Both the position numbers and the translations under genes were made by a program. From Cylindrodendrum hubeiense (lineage: Eukaryota > Ascomycota > Sordariomycetes > Hypocreales > Nectriaceae), in assembly GCA_014621425.1 (NCBI GenBank), contig JAANBB010000186.1, positions 1 to 64,000 of the forward strand: a DNA stretch of 64,000 nt. Direction: 5' to 3'. A model generated the notes under the pieces. The model was not told the origin of the DNA, made no database searches, and saw nothing but the letters and a program-made list of their open reading frames with translations. Shown in pieces: positions 1 through 64,000 of the stretch. Numbering within the stretch: position 1 is the first letter of the stretch; every line of letters starts with the position of its first letter.

Positions 1-1058
1 ACTGGATGTCTCCCGGGTCCAGGATCATGTGCAATGCTTCTCGCTTGCACGTCTCCTCGAGCACCTTTATCGCATGCAGCTGCGCTTCGGAAAGAGGGGG
101 GAGCTGCGCGTCGGGGCCCGTGTTGAATCTCCATAGCGATGTCACGTTATTGGGATCAAACTTGCCGTACAGTCTCGGAGTTCCCTCAGGGTCGTTCTCG
201 AGGTAGAAGACGGCCGTCTTCATCCAAGGCTTCTCGCCCTTGGATACCTCACCCTTGCGATCTGCATACCAGATCGGCTCGCAGAACAGCTTGGCTACCT
301 CGGGATGCTCCCGCTGTAGGCAGTTGAAGACGTGGTGCTGAGAGCAGATATCTGATTCTCCGCCTTCCATTGACTTGGCAATGCACAGAAGTCCGACAAT
401 GTCTCCCGAATCAGTGTGAAAGAACTGTCTGGCGTTGGTCCGGTAAATGCGCACGCGGTCCGTCTGTGTAGGGTCCTCGCCGAGATCCTTGACGTGACCT
501 AGGACGTGTCCACGGCCGTTCTGGCTCACGAAGTAGCCCAGGTGCGTGCCCAGACCCATGTATGCCGTTGCGGACTTTTGCAGGTTCCATTTCCCGACGG
601 GGAGGTTCTTGAAGAGCCAAAAGCCTTGGCCGTCGATCAGCGTTTTGCGGAGCTCTTGCATTAGAATTGCCAACTTGGGCAATTTGAAGTGATCCTGGAA
701 ATTCAGTGAAGTCAGTGTACTGTGTCAATTTCTTTGTCGCCTTTCCAGCGATGGCACTCACTTTTGTGATGGCCGTCAACGGCAGCCCAGACTCGATGAA
801 GGCATCCGCCGCCGCTTCAATTTCGGCAACCTCTTCTTCCGTAAAAGCATGCGTCCATTTCTCTGGGTTATTTCTATATTGGTGTGGCTGCCATACCGTC
901 GGCCCAGTGATATCTTTGGGAAACCTGTTGTAGGGCTGGATGGCAGAGTGGACTGGCTCATGTTGGCCAGACGTCTTGTAGCCGTCTGGGAAAATGACCT
1001 TGTTCACCCGCCCGGACTCGGAAGACGAGTGCTGGGTCTCGATAAGCCCTGGAGCCAT
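1..1058 (-). CDS. TauD/TfdA-like Fe(II)/2-oxoglutarate dioxygenase (3' end outside window)
   Basis: Exons are 762-1058 and <1-694, with an intron at 695-761 (GTGAGT donor, CCAG acceptor on the minus strand). The start codon is at 1058 and the C-terminus lies beyond the left edge. After splicing, the protein runs through a segment beginning DHFKLPKLAILMQELRKTL, then GFWLFKNLPVG and a glycine-rich stretch, to FHTDSGDIVGLL. That last stretch carries the HxD iron-binding pair typical of the TauD superfamily, and the layout matches fungal TauD-like oxygenases. Such enzymes use Fe(II), O2 and 2-oxoglutarate to oxidise small molecules; the substrate cannot be read from the sequence. The distal iron-binding histidine and the 2-oxoglutarate-binding arginine would lie near or beyond the edge and were not checked. 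No cluster partner is visible. Confidence 0.85.
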
Positions 1059-1939
1059 GACAGTTTGATGTAAGATAAGACTTGATGGCAGTTGACGAGA
1101 GCTGTTAGGACACTAGAGCAAGGTTGAGTCTACCAGGACAGACACTCGCGCTTTGGCAGCGCAACATGGTCATATTTATGGTCCCCGCACCGTCCATGAT
1201 AAACCTCCATCATCAGCGCCCCTGCCGATGGCGTGATTGAGAAGCATCCTTTTCGTTGTGCATCATTGTTGATTCATCTTCAGTATCCAGCGATCAGAGT
1301 CGCTGTCGGCTGGATCGGCTGGATCTTTGTTGCTCGGCTGGAAGACAAGCCAATGGGACTGCAGAAATCTCGGCTGGTTCGGGTGGATCGGCTGGATGCC
1401 GGGAGACAAGCTCATTCCGTCATCATGAGCCAATCAGCATCTCGGATTTATTTCCTCGCCATCCAACAGGCGCATCCCAAGCAGCCGTCTCTGAGGACAG
1501 CCCTTATACAAATGAGGACAGGCCGAACAGCGCTATGCGGCTTCCTCCCTCAAACGTTGCGCACCTGATGCAAAGACGCCGACGTGCCCATGTAGGAGAG
1601 GCAGGGAGGACGTCATCCACGTTATCACAAGCTGCCGGGAATTCAGACAGCAGAGATAAGAGCACCAAGTCCACACACGATACGACCTGATACGCGATGG
1701 TGGCCGCACGGGGGGTCACGTGCCCGCACGGTGAGGCAGGGCGTAATCACGGTGAGAAGATCAGGCACCAGCCCCCACTTCTGATATTTGCGTTCCTTTC
1801 CTCAATCCATACATCCAACTATCTTGTCTACAGTTTTCCTCACTCTATATCGCATTTTTGACTGGAGAAGTCGAGTGAAACATCAGAGGATTAATAAGGA
1901 ACCCGCTCATAATCATCAGCGTACGGCTGTGCTAGCATC
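1059..1939. other. divergent intergenic region between dioxygenase and HET gene
   Basis: No convincing gene; the open frames here are short and low in coding character. It is the shared upstream region of two divergently transcribed genes and contains a cluster of CGGCTGG repeats listed separately. Confidence 0.6.
1306..1397. repeat. cluster of five CGGCTGG direct repeats
   Basis: CGGCTGG occurs at 1307, 1316, 1335, 1371 and 1389, mostly inside a longer unit TCGGCTGGAT, and GACAAGC follows two of the copies. All are in the same orientation. This could be a decayed minisatellite or a multi-copy factor-binding site in the divergent promoter. Confidence 0.5.
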
Positions 1940-4159
1940 ATGACGTCGCGTCCTGGTAGTAATGAGGGAGGACATGATCTCGCACACGAGAATCAGAGCA
2001 AAGATCATGATCTTTATGTCAAGTCCAAAACCATGGTTAACGAGGCAATATGCAAGGACATTTACAAAACTCTCAACATCAGAAAAGAGGAGATACGTCT
2101 TCTCACTTTATATCCACGGCTACGAAAGGACTCGGCATTGAGATGTACTCTTTCGCATGCGTCATTACTCTCTCATCCAGGCTCAGTGGCATCTATTCCG
2201 CCTTATGAAGCTGTTTCTTACGTATGGGGAGAACCAAATATTTGTAAGGAGATTTCACTAGACGGGAGGGAGTTTTGGATTACCCCTAACCTTGCATACA
2301 TCCTTTCCAACCTGAGACTCGAAAGTAAAGTCAGAGTTCTTTGGGTCGATGCTCTTTGCATCAATCAAGCTGATCCTGACGAGCGGGCCCAACAAGTCAA
2401 ACTTATGCGGAAGATATATTCTCAGTGTCAGAGAGATCTTGCATGGGTAAGTCCTACTTTGGGGACTGATGGTCAAATCGGAGTACCATTTCGAACATTA
2501 CAATCGCGGGTCGAAGACATCAATGCCCGTCGGCGAAACCTATCAACCGCAATGAAATTTATGAATCGAATCGCACAAAGAGACACTCAAACTCTCAAAT
2601 CTCTACGTGAAAGCTTTGAGAAAAGACAACAGGCCATGGGTGAAATCGAAAAAGAGCTTGGACTTACGAATGACTCGAAGACAGCGATGGATATTGGAAG
2701 AGAGGAGGGATTCGCACTCAGAGAGCTTTTTACGCATTCCCGTTTCTGGAAACGCGCTTGGATCGTCCAAGAATTGTCTTGCGCGCCAAGTGTAACTCTG
2801 TTATGCGAAGAAGCTGAGCTAGAGTGGGAAGTGGTCTCAATGTTCTTGAGAGACGAGCCCTACTTTGACGCATTCCACTTCAACTACACCCATAATTCCT
2901 ACATTGTTGGAGGCGCAGCGGCGTTTGAAGAAATATTTCTAAAGGCTAAGGGCATCGAGGATCAGCGTGCAAGAGTACACTCCATTCATGATCCAGGGGC
3001 TGGTCCGAAAGCAGACGGCTCGGCTTTGATAGATGTACTGGCCCGATTTCGAGACAAGGAATCAACAGACCCAAGAGACAGAATTTACGCATTACTCGGG
3101 TTAGTCACTCAGGACCACGGCATCGACATTAACTATACGAAACCTGTCAACAACTTGTATCAGAAGGTCACAATGGCACTGATCGATCTTTCTGGGAATT
3201 TGGATATCATCTGTCAAAACCCTTTTGAGAGCCACAATGGGCCTCGCTTTCTTCATCAAAGCCAAGCCCCGAAACTCAACACACTACAGCAGCACAATGA
3301 TACAATCCCTTCCTGGGTGGCCGACTTCAGTATCAATCACTTGAAGACCAGATCGGTTCTTTTTGCACAACGCGACATATTCAATTCTGGTACAAAGAGG
3401 TGCGATGTACCGTGTGAACTCCTCGGCGAAAATAAAGAAATATTAGCTCTCAGCGGTATCCTGCTTGGTCACATCGGGCCGATCGTACAGGGAGGGCTAG
3501 GAGAATATCCTGGGACAGAATCGATGCGGGCATATCTTGGAACGGATATTCTAGATGACACAAGCTGTCGAAGGTATGAACCCGTCGTTGGCAACAAAAC
3601 ACCGGCGCCAAAAGAGGCCGAGTCTGCGATCCAAGCGTACTGGCGTACCATAGTCAGGGATTGTACATCTCCTCCCAACATGCGTCGTCTAAGCGATGTG
3701 GAAATTTGCGCGCTGGGTGTTGCCAACGAGCGTTGCCTCAGGTCTGGAAGGCCATTGCAAACTTGTCGGTCTTCTCTCAAGACCACTGCAAACGCCGCTT
3801 TCGTGTACAATCCAGATGAGAGTCAAGTCTTGGAACAGTTTGACGTCAATGGAAACAAGGTGGCCCTGTGTCTGACTAGACTGCCGTATGGGAAATCAGA
3901 CTATATATTCACCATTACCCAGAATGGACTTTATCTTCTCACTCGCCCATACGCTAAACATGGCGATATTGTTGTCGCTTTAGATGGTGGCAAGGTTCCT
4001 GTCATCCTTCGAAAGGCAGAAGGAAAGAAAGATGATCGAAATCTTAGCCCTGTTTATCATTTTGTGTGCGTGGCATACGTGCATGGGTTCATGGATGGCC
4101 AGGCTGAAGATGCAGTAACTGAGGGGTCCTTGGTGAAGGAACAGTATTTAATTGCGTGA
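1940..4159 (+). CDS. HET (heterokaryon incompatibility) domain protein
   Basis: Single exon encoding 739 residues. The HET domain starts near residue 89 with YEAVSYVWGE. It continues with a WVDALCINQ block near residue 135 and a later AWIVQELS segment, and is followed near residue 375 by the DPRDRIYALLGL motif that usually trails the domain. HET proteins trigger cell death when incompatible hyphae fuse, or act as NLR-like effectors; most have no assigned partner. The region between the HET core and the C-terminus has no other recognisable domain (no NACHT, WD40 or ankyrin repeats). The first ATG is used and nothing suggests an intron or disruption. The specific incompatibility role is inference from the family. 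Confidence 0.93.
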   Translation: MTSRPGSNEGGHDLAHENQSKDHDLYVKSKTMVNEAICKDIYKTLNIRKEEIRLLTLYPRLRKDSALRCTLSHASLLSHPGSVASIPPYEAVSYVWGEPNICKEISLDGREFWITPNLAYILSNLRLESKVRVLWVDALCINQADPDERAQQVKLMRKIYSQCQRDLAWVSPTLGTDGQIGVPFRTLQSRVEDINARRRNLSTAMKFMNRIAQRDTQTLKSLRESFEKRQQAMGEIEKELGLTNDSKTAMDIGREEGFALRELFTHSRFWKRAWIVQELSCAPSVTLLCEEAELEWEVVSMFLRDEPYFDAFHFNYTHNSYIVGGAAAFEEIFLKAKGIEDQRARVHSIHDPGAGPKADGSALIDVLARFRDKESTDPRDRIYALLGLVTQDHGIDINYTKPVNNLYQKVTMALIDLSGNLDIICQNPFESHNGPRFLHQSQAPKLNTLQQHNDTIPSWVADFSINHLKTRSVLFAQRDIFNSGTKRCDVPCELLGENKEILALSGILLGHIGPIVQGGLGEYPGTESMRAYLGTDILDDTSCRRYEPVVGNKTPAPKEAESAIQAYWRTIVRDCTSPPNMRRLSDVEICALGVANERCLRSGRPLQTCRSSLKTTANAAFVYNPDESQVLEQFDVNGNKVALCLTRLPYGKSDYIFTITQNGLYLLTRPYAKHGDIVVALDGGKVPVILRKAEGKKDDRNLSPVYHFVCVAYVHGFMDGQAEDAVTEGSLVKEQYLIA

Positions 4160-4824
4160 TATAGAGCTTCTGGATATTCACATTTATATTGAGTTTATTT
4201 GGATCATTATACTGATGCCCTGTCGCCTCCTTTACATTACGATATTTGTAAATATTCTACGCGTACCCTGCAACATTACAGAATAATGAGACTTTACTTC
4301 ACTATGAATATGCACCAACTATCAGTACACAACAAAAAACAGAAATCATAATTAAAATTGGTCGATCATAGTGTGATTCTTGTATGAGACTAACTGGAAT
4401 GTCATTGACCGCATTTGAACATCATCTAAGGCTATCTAAACCGAGGTCGGAGATATGAACACTGGTTGAGAATTTTGACTTTCTTAGCTATTTGTGGCGT
4501 GCTTCATTGTCGTCCACTGAACTTTCGTACATATCTGCAAAGGCTGAATGATTCTCAATCAACCAGTATCCGAACGCAAACAGACTAGTCCCCGTATTAA
4601 GTTCCAACTACAGAATTTTCTCCATGCCTGAATGGGCTTGGTCTGCCTTGACAATATCGCTGTGTCGCTTCGTGTTCTGGACTTGTACCCTGGATTTGTG
4701 CCATATGCTACGTAATACATCCTAGCGGGCACTTAACTTAAAGCCATTGACTTCCACACACTGACCGAGGCCACCCCACCACCATTTTCCTTCATATTCA
4801 TCATTTCCCTTTCTACACATCATT
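4160..4824. other. intergenic, no gene seen
   Basis: AT-rich spacer between the HET gene and the receptor gene. It should contain the HET terminator and the promoter of the downstream gene; I see no ORF or repeat that I can support. Confidence 0.5.
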
Positions 4825-6313
4825 ATGAAACGTCACTGGGGTTCCTTGGTCTCTCTTCTCTTGTGTTTCATTATAGTGCCCTGCGTTGATTCAGCTGCTT
4901 CCATTAATTCATTACCGAAATGCGGTGTATGTCTATCCTTTCAAACTTCCCATTATAACGGCTAACCGTTTTTCAGGTCAACTGTCTGACAACCGCAATT
5001 AATAACTCATCATGCCTTCCTACAAACAACACATGCATCTGTACAACAACGTCTCTCCAAGAAGACATGACTGCATGCGTTTTGAAGTCTTGCGCTGTAG
5101 AGGAGTCTCTCAGTATGTCCCTATACCGAGGACACGTGAATTTCTACTAATGCTGTTCAAGGTATAAAAAATGCTACTCTCACGCTCTGTGGGATACCTG
5201 CCAGAAAGAAAACATCGCAGTATCGGGCTGTGTTGATCGCGTTCCAAGTTGTTGCTGGCCTCTTCGTCGCTCAACGATTTGCGTTCAAAATCTATGCCAA
5301 ACTGAACATGGAGATCGACGATTGGTTTGCTCTCTTATGCGTGTTAGGCAGTATTCCTGTCACGGTCATAGGACATGTAGGCCTTGTGGATAATGGAATC
5401 GGACAAGATATCTGGGTCCTGCCGGCTTCCAAGATTTACAATTTTGGACGATCCTTTTACATGTCCGAAGTTATCTACTTTGCTGAGGTCATGTGCCTGA
5501 AGCTTGCTATGCTCTTTTTCTTTCTTCGAATCTTTCCAACCAAGCTGGTCCGCCGCCTACTTTGGGGCACAGTTGCCTTTACTAGTGTCTTTGGTATTGT
5601 TTTCATCTTTATTGCCATCTTCCAATGCAAGCCCATTAAGTATTTCTGGGTCTCTTGGGACAAAAAGCATCAAGGTTCCTGCATCAACATCAATGCGCTT
5701 GGATGGTCTAATGCTTCTATAAGCATTGCTATAGATGGGTGGATGCTTGCAATCCCGCTCTTCCAACTAAAAGCACTCAAACTGGATTGGAAGAAGAAGA
5801 TTGGCGTTGCGGCAATGTTTTCGGTCGGCTTTTTGTGAGCATTTAACTACTCTTTTTCTTTCAAAGCATGCATACTAACCTAGCCTCAGTTACACAATTG
5901 TCAGTATTCTTCGGCTTCGCAGCTTGGTCAAGTTTGGAAGCGATTCTCAAAATCCCACTTGGGAGTTCTTCAGCGCAGGCCTATGGTCAACAATCGAAAT
6001 CCAGGTTGGAATCATTTGCAACTGCATGCCATCGCTACGATTATTTCTCGTTCGATTATTTCCTCGGGGATTGGGATCAGCCCAGTCTAGTTCAAACAGC
6101 TCTCAAGGAAATGCCCCGAGAACCCTGTCCGATAAAAACAGGCTATCGGTACGGAGAAGAGATAACGTCAGCATCGATCAGCCTCACTGGGGACACATAC
6201 GAATCGCGGAAAGTGGGAATTATGAAGTGGACATCGCCGAAAGCGACGAGGCAACATTGATTCACATGAAGCATTTTGATCAAACAGGTTCAAAATCTCA
6301 CGATTCATCTTAG
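4825..6313 (+). CDS. CFEM-domain Pth11-like G-protein-coupled receptor
   Basis: Four exons: 4825-4926, 4977-5112, 5162-5834 and 5890-6313; 444 residues. The N-terminus is a signal peptide (hydrophobic [14 protein letters not shown]) followed by a small cysteine-patterned domain. That domain has eight Cys including KCGVNCL, CIC and KSC, as in CFEM domains, and ends with [12 protein letters not shown] seven-helix rhodopsin-like domain follows, with the familiar Pth11 signatures [12 protein letters not shown] and [20 protein letters not shown], then [14 protein letters not shown], before a hydrophilic cytoplasmic tail. Pth11 itself senses surface cues for appressorium formation in Magnaporthe; most paralogues have unknown ligands. 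The conserved frame on both sides of each junction fixes the three introns, all with GT-AG ends. No cluster relationship with its neighbours is evident. Confidence 0.9.
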
Positions 6314-7800
6314 AACCAACGCATCCTCGGAAAAGGAATGCTCCAGACAAATTAAATAAGAGATCTGAGGGCTGCTGTGCCCTCGAATGCCAAATGCTCT
6401 GCAGTCCCACACTAAGATGGAAATGACATGTCAGACGGAATTGACAGGGATAAAATAAACTAAAGGTGACATGTCTAAATGCTGAGAACCAACGACTGAC
6501 TACATACTACTCCATTCTAGGTACACTTGGTGCTTGACATGCCTAGAGCATTTCGAAAGGTGACAAGAGATCCAGGGTAGGCTGATCGTTCTGCTACAGG
6601 TCTGTCAGACGTAGGGGTTTGGTCTGGCCGGCACGATGACTAAGGAAAGGGGGCGACAGGGTGATGATGGTCAGTGCGATGCAAGCAGTCAGAAATAGCA
6701 ATCGTAATGCGGTCATCTTCATCAATTCAAACCGCGTATTTGCCCCCCCCCTATTGTAATCGATTTCCTTGCGTGGAAAACAGCAACTCGGTCCGTGACC
6801 CCTCAATCACTAGGTCCCGTGTCCGATAGAGCCACGTTGCTCCTCTGCGTGCCGCTTCTGTCCTGGCTTGATTGGTACGGGTGAAAATGTGAGGCCACTC
6901 ATTCTGCCATAGCCGACCGCCTATAGTGTGGTATGGGCTGTGACATTTTAGGTTTCTTTGGTGAAAGAGGAGCAGATCAAACTTTCGGGGACCAGCGCTT
7001 TCTCTCCTTATTAAAGGGCGCATGTTACGTGCTGGAGGCTCCTGATACCGCTAAAAGCGCGCGAGCCACCATGGCTAAATTTAGTTAGGAGGTTTCTGCT
7101 CGCGGCTGCTTCAGGGAGCTATCCTGGATTTAAGCTACAGAGATACAGCTCACATCCCCTATTAAAAGAGATATATGCCTTTCCGCATTATTCCGTAGAT
7201 TTCATTTAATAAGCATAATGAAGAATTCAAAACAAGTGAAAGCTGCCCGCGCAGACACCTGATTTTTAGCGCCCTCTGTTTCAAGTAAAATAAGACGATA
7301 ACTGAGCATTAATCTCTGCGATAATCGATCCATGGGTACGTACCCCCCGCACACATCTAAGCCCTATCCCGACATCTCATTAAGGCAGATTCCCGTTATC
7401 AATGTCGGGAGAAACCGAAAAGTCCCGAACATGCACTCATTTCTCAGCATAGTATGACATCACTCGGTGAGGAAGTGGCCAGACCTTCTGCCGTCTTGGT
7501 TGCTCACCCAGCACCCGCAATCAGCAGTTTCCTCACGCCACCTAGGTCAGCAAAAAACCGTACGAGCGCTCCGACCAATCAATTACCTTGGACATGACCT
7601 GACCAGCGCGGCGGAATAGACGGACGATAATTAGATCGCTCAGATCTAGATGGTATATATAGATGGCAATTCAAGTCAATATCAATTGAGGCTTCATCTC
7701 ATCACTCAAGACATCAGACAAGAGCCTATTCGTCAATTCCCTCAGCCCTTCTCTTTTCACCCAAGCATTGACTCTTTACCTCGAGTAACCACTCCTCACC
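6314..7800. other. long intergenic region, no gene seen
   Basis: About 1.5 kb without a supportable gene. Short frames on both strands lack family motifs and consistent splice structure. The last 300 nt hold the promoter of the small-protein gene, with a TATATATAGATGG run near 7651. Confidence 0.5.
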
Positions 7801-8178
7801 ATGACTTGCAATTCCTTCGGTGGAGCCCTGCCTCGATTCGACTTCCCACAGCCAGAGCCACCAGTCGTCTCGAAATATGCCAGAGTGGCCAAATTGTTCC
7901 CTGTAGCTGCTTTTGCAGTCACTGGCGTCGGTACGTTTTATCCTCCAGCCCATGCACTATTAGCAAGAGACAGCACACTGACATGAGCCCCTGTGATAGC
8001 CGCATGGTATTACATCAACACACCCAACCAAAAAACACCAGTGGCAGGACACCCTTTCCCTGGGGCGGCTGCAATGCATATCAACCAAGCCGCACAGACT
8101 CCGCCGCTGAGGCAACCCAAAGAAGGAGGCCATCCTTCACAGCCAAAGGTCGACGGAACATGGAAACCTTTTAGTTAG
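7801..8178 (+). CDS. small one-helix membrane protein, unknown function
   Basis: Two exons, 7801-7930 and 8000-8178, give 102 residues. The intron is 69 nt (GTACGT donor, GATAG acceptor). The N-terminal half is Pro/Phe-rich and hydrophilic, then comes a hydrophobic segment around VAKLFPVAAFAVTGVAAWYY that looks like one transmembrane helix. The C-terminal half is Pro/Gln/Gly-rich and ends WKPFS. The short basic N-terminus before the helix would fit a mitochondrial or other organellar membrane protein, but I recognise no family. Longer unspliced frames overlapping it are shadows: the spliced frame has a proper ATG after a TC-rich leader and canonical splice sites. Confidence 0.6.
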
Positions 8179-9211
8179 CACAATTACTTTGTTGACCGAA
8201 GTGATCGAGAGAAGTGCAATGAGAGTTTAGCATATGATTGGGTGTTGATTTTATTATTATTTTATGCGGTTCTTTTTACACTGGTTTAATCTAGCATTGC
8301 TTTGCCTACGCAAACTACATTTACACATTTGCTCCTGAATATACCAATCAGCTGCAGAAGACACTTATTTAGACTTTGTCACTCTCCCGAATTCGTAGAA
8401 AATGACATGTCCGATCCTGCGACACGACCTGCCGCTATCAAGCCGATGCCCTTGAAGACACATTTACTAGCGTGCTATTCTGGGAGAGATATATGTTCGC
8501 CCATAGTACACAATAGCCCCGCAATCGTGGTGGGTGATTTCTCAGCCCATGTCATTTTATCGCTTTGAAAGTCGCCTGAAAGCGACACTGGGAACTCATT
8601 TTCACAAACCCCTCTTCTTGATTGTGCTGTAACCACCAATATAAATCAAGTATACATTTGTACACCTTCAAATATCACAATTCTAATATTGGCTACCTCA
8701 ATTTTGTTTAGTATTATTAGATACTGGAACGTTTCTCGATATGTAAGTCCGTTGTTCAATCTGTCGCTTTCTACATGCGTTGCTAGACCCACAGACAATC
8801 ATACTGATAAATAACAAAGCCGACGACCAGTTTGTGTTTTAATTAGCAACTCTATGAATCGAAATAAGATCCTCGCCATGCTTCCTAGACTGCAGCTGCT
8901 ACAACTACTACAAAACAATTCACTGTTACTTACAGAAGAACATAAGTAGAACGGGTTGGAATCATGCTACCGGGTTTGCAGCTCTGTTGGTATTTTAATG
9001 CTAATCCAATACCCAAAGTGACTATGAGTGTACGGGGCCAAGTGTTGTGAGGGATCTTTCGTACGCGTAGCCCACGACCAAGACAGCCAATTGACAACCA
9101 ACCAATGCAGCTTTTTACGGATAACTCTGAACTCCCGCTGTAAGAGAGACTTCTGAGATATAAAGGTATTATTAAAGCAGTTTATCATTTCTTAATATGT
9201 CTAAAAACAAC
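8179..9211. other. intergenic, no gene seen
   Basis: Convergent 3' regions of the small-protein gene and the 7TM gene. AT-rich, with no supportable coding sequence. Confidence 0.5.
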
Positions 9212-10482
9212 CTAATGTTCCCTCAATACCGCCTGAGGTATGGGCGGCCTGTCCCCGAAATCCGCAGCATGGCTAGCATACGAGTCAACTGGCAGATAGC
9301 GTATCGACCTCCTTGACTTTACAACTGAAAGAGCTTCGTCCCCAGTTAACGTTCTTCGGCGCTCAGCCGTCGACATGTCATCTAGATTGTACGCTCCATC
9401 GCCAGTGGAGCTAGAGAATGTGCCTTCTGATATAGTGCCTGAACTGGGGTTTCGGGCAATCTTTCCAATGAGTTCGGCCATTGACATTTCGATGTTGAGC
9501 TTGACAATATAGGCGAGTGGATGAAATTGCATGTATCTGTAGACATTAGCTGTCGTTTTTATATGGACGGTTCGATTCGGACGCTGCGAGACGCTGTCCG
9601 CTGGAGACCAACGTACACAAAAGTATTCTTCAAGCTCATCATAGTAATAATGAGGACATCCATGCTGAGCGAGAACCCAATAATGAACATATTGAAGTGG
9701 GCCAATCTTTTATACTTCGTCAACCCATACACAACCAGATTGGTCCGAACGAGGTGGATGTAGTAAAAGTTCAGGCATCCATCGACAAGGAGATAAATGA
9801 CCTTCTCACATCGGTCCCACCATTCATTTATCCAGATGTATCGCTCAGAGATTTGTAAACGGGCAGGGATCCAGATGGCGTAAACAGATATGTTGACGGC
9901 TGTGATCAAAAGCGCCACGCCCATTTTCAGACGCCATGCCTTTTCTGGATCGGACATGATAACAGCACATCGATTAATGATGATTTGTAAAAGAAACTGG
10001 ACCTAAGAAGGTTCGTGTTATTGCCAATGCATAGAGGAGAGTGGGGACTCTTACTTGAAGGGCCCAGGAAGTAACTGCAAACATAGTAAGTAAGCAAGAT
10101 CCACGCATACGTAATCGCGCGAGCAGGACTTACGGATGCAAAAGTAGAATGCGAAACTGCAGTTACATTAGTATCAGTGCGGTGTTTGACGTAGAAGAAA
10201 AGGGCATAAGACTTACCTTGGGGGTATATAGCCTAATAAATTCAGAAAACAGAGTATGGCGAAGATGAGACACACCAGGATCTCAAGCCATATCATCAAA
10301 ACGTATACATTCGAAAAGACACGACGGCCGCGTCGCCGGAAAATCTGGGTCGATTGCTTCACGGCCGTCCATGTCGTCAGCCAGCCGAAGCCGATGGTAA
10401 ACCCCCAAGCCAAGGATGCGATGACGAGATCTATTCGGGTGACTTCCTGGGCGACGTAGTGGGGAGAGAGGAGGGTTTTCAT
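9212..10482 (-). CDS. fungal seven-helix integral membrane protein
   Basis: Five exons on the minus strand: 10217-10482, 10134-10156, 10055-10074, 9617-10002 and 9212-9536, total 339 residues. Two are micro-exons of 23 and 20 nt, supported because the spliced frame is continuous (IPPSFAFYFCILTSWALQ) and every intron is GT-AG. The protein starts MKTLLSPHYVAQEV and has about seven hydrophobic helices. Recognisable stretches are IDLVIASLAWGFTIGFGW, FNMFIIGFSLSMDVL and VYMQFHPLAYIVKLNIEMSM. The hydrophilic tail is rich in Ser/Arg. This is an ascomycete-specific membrane protein family that resembles 7TM receptors in topology but has no experimentally assigned role that I know of. The frame stays open upstream to 10725, but the ATG at 10482 is the natural start. 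Confidence 0.8.
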
Positions 10483-13400
10483 GGCACACCCACGAGGAGA
10501 AAGCACGGATGCATGATGCGGATGCGGATGACCCGGACAGGTTTTCGACACTAAGCGGAGCGGCGGCAGTGCAATAGATGTACGGAAAGCGGGTAGGGGG
10601 CAAATGCCGCAGCTGCCTTCCACCATTACCAGCATTTTCCAGCCCTCGAGCGGAATCGCGAATGCAAGACTAATGCGAGACTTACTAGGCTGATTTGATG
10701 TTAGTAGGCAAGCCTCTTTATGCATGGAGCTGACGCAGAGTCGCGGTTATTGGATCTGGGGAAATTGGGGTAATTGGACACCGGCGCGACTCATGGAGGA
10801 TTGCCACTCGTTCAGAGACATAACCCCATTAAAGTTCGCTGGAGCTGAGTCTCGATTCGGCTCAGCTCCGGGACCGAACACGCGATGTCTCTTTACAGCG
10901 ATCTGCGTCACTTCTTACTTCGTTGAGGCTACCCCGGAATTGTGGAACGCCACGGTGGCAACCACACGCCTCGGGGCGGCACATGCTGTTTTCATGTGCC
11001 GCCGGCCAGTTAGCTCCGACATCCATGTTTATTATGGCGTTCCGTCTGGGACTATCCGGTGTCTACCCCAATGGTAGTGCCATGGAATCATTCAAGCCCT
11101 AAGATGACACATTTTTCAACCACCATCTCCAATGACCTGTTTGCAATGACCATTTATACTTGCTTTTTGATCTTCTAGATTATGTCTTACTCGAGTTCAC
11201 TCAGCTTGGTGAGAGGGACTCGGACTGCAGAGTGTTTGAGGGCGTTCTGTTGAATCCTATCACGGCCGACATGTGGCAACGCGAAGCCAGGGCCATGCAT
11301 GCCCCCCTGTGTCAGACCGAACAGTGGCCTAGCAACAGCTCAGATCAAAGTGCCTCCAACGCCCAGCAGTTTATTGACATCAACGACGACCATGTCAAGA
11401 CCATTGACATCCCATTTCGGCATCACATCCCTCAGGGCATCAAAGAAAGCCAGCTGGGTCTCCACTACGTCCGCTGGAATTATTAGAGCGGCTCACAGGC
11501 GTGCGCACCAGAGGGAGGGAGCTTGTTCCGAGTTTTCGTACTGGGTCACCCCGGTCGCAGGTGTGCCACCCCCTAAACTACATTTGCCCCTAACTAGTAC
11601 ACCGAAAATAGACAGCAAGGTGGAGCTGACAGATGGGCTGGTAATTAATGTGGACAAATAATGTGCCTTGCCTTTCCATCTGGAACATAGCATAGCCAGA
11701 TGGCAATAGTGGTGCGCCATATGATATTCAGCTAACGCTAAACCACAGCCGGGATTACGTTTGCATATAATCCCGCCTGAGATACCACTAACTCGATATG
11801 GTATATGTTCCGGTAATGTGGCAACAATGTCCACATATGTAGATATCAAGAGACTAACTATGCATTATAGAAAGGAGGTAAGAGAGGAAGAGTTAGCAAG
11901 CCACTGGTTACAGTATGCCTAGTCCCTTTAAAGAAAATAGGGGGAGGATGGTGTTGATAACGAAGAACGGGTTTTCCTGTATGATAGAGCAGTCGCTCAT
12001 CGGGGTGTCCTTGGCCCTGAACAGCTAAGGTCCCAGTATTGCTACCCTACAATGCTTTGGGCTCAGGATTTGATGGCAAGGATTTATCGCAGAGCCTGGT
12101 TTGCGGTTGATCCTTGAAATTAGCTGTGCTCTGCGCAGTGAGATTAAGGCTGTGAACTCTAGTGTTTTGGTAAATGCTGATATCGGGACGAGTACAGTTT
12201 AGAATTCGAATTGAGTGATGAGAAGTGAGAAACTGCCAAAATTGAACGTATCTCCCATGGTATCCTTCGAGATTATTCTAAACCCATGATAATCGGGCCT
12301 TTCCAACCAAAAAAAGGATAGATTTGATTGGGTTATGTCTGCGATGATCGGGGGTTCCTCAAGTCTAGGGTAGGTGTATCGTTTTGTTGCGGGCCACAAG
12401 GTCACGTGGGGGACCCACGAAGCATCAAGCCCGATGCCGGACTATCAGATGGGGCCGGTTAGGGCTGATGGGAATGCCACCACTGTATTTAGCAGTGCGG
12501 ATACTGCTAGCAGCTTGAATTGACCACCGATGCATCTCTCTGAGTCCAGACCTATTGTGACGACCCCCGTAACACGTTTTGTCAGCAGCGGTGTGACAGG
12601 GTCGTGAACTCAACAAGTTGCATCGGTTGGGTGCAAGGTACTAGCAGTATACGCAGAGCTAAACATAGTTGCGCTATCTCCGTCACCCTAGCTTACCTCA
12701 TCGGATGGTCCGACAACGGGCTTCGGCTTTCATAGCTCGCTCGCGTGACTTGTCAGTAGCACGTCCGAGTGGGCAAGAGTGAATGAGGATGTCATTCTAA
12801 GTAATGGGATGCTTCTTACTTGTGGTAATAGTAGATTGTGGATCTAGACAAGTAAGTTGTTTTGGTAGCCGGCGAGTATGTGGTCTAGTCAAAGAGCTCT
12901 TTGTGGGCGCTCATGAGGAGTGCACTTGGTGATTAACAAGGTGTCGGGAATCTGACGAGTGTGGGTGTGGTAGTCCCCCAGAACGTGATGCTACCCCTTT
13001 GTTCTTTGTTAAAGGACAAAAGAGCAAAAATAAACAGTAAGCCATACCCCTGATAATTAAATTGGTAAAATAATTCTGGTTGAGCTCAATGCGAATCAAG
13101 ATTCATCGGCACGAAACCCCAGTTCAGAATTCTCTCCACCGATCTCCAACACCGGATACACCACTCTCCAGGCCCACTCTGGGCCACTTTTCTTGCCTGC
13201 TCTGGTCTTAGTACACCTCAATTTAACATAATTACAGCCATTGAGATGTGCATATGCGAATAAGCAACTAAAGGAGACCCAGCTAGCGGTATTTACCGCA
13301 GTTACCAGAGCAATTGAGTACATACTGAAGGGGCTCGAGAATGCATACAGGCATCTGTCTCATCTAACCGGACAACATCATCCCTTGGAGGCACATGTCC

Positions 13401-13623
13401 CCACACACACCTTCTGACAAAATGCTCCGAGCTTCGGCGAATTCTATGACGTACAAGTCGAGTAATTTTCTCCCATACCCGCCCGTCCTTGGTGGTCTTT
13501 GCCCACTCACCGGTCGACGGACCCTTGTTGTTTATCGTCCCTCAACTTGCACGCTGCCTCAATTACTCGTACGAGCTTTTCTGCCATTCAATCGCGGTGT
13601 CCTTATCCTGTGGGGTCAGTGAT
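10483..13623. other. 3.1-kb gene-poor region with decayed coding traces
   Basis: No intact gene. The frames present are short, interrupted and lack splice support. A roughly 46-codon open stretch on the minus strand (about 11343-11483) reads like real protein, including ETQLAFFDALRDVM and DMVVVDVNKLLGVGG, but is closed by stops on both sides and may be a relic. A minus-strand frame at 13096-13323 with a hydrophobic segment is equally unproven. The left end is the upstream region of the 7TM gene, the right end that of the MFS gene. Confidence 0.5.
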
Positions 13624-15258
13624 ATGGGGAACGAAACGGGTAAGAAGCTGGCTACGAACACGCCGTTTGGATACTAGTAACTAATTTAGTTGCTAATTTC
13701 AACAGAAGCACCGCAGCGCAGTAGCGGCCGTTCTAATTCGACCGATGAAACTGCAAGACCAACCGAAAACGAACTGCGGCGGCTGGAGTCCCAAGTCTCC
13801 ATAGTAGAGACTTTCTCTCTTGGCCGAGAGATTCTCTTCATCTGCGTGATATGCATGGCCCAGTTCATGACGCAGGGGGCTCTCGGCAACTGCCTCAACC
13901 TGCTTCATGTCATTGGCGACACCTTTTCCATCACCAACCGAGGCGAACTTAGTTGGCTGATTGCCGGCTACAGCTTAACCGTTGGCTCGTTTATTCTTGT
14001 TTTCGGCCGTTTTGGTGACGTCTTCGGCTACAAGAAGATGTTGATCATAGGGTTCGCTTGGTTTTCTATCTGGTCAATGGTTGCTGGCCTCGCCTACTAC
14101 TCGAACCACATTCTTTTTATTTTCGCAAGAGTGCTACAAGGAATTGGCCCTGCAATTCTGATGCCTAACGGGTTGGCCATTTTGGGAGCAACGTATGGCC
14201 CTGGCAAACGAAAAGCGATGGTCTTCTGCTTGTTTGGTGCTTGCGCACCAGGTGGATGTGTCGCTGCGGCAGCAGTTGCTGGGGTAATCGTCCATGGCGA
14301 CCCAGAGCGGTGGCCGTGGGCCTTTTATTCTTTCGCGATTGTTCTAGCCGCCATTGCAGGTCTGGCATTCTTTGTTATTCCTGACCCGCCCAAAAGAGTG
14401 TCAACCGAAGATATGCCATTGTCGGAGGTTATCGCGCAACTGGATCTACTCGGTGCGGCAGTGGGAGTTCTATCCCTGGTTCTCATCAATATTGCCTGGA
14501 ATCAAGCACCTATTGTGGGCTGGGGAACACCATACGTCTATGCCTTGCTCATTGTTGGACTCGCCCTTATGCCGATGTTCTTTTTCATCGAGCTTAAAAT
14601 GACTTCCCACCCTCTTATCCCCTTCCACGCATTGTCAGCAGAGGTTGCATTTACACTCGGCTGTGTTGCTTGTGGCTGGGCTTGCTTCGGAATCTGGATT
14701 TACTATACCTTTCAATTCTTCCAGCTGTTGCGCGGAGCTTCACCTTTGCTGACTGCAGCGTGGCTGAGTCCTGTGGCCGTGTCTGGAGCACTTGCAGCTG
14801 TTACCACTGGCTTGCTGCTGCAAAGAATTCCACCATCACTGGTTATGCTGCTCGCTCTTACAGCGTTTACTGTTGGTACTGCCTTGGTGATGACAGCCCC
14901 TGTTGAGCAGACATACTGGTATCAAACATTCTTCTGCGTCCTGATCATGCCGTGGGGTATGGATATGTCCTTTCCTGCTGCAACCTTGATCCTGTCCAAC
15001 GCAGTAAGCAAGGAGAATCAAGGAATTGCAGCAAGTCTAGTCAGCACTATTGTGAACTATAGCATTAGTCTTGCACTTGGATTTGCAGGAACTACGGAGG
15101 TTTATACTACTTCTGGCGCCGAGTCTCCAGAGGAATTGATAAAAGGATATAGGGCTGCATGGTATGTGGCTGTTAGCTTGTCAGGGCTTGGGATGGCAAT
15201 TAGTGTTATTTTCTGTATGCGAGAGCATTTCAACAAGACAAAGGCAAAGGGAAAATAG
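13624..15258 (+). CDS. MFS transporter, DHA2-like drug/proton antiporter
   Basis: Two exons: a 16-nt first exon 13624-13639 (MGNET) and 13706-15258, joined across a 66-nt intron; 522 residues. The start is chosen because the large frame has no ATG at its beginning. A TGCTAAT branch site and CAACAG acceptor sit just inside it, and ATGGGGAACGAAACGG followed by GTAAGA restores a continuous frame. About 14 hydrophobic helices are present, with motif A as GRFGDVFGYKKM after the second helix and motif C-like ARVLQGIGPAILMPNG. This matches ATR1/DHA2-type exporters of toxic compounds. It may serve the neighbouring acyl-CoA ligase region, but the substrate is unknown. Confidence 0.9.
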
Positions 15259-15761
15259 GCTAGATGGACATTGAAATAGTACTCCCGCATACAGCGGGCT
15301 CGCAGCCAACGGGATCTCACCTTTTGGATGGGCGAGAATGTATAGGGATGTGGGAGTATTGAAGAACACAATGTCATAGGTCTCACCCAAGATGACCGTG
15401 CCTGTGTTAACATCTACTACAGCATTCAGTACCCAAGGTCATATGAAAATGCTGTCGTACCTTTTCTAAGAGTAGACGCAGCCTAAATACGGATAGCGCA
15501 ATTTATACCATCCTCCTCTCATCTCCAAGTTCGCTAATAGTCAGTTTGAGACCATAGTCCCCGTTATATGTCTTAGTAACATCGTTGTCGAAATGCTGTT
15601 AAATGAAATCTGGGACTACTTAGGGAGGGAGTTATGGTCCAACTTTTTTCTTTAGAATCTTAAGATGAATATATACCTATCTGATCTGTTTTCCCCACAT
15701 CTCGTTGACTCATATCTTAAGAATGCTACGGTTTATTACCGCATACACAAGAGAGCTATAT
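15259..15761. other. convergent intergenic region, no gene seen
   Basis: Spacer between the 3' ends of the MFS gene and the unknown gene on the opposite strand. No supported feature. Confidence 0.5.
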
Positions 15762-17060
15762 TTATTCAAATAGAAGACGGCACTTGCATCCAAAAAGGTC
15801 TTGAATAGTCATTTTGACCATGTCGCCTAACAAATACTTCATTTCCATACCCAGGGCCTGTCCTATTATTACACACCTGATAATCAATTGCCAGCAATAT
15901 TTCAAATACTTGTCTAGCTCGGCACGATTTTCCGGGTGCAACGGGTGCCCTGGGATCGATAGACGACGTTGTGAGGAGTACGAAGCCTTTTCAAGAATAG
16001 AATTGGATAATTCCACGGGTAGACCTTTTTGGCATAATACCCATCTAGCATGTGATATATCGCCGGGACTTGGTTGAAATACAGCAGGCTTTTCAAAAGC
16101 CACAAAGTCATTGTAGGACATTAGCCCGTATGGGTAGTAAGCCAGTTGCCGAAATCGGCCCTCGACAAGATGACCCCAGCGTTCCTTGTCGCGAGGTTGG
16201 GGGTAATGGCTAAACTGGCCCTTTTCAATGCCAAAGAATTGTCGATGTGGATAGGTGGGGACATCGGACATTGTCCAGCCGGATTGGGTGCAAGAATGAA
16301 CGACGTACTGATAGGCCTTGATGGAAGTGTAGTCGTTAATGGAAGCCCCTGCCTTATCCCAAGTTTCTGGGAAGCAGTGCAAGACGTTGAGAAGAATGTA
16401 GCTGTACATGGCGAGCCGGCAGATCTCACCCCACCCGACGTCTGGAATCTCGCATTGCCATATCGATAGTTTCCACCAGCGGCTTAAGTCGACACGCGGG
16501 CCTGCGCAGATGCGAAAAAGCGTATCCATTTCTCCGTACAGCAGTAATGTCTTGAATATCTCGACGCCAAAGAATCCATTACCGTTACAGGTAAAGAAGT
16601 TGTAGCAGGGGTTGCTCGAGTATTTTTCCTGAAAAGAAGATAACTTCCTCCGGTTGAATGGCAGTGGGCATTGGCATGTTGCCGCTCCGTCTTCGTGCTG
16701 GCATAGATCTTTTCCCTGCGGCTCCTGAACTGGTCCGAACTCGTCTTCTGAGGTGTGATCAAGCCGCCAGCGGTAAACGGTCGCTTCAATCTTTTTGGCG
16801 ACAAGATCTGTCAAAACAATGTCATTTTTGTCCTGGTCGGGACAAGGAAGACAAGCCTCGGCATACTTGACGCTATCACAGCTTGCATGATCTAAAACAT
16901 TGGCGACAAAAGCATTGGCGAAATAGGTCAGCTTTTTCACGACATCTGGCTGTTTTCGGACATGGAAATTCTCAGCATCGTGTTGGCAAGGATTGACGGG
17001 CTTCAGCTGAAGGGTTGCGGCCAAGACGTTCCAGGGTATATTGTGTGCCTGGTGCGCCAT
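15762..17060 (-). CDS. hypothetical protein, 432 aa
   Basis: Single exon beginning MAHQAHNIPWNVLAA. I do not recognise a domain. It is rich in Cys and Trp (for example CLPCPDQDK and CQHEDGAATCQCPLPF), has no obvious signal peptide and no long transmembrane helix. Near residue 345 there is a block reading ISHARWVLCQKGLPVELSNS, and VELSNSIL is faintly like the end of an F-box motif. It lies divergently from the acyl-CoA ligase, separated by about 460 nt, so the two could share a promoter. The continuous frame with good codon usage argues for a real gene. Function unknown. Confidence 0.7.
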   Translation of the reverse strand: MAHQAHNIPWNVLAATLQLKPVNPCQHDAENFHVRKQPDVVKKLTYFANAFVANVLDHASCDSVKYAEACLPCPDQDKNDIVLTDLVAKKIEATVYRWRLDHTSEDEFGPVQEPQGKDLCQHEDGAATCQCPLPFNRRKLSSFQEKYSSNPCYNFFTCNGNGFFGVEIFKTLLLYGEMDTLFRICAGPRVDLSRWWKLSIWQCEIPDVGWGEICRLAMYSYILLNVLHCFPETWDKAGASINDYTSIKAYQYVVHSCTQSGWTMSDVPTYPHRQFFGIEKGQFSHYPQPRDKERWGHLVEGRFRQLAYYPYGLMSYNDFVAFEKPAVFQPSPGDISHARWVLCQKGLPVELSNSILEKASYSSQRRLSIPGHPLHPENRAELDKYLKYCWQLIIRCVIIGQALGMEMKYLLGDMVKMTIQDLFGCKCRLLFE

Positions 17061-17517
17061 TTGTTACGTTGATGTCAGATTGTGGTACTTCAGAAGCTTC
17101 CTCACAGTGCTGGTGCTGACTTTAACTCGAAATCAGAGTCACGTGCCTGGTGAATCGATAACATCCCGGCCCGAAATTTCTGCATTTGCTGACAGGGCGA
17201 CCGACGAGTAGCATCACGGTAAGCCAAATAAATGTCTCCGACCATACCACAGGATCCCAGCAAAATTAATAGTACGTGCAGTTTATTAGTTTTGAGTGAG
17301 ATAGGGTAGCATGCTCGGAGACTTTTCGCTTCTACTCGTGTTAATCCGTCGAGGTTGGAATTTAGCCGTAGAGCGTAAAAAGCCGGAACCCGCAATTCTT
17401 ATCAGGTATATAACCATGTCAGCACAAGGTAGGATTATTGTTAATTTCTATACTTCTTTTTTTCTTATTTTGCCCCCGACCTGATAGACAGACATTATCA
17501 GCTACTTAGTTCAAGAC
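17061..17517. promoter_or_regulatory. divergent promoter region, unknown gene / acyl-CoA ligase
   Basis: The 457-nt gap between two genes transcribed away from each other. A TC-rich tract with a run of T (about 17451-17471) lies just upstream of the ligase ATG, as is common in fungal promoters. No specific site identified. Confidence 0.4.
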
Positions 17518-19194
17518 ATGTCTCTTTTTGCGCCTAGCAAATTCCCCATCTCGAGCCAGGATGTTGTTTCTTTTACCTTCGACAACCCAGCCTATGATGT
17601 TGATGGTCCCGTTTTCATTGATCCCTACGATTCATTGAATTCTTTCTCCCACCGAACCGCCAAAAGCTTAGTGCGACGTTTAATCAGTGGCCTCAAAGCT
17701 GCAGGATTGAAACCAGGGGACACTGTTTGCATTCACAGTTTCAACTCGGTCATATTCCCACTCCTTGCTCTCGCTATTATTGGAGCTGGTGGCCGCTCTA
17801 CCGGGACCAACCCAAGCTACACCTCGCATGAACTTCGTCATGCCATAGAGCTAGCGCGGGTACGCTTTGTTCTAGCGGAACCAGAGATTATGAGCAATAT
17901 GCTCGTGGCCATGCGTCAAAATGGTCTAAATCCTCAGGAGAGACTGTTCGTTCTAGACAACCAGCCCGATCAAAAGGTTCCCAAGGATCTTAAGTCGTGG
18001 AAATCATTACTGGAATATGGAGAACAAGATTGGATCCGGTTCGACAATGAGGAATCATCACATGGGATCTGTCAGTTGTTTTTCACATCCGGCACCACGG
18101 GACTACCTAAGTGCAGCATGACCTCCCACCGGAACCTCGTCGCGCAGCATCAACTCTTTACGGAGACAAACTCGAGGAATTACGTCTATCGAGAAGTTTT
18201 GTGCTTGCCGTTTTTTCATGCTGGGATATACATTCGGATAGTCATCTCGGCAATCAAGGAAGGCTGGGAGGGTTATGTTTTGAGAAGATTTGCGGTAGAG
18301 CCGTATCTCCGCTTGCACTCAAAGTACAACATGACTGAGCTTTTCGTTGTCCCACCAATGATGATCAGTATACTTAATAGCGGGCTGGCTGATCCAGAGT
18401 CAAACAACTATATCCCGGAATGCAATCTTCGAAGTGTGAAGCATGGCAACACTGGTGCAGCACCTTGTTCTGCGGACATTCAGAGGAGATTTAGCAGACT
18501 TTTAGGGAAGGATTCTACCATGACGCAGGTGTGGGGGATGACAGAAGCAACATGTGTGGTCACCATGGTGCCCTGGGACATCGCGAAAAAGACTGCAAGA
18601 GGAGAAATGGACACATGGGGGACAGTCGGAAAACTTCTACCAAACCTCCAATTCAAGTTGATTGACAAAGAGGGTAATGATGTCACCCATCTTGGAAGAG
18701 GAGAAATTTGCGTCCGGGGTCCAACAGTCATTCAAGGTTACTTTGAGAACGAACAGGCTACCATGGAAAGCTGGAATAAAGACGGATTTTTCAAAACTGG
18801 CGACTTAATGCGAGTGGACAAGCACGGTTTGATGTACGTGGAGGGAAGAGTCAAGGAACTTATTAAAGTTCGAGGATTTCAGGTGGCACCAGAAGAACTC
18901 GAGGGCGAACTCACTGCTCATACGAAAATCGATGACGCTGCCGTGATTGGGGTAATGCGTGAGAACAACGACGAGCTCCCACGAGCCTACATCGTTCGAA
19001 CACCAGGCAGCAATCTCACAGAGTCCCAGGTGCACGATTACATGAAGGGTCGTTTGGCAAGATACAAGCAACTCGCTGGCGGTATTAAATTTGTCCCCAG
19101 TATCCCAAAGCTAGCAAGTGGCAAGATTCTGAAACGAATTTTGAGAGAGGACGCGCAGCGTGAACTGAGGGAAGAGGCTAGGGCGAAGTTATAG
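17518..19194 (+). CDS. acyl-CoA ligase, 4-coumarate-CoA-ligase-like, peroxisomal
   Basis: Single exon, 558 residues. The adenylation-family motifs are in order: the P-loop-like LFFTSGTTGLPKCSMTSH near residue 186, VWGMTEATCVV, then TGDLMRVDKHGLMYVEGR, VKELIKVRGFQVAPEELE, and near the C-terminus LASGKILKRIL with the catalytic Lys. These enzymes make an acyl-AMP and then the CoA thioester of aromatic or medium-chain acids. The last three residues are AKL, a type 1 peroxisomal targeting signal variant, so it should act in peroxisomes, fitting chain shortening of phenylpropanoid or fatty acids. It is flanked by two MFS transporters and divergent from an unknown gene. The exact acid is not predictable. 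Confidence 0.93.
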   Translation: MSLFAPSKFPISSQDVVSFTFDNPAYDVDGPVFIDPYDSLNSFSHRTAKSLVRRLISGLKAAGLKPGDTVCIHSFNSVIFPLLALAIIGAGGRSTGTNPSYTSHELRHAIELARVRFVLAEPEIMSNMLVAMRQNGLNPQERLFVLDNQPDQKVPKDLKSWKSLLEYGEQDWIRFDNEESSHGICQLFFTSGTTGLPKCSMTSHRNLVAQHQLFTETNSRNYVYREVLCLPFFHAGIYIRIVISAIKEGWEGYVLRRFAVEPYLRLHSKYNMTELFVVPPMMISILNSGLADPESNNYIPECNLRSVKHGNTGAAPCSADIQRRFSRLLGKDSTMTQVWGMTEATCVVTMVPWDIAKKTARGEMDTWGTVGKLLPNLQFKLIDKEGNDVTHLGRGEICVRGPTVIQGYFENEQATMESWNKDGFFKTGDLMRVDKHGLMYVEGRVKELIKVRGFQVAPEELEGELTAHTKIDDAAVIGVMRENNDELPRAYIVRTPGSNLTESQVHDYMKGRLARYKQLAGGIKFVPSIPKLASGKILKRILREDAQRELREEARAKL

Positions 19195-20067
19195 AGATTT
19201 TGATTGGGTCCATTCACGTTCTCTTGAGAAATTTGCTTTTTGAATCGGTGTGCACGAGCGAAATTATCTTACTTGAACTGGGAATGCTAAAGCCAAGAAA
19301 TCAATACTTATAGTCGATGAAGTACTGCATTATAGCCAAGGCAGAGGAAATTTCATACAGCAAACAGGGTGATACGATCCGTCCTCAATATTTTGCATAA
19401 CTACAGCCATCATAACTAGAGCATAAGTAAGGATTAACCCAGCTGAGCACGATGGTACACCCCCATAAACCCATCATTTCAGGGGATTGACCGTCCTAAG
19501 AACAGCGTCACGAGTTTATGGAGTACGCAAAAAGGAAGGTAAAGTATTTAAAATACGGTAGCTTCAACCCTCTTCCTATTGCATTATGTTTTCGCACAGT
19601 GTTAGCCCGTTGTGCAAATTGATGCTTGTCAACCCCTGGTTCTCGGTGAATTTACCTGTGCGCGACAATAACTGGATCTGGTGGAGAAAGTCTGTGGTTC
19701 GACCCAAGGCAAGCTGTCGATGTCACTATAAATGACAACGAGAAAAGACCCCGAAAACAGCAACATTAAATTATGCACGAGATAGTCATACGGAGTGAAG
19801 ATTTTCTAATGCCGCGTTTTTCCTCGTCGAAGTCAGATTCCTATCCCCTCAATACCCGTTTCTTAAATGCTACGTAGAGGTCACCGGCTCCATTTTTATG
19901 GGTCAAATCAGTTAGCCTATATGATTCTTCGGGAATAACAATGTAGCCGAACAATGTCCCACTCCGCATGATGTCGTTCTTGACGAGGGCTTTATTTCGG
20001 TTTATTTTTGTGTCCCATTCCATATGATTCCAAAGCGTCCTCGGTGTGTCAAGATCAAGAATATGCA
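19195..20067. other. intergenic, with a possible relic frame on the minus strand
   Basis: No intact gene. A 75-codon minus-strand frame (19841-20068) reads with reasonable composition (IVIPEESYRLTDLTHKNGAG) but has no ATG at its start, runs into the MFS coding region and matches nothing I know. It may be a gene remnant or chance. Confidence 0.4.
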
Positions 20068-21628
20068 ATGCCGTCCACGATGCGTGATGGACAGGGAGCG
20101 TCAGTGCTGCAGCAGATGAACCAGGGCGCCTCCCACGCTAGTGAAAAGCCTGTCTTCCGTAATGCGCATCGATATTTTATCTTGTTCATTGTCAGCTGGA
20201 ATACCCTCGTCGTCACGTTCCTGAGTACCTCGCTGCTCGTGGCCACGCCTGAGATCTCGACCGACCTCGCAACAACCGCCCAGATACTAAATGTCACCAA
20301 TGCCGGGGTTCTTATTGCCATGGGGTGCTCCTCGTTGATTTGGTCACCTTTGGCTGAAATCTTTAGCAGGAGATATAGCTACAATGCTGCCCTCCTTGTC
20401 ATGCTTGGCGCGTCTATTGGGACAGCTACTGCTCCCAATATGGCCATCTTCACCACCATGAGGATTTTATCTGGCCTGACGGGAACTTATTTTATGGTCT
20501 CTGGACAGACAATTATTGCCGACATCTTTGAACCCGTGGTCCGGGGCACCGCCGTCGGCTTTCTTCAAGTCGGGAGCGTGGCAGGCTCTGCTTTGGGTAA
20601 GATCCCTTAATATGAGAATTCCCGCTGTTTTCTGATGATTGTATTTATCAGGTCCTTCCATTGGCGGCATAATCATCACGTTTAGTAATTGGAGAAGTAT
20701 ATATTGGCTTCAAGTGGCCATGGCCGGGCTGGGTATGCTCCTTTCCGTCATCTTTATTCCCAATATCGCGAGCGAAGTCAAACAACTACACGAGGAAATT
20801 CCTAACACGGAGCAATCGACATTGAACCTTCTTCGGAGATTTAACCCTACTAAAGTCTTCAGACAATTTTTCCGACCTCAAGTCCTCCTGGCGGATCTTA
20901 CTTGCGGGTTCTTAGCCGTGACACAATATGGAGTGCTCACGTCTGTGAGACACATCATCAACCCGCGCTTCAACCTCACAACTCCTTTGATCAGTGGTCT
21001 TTTCTATCTAGCACCCGGGGTAGGATTTATTGTCGGTAGTATTGCAGGAGGGCGACTGTCAGACTTTACTGTTCGGCGCTACATCGCGAAACGTAATGGC
21101 CTGCGATTGCCCAAGGACCGACTAAATAGCAGTTTGCTGTACCTATTCGCCATTCTACCAATTTCAATGCTCTTATATGGATGGGCGTTGGAAAAGAAAT
21201 TGGGTGGTTTGGCCTTGCCAATAGTAATGGGGTTCTGGGTCGGCGCTGGCTTGATGGGGGCTTATAATGGGCTTAATACATACACAGCCGGTAAGTTGAT
21301 TTCCGGCATTTTCTGGTACAAAGACACTCACCTATGTACAGAGGTATTTCCAGCAGAGCGTGCAGAGGTTGTCTGCAGTAAATATGTTTTGCAATATATT
21401 TTTGGCGCAGCCGCCACAGCTTCAGTCATTCCTCTTATTGACGCCGTCGGAGTCGGATGGTCATTTACTATTTGTAAGTTTGCCCCGTTCTCTGCTCCGT
21501 TCTCTAGTCCTATCATTAAAATTAACAGAATTGGCGTAGTTACGTTTCTAAAACTGCTAGGTGGAGGCTTGGTTCTTGTCATTGCACGGATTGCACCGGA
21601 CACCGGAATATGGGAATACAAAGGGTAA
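20068..21628 (+). CDS. MFS transporter, DHA1-like; C-terminus uncertain
   Basis: Exons 20068-20596, 20652-21290 and 21342-21628 give 484 residues. Introns 20597-20651 and 21291-21341 are GT-AG and keep frame. About 12 helices are present, with SPLAEIFSRRYSYNAALLV (motif A-like) and the usual long central loop. The ATG at 20068 was chosen because the frame upstream has no other start. Oddity: at 21474 there is a strong donor (GTAAGT) in the position where relatives often splice. Its nearest good acceptor (AACAG at 21528) puts a stop codon directly at the junction. Reading through, or splicing to a TGCTAG at 21560, keeps the frame. The last helix (KLLGGGLVLVIARIAP) exists only in the unspliced frame. 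The gene may therefore be losing its C-terminus, as its neighbours are decayed. Confidence 0.8.
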
Positions 21629-21790
21629 CCAAGCCAACACAGCCCACATGAGCTTTTCTCACAACACCGATGTCTGAAATCATATGCAAGTGGCTGTTCA
21701 GCTCGCTAAATGTACACTCCAGCGTTGAAAAGCTGCATTGAGATCGAGAAAGGGGTATTATGACTTGCTTTAACTACAATTTGCAATAAA

Positions 21791-23198
21791 CCAGTACAGC
21801 CAGGATGGCATATTGAATCCTCCGCAATGGCCTTTGAAGGGATCGGGAAGACGATGGATATCCATTCTGGAGGCGTCGATCTTCATTTTCCTCATCATGA
21901 TAACGAACTCGCACAGTCAGAAGCTTACTGGTCGACTCCAAGTTGCCACGTACAGTGAACAAATTACTTCATCCATATGGGCCAACTGAGGTAAAAATGC
22001 TCCAGATGCCAATTTCGTCGCTCAAAGGCGCTAACAGATGATAGGATTCGAGGCTTGAAGATGAGCAAGAGCCTCAAAAACTATACGACCATCAGAACAA
22101 TTCTCTCCCAGAAGGAGTGGACTGCATGTTCTCTCCGAATCTGCTTCCTCCTTATGCCTCGGCAGGACGGTGTTGAAGCAACAGACGAGCTTATGAAGGC
22201 CGTAGTTGGGTGGGAAGGTAAGCTCAATAACTTCTTTCTAAACAGCTTGGATCTCTGGAAACATTCCGGCCCCAAGACTAAAACAATACAAGAGCTTGGC
22301 ATCGCAGACCAGCAATTGTTAAGCGCCCTGGACAAGGCGAAAGCCGATGTCGATACAGCTCTCTGTAATTCCTTCAACACCTCAGCTGTTATGAGGATCC
22401 TCTATGATCTTGTTACCGAGTCTAACTCGGCAGAGGCACTTTCAGATGAGACAGTCATGTTGCTCGTCCGGTGGATGACACGCATTGTCACCATATTTGG
22501 TCTTGATCCAGGGGGAGATCTCAGCAACCTGGACCGTATAGGGTGGTCAAGCCTCGACATTCCCGCGCCAGCAAAACCCTATATCTATCCTGCATCTGAA
22601 TTGCGTGACAAGGATCCAACCTTGGCCTGTTCCGGCTCGGTCGATCATACAGCTATAGCGAAGCTCGCTAACGGAATTACGATCGCGGCGTCAACACCAG
22701 TGGTCGAGTCCTCCGATCCACAATCAGGTCAGGTAGCAGTTTCACACCGACGTCAAGGCGCTCGCGGCCCAGCAGGCGCTGGCAAAAGACCTGCTCGCTC
22801 TGTGCGACCAGCTCCGCGATGTACACCTCTGAAACCTAGACATCTATCTCGAGGATCGCAACGACCCCTGGCCTGCTTCGGTGCGACCCCTCGATAAGTT
22901 GCTCGTAGAGGCGCGCGCGGAGCGGGAATCAGCTGGCGCCGCGAAGGCGAAGGCTAAGCTGGAACAGGAGGCCAGGGAGGCCGAGAGGGAGAGGGAGCTG
23001 AGCGAGCGCGCCAAGGTCGACCCCCTCCTGATATTTAGGACCTCAGATGAGTACTCGAAATGGGACGAAAACGGTATCCCGACCGTGGACGCAGCGGGGA
23101 ATGTTTCGTCTAAGAATAGGTGCAAGAAGCTAGTCAAGGAGTGGGAGAAACAGAAGAATCTGCACGAAGAATGGCTGGCGACGGAGCAGGCAGCGTAG
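21791..23198 (+). pseudogene. cysteinyl-tRNA synthetase pseudogene (5'-truncated)
   Basis: This holds the C-terminal half of a eukaryotic cytosolic CysRS. The copy begins abruptly with [15 protein letters not shown] and continues [19 protein letters not shown] (zinc/active-site region), FIHMGQL, MKMSKSLKNYTTIR (KMSKS loop) and SLRICFLL. It ends with the Lys/Glu-rich tail KNRCKKLVKEWEKQKN. Lesions: no N-terminal half with the HIGH motif, TGA at 21956-21958 where family members have Trp, a frameshift near 22740, and a second TGA at 22830-22832 where Trp is expected. An intron (21991-22044, GTAAAA to GATAG) is still present between the first lesion and the KMSKS loop, so this is a DNA-level copy and not a retrocopy. 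A functional CysRS must exist elsewhere. Confidence 0.88.
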
Positions 23199-23927
23199 AC
23201 AAGTGTCTCTATTCTGAGGTCAAGGTAGCCCACAACACTAAAAGAGTGTTGCAGGGTGGTAGGAAGAAGAAGAGAAAGCGTGATTATTACAGAAAAATCG
23301 AGGATTAAGACCCATCCAGCTATCCAGTCGCGACACGGTATTAGATCAAAACTCTTTCAAGCTAAAAATGCCTCAAACAGGCTGCTCCGTAAGGATCATA
23401 GCTCGTTGTCACGAATGCACGCAACTCCACCCTCTATTGGATCATGATGACCATTATTGATAATGAGTAAGAGCAGCCTATAATTACTTACCCTGTCGAT
23501 TCTGCACGGCGTTGTGCATGCCTGTTGCAACTGTTTGTTGTCGGCAGCAGCGCGTAATACGAAACTGGCCCTGTTCCGTCTGTGCTATCCGCCTGAGCTG
23601 ATAAAAAGCCGCGTATACTTGGGTGCAGCCCGACTACTGCGGGAAATCAGCTTGTTGAGTTTGATCGAGGTGTAACTATATTCATTCTCTTAATAATTGA
23701 TAAACCGGATGTTTTCCTGCTAGATGCTTATATGCTCGTTTACTCGGTCTAAAATCCAAAATACTATTCACATGTAATATTATTGAGGAAATACGGTACA
23801 CAAAGAATCTTTCAGCGCACTAAGATACAAAATTTACACATCACTCCTTGCTCTCACTCACACTCTCTGGCGCGATTCAAATCAAGTAGTGAGCTTAGCG
23901 TTTCAGGCGAAAAGGCCCTCGTTGTAC
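23199..23927. other. intergenic between two decayed housekeeping genes
   Basis: No gene supported; the ORFs here are short. It lies between the 3' ends of the CysRS relic and the GCN5-like gene, which converge. Confidence 0.5.
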
Positions 23928-25215
23928 TCATTCTTCTTCCAGCAAGTCAAACCACTCCGGGATCTCCTTTATCAGACTCCACATGTACTTCTCCAACCTA
24001 ACCGCACACTTAGAGTAAACGGTTGTTGAGTCATTGTACTTTCGACAATTACTAAAAATCAACTTCAAGTCACTGACCAAGTTTTTTGGAGCAGTATAGT
24101 GATCACGCTCTAATCTTTCCAACGCGGTTGACAGATCCATAGGCGATATGATAACATTATAGTAGTCGGGAACATCGTCCTTACTGACCGGGTGGAGAAA
24201 TGGCCATGCCTGTTTGTGGTTTTGAACTTGATAAAGAAAACGTCTCATTTCGCTGAAATGGGGTCCGTGACGTGGTTGCCGTGACAATTCATCCATATCT
24301 GGAGACCAGCCAGTTGCTCTAATAGTAGATATAGAGAGCGGATCGATTGGGGTGATAATGCCGTTGGCCCATTGCAGAGGCGGTCGATGAATAATATGGC
24401 TCTTGCTCAAAGGCCGGATCTTGGCGAGAACAGCTTCCTTGCTTGAGAAGCATACGACCAACTTCCAGATACCGTATACAGGGAAGCATAGAACATTGCA
24501 TAAGCGTCCCTCCTTTGATATATCCCATCCAGATAGACTTTTCGAGGGTAATATCTTTAGTGAATCCCTGCTTCTGAAAATACCCGGTCGCATAATTATC
24601 AGCGTAAGTAAGGAAGTGCATAACCGGGGAAGTAGCTTTGACATAATCCTTCAGATGAGCCATCAGATGTGCTCCGTAGCCCTTCACTTGCTGATCAGAT
24701 GAGACGGCGCAGAAGACAATCTCGGCAAACTTGCGGTCTCGGAATGCTCGATATGTGATACCGCCAATAACCTCCAGAGGCATCTTGACAATGGCAATAG
24801 ATAGGTGATTGCGGTCGTAGACGAGCCGAGCGATGTAATCCTTGGGCATTTTGGGAAGCTGTTTTTGAAAGAGGCATTTGAGACCAGTAAGAACGATCAT
24901 ACTCTCTGGGGCGCGATCATTATTCACAACTCTGAACTGGATTTCGCCATTTCGTTCTTCCAGGACCGCCGGCTAGAAACATATTAGAAGGTTTCTCCAC
25001 AGTTCAACGGAGCACAATCGGCATACCTTGTCTGGGAAGGGAATTCTTGGCGTCGTATCTGGAGACTCCAGATCATCAGGATTTGTCGACTCATGTGAGG
25101 TTTTGACTCTCTTGGCATCAGAGGCTGACTCCGGTTCTTCGGACGCCGGACGCTTCGCGGCGCGGAGACCTGGACCGCTGCCGGCGGAAAGTGATTGCGA
25201 TACTTCGCTTTCCAT
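23928..25215 (-). pseudogene. GCN5-type histone acetyltransferase with bromodomain, frameshifted copy
   Basis: Exon 25027-25215 plus 23928-24972, intron 24973-25026. The acidic/basic N-terminus leads into the Gcn5 GNAT domain: [13 protein letters not shown], the catalytic-Glu strand [12 protein letters not shown], and the acetyl-CoA loop [10 protein letters not shown], then [20 protein letters not shown] complete bromodomain follows (WPFLHPVSKDDVPDYY, then FSNCRKYND with the acetyl-lysine-binding Asn). Two defects: near 24513 the conserved segment between GYIK and GGTLMQC lacks the three residues Asp-Tyr-Glu found in Gcn5 proteins. Near 24438, after GRMLLKQ, the frame shifts by one so that [15 protein letters not shown] is in another frame. 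Gcn5 acetylates histone H3 in SAGA; this copy as written would lose the bromodomain. It could be a decaying paralogue or a sequencing error. Confidence 0.8.
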
Positions 25216-26478
25216 TGATCTTTCGCTCAACTGCAATGCAGCTTATGTTGGGACGCCTGAAATTATCGCAGTTCGGACCTTGAGCTTGATAAATGAAGTG
25301 TTATCTTGGGATCGTTTGGGAGGGGGAAGACACTTGACTAGGGCCTAAGCGGAGTTTAGCCAAACCGCTTTAGCATTAATCCGAATAACCCACCTTTCTC
25401 GTGCATTGACTCGCTGCCTACTGAGGGATCAGGTCCGGATTTTTATAGTATGTTCCAAGAAGGATTTTCATATATGGCCCTTAGTGACCACTCATAAAGA
25501 GATAATTTTCCAAATGGTCTCGGCAAAGTCAAATTACTACGAGTAGATAAATAGTACTATTTACAGTATTAAATACTATATCTAGATCTTTAGGAGTTGA
25601 GGGAAGGGAGTTACCAAGGGGATCAGTTAAGACAAAGGTTGCAGGGGAGCTATTTATTAAATACCTTATGTGGCACTCATATTATGTGTATTGGTCTAAG
25701 ACCGCGAAACAATCCGGAAGGTCAGTCTATTGTAATTCTGCTAGGGGTGACCTCCTCCCTTTTCGGGCAGCTGTTGGTAAGTGTTCGGCCGATCTTACCC
25801 GGGGGGGTTGACTAAGCACACGTTACACAGGCTCCACTGGGAGCTCTAGGCGGCTCCCCCTCTCACTTGGAGAGGGGGTATCAGAACCTGTAGCTGCCTT
25901 TTCAACTTTAAAATTCTATATATAATTATAGATAATAATTGCTATAATATTGAATTTCCTTAAAGTTATCTTAGAAATTTAAATATTCTTTCTTTAAGAA
26001 TGTAGATAGATTTAATATCGTAACTTTGAAGTAATTAACTTATATAACTTAATATATATCTTAGATTATTCACTTTATTAAGAACACTATAGTAAATAGT
26101 TTCAGTTATACTATCCCTAATAACTCTATATATTTTAATATCAACTTATTTAAAAAGGCTGGGCGCTGCTACTCCTGGCTAGAACTGTGGAATACAAACA
26201 ACAGTACCCTCCAAGCCAATATCAAAGGTTCACTTTACAAGAGAAAGTCAATAAAGCGGAGTGAGAATTACTTTGCGCCCTGAAAAGCCAGTAGCCTAGG
26301 GAGCAGGAGAGTCTATTTTCTTCATCGCACCATAGCACATTTTGCCATGACCCCTGCGGAGTGCATACTCACGATACCAATAATACTGTATTAAATGCCC
26401 GACGAAACACAATCTAATACTATTCAAGTTGAGTATATTGATTATGGGACTAGAACGGCAGATCTATGTAGTTTACCG
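25216..26478. other. intergenic with an AT-rich, possibly transposon-derived island
   Basis: The right part of this gap is strikingly AT-rich (see separate entry). The left part is the GCN5 upstream region. At 25600-25900 there is a moderately GC-rich stretch with short hairpins such as CCCCCTCTCACTTGGAGAGGGGG (about 25855-25878). No gene supported. Confidence 0.5.
25905..26155. repeat. very AT-rich island
   Basis: About 250 nt made almost only of A and T, with frequent TATA, TTAA and AATTA words, sharply bounded by normal-composition DNA. This is the look of a repeat-induced-point-mutation remnant or an old LTR fragment; no coding trace survives. Confidence 0.4.
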
Positions 26479-29400
26479 TCATTCGAAGGCTTGATGATTC
26501 AGAAAGGCCATAAAGCCATCATCATCAAGGCAGCTGTCCAACGCTTTAGGCTGTAACGGTGACATTGAAACATTATTGTTGGATTGACCCACGTAGGGCA
26601 ATTCCCCACTGTTTAAACTGCCAGGTCCTGAGGCATCTAGTTGATGTTTTGAGTGGCCTCCAGAGAAAGGGTCGTGGGCATCGTAACTCAGTATTGAGTC
26701 ATCTATTTGTACAGGCCAAGTGTTGAATAACAAATTATCATCGCCATAGTTTAGCTCTTCGGGGGGTGTGATCTCAGGCACATTTGGTGATATTTGACTC
26801 GCACCAGATGTGGAGAGATTAGGAGATTGCGTCGATAGTGATGTGAAAATGCTGGCTGGTTGCTGTGGAGTTTGCATTCTGACTGACAGCTTCGATATGC
26901 TATCGTGGGAGACTTCTGAGGGGGCTGACTGTGGCAAAAGACTGGGCAGAATGTCGTCAAACGCGTCCCATACCGCCCGAAGAACCACTTCGGATAGTTT
27001 TCGTTCGGAGAAATGAAGGTTATCCCGCACTTCCGGCATCTCATTTAGATTCCGGGTTACATTGCGTACAACCCGAGGAGGGATCTCTTGTCGAAGAAAG
27101 CGGCGATATTGCGCTCGCACCTCGGGGCTTATCGGGATCTCCAGAGCCTGTATGTCATAGTCTGTGTCATCATTCGGTTAATTCCGGTGCGCCTGCCAAC
27201 ACAAATGTAGGTTATGCTTACAAGGTGAGGGTATTTTTGTATCCTCAACATCAGGGAAGATGATCTTGAACATGCACTTCCACTTTTCCTCCTGGGTACC
27301 ATTTCTTGCACCTGTTCTCGCCCTGAGCTTTCTGATAATATCCCCATCTATGCCGAGAAGCATCTCATCGGTGGGATCGATGACATCGCACGGTACAGGC
27401 TCGCGGCGATGCTGCTTGAGCTCGGTTTCTTCTTTGAATGTCTTGAAGCATCTGTCACAACGAATGGGTAGCTCGTGGGCCCTGTAAAGATGTTCCCTGC
27501 GGGTGTTAGCTCCAGTCGCAAGTAAATCTATGCGAAATTTGTGTTGACTTACTTGATCCGGTGCACTGATGGAAAGCATTTTTGACATCGAGGCCACTTC
27601 CTATTAGGATACCCTTTGAGGAATGGGCATGCGAGATTTGATTCCATCTTCACTACCTCGGCTTTCGCGAGGGCAGCTTCCATCTTCCGACGCTTATCTT
27701 GATCATCTCCATTTCCTCTGCCAGAATCACCAGGATTACTCTCATCAAATCCTCTCTTTTTCCCAGCGCCATCACGACCTGTCAAGCCATCATCGCCTCC
27801 GGACCCAAAACTAGTGCCGGAAGCGGAGCCAGATAAGCCTTCGCTAGAAAGCTGCCCTGGACAACATGACCTCACCCAATCTGTGACTCTCGCCGAGACG
27901 AGTGACGCAATGTGGTCTTTGAGTGTCATCGCTGCAGGGAGAAGGCCGGTATCTAACGAAGCGGCAAAGAATGCTTCATAAAATGACTCGTCTGTCTCAT
28001 CTGTGAGATTTGATATGGTGTCATCATCCTCGCTAATCTCAGGAGCTTCTGGATCCTCTAGGTCAGGTTGTTCCGCGATAGATGTAGCAGGAGTCAGGCT
28101 CGATTGCTTCGATATTTCCGACGTCTGTTCGGTCGTGGTGTCTGTTCCAGAACATGACCCATGTCGGGTGGAAGGATGTCGAGGAATCGAGAGAAATACC
28201 TTGTCGGCGTTGTCGGCCGTAAAGTGGTACTGCACCGGAATGGCTTCAGTGGTTGAGCATCCAGCATCTGAGTTACCCTCCTCAATGGTGCTTAAGGCAG
28301 GTTCTCGAGTAGTCTCCGGGTCGTCATTGGCGCGAGCGTCAGGTAACAATTGAAGAGCATCTTTCCTGCCGTCCAGCTCATCCGGTATATCTTCATCAAA
28401 TATTTCTGACATGCGACTCTTATTGGCACGACGTTGTTGAGCCACCCACCCCGCAGCAGTGACTTGGTCAGAGACGGAATAATCCAAACAAGCGACCCAG
28501 GAATCGATTGAGCGGGTTCGCCGAGCGTTAACATTCGATGGAAGTGGGGGAACAGGTGGAACAGGTTGCTCCGGATCGACCTCCGGATGCTGCCCCAATG
28601 ATGCTCTGTTGGTGCTTAATATTGATGAAAACGATGCGTTCCTTTTCCACAGCAGCCCACCGCGGCTATGGGTGCTAATCCTTCCGGTAGAGTCCCAACT
28701 CGTTGCCGTAGACACGACAGAAGATGGTCTACTAAATACCAAGTCCAAAACAGAGGCAGATCTTGGAGCAGTGTCGATAGATAGTCTCAGAGTGGAGTGG
28801 TCTGACTCAGAGGGGTTGTCTGGCAAGGCGGTGTGATCTTCTGGCGAGATGGCTTCAGTTGATGTTCGCTTGAAGGTCGTGGCCCATAAGGAACGCTGGT
28901 ATAGAGAAAGAGAACAGTCAGCATAGCCCTTTCTCCACGTACGACAGGACGAGAAATTTCTTACTGGAATGGCGTTCCGATTTTGCTCATGCTCCCGAGC
29001 ATTCGACCCCATACCGAATGATAGACCTGCTCAGGTTAATAAAGATGAACAGTGAATGATGAAAGAACGAACAACCCATACCTTGTCCATTTTGATCCTC
29101 CCTATTTGTTTTCGATGAGGATGTAGCCGATTTGTTGGTAGCGTCATATTGACTACCCACGCCAAGGAGATCACCCAGACCCGAGGAACCTGAACCACCT
29201 GGAGTTGGTGATGATACTCGATCCCAACTCTTTATTGTATACCCCTTCATCCGATCAAGCCACTGCCTTGTCTTTTTGATGGATCCTTCGGGGTCTAAAG
29301 AATGCTGACTGTTGATGCTAGGTCGTGGTTCGCTATCCCAAGATGTGTTGTCTCTCGGTGGTTCACGCTCAACAAGAGCAGAATGTCGCAGCCTGTCTAC

Positions 29401-29799
29401 CACATTCGAGCCATGGAACTTCTTATGACTCTCATAGCCTGGTACTACATCCAATTCGCCTGGTTGATTGCTCTCATTTAATGAATAAGCTTTAACTGGG
29501 AAGTCTGTCATGGTGAAGCGACGCGATGTGATTGAGCGAGTAGCCAAGCTGATGGAGGGGAGCTTTCGGCTACCACCAGGAGCGACGCGCTCCTTGGTGC
29601 AATCTTTAGACAATCTCGGGAGCTTCAAAGGTTTGAATAGGTTGATGTACCGTCTTCCATTGTCTTTGAGGCGTCCGCTTAGGGATCGAGTTGGATTTTC
29701 GCCGCATTGCGCATCCAGAGGGCTCAGCTCTGACTTTTCTGTACGAGAGCCTAAGACTGCGGTCTGGACCACTTGTCCAGGGCGCCTAGAGAATCCCAT
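26479..29799 (-). CDS. fungal C2H2-type zinc-finger protein
   Basis: Five exons: 29082-29799, 28965-29026, 27553-28895, 27222-27496 and 26479-27161; 1026 residues. The first 650 residues are Ser/Thr/Asp-rich and disordered. The core is the zinc-finger block of a common ascomycete family: LACPFLKGYPNRKWPRC, CFPSVHRIKEHLYRAH, then PIRCDRCFKTFKEETELKQH. After it come DGIT-like spacer, a KWKCMFKIIFPDVEDTKIP segment, and PSPYYDIQALEIPIS with FLRQEIPPRV. The tail is acidic and resembles an activation region. The splice at 27162-27221 uses the CACAG acceptor because only it restores the conserved reading frame. The 69-nt intron 28896-28964 has a length divisible by three and no stop, so retention would add 23 residues. 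Targets unknown; nucleic-acid binding is presumed. Confidence 0.88.
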
Positions 29800-31662
29800 G
29801 GCTTGCAGCGGCTGGTCGCCTTCCAGGCGGGGATTTCTGGGAGCCGAGGCAACACGCGGTAGTACGGGTTATAATTGGCAAACTGTAATTGAAACCGAGA
29901 GGATTTATGAGAAGGAAATCCCACGCGGGTTGCACCGGGCGGTTGAATGCAGACCAGACATTGCAATGGATCAAGGTTCGTTCATGTCGTCAGTCCTGGT
30001 TGGAGGCCGCTGGTTAGGCGCCCTCGAGGCTGACAGGCAAAAAAACGGAGTGCGCTAACCAGACAGCCATAAATGCATCATCATTCTCCAGCGCCCACTG
30101 AAAACTGCTTCAAGAAGCTGCCTTGTTCAGGGGGTGGCTAGGCTGACCGCCAATGTGACAGGGATGTTGGTGTGTGTGGGGCTGTGTTTTGCGCAGTGCG
30201 CAATACTCGAACTCGCAGAAGCATCAGCGCGCATTTCTTCATCACGGAAGAGTCGAGGAATGCGAAGGTAGCAAAACCTGGTTACATATTCTCATGGAAA
30301 TGCGTTCTTCGTAGCATCCAAATTATATCATCTGGAGGGTGGCAAGTTTGTAACGGAGAAGATATAAAAAAAGACTGAGAAGACGTGCCTGAGTGCAGGA
30401 ATTTACATGTTAAACAATGCAAACTGAACCCCAACTCCTAAAAAAAGAGATCCATCTATTGGTTCAGTCAATGTACCCCAACATAATTCCCAGTGTCATT
30501 ATATCTCCCGACTGCCATGCCGCCTCAATCAGCGACCGATTCCCTGGCTCCCCACTACGGCTCCTGTGCTTCGATCTCAAGGTTAGTTTTATATACTCCC
30601 TGTGGCGTCTATCCCAGTGACACTCAAGTGAACTAACATGAGGGAAGTGGCAACACATGTCCAGCTCGAGCACATCCAGCTGAACTGTCTCCAGCTATGG
30701 TGCGTCTCCTTGGCGAAGCGCATTCAGTTACAGCGCGCATTGCCATGGGAGGACGTAATCCATCAACCTGATCTGGTAAAAAGTGCAGATGTTGAAGGGG
30801 GACGGTGGCTATGGAAGTGGCTATGCAAACAGGGGTGAGATTAAGATACCATTCGATTCCAGACGATAGGACGTTGCTCGTTCTTACACAAGAAAAAGTC
30901 CCAGTGAGCCGGAGTTAGGAGTTTGGAGTTAAATATTTATGCTTGACATGTTTTGCCACGGAAGTGTACTCAGCACTACTACGATTCCTTTTCTACAAAT
31001 ATAGAAAAAATACTATATAATTCTACTCAACCTAGACAATCCTTGATAATCATTTGAAGTGACGTTGGTAAAAAAGCAGTCGAGCGACTGAGCTCAGGCG
31101 ACATCCCGTCCAGCCAGTTTATATATCCGACAACTTTTAAAGGAAATATTAGCCGATCTACAGCATCTGTAATTTTTTAATTTAGCTTCATAAAATAATG
31201 CTTTATCACATGAAAATACCGTGTAATACTGGAACGTATTATATGGAGCACATTCTTAGTTTTGTCCAATAAGAGTGTTCTGTGTATTGAGCTATCTGAA
31301 GCTGAGGGGCGGGGAATGAGAGGGATGTGTATTTTCATAGTGACGTAGCTGTAAATTATCCCCCCCAGTGGGTGATCCTCTCTGACAGCACAAAATGGCT
31401 CATCGCGGTGCTTGCCATGGTAGAAAACAAGGCTCTTTCAATGTGAGTATTACATGCACTTATTGGGCTGCTTCAAGCACTTGTGACCTGAGTGCATATC
31501 GCTATAAAGAAAACTTGAACCTAATGCGGAGTAGTGGAGCCAGTTAACTCTTCTGTCCTGATTGTCAAAGACCACAATTCCCACCATTTAGCCCTTAACA
31601 ATCTTATCGCTAGACGTCGCTTTCAGTCTCAGATATTGTGCGAGCTATCATTAGAGACTATT
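29800..31662. other. long intergenic region, no gene seen
   Basis: Upstream regions of the zinc-finger gene (left) and the F-box-like gene (right). Frames here are either antisense to the zinc-finger gene or short. No repeat or RNA gene that I can support. Confidence 0.5.
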
Positions 31663-33465
31663 ATGGCGACAGCAAGCCTCAGTGTTGAGCCAGGAAGTCA
31701 GTTTCGGGACCTGCCCGATGAGGTGTTACACCAAGTCGTGAAATGCCTCATTGATGAGTTTATAATCAACAAGAAAACTGGCTATCCTCATTCTTACTAT
31801 ACGCCTAACCATAGTCAGGCCCAAAAGGAAATTAGGCGTAGCCTTCTTGCCCTGTGCCTCTCATCCCAAAAACTCAACGCAATCGTCACCCCGTTCCTGT
31901 ATCGTCAAGTTATCCTGGTGAAAGGGACCGAGCTTACAGCGCCTGAGCTACCGCTTGAGGAGAACTGGGAATTTCCCGACCGGGGTATCGTTACTCTGGG
32001 CTTATTTCTACGAACAATGCTGGAGCGCCCTGAGCTTCGATCCTACGTCCGCCAGCTGGACGTCCGTTTCTTCCTGATAGATATTCCAAACCTCGACAGG
32101 CTCGAAACCCCTCTCCCGTTCCTCCAAGCCGTGCAAGAATGGGAGTTTGGGTTTTTGAGTAAAATCATCAGTTGTGCCAAGTCTGAGTATGACTCTGCGG
32201 TGCTGGATTATGTTGGTATTTCTGAGAAAGGGCCTTCGGATGATCTAGCGGAAAGGACCTTTACGGCAATCCTCTGCTTGATCCCTACGCTCCATGCACT
32301 AGCATTTCCACCCCCTCCTGGAGAAAAGTGGTGCCGAGATGGCATAAGTCACTACGATGAAGATCTATCCCTCTCCTCCCACAGGGACGGGAGCTACTAC
32401 CATACCGCAAGCTCTCTCCTCGAGCTAGCGTACCATGACACAAGACTTTCCTCAGCAATACTACAGAATCTTGAAACTGTTAGATTGACTTTCGTTCCCG
32501 AGTTCACGCCATCTAACAGTCGTGCCCACCGTTATCACAAAAGCTCCGATCCTACCCTCCCAGTCGACCCTAACTACACGTTCCAAATCGACGCATGCCT
32601 CGGCGTCCTCCTGGCGCCGAACTTGAAAGAATTCGAGACAGACATGGACACCGGCACAAAGGCAACTGGATTCCATCATCGGGGGGCTCTTGCCGACCTG
32701 AAAGTTCAACGCGCCTTTCTTACGACGAACGCTTTCACCCAAGATGTGCTTGAGTATGCTTGCGACAATTGGCCCCTCACTGCGCTTGCGATACGTACCG
32801 GCAATCATGCGAATTATGAGAATTCTTCTGATACGAGCTCTGAGACACTTGATGCAGACATCGATGTCTGGAATAAGTCTCTGAAAAAACGGGCGACAAC
32901 ACTGAAGACCCTGGATATCGCGTCCGACAACATGTCATGGTCACCCCTTCAACATTTGTCTTGTCTACATACCCTAGTGGCGCTTGAGCATTTGCGGATT
33001 GGTTTGCCTTTTTTAAACACAAATAATGGCTTCATCACTCGGCCACTGGCGAAGATTCTCCCTCCTCGTCTTAAGACTCTCACAATCACGGACTGGTTTG
33101 CTGCCCATAATTATGCCCACTTCTATCTGGCGGAGGAGTCGTGGGGGGAAGATGGGTCTTCAATCCAAACAAGGCCCCGACGTTATCGACGCCTGTTATC
33201 CTCAGCGTTGCACAAATTTTCGCAGGCATGTGGCAGTACGCACCCATTTCTTCGCTCAGTAATGGCCTTTGGGTTACCTCCGATCGACGGGCCTCGTTAC
33301 GCTTATAAAGTACGCGCTCTTGAGCTGGCTGGCCCTGAGCCAGGTCAGGTTATCGTTGATGCGGAGAGGCTGCAGGAGCAGTTCGCCTTGTCTGGTGTAG
33401 TCTTTCAAGAATTCTTCCATGGGCAAGAGCTTGACTATCCCTTTAGGATTGTACATGTAACTTAG
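31663..33465 (+). CDS. F-box-like protein
   Basis: Single exon, 600 residues from the ATG at 31663; the frame stays open 43 codons further upstream but has no ATG there. Near residue 17 the motif FRDLPDEVLHQVVKCL resembles the first helices of an F-box. The rest resembles the poorly conserved leucine-containing repeats of fungal F-box/LRR-like proteins (LFLRTMLERPELRSYVRQLD, LKTLDIASDNMSW, LKTLTITDWF). Such proteins would recruit substrates to an SCF ubiquitin ligase through Skp1. The F-box is weak, so substrate-adaptor function is inference. No signal peptide or transmembrane segment. Confidence 0.7.
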   Translation: MATASLSVEPGSQFRDLPDEVLHQVVKCLIDEFIINKKTGYPHSYYTPNHSQAQKEIRRSLLALCLSSQKLNAIVTPFLYRQVILVKGTELTAPELPLEENWEFPDRGIVTLGLFLRTMLERPELRSYVRQLDVRFFLIDIPNLDRLETPLPFLQAVQEWEFGFLSKIISCAKSEYDSAVLDYVGISEKGPSDDLAERTFTAILCLIPTLHALAFPPPPGEKWCRDGISHYDEDLSLSSHRDGSYYHTASSLLELAYHDTRLSSAILQNLETVRLTFVPEFTPSNSRAHRYHKSSDPTLPVDPNYTFQIDACLGVLLAPNLKEFETDMDTGTKATGFHHRGALADLKVQRAFLTTNAFTQDVLEYACDNWPLTALAIRTGNHANYENSSDTSSETLDADIDVWNKSLKKRATTLKTLDIASDNMSWSPLQHLSCLHTLVALEHLRIGLPFLNTNNGFITRPLAKILPPRLKTLTITDWFAAHNYAHFYLAEESWGEDGSSIQTRPRRYRRLLSSALHKFSQACGSTHPFLRSVMAFGLPPIDGPRYAYKVRALELAGPEPGQVIVDAERLQEQFALSGVVFQEFFHGQELDYPFRIVHVT

Positions 33466-33870
33466 TGCCTTACTTGTTTTAGAAACTGAAGTAGTAATGT
33501 GTTCTAGGCAAATATGTTAGTTTAGACTATAGGAGGCTGGCTTTTCCTCTAGGCTCGTAGTCGAAACTAAGACTTCTTAACCCTTCCTATTTGCCCCAGC
33601 TACCTGCCTACTTATCCTAACCTAGCTGGTTTACAAGCCAGATCTGCTGTGATTAGTAATATGGTACTATCTATGATATCCATGACCTGACGGGTCCCGG
33701 CTTCCTAATCTACCTGGCCAAGGCGGGGTCCGATATCCAAGTAGCTATTTATGGCGTGGAATACTATTACAATTAATTATCTTCTTTTAATTTAATGTTA
33801 ATAGTTCAGAATATCTAAATTTCTATCACAGATTAAAGAAACAAAGATCTGCAGGAACCGCAAATAAGAA
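33466..33870. other. convergent intergenic region, no gene seen
   Basis: Spacer between the 3' ends of the F-box-like and CHAT genes; AT-rich toward the right. Nothing supportable. Confidence 0.5.
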
Positions 33871-36800
33871 TTATATTCCATAATGTACATATGGTGCCCA
33901 GACAAGGTACATCGAACTCTCGTTCAAACATTCATCTTCAGACTTTTTCCACTTGACGTCCCTCTTTCCTCGATCCTTATCATTCTGCTTTTTTCTTCGT
34001 TCTCGAACCTTTGTCCCTGGTTGCATAGCTTTGAAGCTAGTATCACCAACCCTCTTGTCCTTAGAACAATTTGTGGTAGCCACATCTTTCTCCCAATCAT
34101 CACCACTATTCCCATCATGACGACTGCTAAGGCCTATTTTTGACCTTCGATAATTCTCTTCCTTACGAGCCAAATCGTCTCGAACCTGCCTGGTCGCATG
34201 ATGAAGCGCACCGCTGACGTTTTCGTCGCTGATCCCATTTTTGTGGAGAAACTCATATGTCAATCTCGCCATGCTCACACATATCTCATCCTGAACCTTC
34301 CAAAGGGTACCAATTACGTGACGAAACCCTGTTAGCTGAAAAGCATTCGTCAAATGAATGTTTTCATCTATTGATCTGTCGTTGCGGTTCTGTCCTGTCC
34401 CGCAGGCCGACAGATATGCTAGGAATAGCATTTTTTTGCTTGAGTTGGTCTTGAAGACGGATTCTACTGTCAGCGGATTTTCCCTCCAGTCTTCCAGTAA
34501 AAGGGCGCTACCCATGGGGTTATTCTTCTTCGCATCGGCGTGTCCAGCAAAGTGGAATATCTCGCAATCTTGCAACGCGGATAAAATTTTGTCTCGACAT
34601 GCTGGAGGCTGGATATGGGATAGTTTCATTGATTCGCACACGGATTGAACCTTATGGATCTCATCATCCGCATAATGAAGCGTATTTTGACGTGGTGTCT
34701 CTCGCATGGAGACTAGAAGGATCTTCATCGACGAAACTTGTGTTGTAATGTGTTGCTTCTGGTTCTGACGACTGTTTATCATTGACTTAATAGATGTGCT
34801 GTAAGACGAGGTTACTCTGTCAAGAACTGTCTTAAAACTGTGACCCAAGTGGTGTCCTGCAGCGTGGATGGGAAATCTGATGAGTGGTCCCGTTGGAATC
34901 CACCAAATGTGCGGGTAAGTATCACCAGATGGGATCCCCAGGATGCCTAAATCCTCAAAAACTGGGCTGGCAATGGTATCCCAAAGCCAAATCAGTGTTG
35001 CATGGGACTGGAGTGTCTCTTCTCGTTTGACAATGTCCCCTCGAGAAAGCTTGGGAAGTTTAACCACGCGGAACCCGCGGCTGTCGATGACCAAGGCGTC
35101 ACACCGATATGAGCTGACATTCAAGATGATAATGGGGCCGTCTGCAGCTGCTTCCAGTAGCTGCTCTTCCGATGCGGGTTCAAGGAAATGTTCAAATCCA
35201 GGCTGCAGGCGGATATCCTCGAGAATCTCATCCATCTGCCGGGCAGCCTTAGATCGTCCATCGGCTTCGTTAGTCACATCGTCGACAGGCATTGTAACCC
35301 CTGGATCGAGTTCCGCTATCGGAGTAGAGTTATCGAGATGGTTTCGAAGATCAAGATATGACTGTGCCAACTCGGGATGCTCTTGCTCAAGAGCAGACAG
35401 GCTGCCACGGAGATCTTGGAGAGAACCCGCGAGAACACCACGACCCCTCTCAAGTAGCTCAATAGCACAAATAGCTTCCTGGCCTGCCAACAATGCAATT
35501 GCAGCTGCATCTGACGCCAATCCAACCGCTTGCTCTAGAACTTGCTGCTTGTCCGCAGCCAAAAGGGAGTTTGGGACTAACTGGGGTATGAGGTCAACAG
35601 TAGCCTTAGCAATACGGTATGCCCTCTGAATATCCTCGACAAAGTTTATGGAAGACATGCGTCGTCCTGCGGCACATAGCCGAACGCTGATCGGTGAATT
35701 TTGGAACTTCATTGCTGTAGCATAATACCGACCAGCCTTCGTAAGATCTTCAGAATTCCCACCCAACGCGTATCGCTCGCCCAGTCGATCGCCGAGATGA
35801 ATCATCATTTTGGCTCGTTCGGGGTTAGTAGCAGGGGTAGCCCGTACAGCTTGACGGATAACATCAATGGCCTTGTCGAGAGCCCCTACGGCCTTTCTCT
35901 GCAAATACCCCATGGCTTTTGCTTCGAGGCCTGGTTGTAGTGTATCAAGGGGCTGAATGTGGAAAGATGAAACGTCATTATACTGTTGAGCTGTGGCAGA
36001 GAGTTGGCACCCGTAGTTGACAAGCCATTTTGGTCGCTCTGGATGGTCCTCGGGAGCTTCCCTGACTGCTCTGCGGGCGTTTCTAACGGCATCCTCGATG
36101 TCTTGTCCATTTGCCTTGATACCTCCCAGAGAATATTTCGTGCCGAGTTGAGTACTGAGGTTGTGAAATACTGCTGATCGGTTCGGATGCCCCTTTGGCG
36201 TGGCCTTGACTGCGCGCCTAGCAACTGATATAGCCTCGTCAAGGTCCTTTCCCGAGTTGGTGCGTGCGTGTCTATCGCGGAGATGATTACTCAAATTATT
36301 GAGATACGACGCAAAGTCTGCGTGATTCTTCGGGGTACCAATTACAGCCTGACGAGCAGCCTTGAGGGCTTCTTCGATATCCGCCATAGCACCGACGCGG
36401 GAAAATCTATGACTAAGCTCGAGACCTAGTGTATTAAGCCATTGTGCGCGATCTGGGCTGCCTCCTGGCGTGGCCTCGATAGCTTGGCGAATTAAACCAA
36501 TAGCATCGTCCAAGTCTTTCGTCGCTCCGGTGGTCTGGTATCTCTTTTTCATTTCCAAACTTAGATTATGAAGCCATTTGGGTCGCCATGGGCGATCTGG
36601 CGGAGTGGCCTCGATAGCTTGGGTTGTCAATTCGATGGCTTCTTCAAGGTATGCTAACGGTTGACCCCGAGAGTATCCATCGGATAGCTTGCTAGCCAGA
36701 TTGGCCAGCCGTTCGGGTTGATGCGAGTGTTCGTCGGGAGTAAGCTTGACGGCTTGGCGGGCGATGGCAATGGCACTTTCAAGATCTTCCACGAGCCCGT

Positions 36801-37470
36801 ACCGTAAGAATTTCTGATGAATGCGATTGCCTAGGTTATTTAACCATAATGCTTTTGTTGGGTCTTCCGTCGGGGTAGAATCGACGGCCTGGCGAGAGAC
36901 TTCTATGGCTTCTTCCAGAATTGATTCGTCATCGGTGCGCATGTATTCTTTACCCAGCTGTTGGCCAAGATTGCCCAGATAGGAAGACCGATCCGGATCA
37001 TACTCTGAAAGAGCGTTTACGGCTTTGCGAGTCAAGCGGATAGCATTCTCGATGTCCGATGGGTTTCCAGTGAGGTCGAATCTCTCAGCGAGTCGAAGAC
37101 CGAGGTTACCCAGGTGTAGGGCGTAGTCGGTGTGGTCAGGTGTCATAGATCCGACAACCTGCTGACCAAGGTCGATAGAATTGTCAAGGTATGCCGCATT
37201 CCCGCTGAATGAGTATCGGTCACCCATCAAAAAACTAAGGGTGCTCAATTGTCCGATTCGCTCTGGATCGTCCTGAGCAATAGCGTCAAGGCCTTGTTGA
37301 GTAGCACCAATGGCTTTCTCAAGGTCGCTCCTCCGCCGAAGATGCCGATATCTTTGAACGAGCTCTGTGGTTGAGCCATTCAAGCTTGTAGCCTGGTCAT
37401 GAGCGTCTCCAGGGACGACATTGGCGACGTCACTAGCAGAATGGCTGCGAGATGGAGCCATGCTCGTCAT
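33871..37470 (-). CDS. TPR-CHAT protein (caspase-like putative protease)
   Basis: Single exon, 1199 residues. The N-terminal two thirds carry about ten degenerate TPR-type repeats of roughly 50 residues, each with a pattern like LEEAIEVSRQAVDSTP followed by LWLNNLGNRIHQKF. The C-terminus is a CHAT domain: LKILLVSM strand equivalent (MKILLVSM), the His motif EIFHFAGHADA, and the Cys motif LAYLSACGTGQ, then HVIGTLWKVQDE. The end WAPYVHYGI is typical for the domain. CHAT proteases are clan CD relatives of caspase and separase; bacterial TPR-CHAT is activated in type III CRISPR defence, and fungal ones are associated with NLR-like cell-death proteins. Both catalytic residues are present. A low-complexity Lys/Arg/Asp insertion near residues 1130-1180 is odd and not conserved in my knowledge of the family. 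Confidence 0.9.
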   Translation of the reverse strand: MTSMAPSRSHSASDVANVVPGDAHDQATSLNGSTTELVQRYRHLRRRSDLEKAIGATQQGLDAIAQDDPERIGQLSTLSFLMGDRYSFSGNAAYLDNSIDLGQQVVGSMTPDHTDYALHLGNLGLRLAERFDLTGNPSDIENAIRLTRKAVNALSEYDPDRSSYLGNLGQQLGKEYMRTDDESILEEAIEVSRQAVDSTPTEDPTKALWLNNLGNRIHQKFLRYGLVEDLESAIAIARQAVKLTPDEHSHQPERLANLASKLSDGYSRGQPLAYLEEAIELTTQAIEATPPDRPWRPKWLHNLSLEMKKRYQTTGATKDLDDAIGLIRQAIEATPGGSPDRAQWLNTLGLELSHRFSRVGAMADIEEALKAARQAVIGTPKNHADFASYLNNLSNHLRDRHARTNSGKDLDEAISVARRAVKATPKGHPNRSAVFHNLSTQLGTKYSLGGIKANGQDIEDAVRNARRAVREAPEDHPERPKWLVNYGCQLSATAQQYNDVSSFHIQPLDTLQPGLEAKAMGYLQRKAVGALDKAIDVIRQAVRATPATNPERAKMMIHLGDRLGERYALGGNSEDLTKAGRYYATAMKFQNSPISVRLCAAGRRMSSINFVEDIQRAYRIAKATVDLIPQLVPNSLLAADKQQVLEQAVGLASDAAAIALLAGQEAICAIELLERGRGVLAGSLQDLRGSLSALEQEHPELAQSYLDLRNHLDNSTPIAELDPGVTMPVDDVTNEADGRSKAARQMDEILEDIRLQPGFEHFLEPASEEQLLEAAADGPIIILNVSSYRCDALVIDSRGFRVVKLPKLSRGDIVKREETLQSHATLIWLWDTIASPVFEDLGILGIPSGDTYPHIWWIPTGPLIRFPIHAAGHHLGHSFKTVLDRVTSSYSTSIKSMINSRQNQKQHITTQVSSMKILLVSMRETPRQNTLHYADDEIHKVQSVCESMKLSHIQPPACRDKILSALQDCEIFHFAGHADAKKNNPMGSALLLEDWRENPLTVESVFKTNSSKKMLFLAYLSACGTGQNRNDRSIDENIHLTNAFQLTGFRHVIGTLWKVQDEICVSMARLTYEFLHKNGISDENVSGALHHATRQVRDDLARKEENYRRSKIGLSSRHDGNSGDDWEKDVATTNCSKDKRVGDTSFKAMQPGTKVRERRKKQNDKDRGKRDVKWKKSEDECLNESSMYLVWAPYVHYGI

Positions 37471-38574
37471 TTGGATTAAGAAAGGAGCAAAATAGTTTGA
37501 CGACAGAAACGATGGTGTTGTAATACCATAAAGGTTGTCGGTGTTGGCCTTGGCGTATTGTAGGTGCGGGCATCGATTCTTTAAATGCGTCTGCTGATAG
37601 ACATCAATGGCAGTCCATCAATGGCAGTTCGTCAATGCAAGGGCAGTTTCACTTAATAGCGCTCACCGCTTATCGAGCTGCTGAGCAATGCATTATTCTA
37701 GGCTGTACACACCTTGCATTAGGGCGTCTGCATCTCGGTAGGCTTTCAGCTTCGGTATGACCGGCTTTCTTTGCCAGGGAAACGGTCAGCTGAGCTCCGT
37801 TAATGAAATGAGGTTGGGGCTTAATAACACTAATCGCCTATCAAATCCCAGGGATACATCATTTACTACATCACCTACACACATTGAGCTTCGCACGCTT
37901 TACGGCTGAAACAATTTGTATCAGGGTGGGCTGGGCTGGCGGCTAATGACCGCGCCGCTACTTAGATATGCAAGCGGAACGGGACATCTCGTTTCAGGGA
38001 TAGAGGAATTGATATCATGGAAGAGTAAGACGCCACGGCGACTGCAGCTGCAACTTATTGGTTGCCGAGCGGAAAGCCAGGGCTGTGAAAATGGGCTCTG
38101 CGCCACCTGTAGCAGGCTCGCGAAACGCCCAATTATGTCAAGACCCAAGGCATCCAGCTGACCTCATTGTTCCCAGATGGAGCATTCGCCCACACACTCT
38201 TTGACTGAGCCCCTGAACTCCCTACAGCCACCACCTCCGGCCTGATATCGCGGGCTTCTCATTTCCAAGTTGTTCTTTCAACTTCCAATTATTAGTCATT
38301 TATTTCGACTCTGTATACATAAGAGGTAGAGTAGTTCAATTCAACAGTGCGAAAGTCGAAATGGATTAATACACAAATTTCCTGTTCTTGTAAGCCTTAT
38401 AAATTAAACGAATAATCCGTATCCCCCGCGCACACACCCTACGCGAGTTCAATCGCCGCAATAGCACACATAAGTATGAAACCCATCTCATTACCACATG
38501 TATGGGCAAGACGTTGAGCTTTATCTCTTCAGCAGTTTCATGAGCCTTTTCTACTGTTTCATTATCACTACAAA
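37471..38574. other. intergenic, no gene seen
   Basis: Contains the upstream region of the CHAT gene and of the small Cys/Trp-rich gene. A short repeat is visible: ATCAATGGCAGT(C/T) occurs twice near 37602-37628. No supportable coding sequence. Confidence 0.5.
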
Positions 38575-38913
38575 ATGCCAATGGAACAGCCTAAGAGCCA
38601 GGGGGCAGGAAAAGCCTGGCACGGAGTCCGGTGCATGGAATGCGATGAGTGGATTGGTGGCAAAACCGCCGTTTGGGCACTTTGGAAGCGATATTGGAAT
38701 AAGAGATGGTGGTTTTGTGACGAGGACTGTCTTGACGACTATATAGAGGATGGGGCTCCCTGTGACGACGACGACGACGACAACAATGACGATGACGATG
38801 ACGATGATGATGGCGACGACGATGATGATGACGACGGCGATGATGATGACGACGGCGATGATGACGACGATGATGATGATGAAGAAGAGTACTATGATAG
38901 CGACTCCTCCTAG
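38575..38913 (+). CDS. small Cys/Trp-rich putative zinc-binding protein with poly-Asp tail
   Basis: 112 residues, single exon. The folded part has RCMECDEWIGGKTAVWALW, then WWFCDEDCLDDYI, i.e. a CxxC pair and a CxxxC pair separated by about 30 residues with five conserved Trp. This looks like a compact zinc ribbon. From about residue 63 the chain is almost only Asp (with Gly, Asn and Glu), encoded by a GAY trinucleotide run. A paralogue lies 1.4 kb downstream on the same strand and shares the Cys/Trp core but lacks the acidic tail. I recognise no named family. The conserved spacing between two paralogues is the main evidence that both are real. An acidic tail could bind basic proteins or metal ions, but this is speculation. 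Confidence 0.7.
   Translation: MPMEQPKSQGAGKAWHGVRCMECDEWIGGKTAVWALWKRYWNKRWWFCDEDCLDDYIEDGAPCDDDDDDNNDDDDDDDDGDDDDDDDGDDDDDGDDDDDDDDEEEYYDSDSS
38764..38890 (+). repeat. GAY trinucleotide microsatellite (coding for Asp)
   Basis: An almost pure run of GAC/GAT with a few GGC, AAC and GAA units inside the small-protein gene. Expected to vary in length between strains. Confidence 0.85.
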
Positions 38914-38934
38914 TAGTAGTAGTAGTAGTAGTAG
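38911..38934 (+). repeat. (TAG)8 microsatellite starting at the stop codon
   Basis: Eight consecutive TAG triplets in frame with the upstream gene; the first is its stop codon, so the gene ends in a run of stops. Confidence 0.9.
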
Positions 38935-40304
38935 CCGGCAAGAGAGATATTTGCGGCAAGACCTCAGCGCTTTCCATTTTCCTGTAGCTGCTGTGTCTCA
39001 CACATACGCCCCTATTTCGAGAGCATGGCATCTATCGAAGTGGCCTAAGTCTACACCAAGATCAGGAGGGTGGGCCTGAGCCATCCAGGAGACAGAAAAA
39101 AAAAGTGCTTTGAACACAACCTGATTTACAATGAGGGAAGAAGTCCTGTCAGTATTACTGTGAGGGCTTATTACAAAGGTGGGGCTGGTGCCGCCAAAAG
39201 GGATAATTTTGATGTGCTAAACATTAAATCTTTGGCGCTCGAAACAGGCTACGAGTCTCGTTACCCCTCAATCTTGCTTTAATCCGAGACATCAATGATG
39301 ACGCTGTGCGGGGCTGGGCTGTGAGACAAGGGCGAATCCAATTGGAGCACGTAAAATCGCTTGACCGTGATGAGTAAACGGATCTGAGGATTTCCTGATA
39401 CTGCTTCGTTTTAGAAGTTCAGCTGTAGATGCGGATACATAACTTTAATTAGGAGCAGGTCGAATGAAGGCCGAATGTGTAACACTGAAGCTTTTTTATT
39501 CCAATCATGTATCGCAAAGAGCGAGTTAAAGCGACGCTAAGCAACCAGGATCGCACTCACTTGAGGCTGGCTCGGTGACACACCCACACGCAGACACGAG
39601 CTGAAAAAGACCCAATGCCTGCTCGACAATGGACAGCCACCAGCGAGTATCAAATGCAACTGGTCAGATGAGGCGTTACAAACATGCAAACAGTAACATT
39701 CCGGCCCGGTTTGTGGTCGTGCCAAGGCAGATGAACATGGTGGCATTTGGTCTGCATTTAGGCCCTTTTCCTAATTGGCTAGAAGGGAGGCCTCGTGGCC
39801 ATACAAGTGATTCGGTTGTTGTTCCTGATATGTATATTCTATTTCAGGTGATTAATGATTGGATGAGAGTATTCTAATACGACATTCCGAATTGATGTGG
39901 CAGAGCCCTCCATCCAGTCGATGCTTCGACCACACACTTGGAAAACAATCGGGCGTCAATTCAAACACGATGACTAGCGTTGGCCGAAAACTTTCATCCT
40001 CTAATTTCTCTGATTCTAATTTTGACCTTCGGTTTGAGCCAGTTAAAGTAGGAGCCGGTAGCATAAAAGGCGAGAATTATCCAGCAAAAGTAAGTCAAAT
40101 AGAGCATTAGACGATACTTCTTCTGAAAGGTTTTTTACTTATAGCCGTGTCTGCATCATTGCCTGAGAATAAAACTATTTTCTATAAATACCTAAAGGTA
40201 AGCATTGATTGGTTTATTACCTTGATAGGTTTACGCGTCGATAACACTTTCCTCTATCAGGGAGAAATACCTGCCCTATATACTACATCCGACTCGTACA
40301 AAGC
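38914..40304. other. intergenic between the two Cys/Trp-rich paralogues
   Basis: No further gene supported. The downstream paralogue's promoter must lie in the right part. Confidence 0.5.
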
Positions 40305-40502
40305 ATGCAATCACCTCAACGTACGGGGGAAGGACGAGGTTGGGCACCAGCAAAATGCAGACGATGCCGAGCGCCTCTACATGGAAAGGACGCAATTTGG
40401 GCACAGTGGCCTCACTTACGGAATATAAAGTGGTGGTTTTGTGATGATGGTTGTCTAGAGGAGTGGATGTCGAGGGTTGGAGACTATATGAATCCCGAAT
40501 GA
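40305..40502 (+). CDS. small Cys/Trp-rich putative zinc-binding protein, short paralogue
   Basis: 65 residues, single exon. The core KCRRCRAPLHGKDAIWAQW then WWFCDDGCLEEWM aligns with the protein at 38575-38913: same CxxC, GK-A-WA-W block, WWFCD and second CxxxC, and a similar N-terminus (Pro/Gly-rich, GxGxGWAP versus GAGKAWHG). It ends shortly after the second Cys pair and has no Asp tail. The shared DNA block TGGTGGTTTTGTGA supports tandem duplication. Unknown function; a zinc-binding fold is inferred from the cysteines. Confidence 0.62.
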   Translation: MQSPQRTGEGRGWAPAKCRRCRAPLHGKDAIWAQWPHLRNIKWWFCDDGCLEEWMSRVGDYMNPE

Positions 40503-40588
40503 TTTTGCGCTTTCCTTAGCGGCAACTTTGACCTTGCCCTTTATTGTACAGTTTAATCTCTGCGCACAACTGCTACGGATCTTCATGC

Positions 40589-41653
40589 TTAGCAAATATC
40601 TTGCTTTGCATTACCAGAGAGCTTCCATGTCGTATTCTCACCGCACGGAGACTCCCGGACAGAGTTATTGTCCACCTTCAGAGTAATTGAAATGTCGCGG
40701 TTGTTCGAGAACTCGCTGCGAGCTGCGAGACGAACCTCTCCTCCACCATTTACGGTACCACCGAGAATAGAGATATTGTAGCAGTTTTCGATGAGAATGG
40801 CGTTATTGCCGTTGCTTGCGAGGTCAACGCTCTTGATTTCTGCCCCTCCGGATTCCGAGACACAAAAGACACCACGACCGCCACCACGAGAGACAACTTT
40901 GTCAATATAGACATTTGTCTTGTAGTTGCCGTTGCCCAAATCGCCATTTTTGTTCGCAAAACGCAAGGTGCCGTATCCAGTGCCTGCGCCAACATTGTTA
41001 CCGTCGACAAGCCCAACCCGCGCATCTCTGGTGTTCTGAAGCAGCAAACCAGACTCGCCGACGTTTCTCGCGATGACCTGGTTAATTTGAAGGCCATTGA
41101 TGTTCCAAGTCTCGACAGCGTGGCTGCCAGCTCCGGTGACAGTAATAACGTCCATTTTGACATTAGAGTTCGCGGCCCTGTCGCGGTCGAATCGAATACC
41201 CATACCACCGCTCAGGTTCATGGTGATTTTGCCCAAGACCAAGTTCTTGGTACCAGAGAATCGCAAGCCAAAGTAAGGGTTGCCGGTCATAGTGAGGTAT
41301 GGTATCTGAACATCCGATGTGTCCGTAGACTCGATAGCACCACGCCCACTTCTCATGGCAGCGTTGATGGTACCACAGCCCTCAAAGACCTTTCCACTGC
41401 TAATGGTGATAGTACTGGCACCAATAGAGCCAGAGGCAATAACGGAGACTCGCTGGCCGGTACTGATGGAGTCGACAGCGGCCTGGATCGCGGCGCGGTA
41501 GTCAGAACCTGAATACACCGAACTTGAGCCTCTGGTGGCCGTGAAGGAAGTGCCCGAGCCAGTCACTTTGGCGTGTGGCGAGCCCGCACCACACTGGGCT
41601 TGGACAAGAGAGACAAGTGCAAGCACTGTCGTGAGAGTAAAAGAGCCGATCAT
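40589..41653 (-). CDS. secreted right-handed beta-helix protein, pectate-lyase fold
   Basis: Single exon, 354 residues. An N-terminal signal peptide (MIGSFTLTTVLALVSLVQA) is followed by a mature protein of short repeated turns rich in Gly, Asn, Val and Ile. Examples are ITISSGKVFEGCGTIN, IPYLTMTGNPYFGLRF, NLVLGKITMNLSGGMGI and VYIDKVVSRGGGRGVF. This is the pattern of the parallel beta-helix shared by pectate lyases, polygalacturonases and related polysaccharide enzymes. It probably acts outside the cell on plant wall polysaccharide. I do not see the polygalacturonase NTD/DD/HG signature, so it is not a classical GH28 enzyme and the activity is open. The cysteines near the C-terminus (ESPCGENTTW and the final C) may pair. 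Confidence 0.85.
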   Translation of the reverse strand: MIGSFTLTTVLALVSLVQAQCGAGSPHAKVTGSGTSFTATRGSSSVYSGSDYRAAIQAAVDSISTGQRVSVIASGSIGASTITISSGKVFEGCGTINAAMRSGRGAIESTDTSDVQIPYLTMTGNPYFGLRFSGTKNLVLGKITMNLSGGMGIRFDRDRAANSNVKMDVITVTGAGSHAVETWNINGLQINQVIARNVGESGLLLQNTRDARVGLVDGNNVGAGTGYGTLRFANKNGDLGNGNYKTNVYIDKVVSRGGGRGVFCVSESGGAEIKSVDLASNGNNAILIENCYNISILGGTVNGGGEVRLAARSEFSNNRDISITLKVDNNSVRESPCGENTTWKLSGNAKQDIC

Positions 41654-42926
41654 AGTGTTTATTGCCTTGCACTTTCTGGGGAAAAAAAGAAATCAGGCGG
41701 TGATACTTTCCCTTGCGGTTTGGCAAAGGGTAAGGGCAGCTTATTTATCTTATTTTCAAACTGGTGGGTGTAATGACCCACTGGAACTCGTATAAGGTAC
41801 TTTTATCGTAGGCACTTTAATTAGTCGGTAATACTAATATATTCACTACACGGTACCGGATAAATTCCGTGGTGGGCTTTCATCCATAATCCATGCATGA
41901 CGTCTTTCACTAGCACACAAGTGTACGTACATGAAAGCTGTCTACCGCGGACATAGAGGCTCCGTCGGATTATTTTGGGTGCATTAGCTTTGCATCGGTG
42001 ATAGGTCGTGTTATCAGGGGTGGAGATGACCAACCTCAATCTCAAAACCGGAGTAATGCTTCCAAGTTGAAGCCGTTTGCACTCCCCTAGCGTATCAACA
42101 CTTTCACCGGACTCCGTGGCTCAATTTTCCATGGCTTCCATTTATGCTTACAGTATGGGCAGCGCGAAACGTATTAGCTGTTCTGAAGTATTATCCAGTG
42201 TTGTTGATAGCAGTAACAATCAGTCAGTCCTTAACTTAGCAGACATGCATCCATTAAGTCGGTCAGAGTCACCCGAGGAGAATCCCTGAAGGTTTAAGCT
42301 TAAAGACTTAGCGCCACCCGGAATGTTTCGTCAGCTATTGCCGGAAGTTCCAAACAAGGATCCGGAGCGTTACTCCGTTCCCGTAGCAGCCGAGACATCG
42401 TGTGTCTGTACCGTAAACGGGGTGGGTGCTTTCCAGGCTTTAGTACGAATGGTTGGCTGGACCTGGAAAGTAATTTCTAGTGGAGGGGCTAGAACTCTAT
42501 CTCCTTGTGTATCACAGGGGTTACATTGGTGCGAAATTCATAGCATGTTTCAATACGAGAGCCAAGCGACTGGGATCCTTTGTCCTGAGCCCTCATCTCT
42601 CACTATGCTTAAAAAGGAAGTGGGATCTGCACTCAAAATCAGGTGATACATTCGTCGCTCTCACATTTGATTGAGGGATCAAGGTTTAATTAAGCTCTAA
42701 CTGAATGTGGATCCATAATCTGATGGCTACAATGATCCAGGACGCTTCCAGTCCACCTTTCCTGGACAGCCCTTGGGTCAATGCCACGCTCTCTGACTTC
42801 ACTAAGAATATCGGTATACCCGAGGATTATGGAAAGCGAGTCTCAATCCAACAACATGCAAAATCAGAAATCTTGGCCATGTCAGCTCTCGCTTGTTTTT
42901 AATACATTAGCATCATGGACATCTAT
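41654..42926. other. intergenic, no gene seen
   Basis: Upstream region of the beta-helix gene and 3' flank of the regulator gene. Short frames have no motif or splice support. Confidence 0.5.
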
Positions 42927-45900
42927 CTAGATCGGAAATCGTTTAAACCACTGCTGAATCTCATTCGAAAAAAAGGTACCCAGTTCAAGCTCATCCTGAA
43001 AGCCAGTTATTGCTTCCTCTTGCATTGGCATTCCCATCAACATCTCAGGCCGAAGATCAATATTGCTTTGAGAAATATCCGCCGATGCGTAGTGGGGGCT
43101 GAACTGGACGTCTGAATTGGTCAATTCTAATGTTCGAGGAGAGTTTGGGGTCACTAAAACACAGTTGAGTACAGACACATGAGCAACTGCACGAATCGGC
43201 TCACCCCAGTTTTCAACAAGTCCTGACAGCCGTCTCAGATAGTCAACGCATTGACTTAGAATGGCATTCTGTGCTCCAAGTTGGACAAGTGCTTCGGCCG
43301 ACTTCTCTAGAAATCGTCGTACTAGATCCAAACGGTCGGAATTAATGGTATTGTTGGTAGTATCCTCCATTGGCACCAAAAGGCTGCCAAATATCACCAA
43401 TGCAGCGTTGAAGGCTACAAAATTTACAGTTAGCAACCATCTTTAGAAACCAACTCATAGAGCGGCTGTAGAAGGTAGCAAGACTCACTGTAATATAAAG
43501 TGAACCACCAAGCTCCAATCAAGTGCCGCCCAAGGCCTGGTTTAGTAAGGACCACGTGAATGATCTCAATAATATCCTCCGCTGCTCTCACACACGTGCG
43601 ATTGAAGTTTGTCTGCATTTGGTTAACCGACCTCTGATTACGGCGTGATGGACTTGGATCTCTCGCGCATCCAGCAAGGGAATTTGTGAGCATCGGCCTG
43701 TGAAGCAGAAGTTGAACACTAAGATATCTCAACGACAGGATTAATCTGAACCGTTCAGTGGCTCGGTCCTCCGGCACACATTCCCCGGGCAGATTAGACG
43801 AGGACCGCAGGAACAGCGGCGAGGGCAAAGAATTATGCCAATCACTCAGTTCTTGCTCCAAGTTGAATATCTGTGTGATCATCGTTGTTTCAGAAGGTGG
43901 ATCCTCGCAACCTAAGTTGTGGCCGTAAAGAGTGGCAATGACCTTCCACATCACTCTGTACAGGAGACTGTGGCAATTTAGTACATACTAGCCCCAGGGA
44001 CTTTTGTGAAATCCTACATCGTAGCATTAAAGAAGGAAATACTGGTGTCGTCATGGATTGTGACGTCCCCACAGTATGGTAAGAGAGGTCTCGGAAGGTC
44101 TAATTTGACGTAGTCTTCGGGTATTGCGCCTGGCCGACCGAATGTCATACTCAAGCTCCTAATATCGAGTCAGAACGATAGCTCAAGAAATTCTCGCTGG
44201 TTAGTCGCCGCCATCATAAGCAATGATTAAGAATGGGTAAACCAGGCCAAGTTGAGTTGTAGGATCGGATGTTAAATACCTGTCCAGCAACACGCATCCG
44301 AACCAAGTTCTCTTTCTCATTTCCTGTTCTATGGGCGGAAATTTAGACATTGCATCCCTTGAATGGAGGCCAATTGATAAAGCAGCTTTCACTGCCAGGC
44401 CGTGAGTAGTCCATGTTTGCACAGACTTCTGTGTGCTCTGCAGGTACTGACTCATAAGTAGGAGGTATTGCACTTTGTCAACGTTAGCAGCCAATCCAGA
44501 AAATCTACCCATTAATTTGGATGCAAGAAACCTTACCGGTTTCGAGAGTAGTCCCCCTAAGCATTTGAGTCTTGCAGAGCTCTCTTGCCCGACGGTAATA
44601 AACATCGGATTTCTCAGAATGATACTCGGCAGCATCTTCGGCCCAGCCTGTAGTGCATATAGCCATGGCGAGAATCATGTTAAGAAGTCCCAACCATGTT
44701 CGACGAACATTGGTTCGAAAGTTCTGCTGTCTCATTTGTTCATATGTCTCCAAGAAACTCTGTTGATGAATGAATGGAAAGAGAAGTCCGGTGTTTGTGA
44801 AGTATGATTGGATTAACTTTCGCGTTTCATGGTCGGGGGGGAGCACGTTTGTCTCAACCGCACTCATCGTCTCCCCGGAATGGCCTGTGATGGAAGAGGC
44901 CGAGATTGGACGAGAGACATTGATCATGCTCGTTTGGTAGAAGTTTATGCCATTTGATGAGGATGGAGAAACGTAATCACCCGTTGTCGCACTTTGTTTG
45001 GCCATGGCGCGGAATATTTGGCGCATGAAGGCAATGTTTGATGACGGCCCTTAAGAGGCAGGTTATTAGACATACGATTGGGCAGGCTAGAGGTGGACTG
45101 CGTACCAAAGAATCCACAATCTTGATCATCAACGAATGACAGAGCCATCCCGTCCGTCATGCTCTGGCCCATTGGCTGATCTTGAATGCCCTCGACATTG
45201 ACGACAACATTGTTGGGGACAATGGGTTGTTGTGCTGTGGACTTCTCGGGATTGCATACGCCTTTCTGACGCCAATCTTCAACCTCTGTTAAACGATGGC
45301 CTTGCTGCCTGACGGTAGCCTCAAGCGTCCTCACTTTGTCCTCCAGGTCGGTAAATAAGCTGTGACATCAACTCATTAGCAACGCGGTGCAGAAATCGGG
45401 GTTTAGCAGGACTAGACCAGTCCGGACCGTACGATCATCTCACCAGTGATTCAACTTACTCTCTTGGAACCAATAGATTAGCAGACGTATCGGGTAGTTC
45501 GTAGATACATTCGAAGCCTAGCCGCTCACAAGGCTCGCACCTTGGTCGTACACCATTGCACTACGAATGGAAATTCTGCGGGTTTAGCACCGTCCATGGG
45601 GCGAACCAATTGGGCTATAACGGGGACTCTCACACGAGATTTTCGTATTCGGCACGCGGAACAAGCCAACCCAACCCGACGGCGTTTTGGGGCTTGGGTT
45701 GGCTCCTGATCTTCTGCACTCCCAACATTGGATGTCCGGTTAGTGCCAGCGACCGACACGTCGTCGTCGTGACCCATCGGTATGTCTTCGTCTCTCGCGA
45801 CGAGATTGGCAAGGCTCCCCGCTTGTGAGAAAAGTGGGCGGACGATAGAGGACTGCTCCGAATGTCGCCGAGGTGGAGAAGTAGGCTGAGGATCCGGGGA

Positions 45901-46068
45901 AGGATTGGGACGGAAGCCGACTCTTATAATCACCGCCATGGAGAAGTGAGGGGAGATTTCGCCCCAACCCCACATTCCGGGACATGCCGTAGGTGACATG
46001 GCCCCTGGGAAGACTTCAGCTACCGCAAGAGCGATTGCTGTCGCGTCCCTGCTTATCTGTGGGTTCAT
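42927..46068 (-). CDS. Zn2Cys6 transcription factor with fungal-specific regulatory domain, cluster regulator candidate
   Basis: Eight exons: 45634-46068, 45460-45560, 45106-45359, 44537-45049, 44280-44472, 44018-44158, 43489-43955 and 42927-43414; 863 residues. The binuclear zinc cluster spans the first intron: RRRVGLACSACRIRKSR continues as CNGVRPRCEPCERLGFEC. A coiled-coil linker follows (DLEDKVRTLEATVRQQGHRL). The middle homology domain (Fungal_trans) shows FGPSSNIAFMRQIFRAMA, FPFIHQQSFLETYE, EMRKRTWFGCVLLDRSLSM and TFGRPGAIPEDYV. The conserved frame fixes all introns. Divergent from the FAH-family gene, with a 305-nt shared promoter containing CGGGGAACCG. Its place at the edge of the catabolic genes suggests it controls them; this is inference. 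The exact start ATG is uncertain. Confidence 0.9.
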
Positions 46069-46185
46069 GTGGGCTGAACTGCCGAAACATGATGTAACCC
46101 AATACCGCCTAAAGTCGAATTAGTGTCATTTCGTTACACTCTGAATCTGCCGCTTTCCCCAATCAAGTCGGCTAGATCCGGCTTT

Positions 46186-46195
46186 CGGGGAACCG
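46186..46195. promoter_or_regulatory. CGG-N4-CCG element in regulator/FAH promoter
   Basis: CGGGGAACCG, an inverted CGG/CCG pair typical of Zn2Cys6 binding sites, lies 118 nt upstream of the regulator ATG and 179 nt upstream of the FAH-family ATG. Similar elements recur at 49981, 49994, 53982 and 56571. Confidence 0.5.
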
Positions 46196-46373
46196 TCGGG
46201 ACAGCTCCCCGGCCTGATCGCCCTGGGCACACCGTGATAAAATAACATGGATGGCGATTTAAGCTGGTGCACTTCTCCTCTAATGAGTCCATCTGTTCAT
46301 CAATCATCAAATCATCCAGTTGACCTGCTAGATTTCACGAACCATCAAGACCCTATCTGCAAAATTCGACAAC

Positions 46374-47502
46374 ATGAAGGTTGCTTGGGAACGTTTAATT
46401 CGTTTTGTCGCTACAGATGGCCGAGTCCTGTATGGAGAGCCGATCCTTCCTCACCCGGACTTTGACATTGGTGACACCACAGATGAGACCAGGCTCCAGG
46501 CGCGGGTCATTGAGGGAAATGATTTATACGATACGAAGGGGATTACTCGGGTCACAGACAACATCGTTACTGTCAAGAAGCTTCTCGGCCCGATAACGCA
46601 TTCGGATGTACCCATTCTGCGATGCGTTGGGCTAAATTATGCGACACACAGTTAGTACACCTATAACCGACAGGGAACTTTTAGGCTGTTTATGCACTAC
46701 TAATACTGGTGCGTATAGTTCGCGAAGCTGGCCGAAAGCAACCGCCCTTTCCCTCCATATTCTTTAAACCCTCTACCACTGTGACCGACCACGGAGCAAG
46801 TGTAGTAATCCCGAGGATTGCTCAAGATGACCAAGCCGATTACGAAGGCGAACTGGTAGGTGTGATAGTCTGGGACGCAAATTTCATCTGCCAATTTGGA
46901 CGCGTGGCATCCCCGTGTATCATACAAAGGCTCACGCACATTCTAGGTTGTCGTACTAGGAAAGGATGCAAAGGATGTTTCAGTGTCTGATGCACTCGAT
47001 TACGTCGCGGCTTACACGGTAGGTAATGACATCTCATCACGAAAATGGCAAAGGGATCCCTCCCTTGCGGGCGGTGTACCGCAGTGGGGTTTCTCGAAAG
47101 GGTTTGACACTTATGCGCCGCTCGGGCCTGTCCTGGTTTCGAGCAAGCTGGTACCTGATCCTGCAGATCTTCATCTTCAAACGGTTGTGGATGGGGAGTT
47201 GCGGCAAGATGCGGGTGTGGATGACCTTGTCTTTTCCATCCCTCAACTGATTGCGCATTTATCATCCGGAACTACCTTGCAAAAGGGTAGCGTAATTATG
47301 ACGGGTACTCCAGGAGGTATGAGTCTTTCTCCGTCTTGCGACTTTGTTATTCCATAAAGTCAACCCGAGCTAATCAGTATTCTCAATGAAAGGAGTCGGT
47401 GCTGGGATGAAGCCACCACGGTATCTTGTTCCTGGAACAACCATGGAGGTAAAGATCTCAGGGATAGGGACGCTAAGAAATGGTGTCGAATTTTCTTCAT
47501 AG
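46374..47502 (+). CDS. fumarylacetoacetate hydrolase family protein (probable maleyl-/fumarylpyruvate hydrolase)
   Basis: Exons 46374-46650, 46719-46855, 46947-47316 and 47378-47502 give 302 residues. Typical FAH-fold motifs are seen: RCVGLNYATH, PSIFFKPSTTVTDHG, ADYEGELVVVLGKDAKDV (with the metal-binding Glu pair), AYTVGNDISSRKWQ, GFSKGFDTYAPLGP, and SVIMTGTPG. The intron at 46856-46946 is set by the junction GELVVVLG. Members cleave the carbon-carbon bond of 1,3-diketo acids. Next to a gentisate dioxygenase the likely substrate is maleylpyruvate or fumarylpyruvate, giving pyruvate and maleate or fumarate. No maleylpyruvate isomerase is in the window. Divergently transcribed from the Zn2Cys6 regulator. 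Confidence 0.92.
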
Positions 47503-48174
47503 AATATATATTAATCTGAGTAAGACAAGTTGAGTCCTACAATAGCCTATGGTTCTTTGCCATGATCGAGCATCAGTTATTGCTACAGTTTTGACGAAAG
47601 AGATCTTGCCAATGTCGTCTTAAGTTCGTTAGTATGTTAGTTCAACGATGTTCTAGAATGTAACGGGGGAATGGCCATCTAAGGCCTTAAGAAATTGTGA
47701 AGGCTTAGGGAAGGTAACGCTTGACTGAACCAATGAAACAATGCAAATCCTTTTCAGCCAAAGACAAGTGTCATTCACTTCCTCTACACCTTACGTGTTA
47801 TGTCTTTGGCTTCGGGTTCTCATTGAAGACTATTCTGACTCTAAACCGGGTTAACCTCACTACTAAACTTTCTCTCTCCTCATCATGGAACAGGTGTCGG
47901 GCTAGGGTCACAGTAGCTGCCAACACTTTAGGTCTCCAGAAAGTATTGAGAACAGGATAAGGATCTATCTAAGGAGCTGGCTGGTTTGGCCTCTATTTAT
48001 CACAACTATTGAAGCCCTTGACCGCTATTTTCTTCCTTCTTTGTTTGCTTGGCCAGTTGTCATCGCGATGCGGCTCGCCTTTTTGTGATCGTACAGCTTG
48101 ACAAGCATCGGACTTAGCAGCGGGCTAAGTTCCACTCATACCAGCTTACCCTATACCTGAGCCATGGAGCAGCC
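47503..48174. other. convergent intergenic region, no gene seen
   Basis: Spacer between the 3' ends of the FAH-family gene and the FAD monooxygenase. One 79-codon frame has no support. Confidence 0.5.
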
Positions 48175-49834
48175 CTAGATTTTGTGCTTCGAACCTTCTC
48201 CAACTCTAGCCCCCATCTCGAAATGCCATGCCTTTCTTAACTCTGCTTCTGCATCATAGCCATATGTCCAAAGCTGTGTTACAGGATCGCTCCACTGATT
48301 CGTGCTCTCAATGAAATACTTTCCCTCAACTTCGGCTCGCATTCCGCTATCTCGAGCCTGCTGCTCTCTTCCATCTGGAAAGTGCCAGAGCTTACCATTC
48401 ACTAGGCTCGCTGATTGCATACCATAGCTACGGCTCATTCTCTCCTTTTCGAAAACGTGAAGCGCATCCGGAATTTGTTCCTTTGAAGAAATAAGACATA
48501 ACGCTTCAGAAAGAGCGGCGCCATCTTCCACGGCCATTGCAGCCCCCTGGGACATATAAGGCACCATAGCATGTGCAGCGTCCCCTAGAATAATGAGCTT
48601 GCGGCTTTTGGAGATCCAAGTCGGGAGACGAGCGCCACTTAAAAGGGGCCATTTTATCGTCTTAGTTACTAAATGAATGACTTTTTTAAGCCTGAATGCC
48701 TGTGTGAGCAAGTTCTGTACATGTCGGTTGCACGAAGGATGACTTACTTCGGGTCCCAGTTTTCGAAGTGGCTTCTCATGTCTTCAATTGCTTTTTGGGA
48801 ATTCCAAGTGCTTGGGTCAGTGTGGTCTACATGTGATAGTACCATGTTGAAAGATTTTCCTCCCGCGATGCAATATGTCATGACGTGTCGGCCCTCCCCA
48901 ATCCTGAATGATGAATGTTAGCAAACACCGGTGTCAAAATTGAGAGCACTCACCAAATGTTGATACCCGGTTTTTCAAGAAGCCAGGAGGTATCGGGATC
49001 GATCTTCATCTGATCAGTGTTCACCACAGCTCGATATGCTGCGAATCCTGTTTTGGTTGCCGGCTTGTCTACACCACCAATGACAGCAGCTCTTGCCACA
49101 GATTTGACACCATCAGCAGCGACAATGAGATCCGCAGTGTACTCCCGTCCGTCTTCCGTCTTGACTGATGGCGCCCTTTCGTCGTATCGGACTACCTTGC
49201 TGTTGGTAATTACCTGAACGCCTAGCTGAGCCGCAAGGCTACACAAAGCATGATGGAAGTCTGCACGGTGGATCACAAAGTACGGGGCGCCATATGTCTC
49301 ACTGAAGTTTGGCATGAGCTTTGTGTAGCCAATGGCGCCTCCATCTTCCCAACGACGAAAGGTCATGCTGTCAGGTTCTACAACTCGGCCCTCGATGAAT
49401 GGTCCAATACCCCAAGAGAGGAGAAGTCTTGCAGAGTTGGGTGGGATCTGAATACCAGCCCCAACCTAAGTTGATGGGTCTTGTTAACACGAGTTTCTTT
49501 CAAAACAGCGGATCAAAAAATATCTTACCTCTCCCAGTACGGCAGCTTGCTCCAAAACAGTAACTGTATGTCCACGACGTGCTAAAGCCACCGCCGTTGC
49601 GAGACCGCCGAGGCCAGCACCCACAACCAAGATCTGTAGAGGGACTACGGCTTTGAACAAAGTCACGTCTCGGCCATTCTCTATCTGTTGCAACTTTCTA
49701 AGAAGTGCTGTTGACTGTGACGGGTAGTCAAAAACCTGGAAATTGTAGAATGAGTCAGATTTGGTTCGTGACTGTCACGATGTGGTAGAGTCATGAAATC
49801 TTACCTCTTCTGATATTATTGTGCCGTTCATCAT
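48175..49834 (-). CDS. FAD-dependent monooxygenase, salicylate/3-hydroxybenzoate hydroxylase type
   Basis: Five exons: 49805-49834, 49529-49735, 48954-49465, 48748-48903 and 48175-48691; 473 residues. Family motifs are in order: the dinucleotide-binding ILVVGAGLGGLATAVALARR, the DG motif DLIVAADGVKSVAR, and the GD motif LIILGDAAHAMVPYMSQGAA followed by MAVEDGAALSEAL. The junction WDPKLKKVIHLV sets the last splice. Group A flavin hydroxylases of this type add oxygen to hydroxybenzoates using NAD(P)H. In a cluster with gentisate dioxygenase it most likely makes gentisate from salicylate or 3-hydroxybenzoate. Divergent from that dioxygenase over a 357-nt promoter. No targeting signal seen, so probably cytosolic. 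Confidence 0.93.
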
Positions 49835-49980
49835 GGTTGGGTGTTGATGCCGCAATTTCATGAGCTGGATATCTTGAACAGTGACTTCTACAGCATGATA
49901 AGACGAAGGTAAGAGACCACAAAAGCTTATGAAACATCCGCATTTGTAAGTCATTATTAAAGCAAGTGCGATCTCCGCAT

Positions 49981-50006
49981 CGGGGAAGCATCCCGGTGTT
50001 CCCCCG
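49981..50006. promoter_or_regulatory. CGGGGAA elements in monooxygenase/gentisate dioxygenase promoter
   Basis: CGGGGAAGC at 49981-49989 and, on the other strand, CGGGGGAACACCG (49994-50006 as CGGTGTTCCCCCG). They lie about 150-170 nt from the monooxygenase ATG and about 190-210 nt from the dioxygenase ATG. Confidence 0.45.
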
Positions 50007-50191
50007 CTTAATTGTGGCAGGACGACAGACACCGGGTATATTTCGGGATGCTCCCTTTCAGCGCGTAGAAAGAAAAGTACAAAGCTATGACGAAAATGTC
50101 CAAGTGTTCACCCGATAATAGGCAATCCATGATTGAACGAAGTCAACATAGCTTCTCAATTTCGTCATTAATTTCACTACGAAAAGAAACA

Positions 50192-51482
50192 ATGGGTGTC
50201 AGTAACGGCTGCAACGGGATTTCCGCCTCGGCCAACGGCCATGAATCGATCGCAAGCGATGCAATCACTACCCAGGAGCAGCTTCTCCAGGCATTGGAGG
50301 CTACCAAGACAGCTCCACTATGGGCACAGATGCAGCGGCTGAACCCACCTGCCCCGAGTCCTAGAACCGTGCCGTACCTCTGGGCATATGATGCTATCAG
50401 GCCTTACCTCCTGCGAGCTGGTGCTATAATCACTGAAAAACAGGCTGAGAGACGTGTTCTCATGCTTGCCAACCCAGCTAGAGGTAAGTCCCGTTCCTCT
50501 CCTGATGCCGCATACTCCCAGGCTCCCCACGATGCTCAGCTGCAGCTTCCATGGACTAATGTGGTGGTTAACAGAGGCGCCGTATACAACTGATACACTG
50601 TATGCCGGCCTGCAGCTCGTTCAACCCCGAGAAACTGCCCCTGCGCATCGCCATACAGCTTTTGCATGTCGTTTCATCATTGAAGGCAAAGGAGGCTTCA
50701 CTGCCGTACATGGGCAACGTGTGCCGATGCATCCTCGTGACGTAATTGTCACCCCGACGTGGAACTGGCATGATCATGGAAAGAAGGGTGCAGATGAAGA
50801 GGGCGGAGATGATCAACCAGTCATCTGGCTCGATGGGCTTGACTTGCCCAACTTCGTCCACTTTCCCGTCCATTTTGTCGAGCACTTTGAAAATGCCAGA
50901 TACCCGGCTGAAGAGATGGACGAGTCCCCAATTTTATTTCCGTGGAAGGAAATGCAGGCCAAACTTGAGGCTGGCCAGGGCAAATGGACGTCGGTGCCGT
51001 ATCTCAAAGCAGATGGTAGAGAAAGTGAGTTCACCCTTCCATCTTCCACCTGATCCTTACCGCTTTCAACTTTGCACAAATGCCCATCTTTGGATATTTG
51101 CATGTAGTATATCCTCCACATTCACTTTTTGAAACCAGTGATCAGCATATATTCTAACCTTTGACGTTTATTTACAGTTGGCCGTGTTATTGGTGCTTCT
51201 GCCGAAAGGCTCAACGCTGGCTTCGAATCTCCTGCCGTGTGCGAGACTGCCTCTTCCGTCTACCATGTAATTGAAGGATCAGGTCACTCCAAAATTGGCG
51301 ACTTGTCTCTGTCATGGAAGCAAGGTGATACATTTTGCATCCCAGCCTGGCATCAGTATCAACATTTCGCAGATGCCAGTGGCAAGGCCTACCTCTATCG
51401 TTTTGATGACAAGCCCATGCTCAAAGCACTTGGTTTCTACCGCGTTGAAGGAATGGATCTCGAGAAGTATGTTTCAGATTAA
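50192..51482 (+). CDS. gentisate 1,2-dioxygenase
   Basis: Exons 50192-50483, 50575-51024 and 51178-51482 give 348 residues, the usual length for the family. It is a bicupin. The N-terminal cupin holds [19 protein letters not shown] and [17 protein letters not shown], with the His residues that bind Fe(II). The C-terminal cupin has [17 protein letters not shown] and [32 protein letters not shown] is a typical N-terminal segment. It opens the ring of gentisate between C1 and C2 to give maleylpyruvate. The ATG at 50192 (MGVSNGCNG) was preferred; an upstream in-frame ATG at 50087 would add a Ser-rich leader that looks like 5' UTR. Divergent partner: the FAD monooxygenase, so the two steps are probably co-regulated. 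Confidence 0.94.
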
Positions 51483-52087
51483 TATTTAGCGATGAGCAGG
51501 ATAACTCAATTTCGAGTTTAACTTGTGGAACGCTTCTTTGACTTCGCTGAATGGGGAATATGCATCAATAAATCAGACAGCTGTTACATTAGCAGTTTTC
51601 TCACAAGACCAAATATCTGGATATGGGAATCATATTGAGCCATAAATACTATGTCGTACTTATTTCTTGGTAGTCTTATCAATGTTCTCTCAAGTTCTGA
51701 GTGTCATCGGGCTTCAATCAAACGCAAGAGTCTACGTAGAAGGTTTCGTGTCATTTGGTCACCCTTTTTTTTCTATCCCAAGGACATCAGAGGCACCTAG
51801 AACCCATATGATAGGCTCTAAGCCACAGAAGACTAGGTATAGGTTTCATTTTACGATCATTCAGCTTCGTAGCTTACTGGATGCAGACTTCTGCCGAGGA
51901 CCGCAGGATCCGAAGAAGGCTGAAGGCAGCTTTCAGTTTCATCGTCTTCTGCATGTACAAACTGATCCCTAGACCATTATTTGGTCGACAAATCAATAGC
52001 CTTCCATCTCTCGGATCACTCTCATCACAAAGTGGAACATATTTGAAAGAAAGATTCCCAGAACGCTATTCAAGGCGAAGTAAGAAC
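51483..52087. other. convergent intergenic region, no gene seen
   Basis: Spacer between the 3' ends of the dioxygenase and the aldehyde dehydrogenase. No supported feature. Confidence 0.5.
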
Positions 52088-53818
52088 CTATGGATGCAAG
52101 GTAATTGTCTGTGTCTGTACAAACTCTCGCAGCCCCCATTCGGCACCAAATCTCCCGAAGCCACTCGCTTTGTTCCCACCGTGTGGTAATGTCGCCTCAT
52201 CATGGACAGTAGATGCGTTGATGTGAACTGCACCAACATCAAGCTTTCGAGCCAATCCCAGAGCACGATAGTGATCTTTTGTCCAAATAGACGCCGAGAG
52301 TCCGTAATCACTAGCGTTCGCCATCAGAATAGCCTCATCCTCATCTGAGACAACAACCACGCCAAGCATGGGCCCGAAAGACTCCATAGAGAAAAACTCC
52401 ATTGTTGGTAGAACATTTTCTATGAGCAAAATGGGAACAACTTGAGTATTCGAGTGGCCTTCAGAGGAGTCAAATGAAGAGGTGACTTTTGATCCCTTCG
52501 CCACAGCGTCGTCAGACAGGGTGCGTGATCTGGTGGCGCTATTAGAGGATATGACCTTGTACGACGTCCCGTATTTCTTGCTGAGAGCCTGCTGTAACTC
52601 AGTTTTGAAATCATCTGCAACCTCGCGAGATACAATGGCAAGATCTGTAGACATACAGATCTGACCTCCCTAGAGATAGTTAGCGGGTTTTACTATATGC
52701 GTCTAATCATTTGTATTAAGAAGAAATGAATATTATGTGGTCAAATTAGAGAAAATGGGTTTATACTCACATTAAGGGTGGCGCCTTGAAGAATCGTCTC
52801 TGCAGCCTTGGCTGTGTCTGCATCAGGGAGAATGATGGAACAGTTTTTCCCACCCAATTCTAGAAGCACCGGCTTGAGCGCCTGTCCAGCCATCTGAGCA
52901 ATAATTCGACCCACAGTCGTCGAGCCAGTGAAATTAACTTTTCGGATTGAAGGGTGTTTGATCAATGTCTCGACAACCTCGGCTGCATCTTCTGGTCGGT
53001 GAAGAATGAGATTGACAACTCCGGGGGGGAACTCAGCTTCGACGAACAACTGAGCAATGAAATGGTGAGTTCTGGGACTTAGCTCAGAGCCCTGTATAGT
53101 CAGATTAAATTTGTCACGTGAAGAAATGTATGAATTTGCATGACATACTTTAAGAATAGCAGTGTTCCCAGCTGCAATAGGAGCCACTACGGCTCTAAAC
53201 CCTAGTATTAGTGGCCCATTCCAAGGTGCGATTCCGAGAACCACTCCTAAGGGACGGTTGAAGACGAATCCATACGAATCTTTGAGCTCTGTGTGAGGGA
53301 TGGAGCCGCTCATAGTATTCGACGTGATCAGTGAGGCAGTTTCTTCGATGAGGGCGACGCTATCGGAAACGTTTCGAGCCGCCCAGTCTTCGGAGCAATG
53401 GATTTCAGCTCTTATGATTCTCTTCGCTTCGTCTTCGCGCTGAAGGAGCAACTAGTGTGATAGAAAGCACAATTAGTTTATTTGGGCTCCATGAGTATTG
53501 ATAAGTTTCTTCGAGGAGCACAAGGCAACTTACACGAGACAGTCGTAAAAGCAGGCTGCGCCGCTCCAGAGGGGATGTTTGCGACCAGCCGCGAAAGGCA
53601 TTGCTGCTACTTGCGATAGCCTCGGCACAATCTGACGCATCAGCACCTTGAAAGGATCCAGCCGGCGACATTTTTTGGAGTCTTGATCTCGATGCTTTGA
53701 AGATGGGCAGCCCATCAATTAAAAGCGGAATTTTAATGACTTCGTCAAGTGTACTTGAACGATCATGGATGCAAAGCTTCTTCGCGTCTAATTCAGTTTG
53801 AGGTTGAGAGAGTGGCAT
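52088..53818 (-). CDS. aldehyde dehydrogenase, salicylaldehyde/benzaldehyde dehydrogenase-like
   Basis: Exons 53534-53818, 53149-53451, 52771-53091 and 52088-52669 give 496 residues. ALDH motifs: GVVLGIAPWNGPLILGFRA (cofactor and oxyanion Asn), KVNFTGSTTVGRIIA, VLLELGGKNCSIIL with the general-base Glu, GGQICMS with the catalytic Cys (just after the last intron), FFSMESFGPMLGV, and near the end HGGNKASGFGRFG. It oxidises an aldehyde to the acid with NAD(P)+. The family is closest, by motif feel, to aryl-aldehyde enzymes such as salicylaldehyde dehydrogenase. In the cluster it would take the aldehyde released by the cleavage oxygenase and supply the hydroxybenzoate for the FAD monooxygenase. 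Confidence 0.93.
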
Positions 53819-54426
53819 CTTGAGAAAATGATATGCTTCAGGACAAACGGTAGGGTAACGATTATGGTACTTTTCGCATCAATTATAGGAAGTATGACGG
53901 TCCATGGAGTGAATCAGTGTCCTGTTACAATCTAGAAACTTTCGAAGGTTTGGGATTTTTATTACAGGAAATATTATGAAGCGGGGAACCTTCGGGTTCG
54001 AAGCCGACATCATATGACAATCGAGGGGAAGTAACGGCGTGTGGGGAACATTAAGCTTAGTACGGTTTGGTTACGCGGCCCATAGAATACATCCATTATT
54101 GAACCTGACGACCTATGGAAGGTATTCAAGAAATATCTCCGTAGGCGGAGTGGCACAAAATCGGTTCGCCAAGAATGGTGTCAGAGAAGGGGTGTAAAAA
54201 CGAGCAACAATAAAGGAGGCGAGTACAGCGATAATAAACTTTAGCGACAAGTTCAACCCTTGGTTTAAGAATACAGTATAAATTCAAGGCATTTCGTAGA
54301 AAATCTAAGTTTGATGCCTTTTCGATGCAACAAAAGGTTTATCTTCACAATCTAGAGTAACATCCCACTCGAAGTACAATCTATACCATAGTATTTGAAG
54401 TGATATACTAGATTTAAGATGCGTAG
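53819..54426. other. intergenic, promoter of the aldehyde dehydrogenase
   Basis: About 600 nt between the ALDH start and the 3' end of the MFS gene, both on the minus strand. Contains the CGGGGAACC element listed separately; otherwise nothing supported. Confidence 0.5.
53982..53990. promoter_or_regulatory. CGGGGAACC element in ALDH promoter
   Basis: CGGGGAACC, followed directly by TTCGGGTTCG, lies about 165 nt upstream of the ALDH ATG. It matches the element at 46186 except that the final G is replaced. Confidence 0.4.
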
Positions 54427-56377
54427 CTAATAGTTGGCATTGCCAGATCCAACAACCTTAATGAGGGTCGTTTGATATGCCTCTCTTGCCTTGCGCCCAA
54501 AGAAATAGGTGGGAATGGCTAACAGCATTGACAGGCTAACGACCATGAACATGACCATATAGACCTGAATCCAACCCTGAGAATCAATCCAGTCAACGGC
54601 AACGTAGAGAAAGAGAAATGCAACCAAGTTCTTGGTAACATTTATGGCAACGAGGATCTCCTGAGCGAAGACCGGATATGAGTCAAGTAGATATGTCATG
54701 GCGATATTGGGAGCGTAAACGGTGCCGAAGGAAACTAATTGGGGGTTATTTTAAAATGCATCGTCGCAAATCTTGTGTTATGAGTAACTTACCCATTCCA
54801 AATCCAACCGCAATAGCTGCCCAATGAAGTGTTTTATCACAAGCAAAGGCCACGATAATGCAGCCTATTGGTGCGATAAGGCAGCCCGGACCAAGAGACA
54901 CAAGACGGTGCTCGGGGACAAAGACACCATGGTTGCGTACAATACACCGAGCCGTTATCACATCGCAAATATACCCACCACCATAGCAAGCAATGACGAA
55001 GCCTATAATAGCTGCCACCTGCATAAGTCCCACGCTACTGGAAGGAAACAGATAGGGAGGGGAAAGAAGAAGAGAAGGAAAAGCAAAGCTATATTGGTAT
55101 CAGCTCTTGTCACTGAGTTTGTAAGACTGGAGGGTTGTGAAAGAAGCGTACATTAAGATGACTTGAGATCCGAGCGCGCTTCCGTAGACAAGAATTGTCC
55201 ACAACACTGGAAGACAACCCAAGAACGCAAAGGGTAGCGCAAATGCCCTAGGAAGGCTGACCAGGGGATTGTAATGGATGAAAGACGCCCAGACTTTCGG
55301 CAATGAGATGCTAACAGGGCCATTACCGCCTTGTTCTTCAAGATGCTCGGAACGACCTGAAGCCACATTTGATGCGTTGTCGAGCTCATCTTTTGTGGTA
55401 CTGCCTCCATTTTGATTCGAGGCTGGTAGCGGAGACTCGGGCAACGGTGGGCGAATGAATGATGATTCTGGATAAAACAGAAAAATGGCGAGGAAGTCGA
55501 AGCCGGCTATAGCAGCGCAAAGCCAGACAAAGTCTCGCCACGTTCCAGGGCTGCTTTCAACCATAAATCCAGCAATTAATGGCCCTGCAGCCGAGCCACA
55601 AGAAATAAGTACTACATATCTAATCAAAAAGAAGCACCGCGCGCGTTAGCTGATGATGTTTAGTTATGGATGTTAACTTACATAGACATCATAGCTCCAC
55701 GTTCGTGAAGATAAAACATGTCAGAGATAACTCCAGGTACGATGCTCTAAGGAATATCAGTGATGATCAAGTATGGAGGTGTACTAGACTTGTATTCATC
55801 TTTCCTCATGTCTGAATCCAGGAATACTTACTTCGCCAGCTGCCGAGACAAATCCGGAAAGACACCGGGCAGCTAGTATCTCAGAGAATGATTCTGCTTT
55901 TGCAGTCCAAATAAGAATTGCAAAGAGCATGCCCATTGAAATGAGTAGAACCGGCCGTTTACCATATTTAACTGAGAAAGGGACCCAGACCATGTTACCT
56001 ATTCCAAGCAGAAGAAAGTTGAACTGTATCAGACAGACCGAAATGTCAGTATTGTTGAGTACGGTAATAGTGCATTAGAGAGAGGGAGAAATTCAGTTTT
56101 CTCGTACCGTCATCAGGGAATTGACTTCTTGGGCGGTTTTGTGGAATTGCATCTCAAATATGACTTCTGCAACGGAGAGACCAGCACCGGCAAAGTTTGC
56201 CACAAAGTTGAAGAACGCCACAGATATCAGGGCAAGAATCTTGATCCATCGGGGCCAGCGCAATGGGTCTCTCTCGTCGCTAGATGGCGGTGGCCATAGT
56301 CCTAAACTGTGATGATGTTTGGACGAGGCATCGACAATGACATTCTCCGTGGTAAACAAAATCCTTGTGTCTGCCAT
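54427..56377 (-). CDS. MFS transporter of the aromatic catabolic cluster
   Basis: Six exons: 56108-56377, 55832-56023, 55682-55746, 55152-55619, 54793-55088 and 54427-54734; 532 residues. The ATG at 56377 opens MADTRILFTT. Helices include WIKILALISVAFFNFVANF and FLLLGIGNMVWVPFSVKYGKRPVLLI (motif A-like region). A cytoplasmic central loop is rich in Ser/Asn/Glu (around PLPASNQNGGST), followed by six more helices. The layout with a short N-terminal hydrophilic part and DPLRWPRWIKI before the first helix is common in DHA1-type carriers of fungi. Located between ALDH and the cleavage oxygenase and divergent from the latter, it is a good candidate for uptake or export of the aromatic substrate. 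Direction and substrate are inference. Confidence 0.88.
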
Positions 56378-56570
56378 GATTGATAATATGAGATGTATGG
56401 GTAGATTGGGCTTGGACAAGATTCAGGAAATTGGGGTGGCTATGAATATAACTTTTGAGGAATGATGGACAGGCATAGCGCAGCGCATATGGAATCACGT
56501 AGATAAAGGGGACTGCAATGAGTTGAGTCGTTGCATATGAGAGCTTCGGCGTTGACCCGGATTTCCCCCA

Positions 56571-56581
56571 CGGGGTAACCG
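56571..56581. promoter_or_regulatory. CGG-N5-CCG element in MFS/cleavage oxygenase promoter
   Basis: CGGGGTAACCG, an inverted CGG/CCG pair, in the 440-nt promoter shared by the MFS gene (194 nt upstream) and the carotenoid-oxygenase-family gene (237 nt upstream). Confidence 0.5.
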
Positions 56582-56817
56582 CGGATCTGTCCGTAAAAGC
56601 TTAATTATGCTTTGTAGATGCGGAGACCCCGCAAGGGTCGTTGTTGCGTGGCCTCGTCATCGCCAATAGAGATGAATGTATTTCAGTCGCGTCGCCGGGG
56701 CAATATCGGGAGTGGCCCGAAGCGCTCGACGTTAAGTACCCCAGATCAAGCTAGCCCCGCGTCTGGAAATCATCTCATTCACATTCACGACTAAGACACT
56801 TGTTGATCTCAGTTATC

Positions 56818-58666
56818 ATGGCAGGACATTTCCGCGGAACCTCATCCCAAGTTGGCAAGGCCTTCCCCAACTCGCCCCAGTTCTCGGGCTTTATGAAACC
56901 CTGCCGTTTCGAGGGAGACCTCAAATTCCTCGAGGTAGAGGGCGACTTGCCCGAAGAGCTCGATGGCACATTCTACCGGGTCATGCCTGACCCTCAATTC
57001 GTGCCTTTTATTGAGAATGATCCCGTACGTGTATTCGACCAAACATCACTCCTCATATTTGGAGCCTCAAGTGAGCCCCAGGCGAATTATGGTGGCTGAC
57101 ATGCCTTCTTCCAGTGGTTTAACGGCGATGGAAACATTAGTGCGTTTCGTTTCAGCAAAGGCAATGTCCACCTCCAGCAGAAGTACGTCCGTACAGAAAA
57201 GTTCCTGAAGGAAAGGGACGCACAGCGCGCACTTGGTGGTAAGCATCGGAACGCATTACTATAATTGCTATATATCTTCAAGGCGCAGAAGGGCTGATTT
57301 AGCCATTCTTAACAAACAGGCAAGTATCGAAACAAGTATACGGATGCTGTCGAGTTTAAAGTCCGTACGACAGCCAACACCAACATATTTTACTTCAACA
57401 ATGTTCTACTCGCCATAAAGGAGGATGCACCGCCGTTTGCTATGGATCCTATTACGCTTGATACAATCGGCCTCTGCGATTTCAATGGCCAACTACCAAG
57501 TCTAACATTCACCGCCCATCCAAAGCTGGACCCAGTCAGCAGAGAGCTAGTATGCTTTGGTTATGAGGCCAAAGGCGACGGTACTCCAGACGTGTGCTAT
57601 TACAACATTGATTCAGACGGAAAGTTCACTGAAGTGGTTTGGCTGGTGGCTCCTGTCGTAGGCATGATCCACGACTTCGCCGTAACTGAGAACTGGGTGA
57701 GTACATGAAAAAGGATGTGGGTGCAGATTACCGTTTCGATAAATGCTGACTTATCTACTATAGGTTTTATTTCCAATAATTCCTCAGGTATGCGACATTG
57801 ACAGACTTAAACAAGGAGGGGAACATTGGCAATGGGACCCAAATGTTCCCTTCTATCTGGGCGTTCTACCACGTCGAGGAGCTCAGGGACGTGATGTCAA
57901 GGTATGGCACAGTCTCTCTACTTCTCATGCAAGCTACGTTCTGGATCGATATATTGAGCATTCCAATTGAAGTTTTCACACCATAACTAACTCATTTTAT
58001 TTACAGTGGTTCAAGGCTCCGAATGCATTCCCCGGTCACACTACTAATGCATACGAAACATCTGAAGGCCAAATTGTTTTTGATCTTCCTCTAACCGACA
58101 AGAATGTGTTCTTTTGGTGGCCAGATGCCAATGGGAATGCACCGAGTCCCCACGACATCCAAGCTAAGTATGTCCGATTTACGCTAGATCCAAGGGCGTC
58201 AGACCTCGACCTGCCAACCCCCGAAGTCATTCTAGAGCGTGATATGGAGTTCCCAAGAATCGATGACCGCGTATCGATGAAACGCCACCACCACAGCTTC
58301 TTCGATATGATGGATCCAGAACTAGGCACTGACTTTGCCGCAATTGCTCCAGTTCTCGGCGGTGGTCATCCTTTGTACAACTCTCTAGGTCACCTTAACC
58401 ACCAGACGGGCCAACTTGAGGTTTATTTCCCAGGGAAGACGCACATGGTACAGGAGCCAGTGTTTGTGCCAAGATCAGACACTGCACCAGAAGGCGATGG
58501 GTTTTTGATGGCGCTAGTAAACAACTACAGAACCATGTCGAGCGAACTGCATATCCTTGACACACGGAATTTCTCTACGGCTCGAGCGATTGTGAAACTC
58601 AACATTCGATTAAGGGCAGGTCTCCACGGGAATTGGGTTGATGCCAAAGAGTTCACCAGCCATTAA
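56818..58666 (+). CDS. carotenoid/stilbene cleavage oxygenase family enzyme
   Basis: Exons 56818-57024, 57115-57238, 57320-57696, 57764-57901 and 58007-58666 give 501 residues. Family signatures: GDLPEELDGTFYRVMPDPQF near the N-terminus, then WFNGDGNISAFRF after the first intron, SLTFTAHPKLDP, GMIHDFAVTENW, WQWDPNVPFYLGVLPRR, and HHHSFFDMMDPELG. The end reads GLHGNWVDAKEF. The four iron-binding His are visible at about residues 177, 228, 375 and 489. Enzymes of this group cleave a conjugated C=C bond with O2. Fungal relatives such as Neurospora CAO-1 cut stilbenes (resveratrol, piceatannol) and not carotenoids. Given the ALDH and gentisate genes alongside, cleavage of a hydroxylated stilbene or phenylpropenoid to an aromatic aldehyde is the best guess. 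No transmembrane or targeting signal. Confidence 0.93.
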
Positions 58667-60304
58667 GTGGAACCAATATTCATCGGCTGGGATCTCAACG
58701 ATTGTATGTTGAAGTAGTCATGGTAGAAAAAGGAGTCCTTCAGATAAGAGAAATAATTATAAGACCCTATATCTGGGAGATATAAGATAATTGTCGGATT
58801 TTTACAATACTTTCCTTTGGCATCAAGTATTGAACTTGCAGCGATAAGGTAAAATATTTCCATCTCGATATCCCCTGAGGGTACGCTAAAGGTGTCCCTA
58901 TTTGGATCTCAAATACTAGGCAGCTAGTAATATCGGCTATCCCTATCAATATACATTTTCCGCTACTTGCGCTTTATCTCCTGTATTCCAAGTACTTTTT
59001 AGATAGCGACTAAGTGCAAAGTTCGAACATTTTAGATGAAGTACCCTATGACTTATTACTCGCTATATTGAATGCCAGCGATATTATTCCTGCCATCTGT
59101 TAATTGCTATAGGGTAGGCGTCAACCTAGGTATTTAAATTATTCTCATTAACTGTTCGTGTTCTTAGCCTAACAGTTTACTAAAGTAACAGAAAACTTCT
59201 ACCTCATAGATAAAATCCAAAGGATATAACTGTATATATCCTGACAACCCATTGTCCTGAGCCAGTCCCTTAGCCTATAGAAAGGGAGGAGCCCTTTTGA
59301 GATACAAAAGTGTGACATTACTATAATTAAACTGAATAAGAAAGAGACATTTACTTGGATAATTACTAGCAAAACTCCTAATCTTTCGTACTGTTAAGAT
59401 ATCAGAAGTGAGTCACGAATGAAAATTCAGCCCTGATAGAAGCACTAGGAAGTACTCCAGATATCTGAGCAAGAAATGAGGCCAAGTCGTGAAATAAGGG
59501 TCGATAGCGATAAAAATAAATTCATATAAACTGTGCAGAATATTTACTGGTGTTATGACTGTAATAATACCAGCTCAACGGCGAGGCGTCCGCCATGTCG
59601 GTGAAAGCATAAGCAAAAGACTCTGAAAGTGAACAACATAGACCAGTCTGACCAACACTATCAATTAGCATCATCTGATCAAACGGGTCATAATATAATG
59701 CCGCAAGATAGGGTCAAAAGAACGTAAATTCAGCTTAGTAGAAAATCTGCTGCTGGATGCTCATGATGATGCTAAAAGGCTGAGGATCCGGATGAAGCTG
59801 GCCACGATCCTCAATCCTACCCTGTAGCTCTTAATGACTGACTAATTGAACTTCTCCAATGACCTCAATGCCTATCGGAATATCCCAAAAGGGCCAGTCT
59901 GACTCAAATGGACTTACTTCTCAACTAGCGCACTAGTCGGGGATGCCTTACAGGCATTCCACACCGAGAGACCAAATATCCCCAACACAATTGTATCCAC
60001 AACAAACCGTAAATTGCTTCAAGGAGGTCTTATTTCTTAATTAGAGCTCAAGATAATGAAACACGTTTCTTTAAAGCTTCATATTACTTCCCTTCCGATT
60101 ATCCTTCCTAGCCAGACTTCTGCTTATTCCTGCCTAAAACCGTAAGAGCCTCCACTCCACTGCCTATTCTACTCCTCCTTCACCAACCCCCTTCCTCCCG
60201 TCGCCCTCAGTTCCCTAGCCCCAGCCCGACAGCTGCCAAGCAGCCTTCAACATCGTTCAATAAGCGACAGTGAGACGTTTGTCTCTGAGGCCACAATATC
60301 GCCT
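58667..60304. other. AT-rich gene-poor region
   Basis: No intact gene in 1.6 kb. Base composition is AT-rich on the left. Near 59929-60038 a short open stretch (GDALQAFHTERPNIPNTI) has protein-like composition but no start, splice sites or partner exons; it may be a transposon or gene relic. Otherwise nothing. Confidence 0.5.
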
Positions 60305-60640
60305 TTACCGGCCCTCGGCCGGAATAGGGCAAACATAGGCTGTAACTGTCGAGGTTACGGTTTCGATGGCAGCATATCTTGGCGCGCCGCGTTTTAGCGC
60401 TCTGGTAGCAGTGCAATCGGTAACCGTGCGAGTTGTCTTCACGGTTGAGACTGGCAATGTCGTCGTGATGGTTTTGGTTGTCTTCACTGTCGAGACTGGC
60501 AATGTCGTCGTGATTGTTTTGGTTGTCTTTACCGTCGAGACCGGCAAAGTCGTCGTGACTGTTTTTGTTGCAGTAACTGCTGCCATCACCGAAGTGAGTA
60601 GCATCAACATGATGGAGACGAAAAAGATAGGGTGTGCCAT
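60305..60640 (-). CDS. small secreted Thr-rich repeat protein with a Lys-Arg processing site
   Basis: Single exon, 111 residues. Signal peptide MAHPIFFVSIMLMLLTSVMA, then three tandem 15-residue repeats of the type TTTLPVSTVKTTKTI, then TVTDCTATRALKR and a final stretch starting GAPRYAAIETV and ending CPIPAEGR. The repeats are Thr/Val-rich and would be heavily O-glycosylated. LKR followed by Gly-Ala is a good Kex2 cleavage site, releasing a 28-residue C-terminal peptide with one Cys; the other Cys is upstream of the site, so a disulfide could hold the halves together. Possible wall-associated protein, effector or processed peptide. No family recognised. Confidence 0.6.
   Translation of the reverse strand: MAHPIFFVSIMLMLLTSVMAAVTATKTVTTTLPVSTVKTTKTITTTLPVSTVKTTKTITTTLPVSTVKTTRTVTDCTATRALKRGAPRYAAIETVTSTVTAYVCPIPAEGR
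60432..60566. repeat. three tandem 45-bp repeats
   Basis: Units 60432-60476, 60477-60521 and 60522-60566 are near-identical and encode the Thr-rich repeats of the secreted protein. Copy number is likely variable. Confidence 0.85.
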
Positions 60641-62004
60641 TTTCAGGTATTGAACTTGCAGTGATTCTGAGGAACGTTGTGAGCATAGTATGGAAAATGA
60701 GGTATCTTATACAAAAGTTGTAGCCCTTTGTGGATTTGTTCAGCTTGTAAGAAATTAGTGTCCATGGTGGTGCAAGCATGAATACGAAAGATGCGCTCTA
60801 ATTAGTGATCTTAGATCGGGACCCCGCCTGTGCCGTACATCGCTTAGGTTTTGTAACCAATCCAACGCCCTCTTCAGGTTTGCACTCGGGGACCAGAAAC
60901 TCAGCTGATTCCATTGAGTCACCCATGCTCAATGCCAGTCTCGTAAGACTAACCAGGGACTGAGGTAATGGTGCCTAAAAGCGGGTGGATAGCTCATGGC
61001 TTTAATAGTAATCTGAGTAGAAGCCTATCTACTGGGCAGAGGAGGTATTTGGCATAATTAAAAGAAGACCAGTATTCATTTGGGAATCTGGCTTAGCACG
61101 CGATCTCGCGTGAAATACGGCCTGGGTCTAATTTATTCGTAAAGTGCAGGTTGTATATAGTAGCTGTGATAGTGACAGGAGCTGCATTAGTGCGTTCTTT
61201 TCCATGTTAGCATCTGGGCCTGGTATTTTACCGCTTAAGTGCTGACGTGGATCTGAACACAATTATCTGTCAGCAATGGGACTACTTTTTCTTTTTTTAG
61301 GGTTCTGACAGTGAGTACGGATGAGTCATCGGGGACCTGAACGGACTTAACAGGCGGGGCTCGTAAAGGAATAAGCTAGTACGCTTTTGTCACTATGGGA
61401 CCCCTTGAACCTTTTTGTTATGTTATTGTGAAATTTTCGCTTTGCACAATACGCATAAGTAGCATAATGATTATCTCGTCATAGAGTACATGTCTTAGGT
61501 ATTAGACGTTTCAGAGACTGACATCGTGACCGGCTTTAGGTCAGTCTTAGTAGACAGGTAGATCAGATATTTTAGCCTTAGCGATTGGCCTTAGAAACTC
61601 TAGATAGTATAACAATATGATGTAAACCACTCTCTGGCTATTAGATTATGAGCCTGTCCTCAGGCTTGACTAAGAAAGTTATCTCTTTGTCTCTCTCTTT
61701 ATCATTAGCATAAGATACTACGTATAATCCGTTTATCCAGAGATAGTTTCTCAGGAGCCTGAACAGCCAGAGCCTCGGCCTTTCTCTTGTTATCCTTGTC
61801 ACATCACCCAGCTGTAGTGAAATCTATGTCCTTGGCTCGAACGATCTTAGTTTTGAACCAAAGCCACATCTAGTCTAGCTAAAATCGCTTATATTCTCAC
61901 TAAGTTAAGTCAATTAGTAGAAGAATATATGAATACCCATCAACACCGATATCTTAAAAACCGCACATAAATCCAAGATATCACAATCTTAGTCAGATAA
62001 CTCA
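60641..62004. other. gene-poor region, possible decayed LTR
   Basis: No coding sequence supported. Around 61480-61800 the text has the look of a solo LTR (a short palindrome GACCGGCTTTAGGTC, a TC-rich tract GTCTCTCTCTTTATC and TATA-like words), but I could not find target-site duplications or clear terminal repeats. Confidence 0.35.
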
Positions 62005-64000
62005 TTAAACCTCGAGCAGTCCACGGATGAATTTGGCCGCTTTATCCATGCACTCGCGGAATCTTCCTGTTCCATCCCTTCCAGTAACGATCGAGAACCT
62101 AGCCGAGGCCACATTGACCACGTACTGAATCCAGATTGAGTCGGGATATCGCAGGACCATGCCAAACTCGCCGCCCCTTGAGCCGCCGAGATCAGTCGAC
62201 CCGGTCATTAACCAATGAGGCCGCATGTTGATGTAGATCGGGTCGTCGTAGATCTCGGGCATCGTCTCACCTTCTCTGAGCACGGTCTGCATTGCTGACA
62301 TCGTTCGCTCGTAGCCTCTGCCCTGCTGCACACGGTTGATATTGGCGACATGGCTTCGTGCAGCGGCAAAGAGCAGCATCTGTCGTTTCTTGGCTTCGAC
62401 AGAATCGTCGTCGGCTGCATCACAAAAGGCCTTGAGCTCTGCTGTGTATGTCTGGATGATCTCGGGACGACCCTTGTGGGCGTGGCCCATGGAGATGGCA
62501 CTCCAACAAGGATGGTTCTCGCCCAGAAAATACTTGGAGGCAAGCTGGACCATTGCCTCAAATATGCCTTTGGAGGGTACCTTTTGCGCCTGGAGGTATT
62601 CTAGGCCAAAGTCGACACATTCCCACGTTGTGAAGCCGATGATTGAGGTTTCTTGAAGATACCGAACTCGGACGTGGGCGATGCGCTCATCGATGACGGG
62701 AGATGACTGGAAAGTGTACTCATCCAGTTCAATCCCATCCACAAAATTCTGCGAATCAAGCGAGTCTGGACAGTCTCGGCGATATTTGAGAATGGCCGAG
62801 CCAGTAGCGTCGTACAGTTCACTTACCGTTAGACCATCAATCATGCTGTGCTCAATGGCAATCCCAGAGACTCCATTAGAAGCGATGATGAACTTGAGCC
62901 CCTTGTCGAACCAGCGGTTGAAGCCATCGTTTAGTTGCCACGTCTCCATTCTCTCGAGCGGAGTGGTGGGTTCACCATCGTCCAGACTGACAACAAAGGC
63001 TGCCCCTTCAACCATGTCAATATACCGCTTGTTCTCTGGGCTCAGACTCTTGGCAACTTGCCGAATCTGACAGTTGTTAGTACAACAGATGTGGAATACA
63101 AATAAGACCGACCTACCTCTGCCCAAGAGTCTCGTTTATCAGCAGTCAGAATTCCGATCCATGAATCGTTTTGCCCCTTGTCCAAGATGGCTTGGAAAGT
63201 GGACTCGAGTTTCGCGAATGAAATATGCCGACCCTCAGCATCCGCGAGGTCGACCCTGAACAAGTGACCCCGTCTAAGCACCGCGATGTAGTTCTCAGAC
63301 GGTACCTTGCGCATTTCATCGGGTCCCGGAAGAGCCTCCCTAAAAGAGTTGAAGAGCCATCCATGTAGGTACATGCATTGAGGCCGACCACCAATGATTG
63401 TTGGCTCCAGCTTGCCGCTTTCGAGCTTCTGCTTAAACTCGAGCGCCGCAAGCGAGATGATGGCCGCTCTCTCCGCCTGTCTGTGAGGGAATTTGCTGAG
63501 TGCGTCGCTGCCGGCAAAGGTGCTGAACGGCGACACGGGATAGTTTCGACCGGTGAAGATGGTTTCGAGGTATGGCTTGAAGAGCCAGTTGTCGATGGCT
63601 GGGTCGTTGAAGCGATCCACTAGTCTGGCGTGGAGCTTTGTGCCGAGGCTACCCGGTGCTTTGAGCTTGTTAAGAAGACTAATCATGTGTTCAAGCTCGG
63701 AGGGCGTCAACAGATGCTTGATGGCCTGGAGGTAGAGATCAAGGACTGTATCCAGATCGAGTAGGGGTAAGATGGGCAGTTCATCGGATGCAGCGCAGCA
63801 GTCAAAGCCGTGTTTGGGATGATCTTTCAGGCGCACCAACTCCACATTACCGTTGGGTTCTTGAGGTCGCTGCGGTTTGTTGACGAGCGCAGAGCCTTCG
63901 GTGATCTTGTTGTTTTCATCAGACTTAGTCCTGCCGATAGACTTAGACTTGTGCAAGATTGTGTCCGTCAGAGCTATGATGCTTGAAGCGTCCAGTACTT
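62005..64000 (-). CDS. carnitine/choline acyltransferase domain, probable C-terminus of an HR-PKS (5' end outside window)
   Basis: Exons 63117->64000 and 62005-63066; intron 63067-63116. The frame is open to the right edge: the apparent first codons at 63956 include no ATG and reading continues upstream, so the N-terminus lies outside. The domain shows FKPYLETIFTGRNYPV, YIAVLRRGHLFRVDL, the catalytic block IASNGVSGIAIEHSMIDGLT with the His, and later GRGYERTMSAMQ and GGEFGMVLRYPDSIWIQYVV. This is the acyltransferase fold of carnitine/choline transferases. The residues entering from the right edge (LDASSIIALTDTILHKSK) resemble the last helix of a PKS acyl carrier protein. Some fungal HR-PKSs carry such a C-terminal domain that offloads or transesterifies the polyketide. 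The PKS assignment is inference. Confidence 0.85.

What the first reader, a model, noticed from the sequence alone, without database searches (positions are those of the whole stretch)
42927..58666. Seven-gene cluster that looks like a complete stilbene-type cleavage plus gentisate catabolic pathway
In 16 kb there are a Zn2Cys6 regulator, a carotenoid/stilbene cleavage oxygenase, an aryl aldehyde dehydrogenase, a salicylate-hydroxylase-type FAD monooxygenase, gentisate 1,2-dioxygenase, a FAH-family hydrolase and an MFS carrier. The family functions chain naturally: C=C cleavage to an aldehyde, oxidation to a hydroxybenzoate, hydroxylation to gentisate, ring opening, hydrolysis to central metabolites. 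Fungal gentisate genes and single stilbene-cleaving oxygenases are known, but I do not know of this combination described as one cluster. It would let the fungus destroy plant defence stilbenes and feed on them.
Basis: partly seen in the sequence, partly recalled or inferred. Interest (0 to 1): 0.88.

Follow-up and report, generated by a model that had tools for sequence, protein, structure and literature searches.

The report
Fungal stilbene-breaking and ring-opening gene cluster
Seven neighbouring, intact fungal genes look like one jointly controlled set for cutting plant stilbenes in two and opening the resulting aromatic rings; this gene set was already described in 2014, but which ring it really digests is still open and can be tested.

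Summary
Seven intact, spliceable genes of the stated families lie at 42927-58666. The combination is not new: Greene et al. 2014 (PMC3914699) describe these seven genes as the 'gentisate catabolism' (GC) cluster of Aspergillus fumigatus and report 23 GC clusters in three fungal classes. Here it lies in a Nectriaceae-like genome (oxygenase 91% identical to Ilyonectria).

The 'salicylate hydroxylase' is closer to 4-/3-hydroxybenzoate hydroxylases. A 4'-hydroxystilbene yields a 4-hydroxy ring, which does not lead to gentisate by one plain hydroxylation. Searches for two isomerase families (maiA, GFA) gave no match on the window's contig, so this resembles the 'gentisate-like' cluster whose role Martins et al. 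2021 leave open.

Two additions that I did not find in the papers seen: (1) a direct repeat, CGG-N8-CGG, lies in all four intergenic promoters, so the seven genes are probably one regulon; (2) the genome has a second, distinct gentisate locus with an isomerase candidate (GFA family). This suggests, but does not show, that the window cluster digests the 3,5-dihydroxy half of stilbenes through 3-hydroxygentisate, which would need no isomerase.

The parts
42927..46068 (-). Zn2Cys6 transcription factor (ctfG-like), 8 exons, 867 aa; zinc cluster CSACRIRKSR|CNGVRPRCEPCERLGFEC split by an intron
   Evidence: spliced model; Pfam Zn_clus 37.2 bits and Fungal_trans 104.8 bits; 5' end uncertain (alternative starts at 46307)
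46374..47502 (+). FAH-family hydrolase (fphG-like), 4 exons, 297 aa
   Evidence: Pfam FAA_hydrolase 226.7 bits
48175..49834 (-). FAD aromatic monooxygenase (sahG-like), 5 exons, 473 aa; Tyr-His pair of 3HB6H conserved
50192..51482 (+). gentisate 1,2-dioxygenase-type bicupin (gdoG-like), 3 exons, 348 aa
   Evidence: TIGR02272 261.9 bits, below its cut-off of 442; Fe ligands and pocket residues aligned
52088..53818 (-). aldehyde dehydrogenase (adhG-like), 4 exons, 496 aa
   Evidence: Pfam Aldedh 382.8 bits
54427..56377 (-). MFS carrier (mfsG counterpart), 6 exons, 532 aa; MFS_1 rather than sugar-porter type by score
   Evidence: MFS_1 111.7 bits against Sugar_tr 36.9
56818..58666 (+). stilbene-cleavage-type oxygenase (sdoG-like), 5 exons, 501 aa; histidines H177, H228, H293, H489 at the Fe-ligand positions; Y113 and K144 at CAO1 Y133 and K164
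46069..46373 (.). divergent promoter regulator/hydrolase, with CGGN8CGG site 46186-46199 (+)
49835..50191 (.). divergent promoter monooxygenase/dioxygenase, with sites 49993-50006 (-) and 50033-50046 (+)
53819..54426 (.). region upstream of the aldehyde dehydrogenase, with site 53982-53995 (+)
56378..56817 (.). divergent promoter MFS/oxygenase, with sites starting at 56547, 56571 and 56696 (+)

Best explanation
An intact, jointly regulated degradation cluster of the known GC / 'gentisate-like' kind. The oxygenase cuts the central double bond of 4'-hydroxystilbenes into two aromatic aldehydes; the aldehyde dehydrogenase oxidises them to hydroxybenzoates; the FAD monooxygenase adds a hydroxyl para to an existing meta-hydroxyl, giving gentisate or a hydroxylated gentisate; the bicupin dioxygenase opens the ring; the FAH hydrolase splits the product into pyruvate and a C4 acid; the MFS carrier moves substrate or a toxic product; the Zn2Cys6 protein switches the seven genes on through a CGG-N8-CGG direct repeat found in every intergenic promoter of the cluster. 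Shown by sequence: families, integrity, catalytic residues, linkage in other fungi, the shared repeat. Inferred: substrates, order of steps, which protein binds the repeat.
For: Intact gene models and families. Oxygenase: CAO1 702 bits and 59.0% identity over 481 residues, lignostilbene dioxygenase model 520 bits against carotenoid cleaver 206 (cut-offs 800 and 675 not reached), histidines and the CAO1 Y133/K164 pair kept. Dioxygenase: Fe-His and most pocket residues kept. Same seven genes named together in A. fumigatus. Linkage in other fungi. Promoter repeat: 7 of the 26 CGGN8CGG sites of the window lie in the four promoters, all four hit, random placement p = 0.0004 and 0.00035. In print: Phomopsis liquidambari turns resveratrol into the two aldehydes and then 3,5-dihydroxy- and 4-hydroxybenzoic acid (passage of the review PMC9593044); a Scedosporium gentisic-acid cluster is induced by gentisic acid and lignin (passages of PMC8283699; its abstract says the transporter gene was not overexpressed on gentisic acid).
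Against: No expression or metabolite data for this fungus. In A. terreus the gentisate-like cluster responded later and less than the catechol branch on salicylate, and its authors conclude it is apparently not used for the gentisate formed there (passages of PMC7842363); a 2025 review nevertheless assigns that gentisate to a dioxygenase of the cluster (PMC12388069). The main text of an A. flavus resveratrol RNA-seq paper contains dioxygenase, gentisate, salicylate and lignostilbene zero times (PMC4589122; supplements not seen). The nearest listed dehydrogenase is only 71% identical (Ilyonectria robusta) while oxygenase and dioxygenase reach 91 and 87%, and the I. robusta dioxygenase and dehydrogenase rows do not share a contig length, so the dehydrogenase is the least secure member. 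17 of 28, 10 of 23 and 14 of 27 species labels showed no shared contig. The 4-hydroxy half of a stilbene must leave by another route. The protein that binds the repeat is not identified.
Confidence: 0.7

Rival explanations
1. Plain gentisate route: the cluster really serves 3-hydroxybenzoate (or 3-hydroxystilbenes) through true gentisate; maleylpyruvate isomerises spontaneously, as Greene et al. propose, or the hydrolase takes it directly.
For: Window dioxygenase fits the gentisate family better than its paralogue (262 against 213 bits; 2d40 221 against 178 bits). Tyr-His pair of 3HB6H kept in the monooxygenase. Greene et al. propose spontaneous isomerisation. A maleylpyruvate hydrolase of the FAH family has a solved structure (6jvv).
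Against: A separate gentisate locus with an isomerase candidate exists in the same genome. Common plant stilbenes do not yield a 3-hydroxy ring (recalled). 6jvv is a weak match, 80 bits against 165 for the best.
Confidence: 0.3
2. 4-hydroxybenzoate route: the monooxygenase attacks C1 of 4-hydroxybenzoate, either releasing CO2 (hydroquinone) or with carboxyl migration to gentisate, so the cluster serves the 4-hydroxy half of stilbenes.
For: Its best solved relatives are 8gsm ('4-hydroxybenzoate decarboxylase', read by me as the decarboxylative 1-hydroxylase) and 8x38 (decarboxylative vanillate 1-hydroxylase), 359 and 355 bits.
Against: Hydroquinone is not a usual gentisate-dioxygenase substrate, and carboxyl migration is known to me from bacteria and archaea only (both recalled). 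In C. parapsilosis the related gentisate cluster serves 3-hydroxybenzoate and shows mostly minor changes on 4-hydroxybenzoate.
Confidence: 0.15
3. Salicylate detoxification: the cluster removes the plant hormone salicylate through gentisate and the oxygenase is an add-on.
For: The 2014 paper's name for the gene is salicylate hydroxylase; a review reports salicylate hydroxylase, (homo)gentisate dioxygenase and FAH hydrolases upregulated in L. theobromae during grapevine infection (passage of PMC9415585).
Against: Salicylate 1-monooxygenase scores only 143 bits and the two solved enzymes named salicylate hydroxylase 113 and 121; the A. terreus authors exclude their cluster from hydroxylating salicylate to gentisate.
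Confidence: 0.1
4. Carotenoid or apocarotenoid metabolism, with the oxygenase a carotenoid cleaver and the neighbours unrelated.
For: The Pfam family RPE65 includes carotenoid cleavers (recalled).
Against: CAO1 and lignostilbene scores far above carotenoid ones; residues Y/K kept; linkage to the dioxygenase in other genera.
Confidence: 0.03

Closest known systems
GC (gentisate catabolism) gene cluster, Greene et al. 2014, A. fumigatus Afu4g01480-Afu4g01550 (PMC3914699; abstract, passages and sections 7, 8 and 11 read)
   Same: Same seven gene families: adhG, sahG, gdoG, ctfG, sdoG, fphG, mfsG.
   Different: Different gene order; host is Nectriaceae-like. It fits neither named subtype cleanly: GC-E is reported only from Aspergillus and Penicillium, and GC-MC clusters lack adhG. 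The carrier here scores as MFS_1 rather than as a sugar porter.
Stilbene cleavage oxygenase clusters, Gluck-Thaler et al. 2018 (doi 10.1111/mec.14943; not held; known through citing passages and recall of its abstract)
   Same: Oxygenase clustered with phenolic catabolism genes.
   Different: Which of its cluster types this one matches could not be checked.
'Gentisate-like cluster' without maleylpyruvate isomerase, Martins et al. 2021, A. terreus ATEG_06711-06714 (PMC7842363, passages read)
   Same: FAD monooxygenase and gentisate dioxygenase in one cluster, no isomerase gene, role left open by the authors.
   Different: The main text holds the word stilbene 0 times; whether the A. terreus cluster includes an oxygenase was not established here.
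Gentisate pathway cluster of Candida parapsilosis MNX2-HBT1-GDX1-FPH1-GFA1-GTF1 (PMC8929692, passages read)
   Same: Hydroxylase, dioxygenase, hydrolase, carrier and Gal4-like regulator of the cluster's own genes.
   Different: Has GFA1 (proposed isomerase) and no oxygenase; its reported motif GGAN7TCC is absent from the window's four promoters.

Membership tests
GC gene cluster (Greene et al. 2014) | Four fully conserved genes fphG, ctfG, gdoG, sahG together | tested here: met
   by family:
GC gene cluster (Greene et al. 2014) | sdoG, adhG and mfsG present (variable members) | tested here: met
   by family; MFS class by score differs from a sugar porter
GC gene cluster (Greene et al. 2014) | At least 50% identity to the A. 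fumigatus query proteins | tested here: inconclusive
   A. fumigatus rows: oxygenase 67-68%, dioxygenase 66%, dehydrogenase 45% (not known to be adhG); the other four not tested
GC-MC subtype | No adhG in the cluster | tested here: not met
   aldehyde dehydrogenase gene at 52088-53818
Gentisate cluster with isomerase (Martins et al.) | Maleylpyruvate isomerase gene in the cluster | tested here: not met
   no maiA (TIGR01262) or GFA (PF04828) match listed on contig C97; other isomerase families not searched
Stilbene cleavage oxygenase | Four Fe-binding histidines | tested here: met
   aligned histidines 177, 228, 293, 489; that these four are the ligands is recalled
Stilbene cleavage oxygenase | Tyr and Lys at CAO1 133 and 164, which hold the 4'-hydroxyl (role recalled; Lys135 of a bacterial relative contacts docked resveratrol, equivalence not aligned here) | tested here: met
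   Y113, K144
Stilbene cleavage oxygenase | NCBIfam lignostilbene dioxygenase cut-off (800 bits) | tested here: not met
   519.8 bits; NCBIfam models are for bacterial and archaeal genomes
Stilbene cleavage oxygenase | Cleaves stilbenes in vitro | not testable with these tools
   needs enzyme assay
Gentisate 1,2-dioxygenase | Three Fe histidines and substrate residues of SDO/GDO structures | tested here: met
   H119, H121, H160, R83, R127, Q108, G106, H162, D174 equivalents kept; R79 is K and A85 is V, as in 2d40; roles of the residues recalled
Gentisate 1,2-dioxygenase | NCBIfam equivalog cut-off (442 bits) | tested here: not met
   261.9 bits; the genome's other copy scores 212.6
3-hydroxybenzoate 6-hydroxylase | Tyr-His catalytic pair (H213, Y217) | tested here: met
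   alignment, role from PMC5472690; also present in 8gsm, so not decisive
3-hydroxybenzoate 6-hydroxylase | NCBIfam equivalog cut-off (459 bits) | tested here: not met
   256.4 bits

The most novel reading that the evidence does not exclude
The cluster is not a gentisate pathway at all but a route for the 3,5-dihydroxyphenyl ring that most plant stilbenes share: 3,5-dihydroxybenzoate is hydroxylated to 2,3,5-trihydroxybenzoate (3-hydroxygentisate), the gentisate-type dioxygenase opens it between C1 and C2 to 2,4,6-trioxoheptanedioate, and the FAH hydrolase splits that into pyruvate and oxaloacetate. With a third keto group the product has no cis double bond, so no isomerase is needed. This would explain why an oxygenase-linked cluster lacks the isomerase gene, why this genome keeps a second gentisate locus with an isomerase candidate, and perhaps why the A. 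terreus gentisate-like cluster is apparently not used for gentisate. Chemical precedent: trihydroxytoluene and 2,4,6-trioxoheptanoate in a bacterial pathway, with the orcinol pathway of Pseudomonas putida cited.
Probability: 0.3. Interest if true: 0.72.

Novelty: new member of a known kind. Interest (0 to 1): 0.42.

Why it matters
Stilbenes such as resveratrol are plant defence compounds, and fungi that dismantle them gain both protection and carbon. The cluster kind is known but its ring substrate has been left open in print. The two loci in one genome, with and without an isomerase candidate, and a simple promoter repeat point to a clear experiment that would settle what isomerase-less clusters do. 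If the 3,5-dihydroxy route is right, annotations of these genes as gentisate and salicylate enzymes would need correction in many ascomycetes.

Tried and rejected
Considered and rejected or left open. (1) Carotenoid cleavage: rejected on scores and residues. (2) Calling the monooxygenase a salicylate hydroxylase: rejected on scores; its true reaction stays open because the C. parapsilosis 3-hydroxybenzoate hydroxylase MNX2 was not available for comparison, and the position of 3HB6H Gln301 (role recalled) is Pro here as in 8gsm. (3) The C. parapsilosis regulator motif GGAN7TCC: 11 sites in the window, none in the four promoters. (4) Residues telling the two dioxygenases of the genome apart: of 20 sites checked only SDO 79 (K against E) and 177 (D against N) differ, and the window copy is the more canonical one by score, which speaks against a new substrate. 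(5) Synteny in named fungal genomes: no fungal genome collection is offered, so contig lengths and locus tags of homologues were used instead; this gives positives only. (6) Structure prediction was not run: I judged that it would not tell the candidate substrates apart. (7) Two papers were not held. (8) Is the 3,5-dihydroxy route in print? One search gave 0 papers; one search gave 1 (passages read); one search gave 1 (not opened); one search gave 9 (passages of 5 read; 4 not opened). I saw no description of the route there. No search was made for the promoter repeat; the GC paper's main text holds 'promoter' and 'binding site' 0 times.


Full report
What is there. Scripts built spliced gene models for the whole stretch. 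The order is regulator (-), FAH hydrolase (+), FAD monooxygenase (-), dioxygenase (+), aldehyde dehydrogenase (-), MFS carrier (-), oxygenase (+). All seven open cleanly, with 2 to 7 introns each and GT..AG ends. Pfam finds the expected family above its cut-off in each.

Source. The oxygenase is 91% identical to one of Ilyonectria sp., 87% to Dactylonectria estremocensis and 86% to Neonectria ditissima (best 120 of 1726 matches listed). The dioxygenase is 87% identical to Ilyonectria robusta (best 120 of 5801) and the dehydrogenase 71% (best 120 of 6090). The genome (47.5 Mb, 798 contigs) is thus from a Nectriaceae-like ascomycete; its species is not known to me.

The oxygenase. It matches N. 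crassa carotenoid oxygenase 1 (CAO1; that 5u8x is this protein is recalled) at 702 bits, 59.0% identical over 481 residues, and the bacterial lignostilbene dioxygenase model at 520 bits against 206 for a carotenoid cleaver (neither reaches its curated cut-off). Histidines 177, 228, 293 and 489 at the iron positions and the residues at CAO1 Y133 and K164 are kept. That this pair reads the 4'-hydroxyl is recalled; a passage on a bacterial relative reports that its Lys135 contacts docked resveratrol and that resveratrol is cut to 3,5-dihydroxy- and 4-hydroxybenzaldehyde (PMC6097328).

The ring-opening module. The dioxygenase keeps the iron and most substrate residues of solved gentisate and salicylate dioxygenases. 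Of 20 sites checked over 120 homologues, 19 are the same in 118 to 120 of 120 and one (SDO 79) varies. The hydrolase is a normal FAA_hydrolase protein. The monooxygenase scores best with 8gsm ('4-hydroxybenzoate decarboxylase') and 8x38 (decarboxylative vanillate 1-hydroxylase), 359 and 355 bits; 3HB6H (4bjy) scores 171 and the two chains named salicylate hydroxylase 121 and 113. In NCBIfam its best model is 3-hydroxybenzoate 6-monooxygenase (256 bits, cut-off 459). The Tyr-His pair named for 3HB6H (passages of PMC5472690) is kept, but also in 8gsm, so its substrate cannot be read from sequence.

Already described. Greene et al. 2014 (PMC3914699; abstract, passages and sections 7, 8 and 11 read) name the same seven genes as the GC cluster of A. 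fumigatus, propose that it may lead from stilbenes to fumarate and pyruvate, and report 23 GC clusters in Dothideomycetes, Eurotiomycetes and Sordariomycetes. Passages of PMC8929692 and PMC10735191 treat such stilbene clusters as known. So the claim that the combination is undescribed is wrong. What differs here is the host and the gene order.

Conservation. No fungal genome collection is on hand, so contig lengths and locus tags of the listed homologues served. Of species or strain labels present in both lists, oxygenase and dioxygenase share a contig length in 11 of 28, oxygenase and dehydrogenase in 13 of 23, dioxygenase and dehydrogenase in 13 of 27; all three in 4 (Sporothrix bragantina, Cadophora sp., Aspergillus pseudoustus, Aureobasidium subglaciale). 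The misses include A. fumigatus, where the cluster is published, so they come at least in part from rows that stand for other strains or paralogues. Some misses may be real: in Fusarium falciforme the tags NW767_014596 and NW767_009331 lie on contigs of different length, and Ilyonectria robusta shows no shared contig for dioxygenase and dehydrogenase. In Nectriaceae (family recalled), Dactylonectria estremocensis and Neonectria punicea link oxygenase and dioxygenase, and Thelonectria olida links dioxygenase and dehydrogenase. Of 11 linked pairs with readable tags in both rows, 6 are consecutive, 3 are 2 to 5 apart, 1 is 11 apart and 1 is far apart.

A shared promoter repeat. CGG pairs at 16 spacings in five arrangements were counted in the four intergenic promoters (1710 bases). 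CGGN8CGG stands out: 7 of the 26 sites in the window, 0.69 expected, in all four promoters. CGGN10CGG also occurs once in each (4 of 25). Random placement of four stretches of the same lengths over the window gave at least 7 sites with p = 0.0004 and all four hit with p = 0.00035 (20,000 placements); none of 48 spacing patterns reached 7 sites in all four in 3000 placements. Random placements include coding DNA, so differences in composition are not fully controlled. Five of the seven sites fit CGGGGNAMYNNCGGR, and these are the only such sites in the window. The whole genome has 47, fewer than the 62 of a reversed control pattern, and in that list no other two lie within 25 kb of each other. 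The consensus was drawn from these sites, so the clustering, not the match, is the evidence. If the regulator starts at 46307 instead of 46068, the first site would lie in its coding part.

A second gentisate locus. The genome has one other dioxygenase match, on contig C490, 43% identical to the window's. Beside it lie a second FAH hydrolase and a GFA-family gene, and a second regulator by my reading of the translation. In C. parapsilosis the GFA1 gene of the gentisate cluster is proposed to encode maleylpyruvate isomerase (passage of PMC8929692; a hypothesis there). GFA matches are common here (23 rows), so a chance neighbour within 10 kb has a probability of about 1% by my estimate. No GFA or maiA match is listed on the window's contig C97 (other isomerase families were not searched). 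No refined repeat site lies on C490; the plain CGGN8CGG occurs 8 times in 16 kb there, two of them upstream of the second regulator but none between the dioxygenase and the hydrolase. So the two loci are probably controlled apart. No monooxygenase match is listed on C490.

What it may really do. Martins et al. 2021 (PMC7842363, passages) call isomerase-less sets 'gentisate-like clusters', note that some fungi hold both kinds, and conclude that the A. terreus one is apparently not used for gentisate. A review passage says Phomopsis liquidambari turns resveratrol into 3,5-dihydroxy- and 4-hydroxybenzoic acid (PMC9593044). Putting these together I propose the 3,5-dihydroxybenzoate route of the novel case. 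It is chemistry by inference. Against it: the window dioxygenase looks more, not less, like a true gentisate enzyme than its paralogue (262 against 213 bits), a 2025 review still assigns A. terreus gentisate to that cluster, and spontaneous isomerisation would also do.

Verdict. Real, intact, probably one regulon, and a new member of a known kind. Its interest lies in the open substrate question and in the means offered here to settle it.

Noticed in passing
own genome, L001, L002, L004, L005, L006 and window 56818-58666: Seven places in this genome match the oxygenase family; six of the seven, the window's included, keep the Tyr/Lys pair and the four histidines of stilbene oxygenases. L003 gave no match to the window protein at E 1e-5. 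It looks like a large set of likely stilbene cleavers; no other genome was compared.
   Followed up: partly
L033-L034 (own contig C490:4000-20000): Second gentisate dioxygenase with divergent FAH hydrolase and a GFA-family gene; a regulator, an adenylation-type enzyme and an NmrA-like gene lie alongside by my reading of the translations.
   Followed up: partly
window 33874-37617 (-): Open frame of 1248 residues with tetratricopeptide repeats and a C-terminal CHAT domain.
   Followed up: no
window 1913-4156 (+): Open frame of 748 residues with a HET (heterokaryon incompatibility) domain.
   Followed up: no
window 40592-41692 (-): Open frame of 367 residues with a signal-like start and no Pfam match; by eye it resembles a secreted pectin-degrading beta-helix protein.
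   Followed up: no
window 62008-63135 (-): Carnitine acyltransferase beyond the cluster.
   Followed up: no
window 17488-19191 (+): AMP-binding acyl-CoA synthetase-type enzyme.
   Followed up: no
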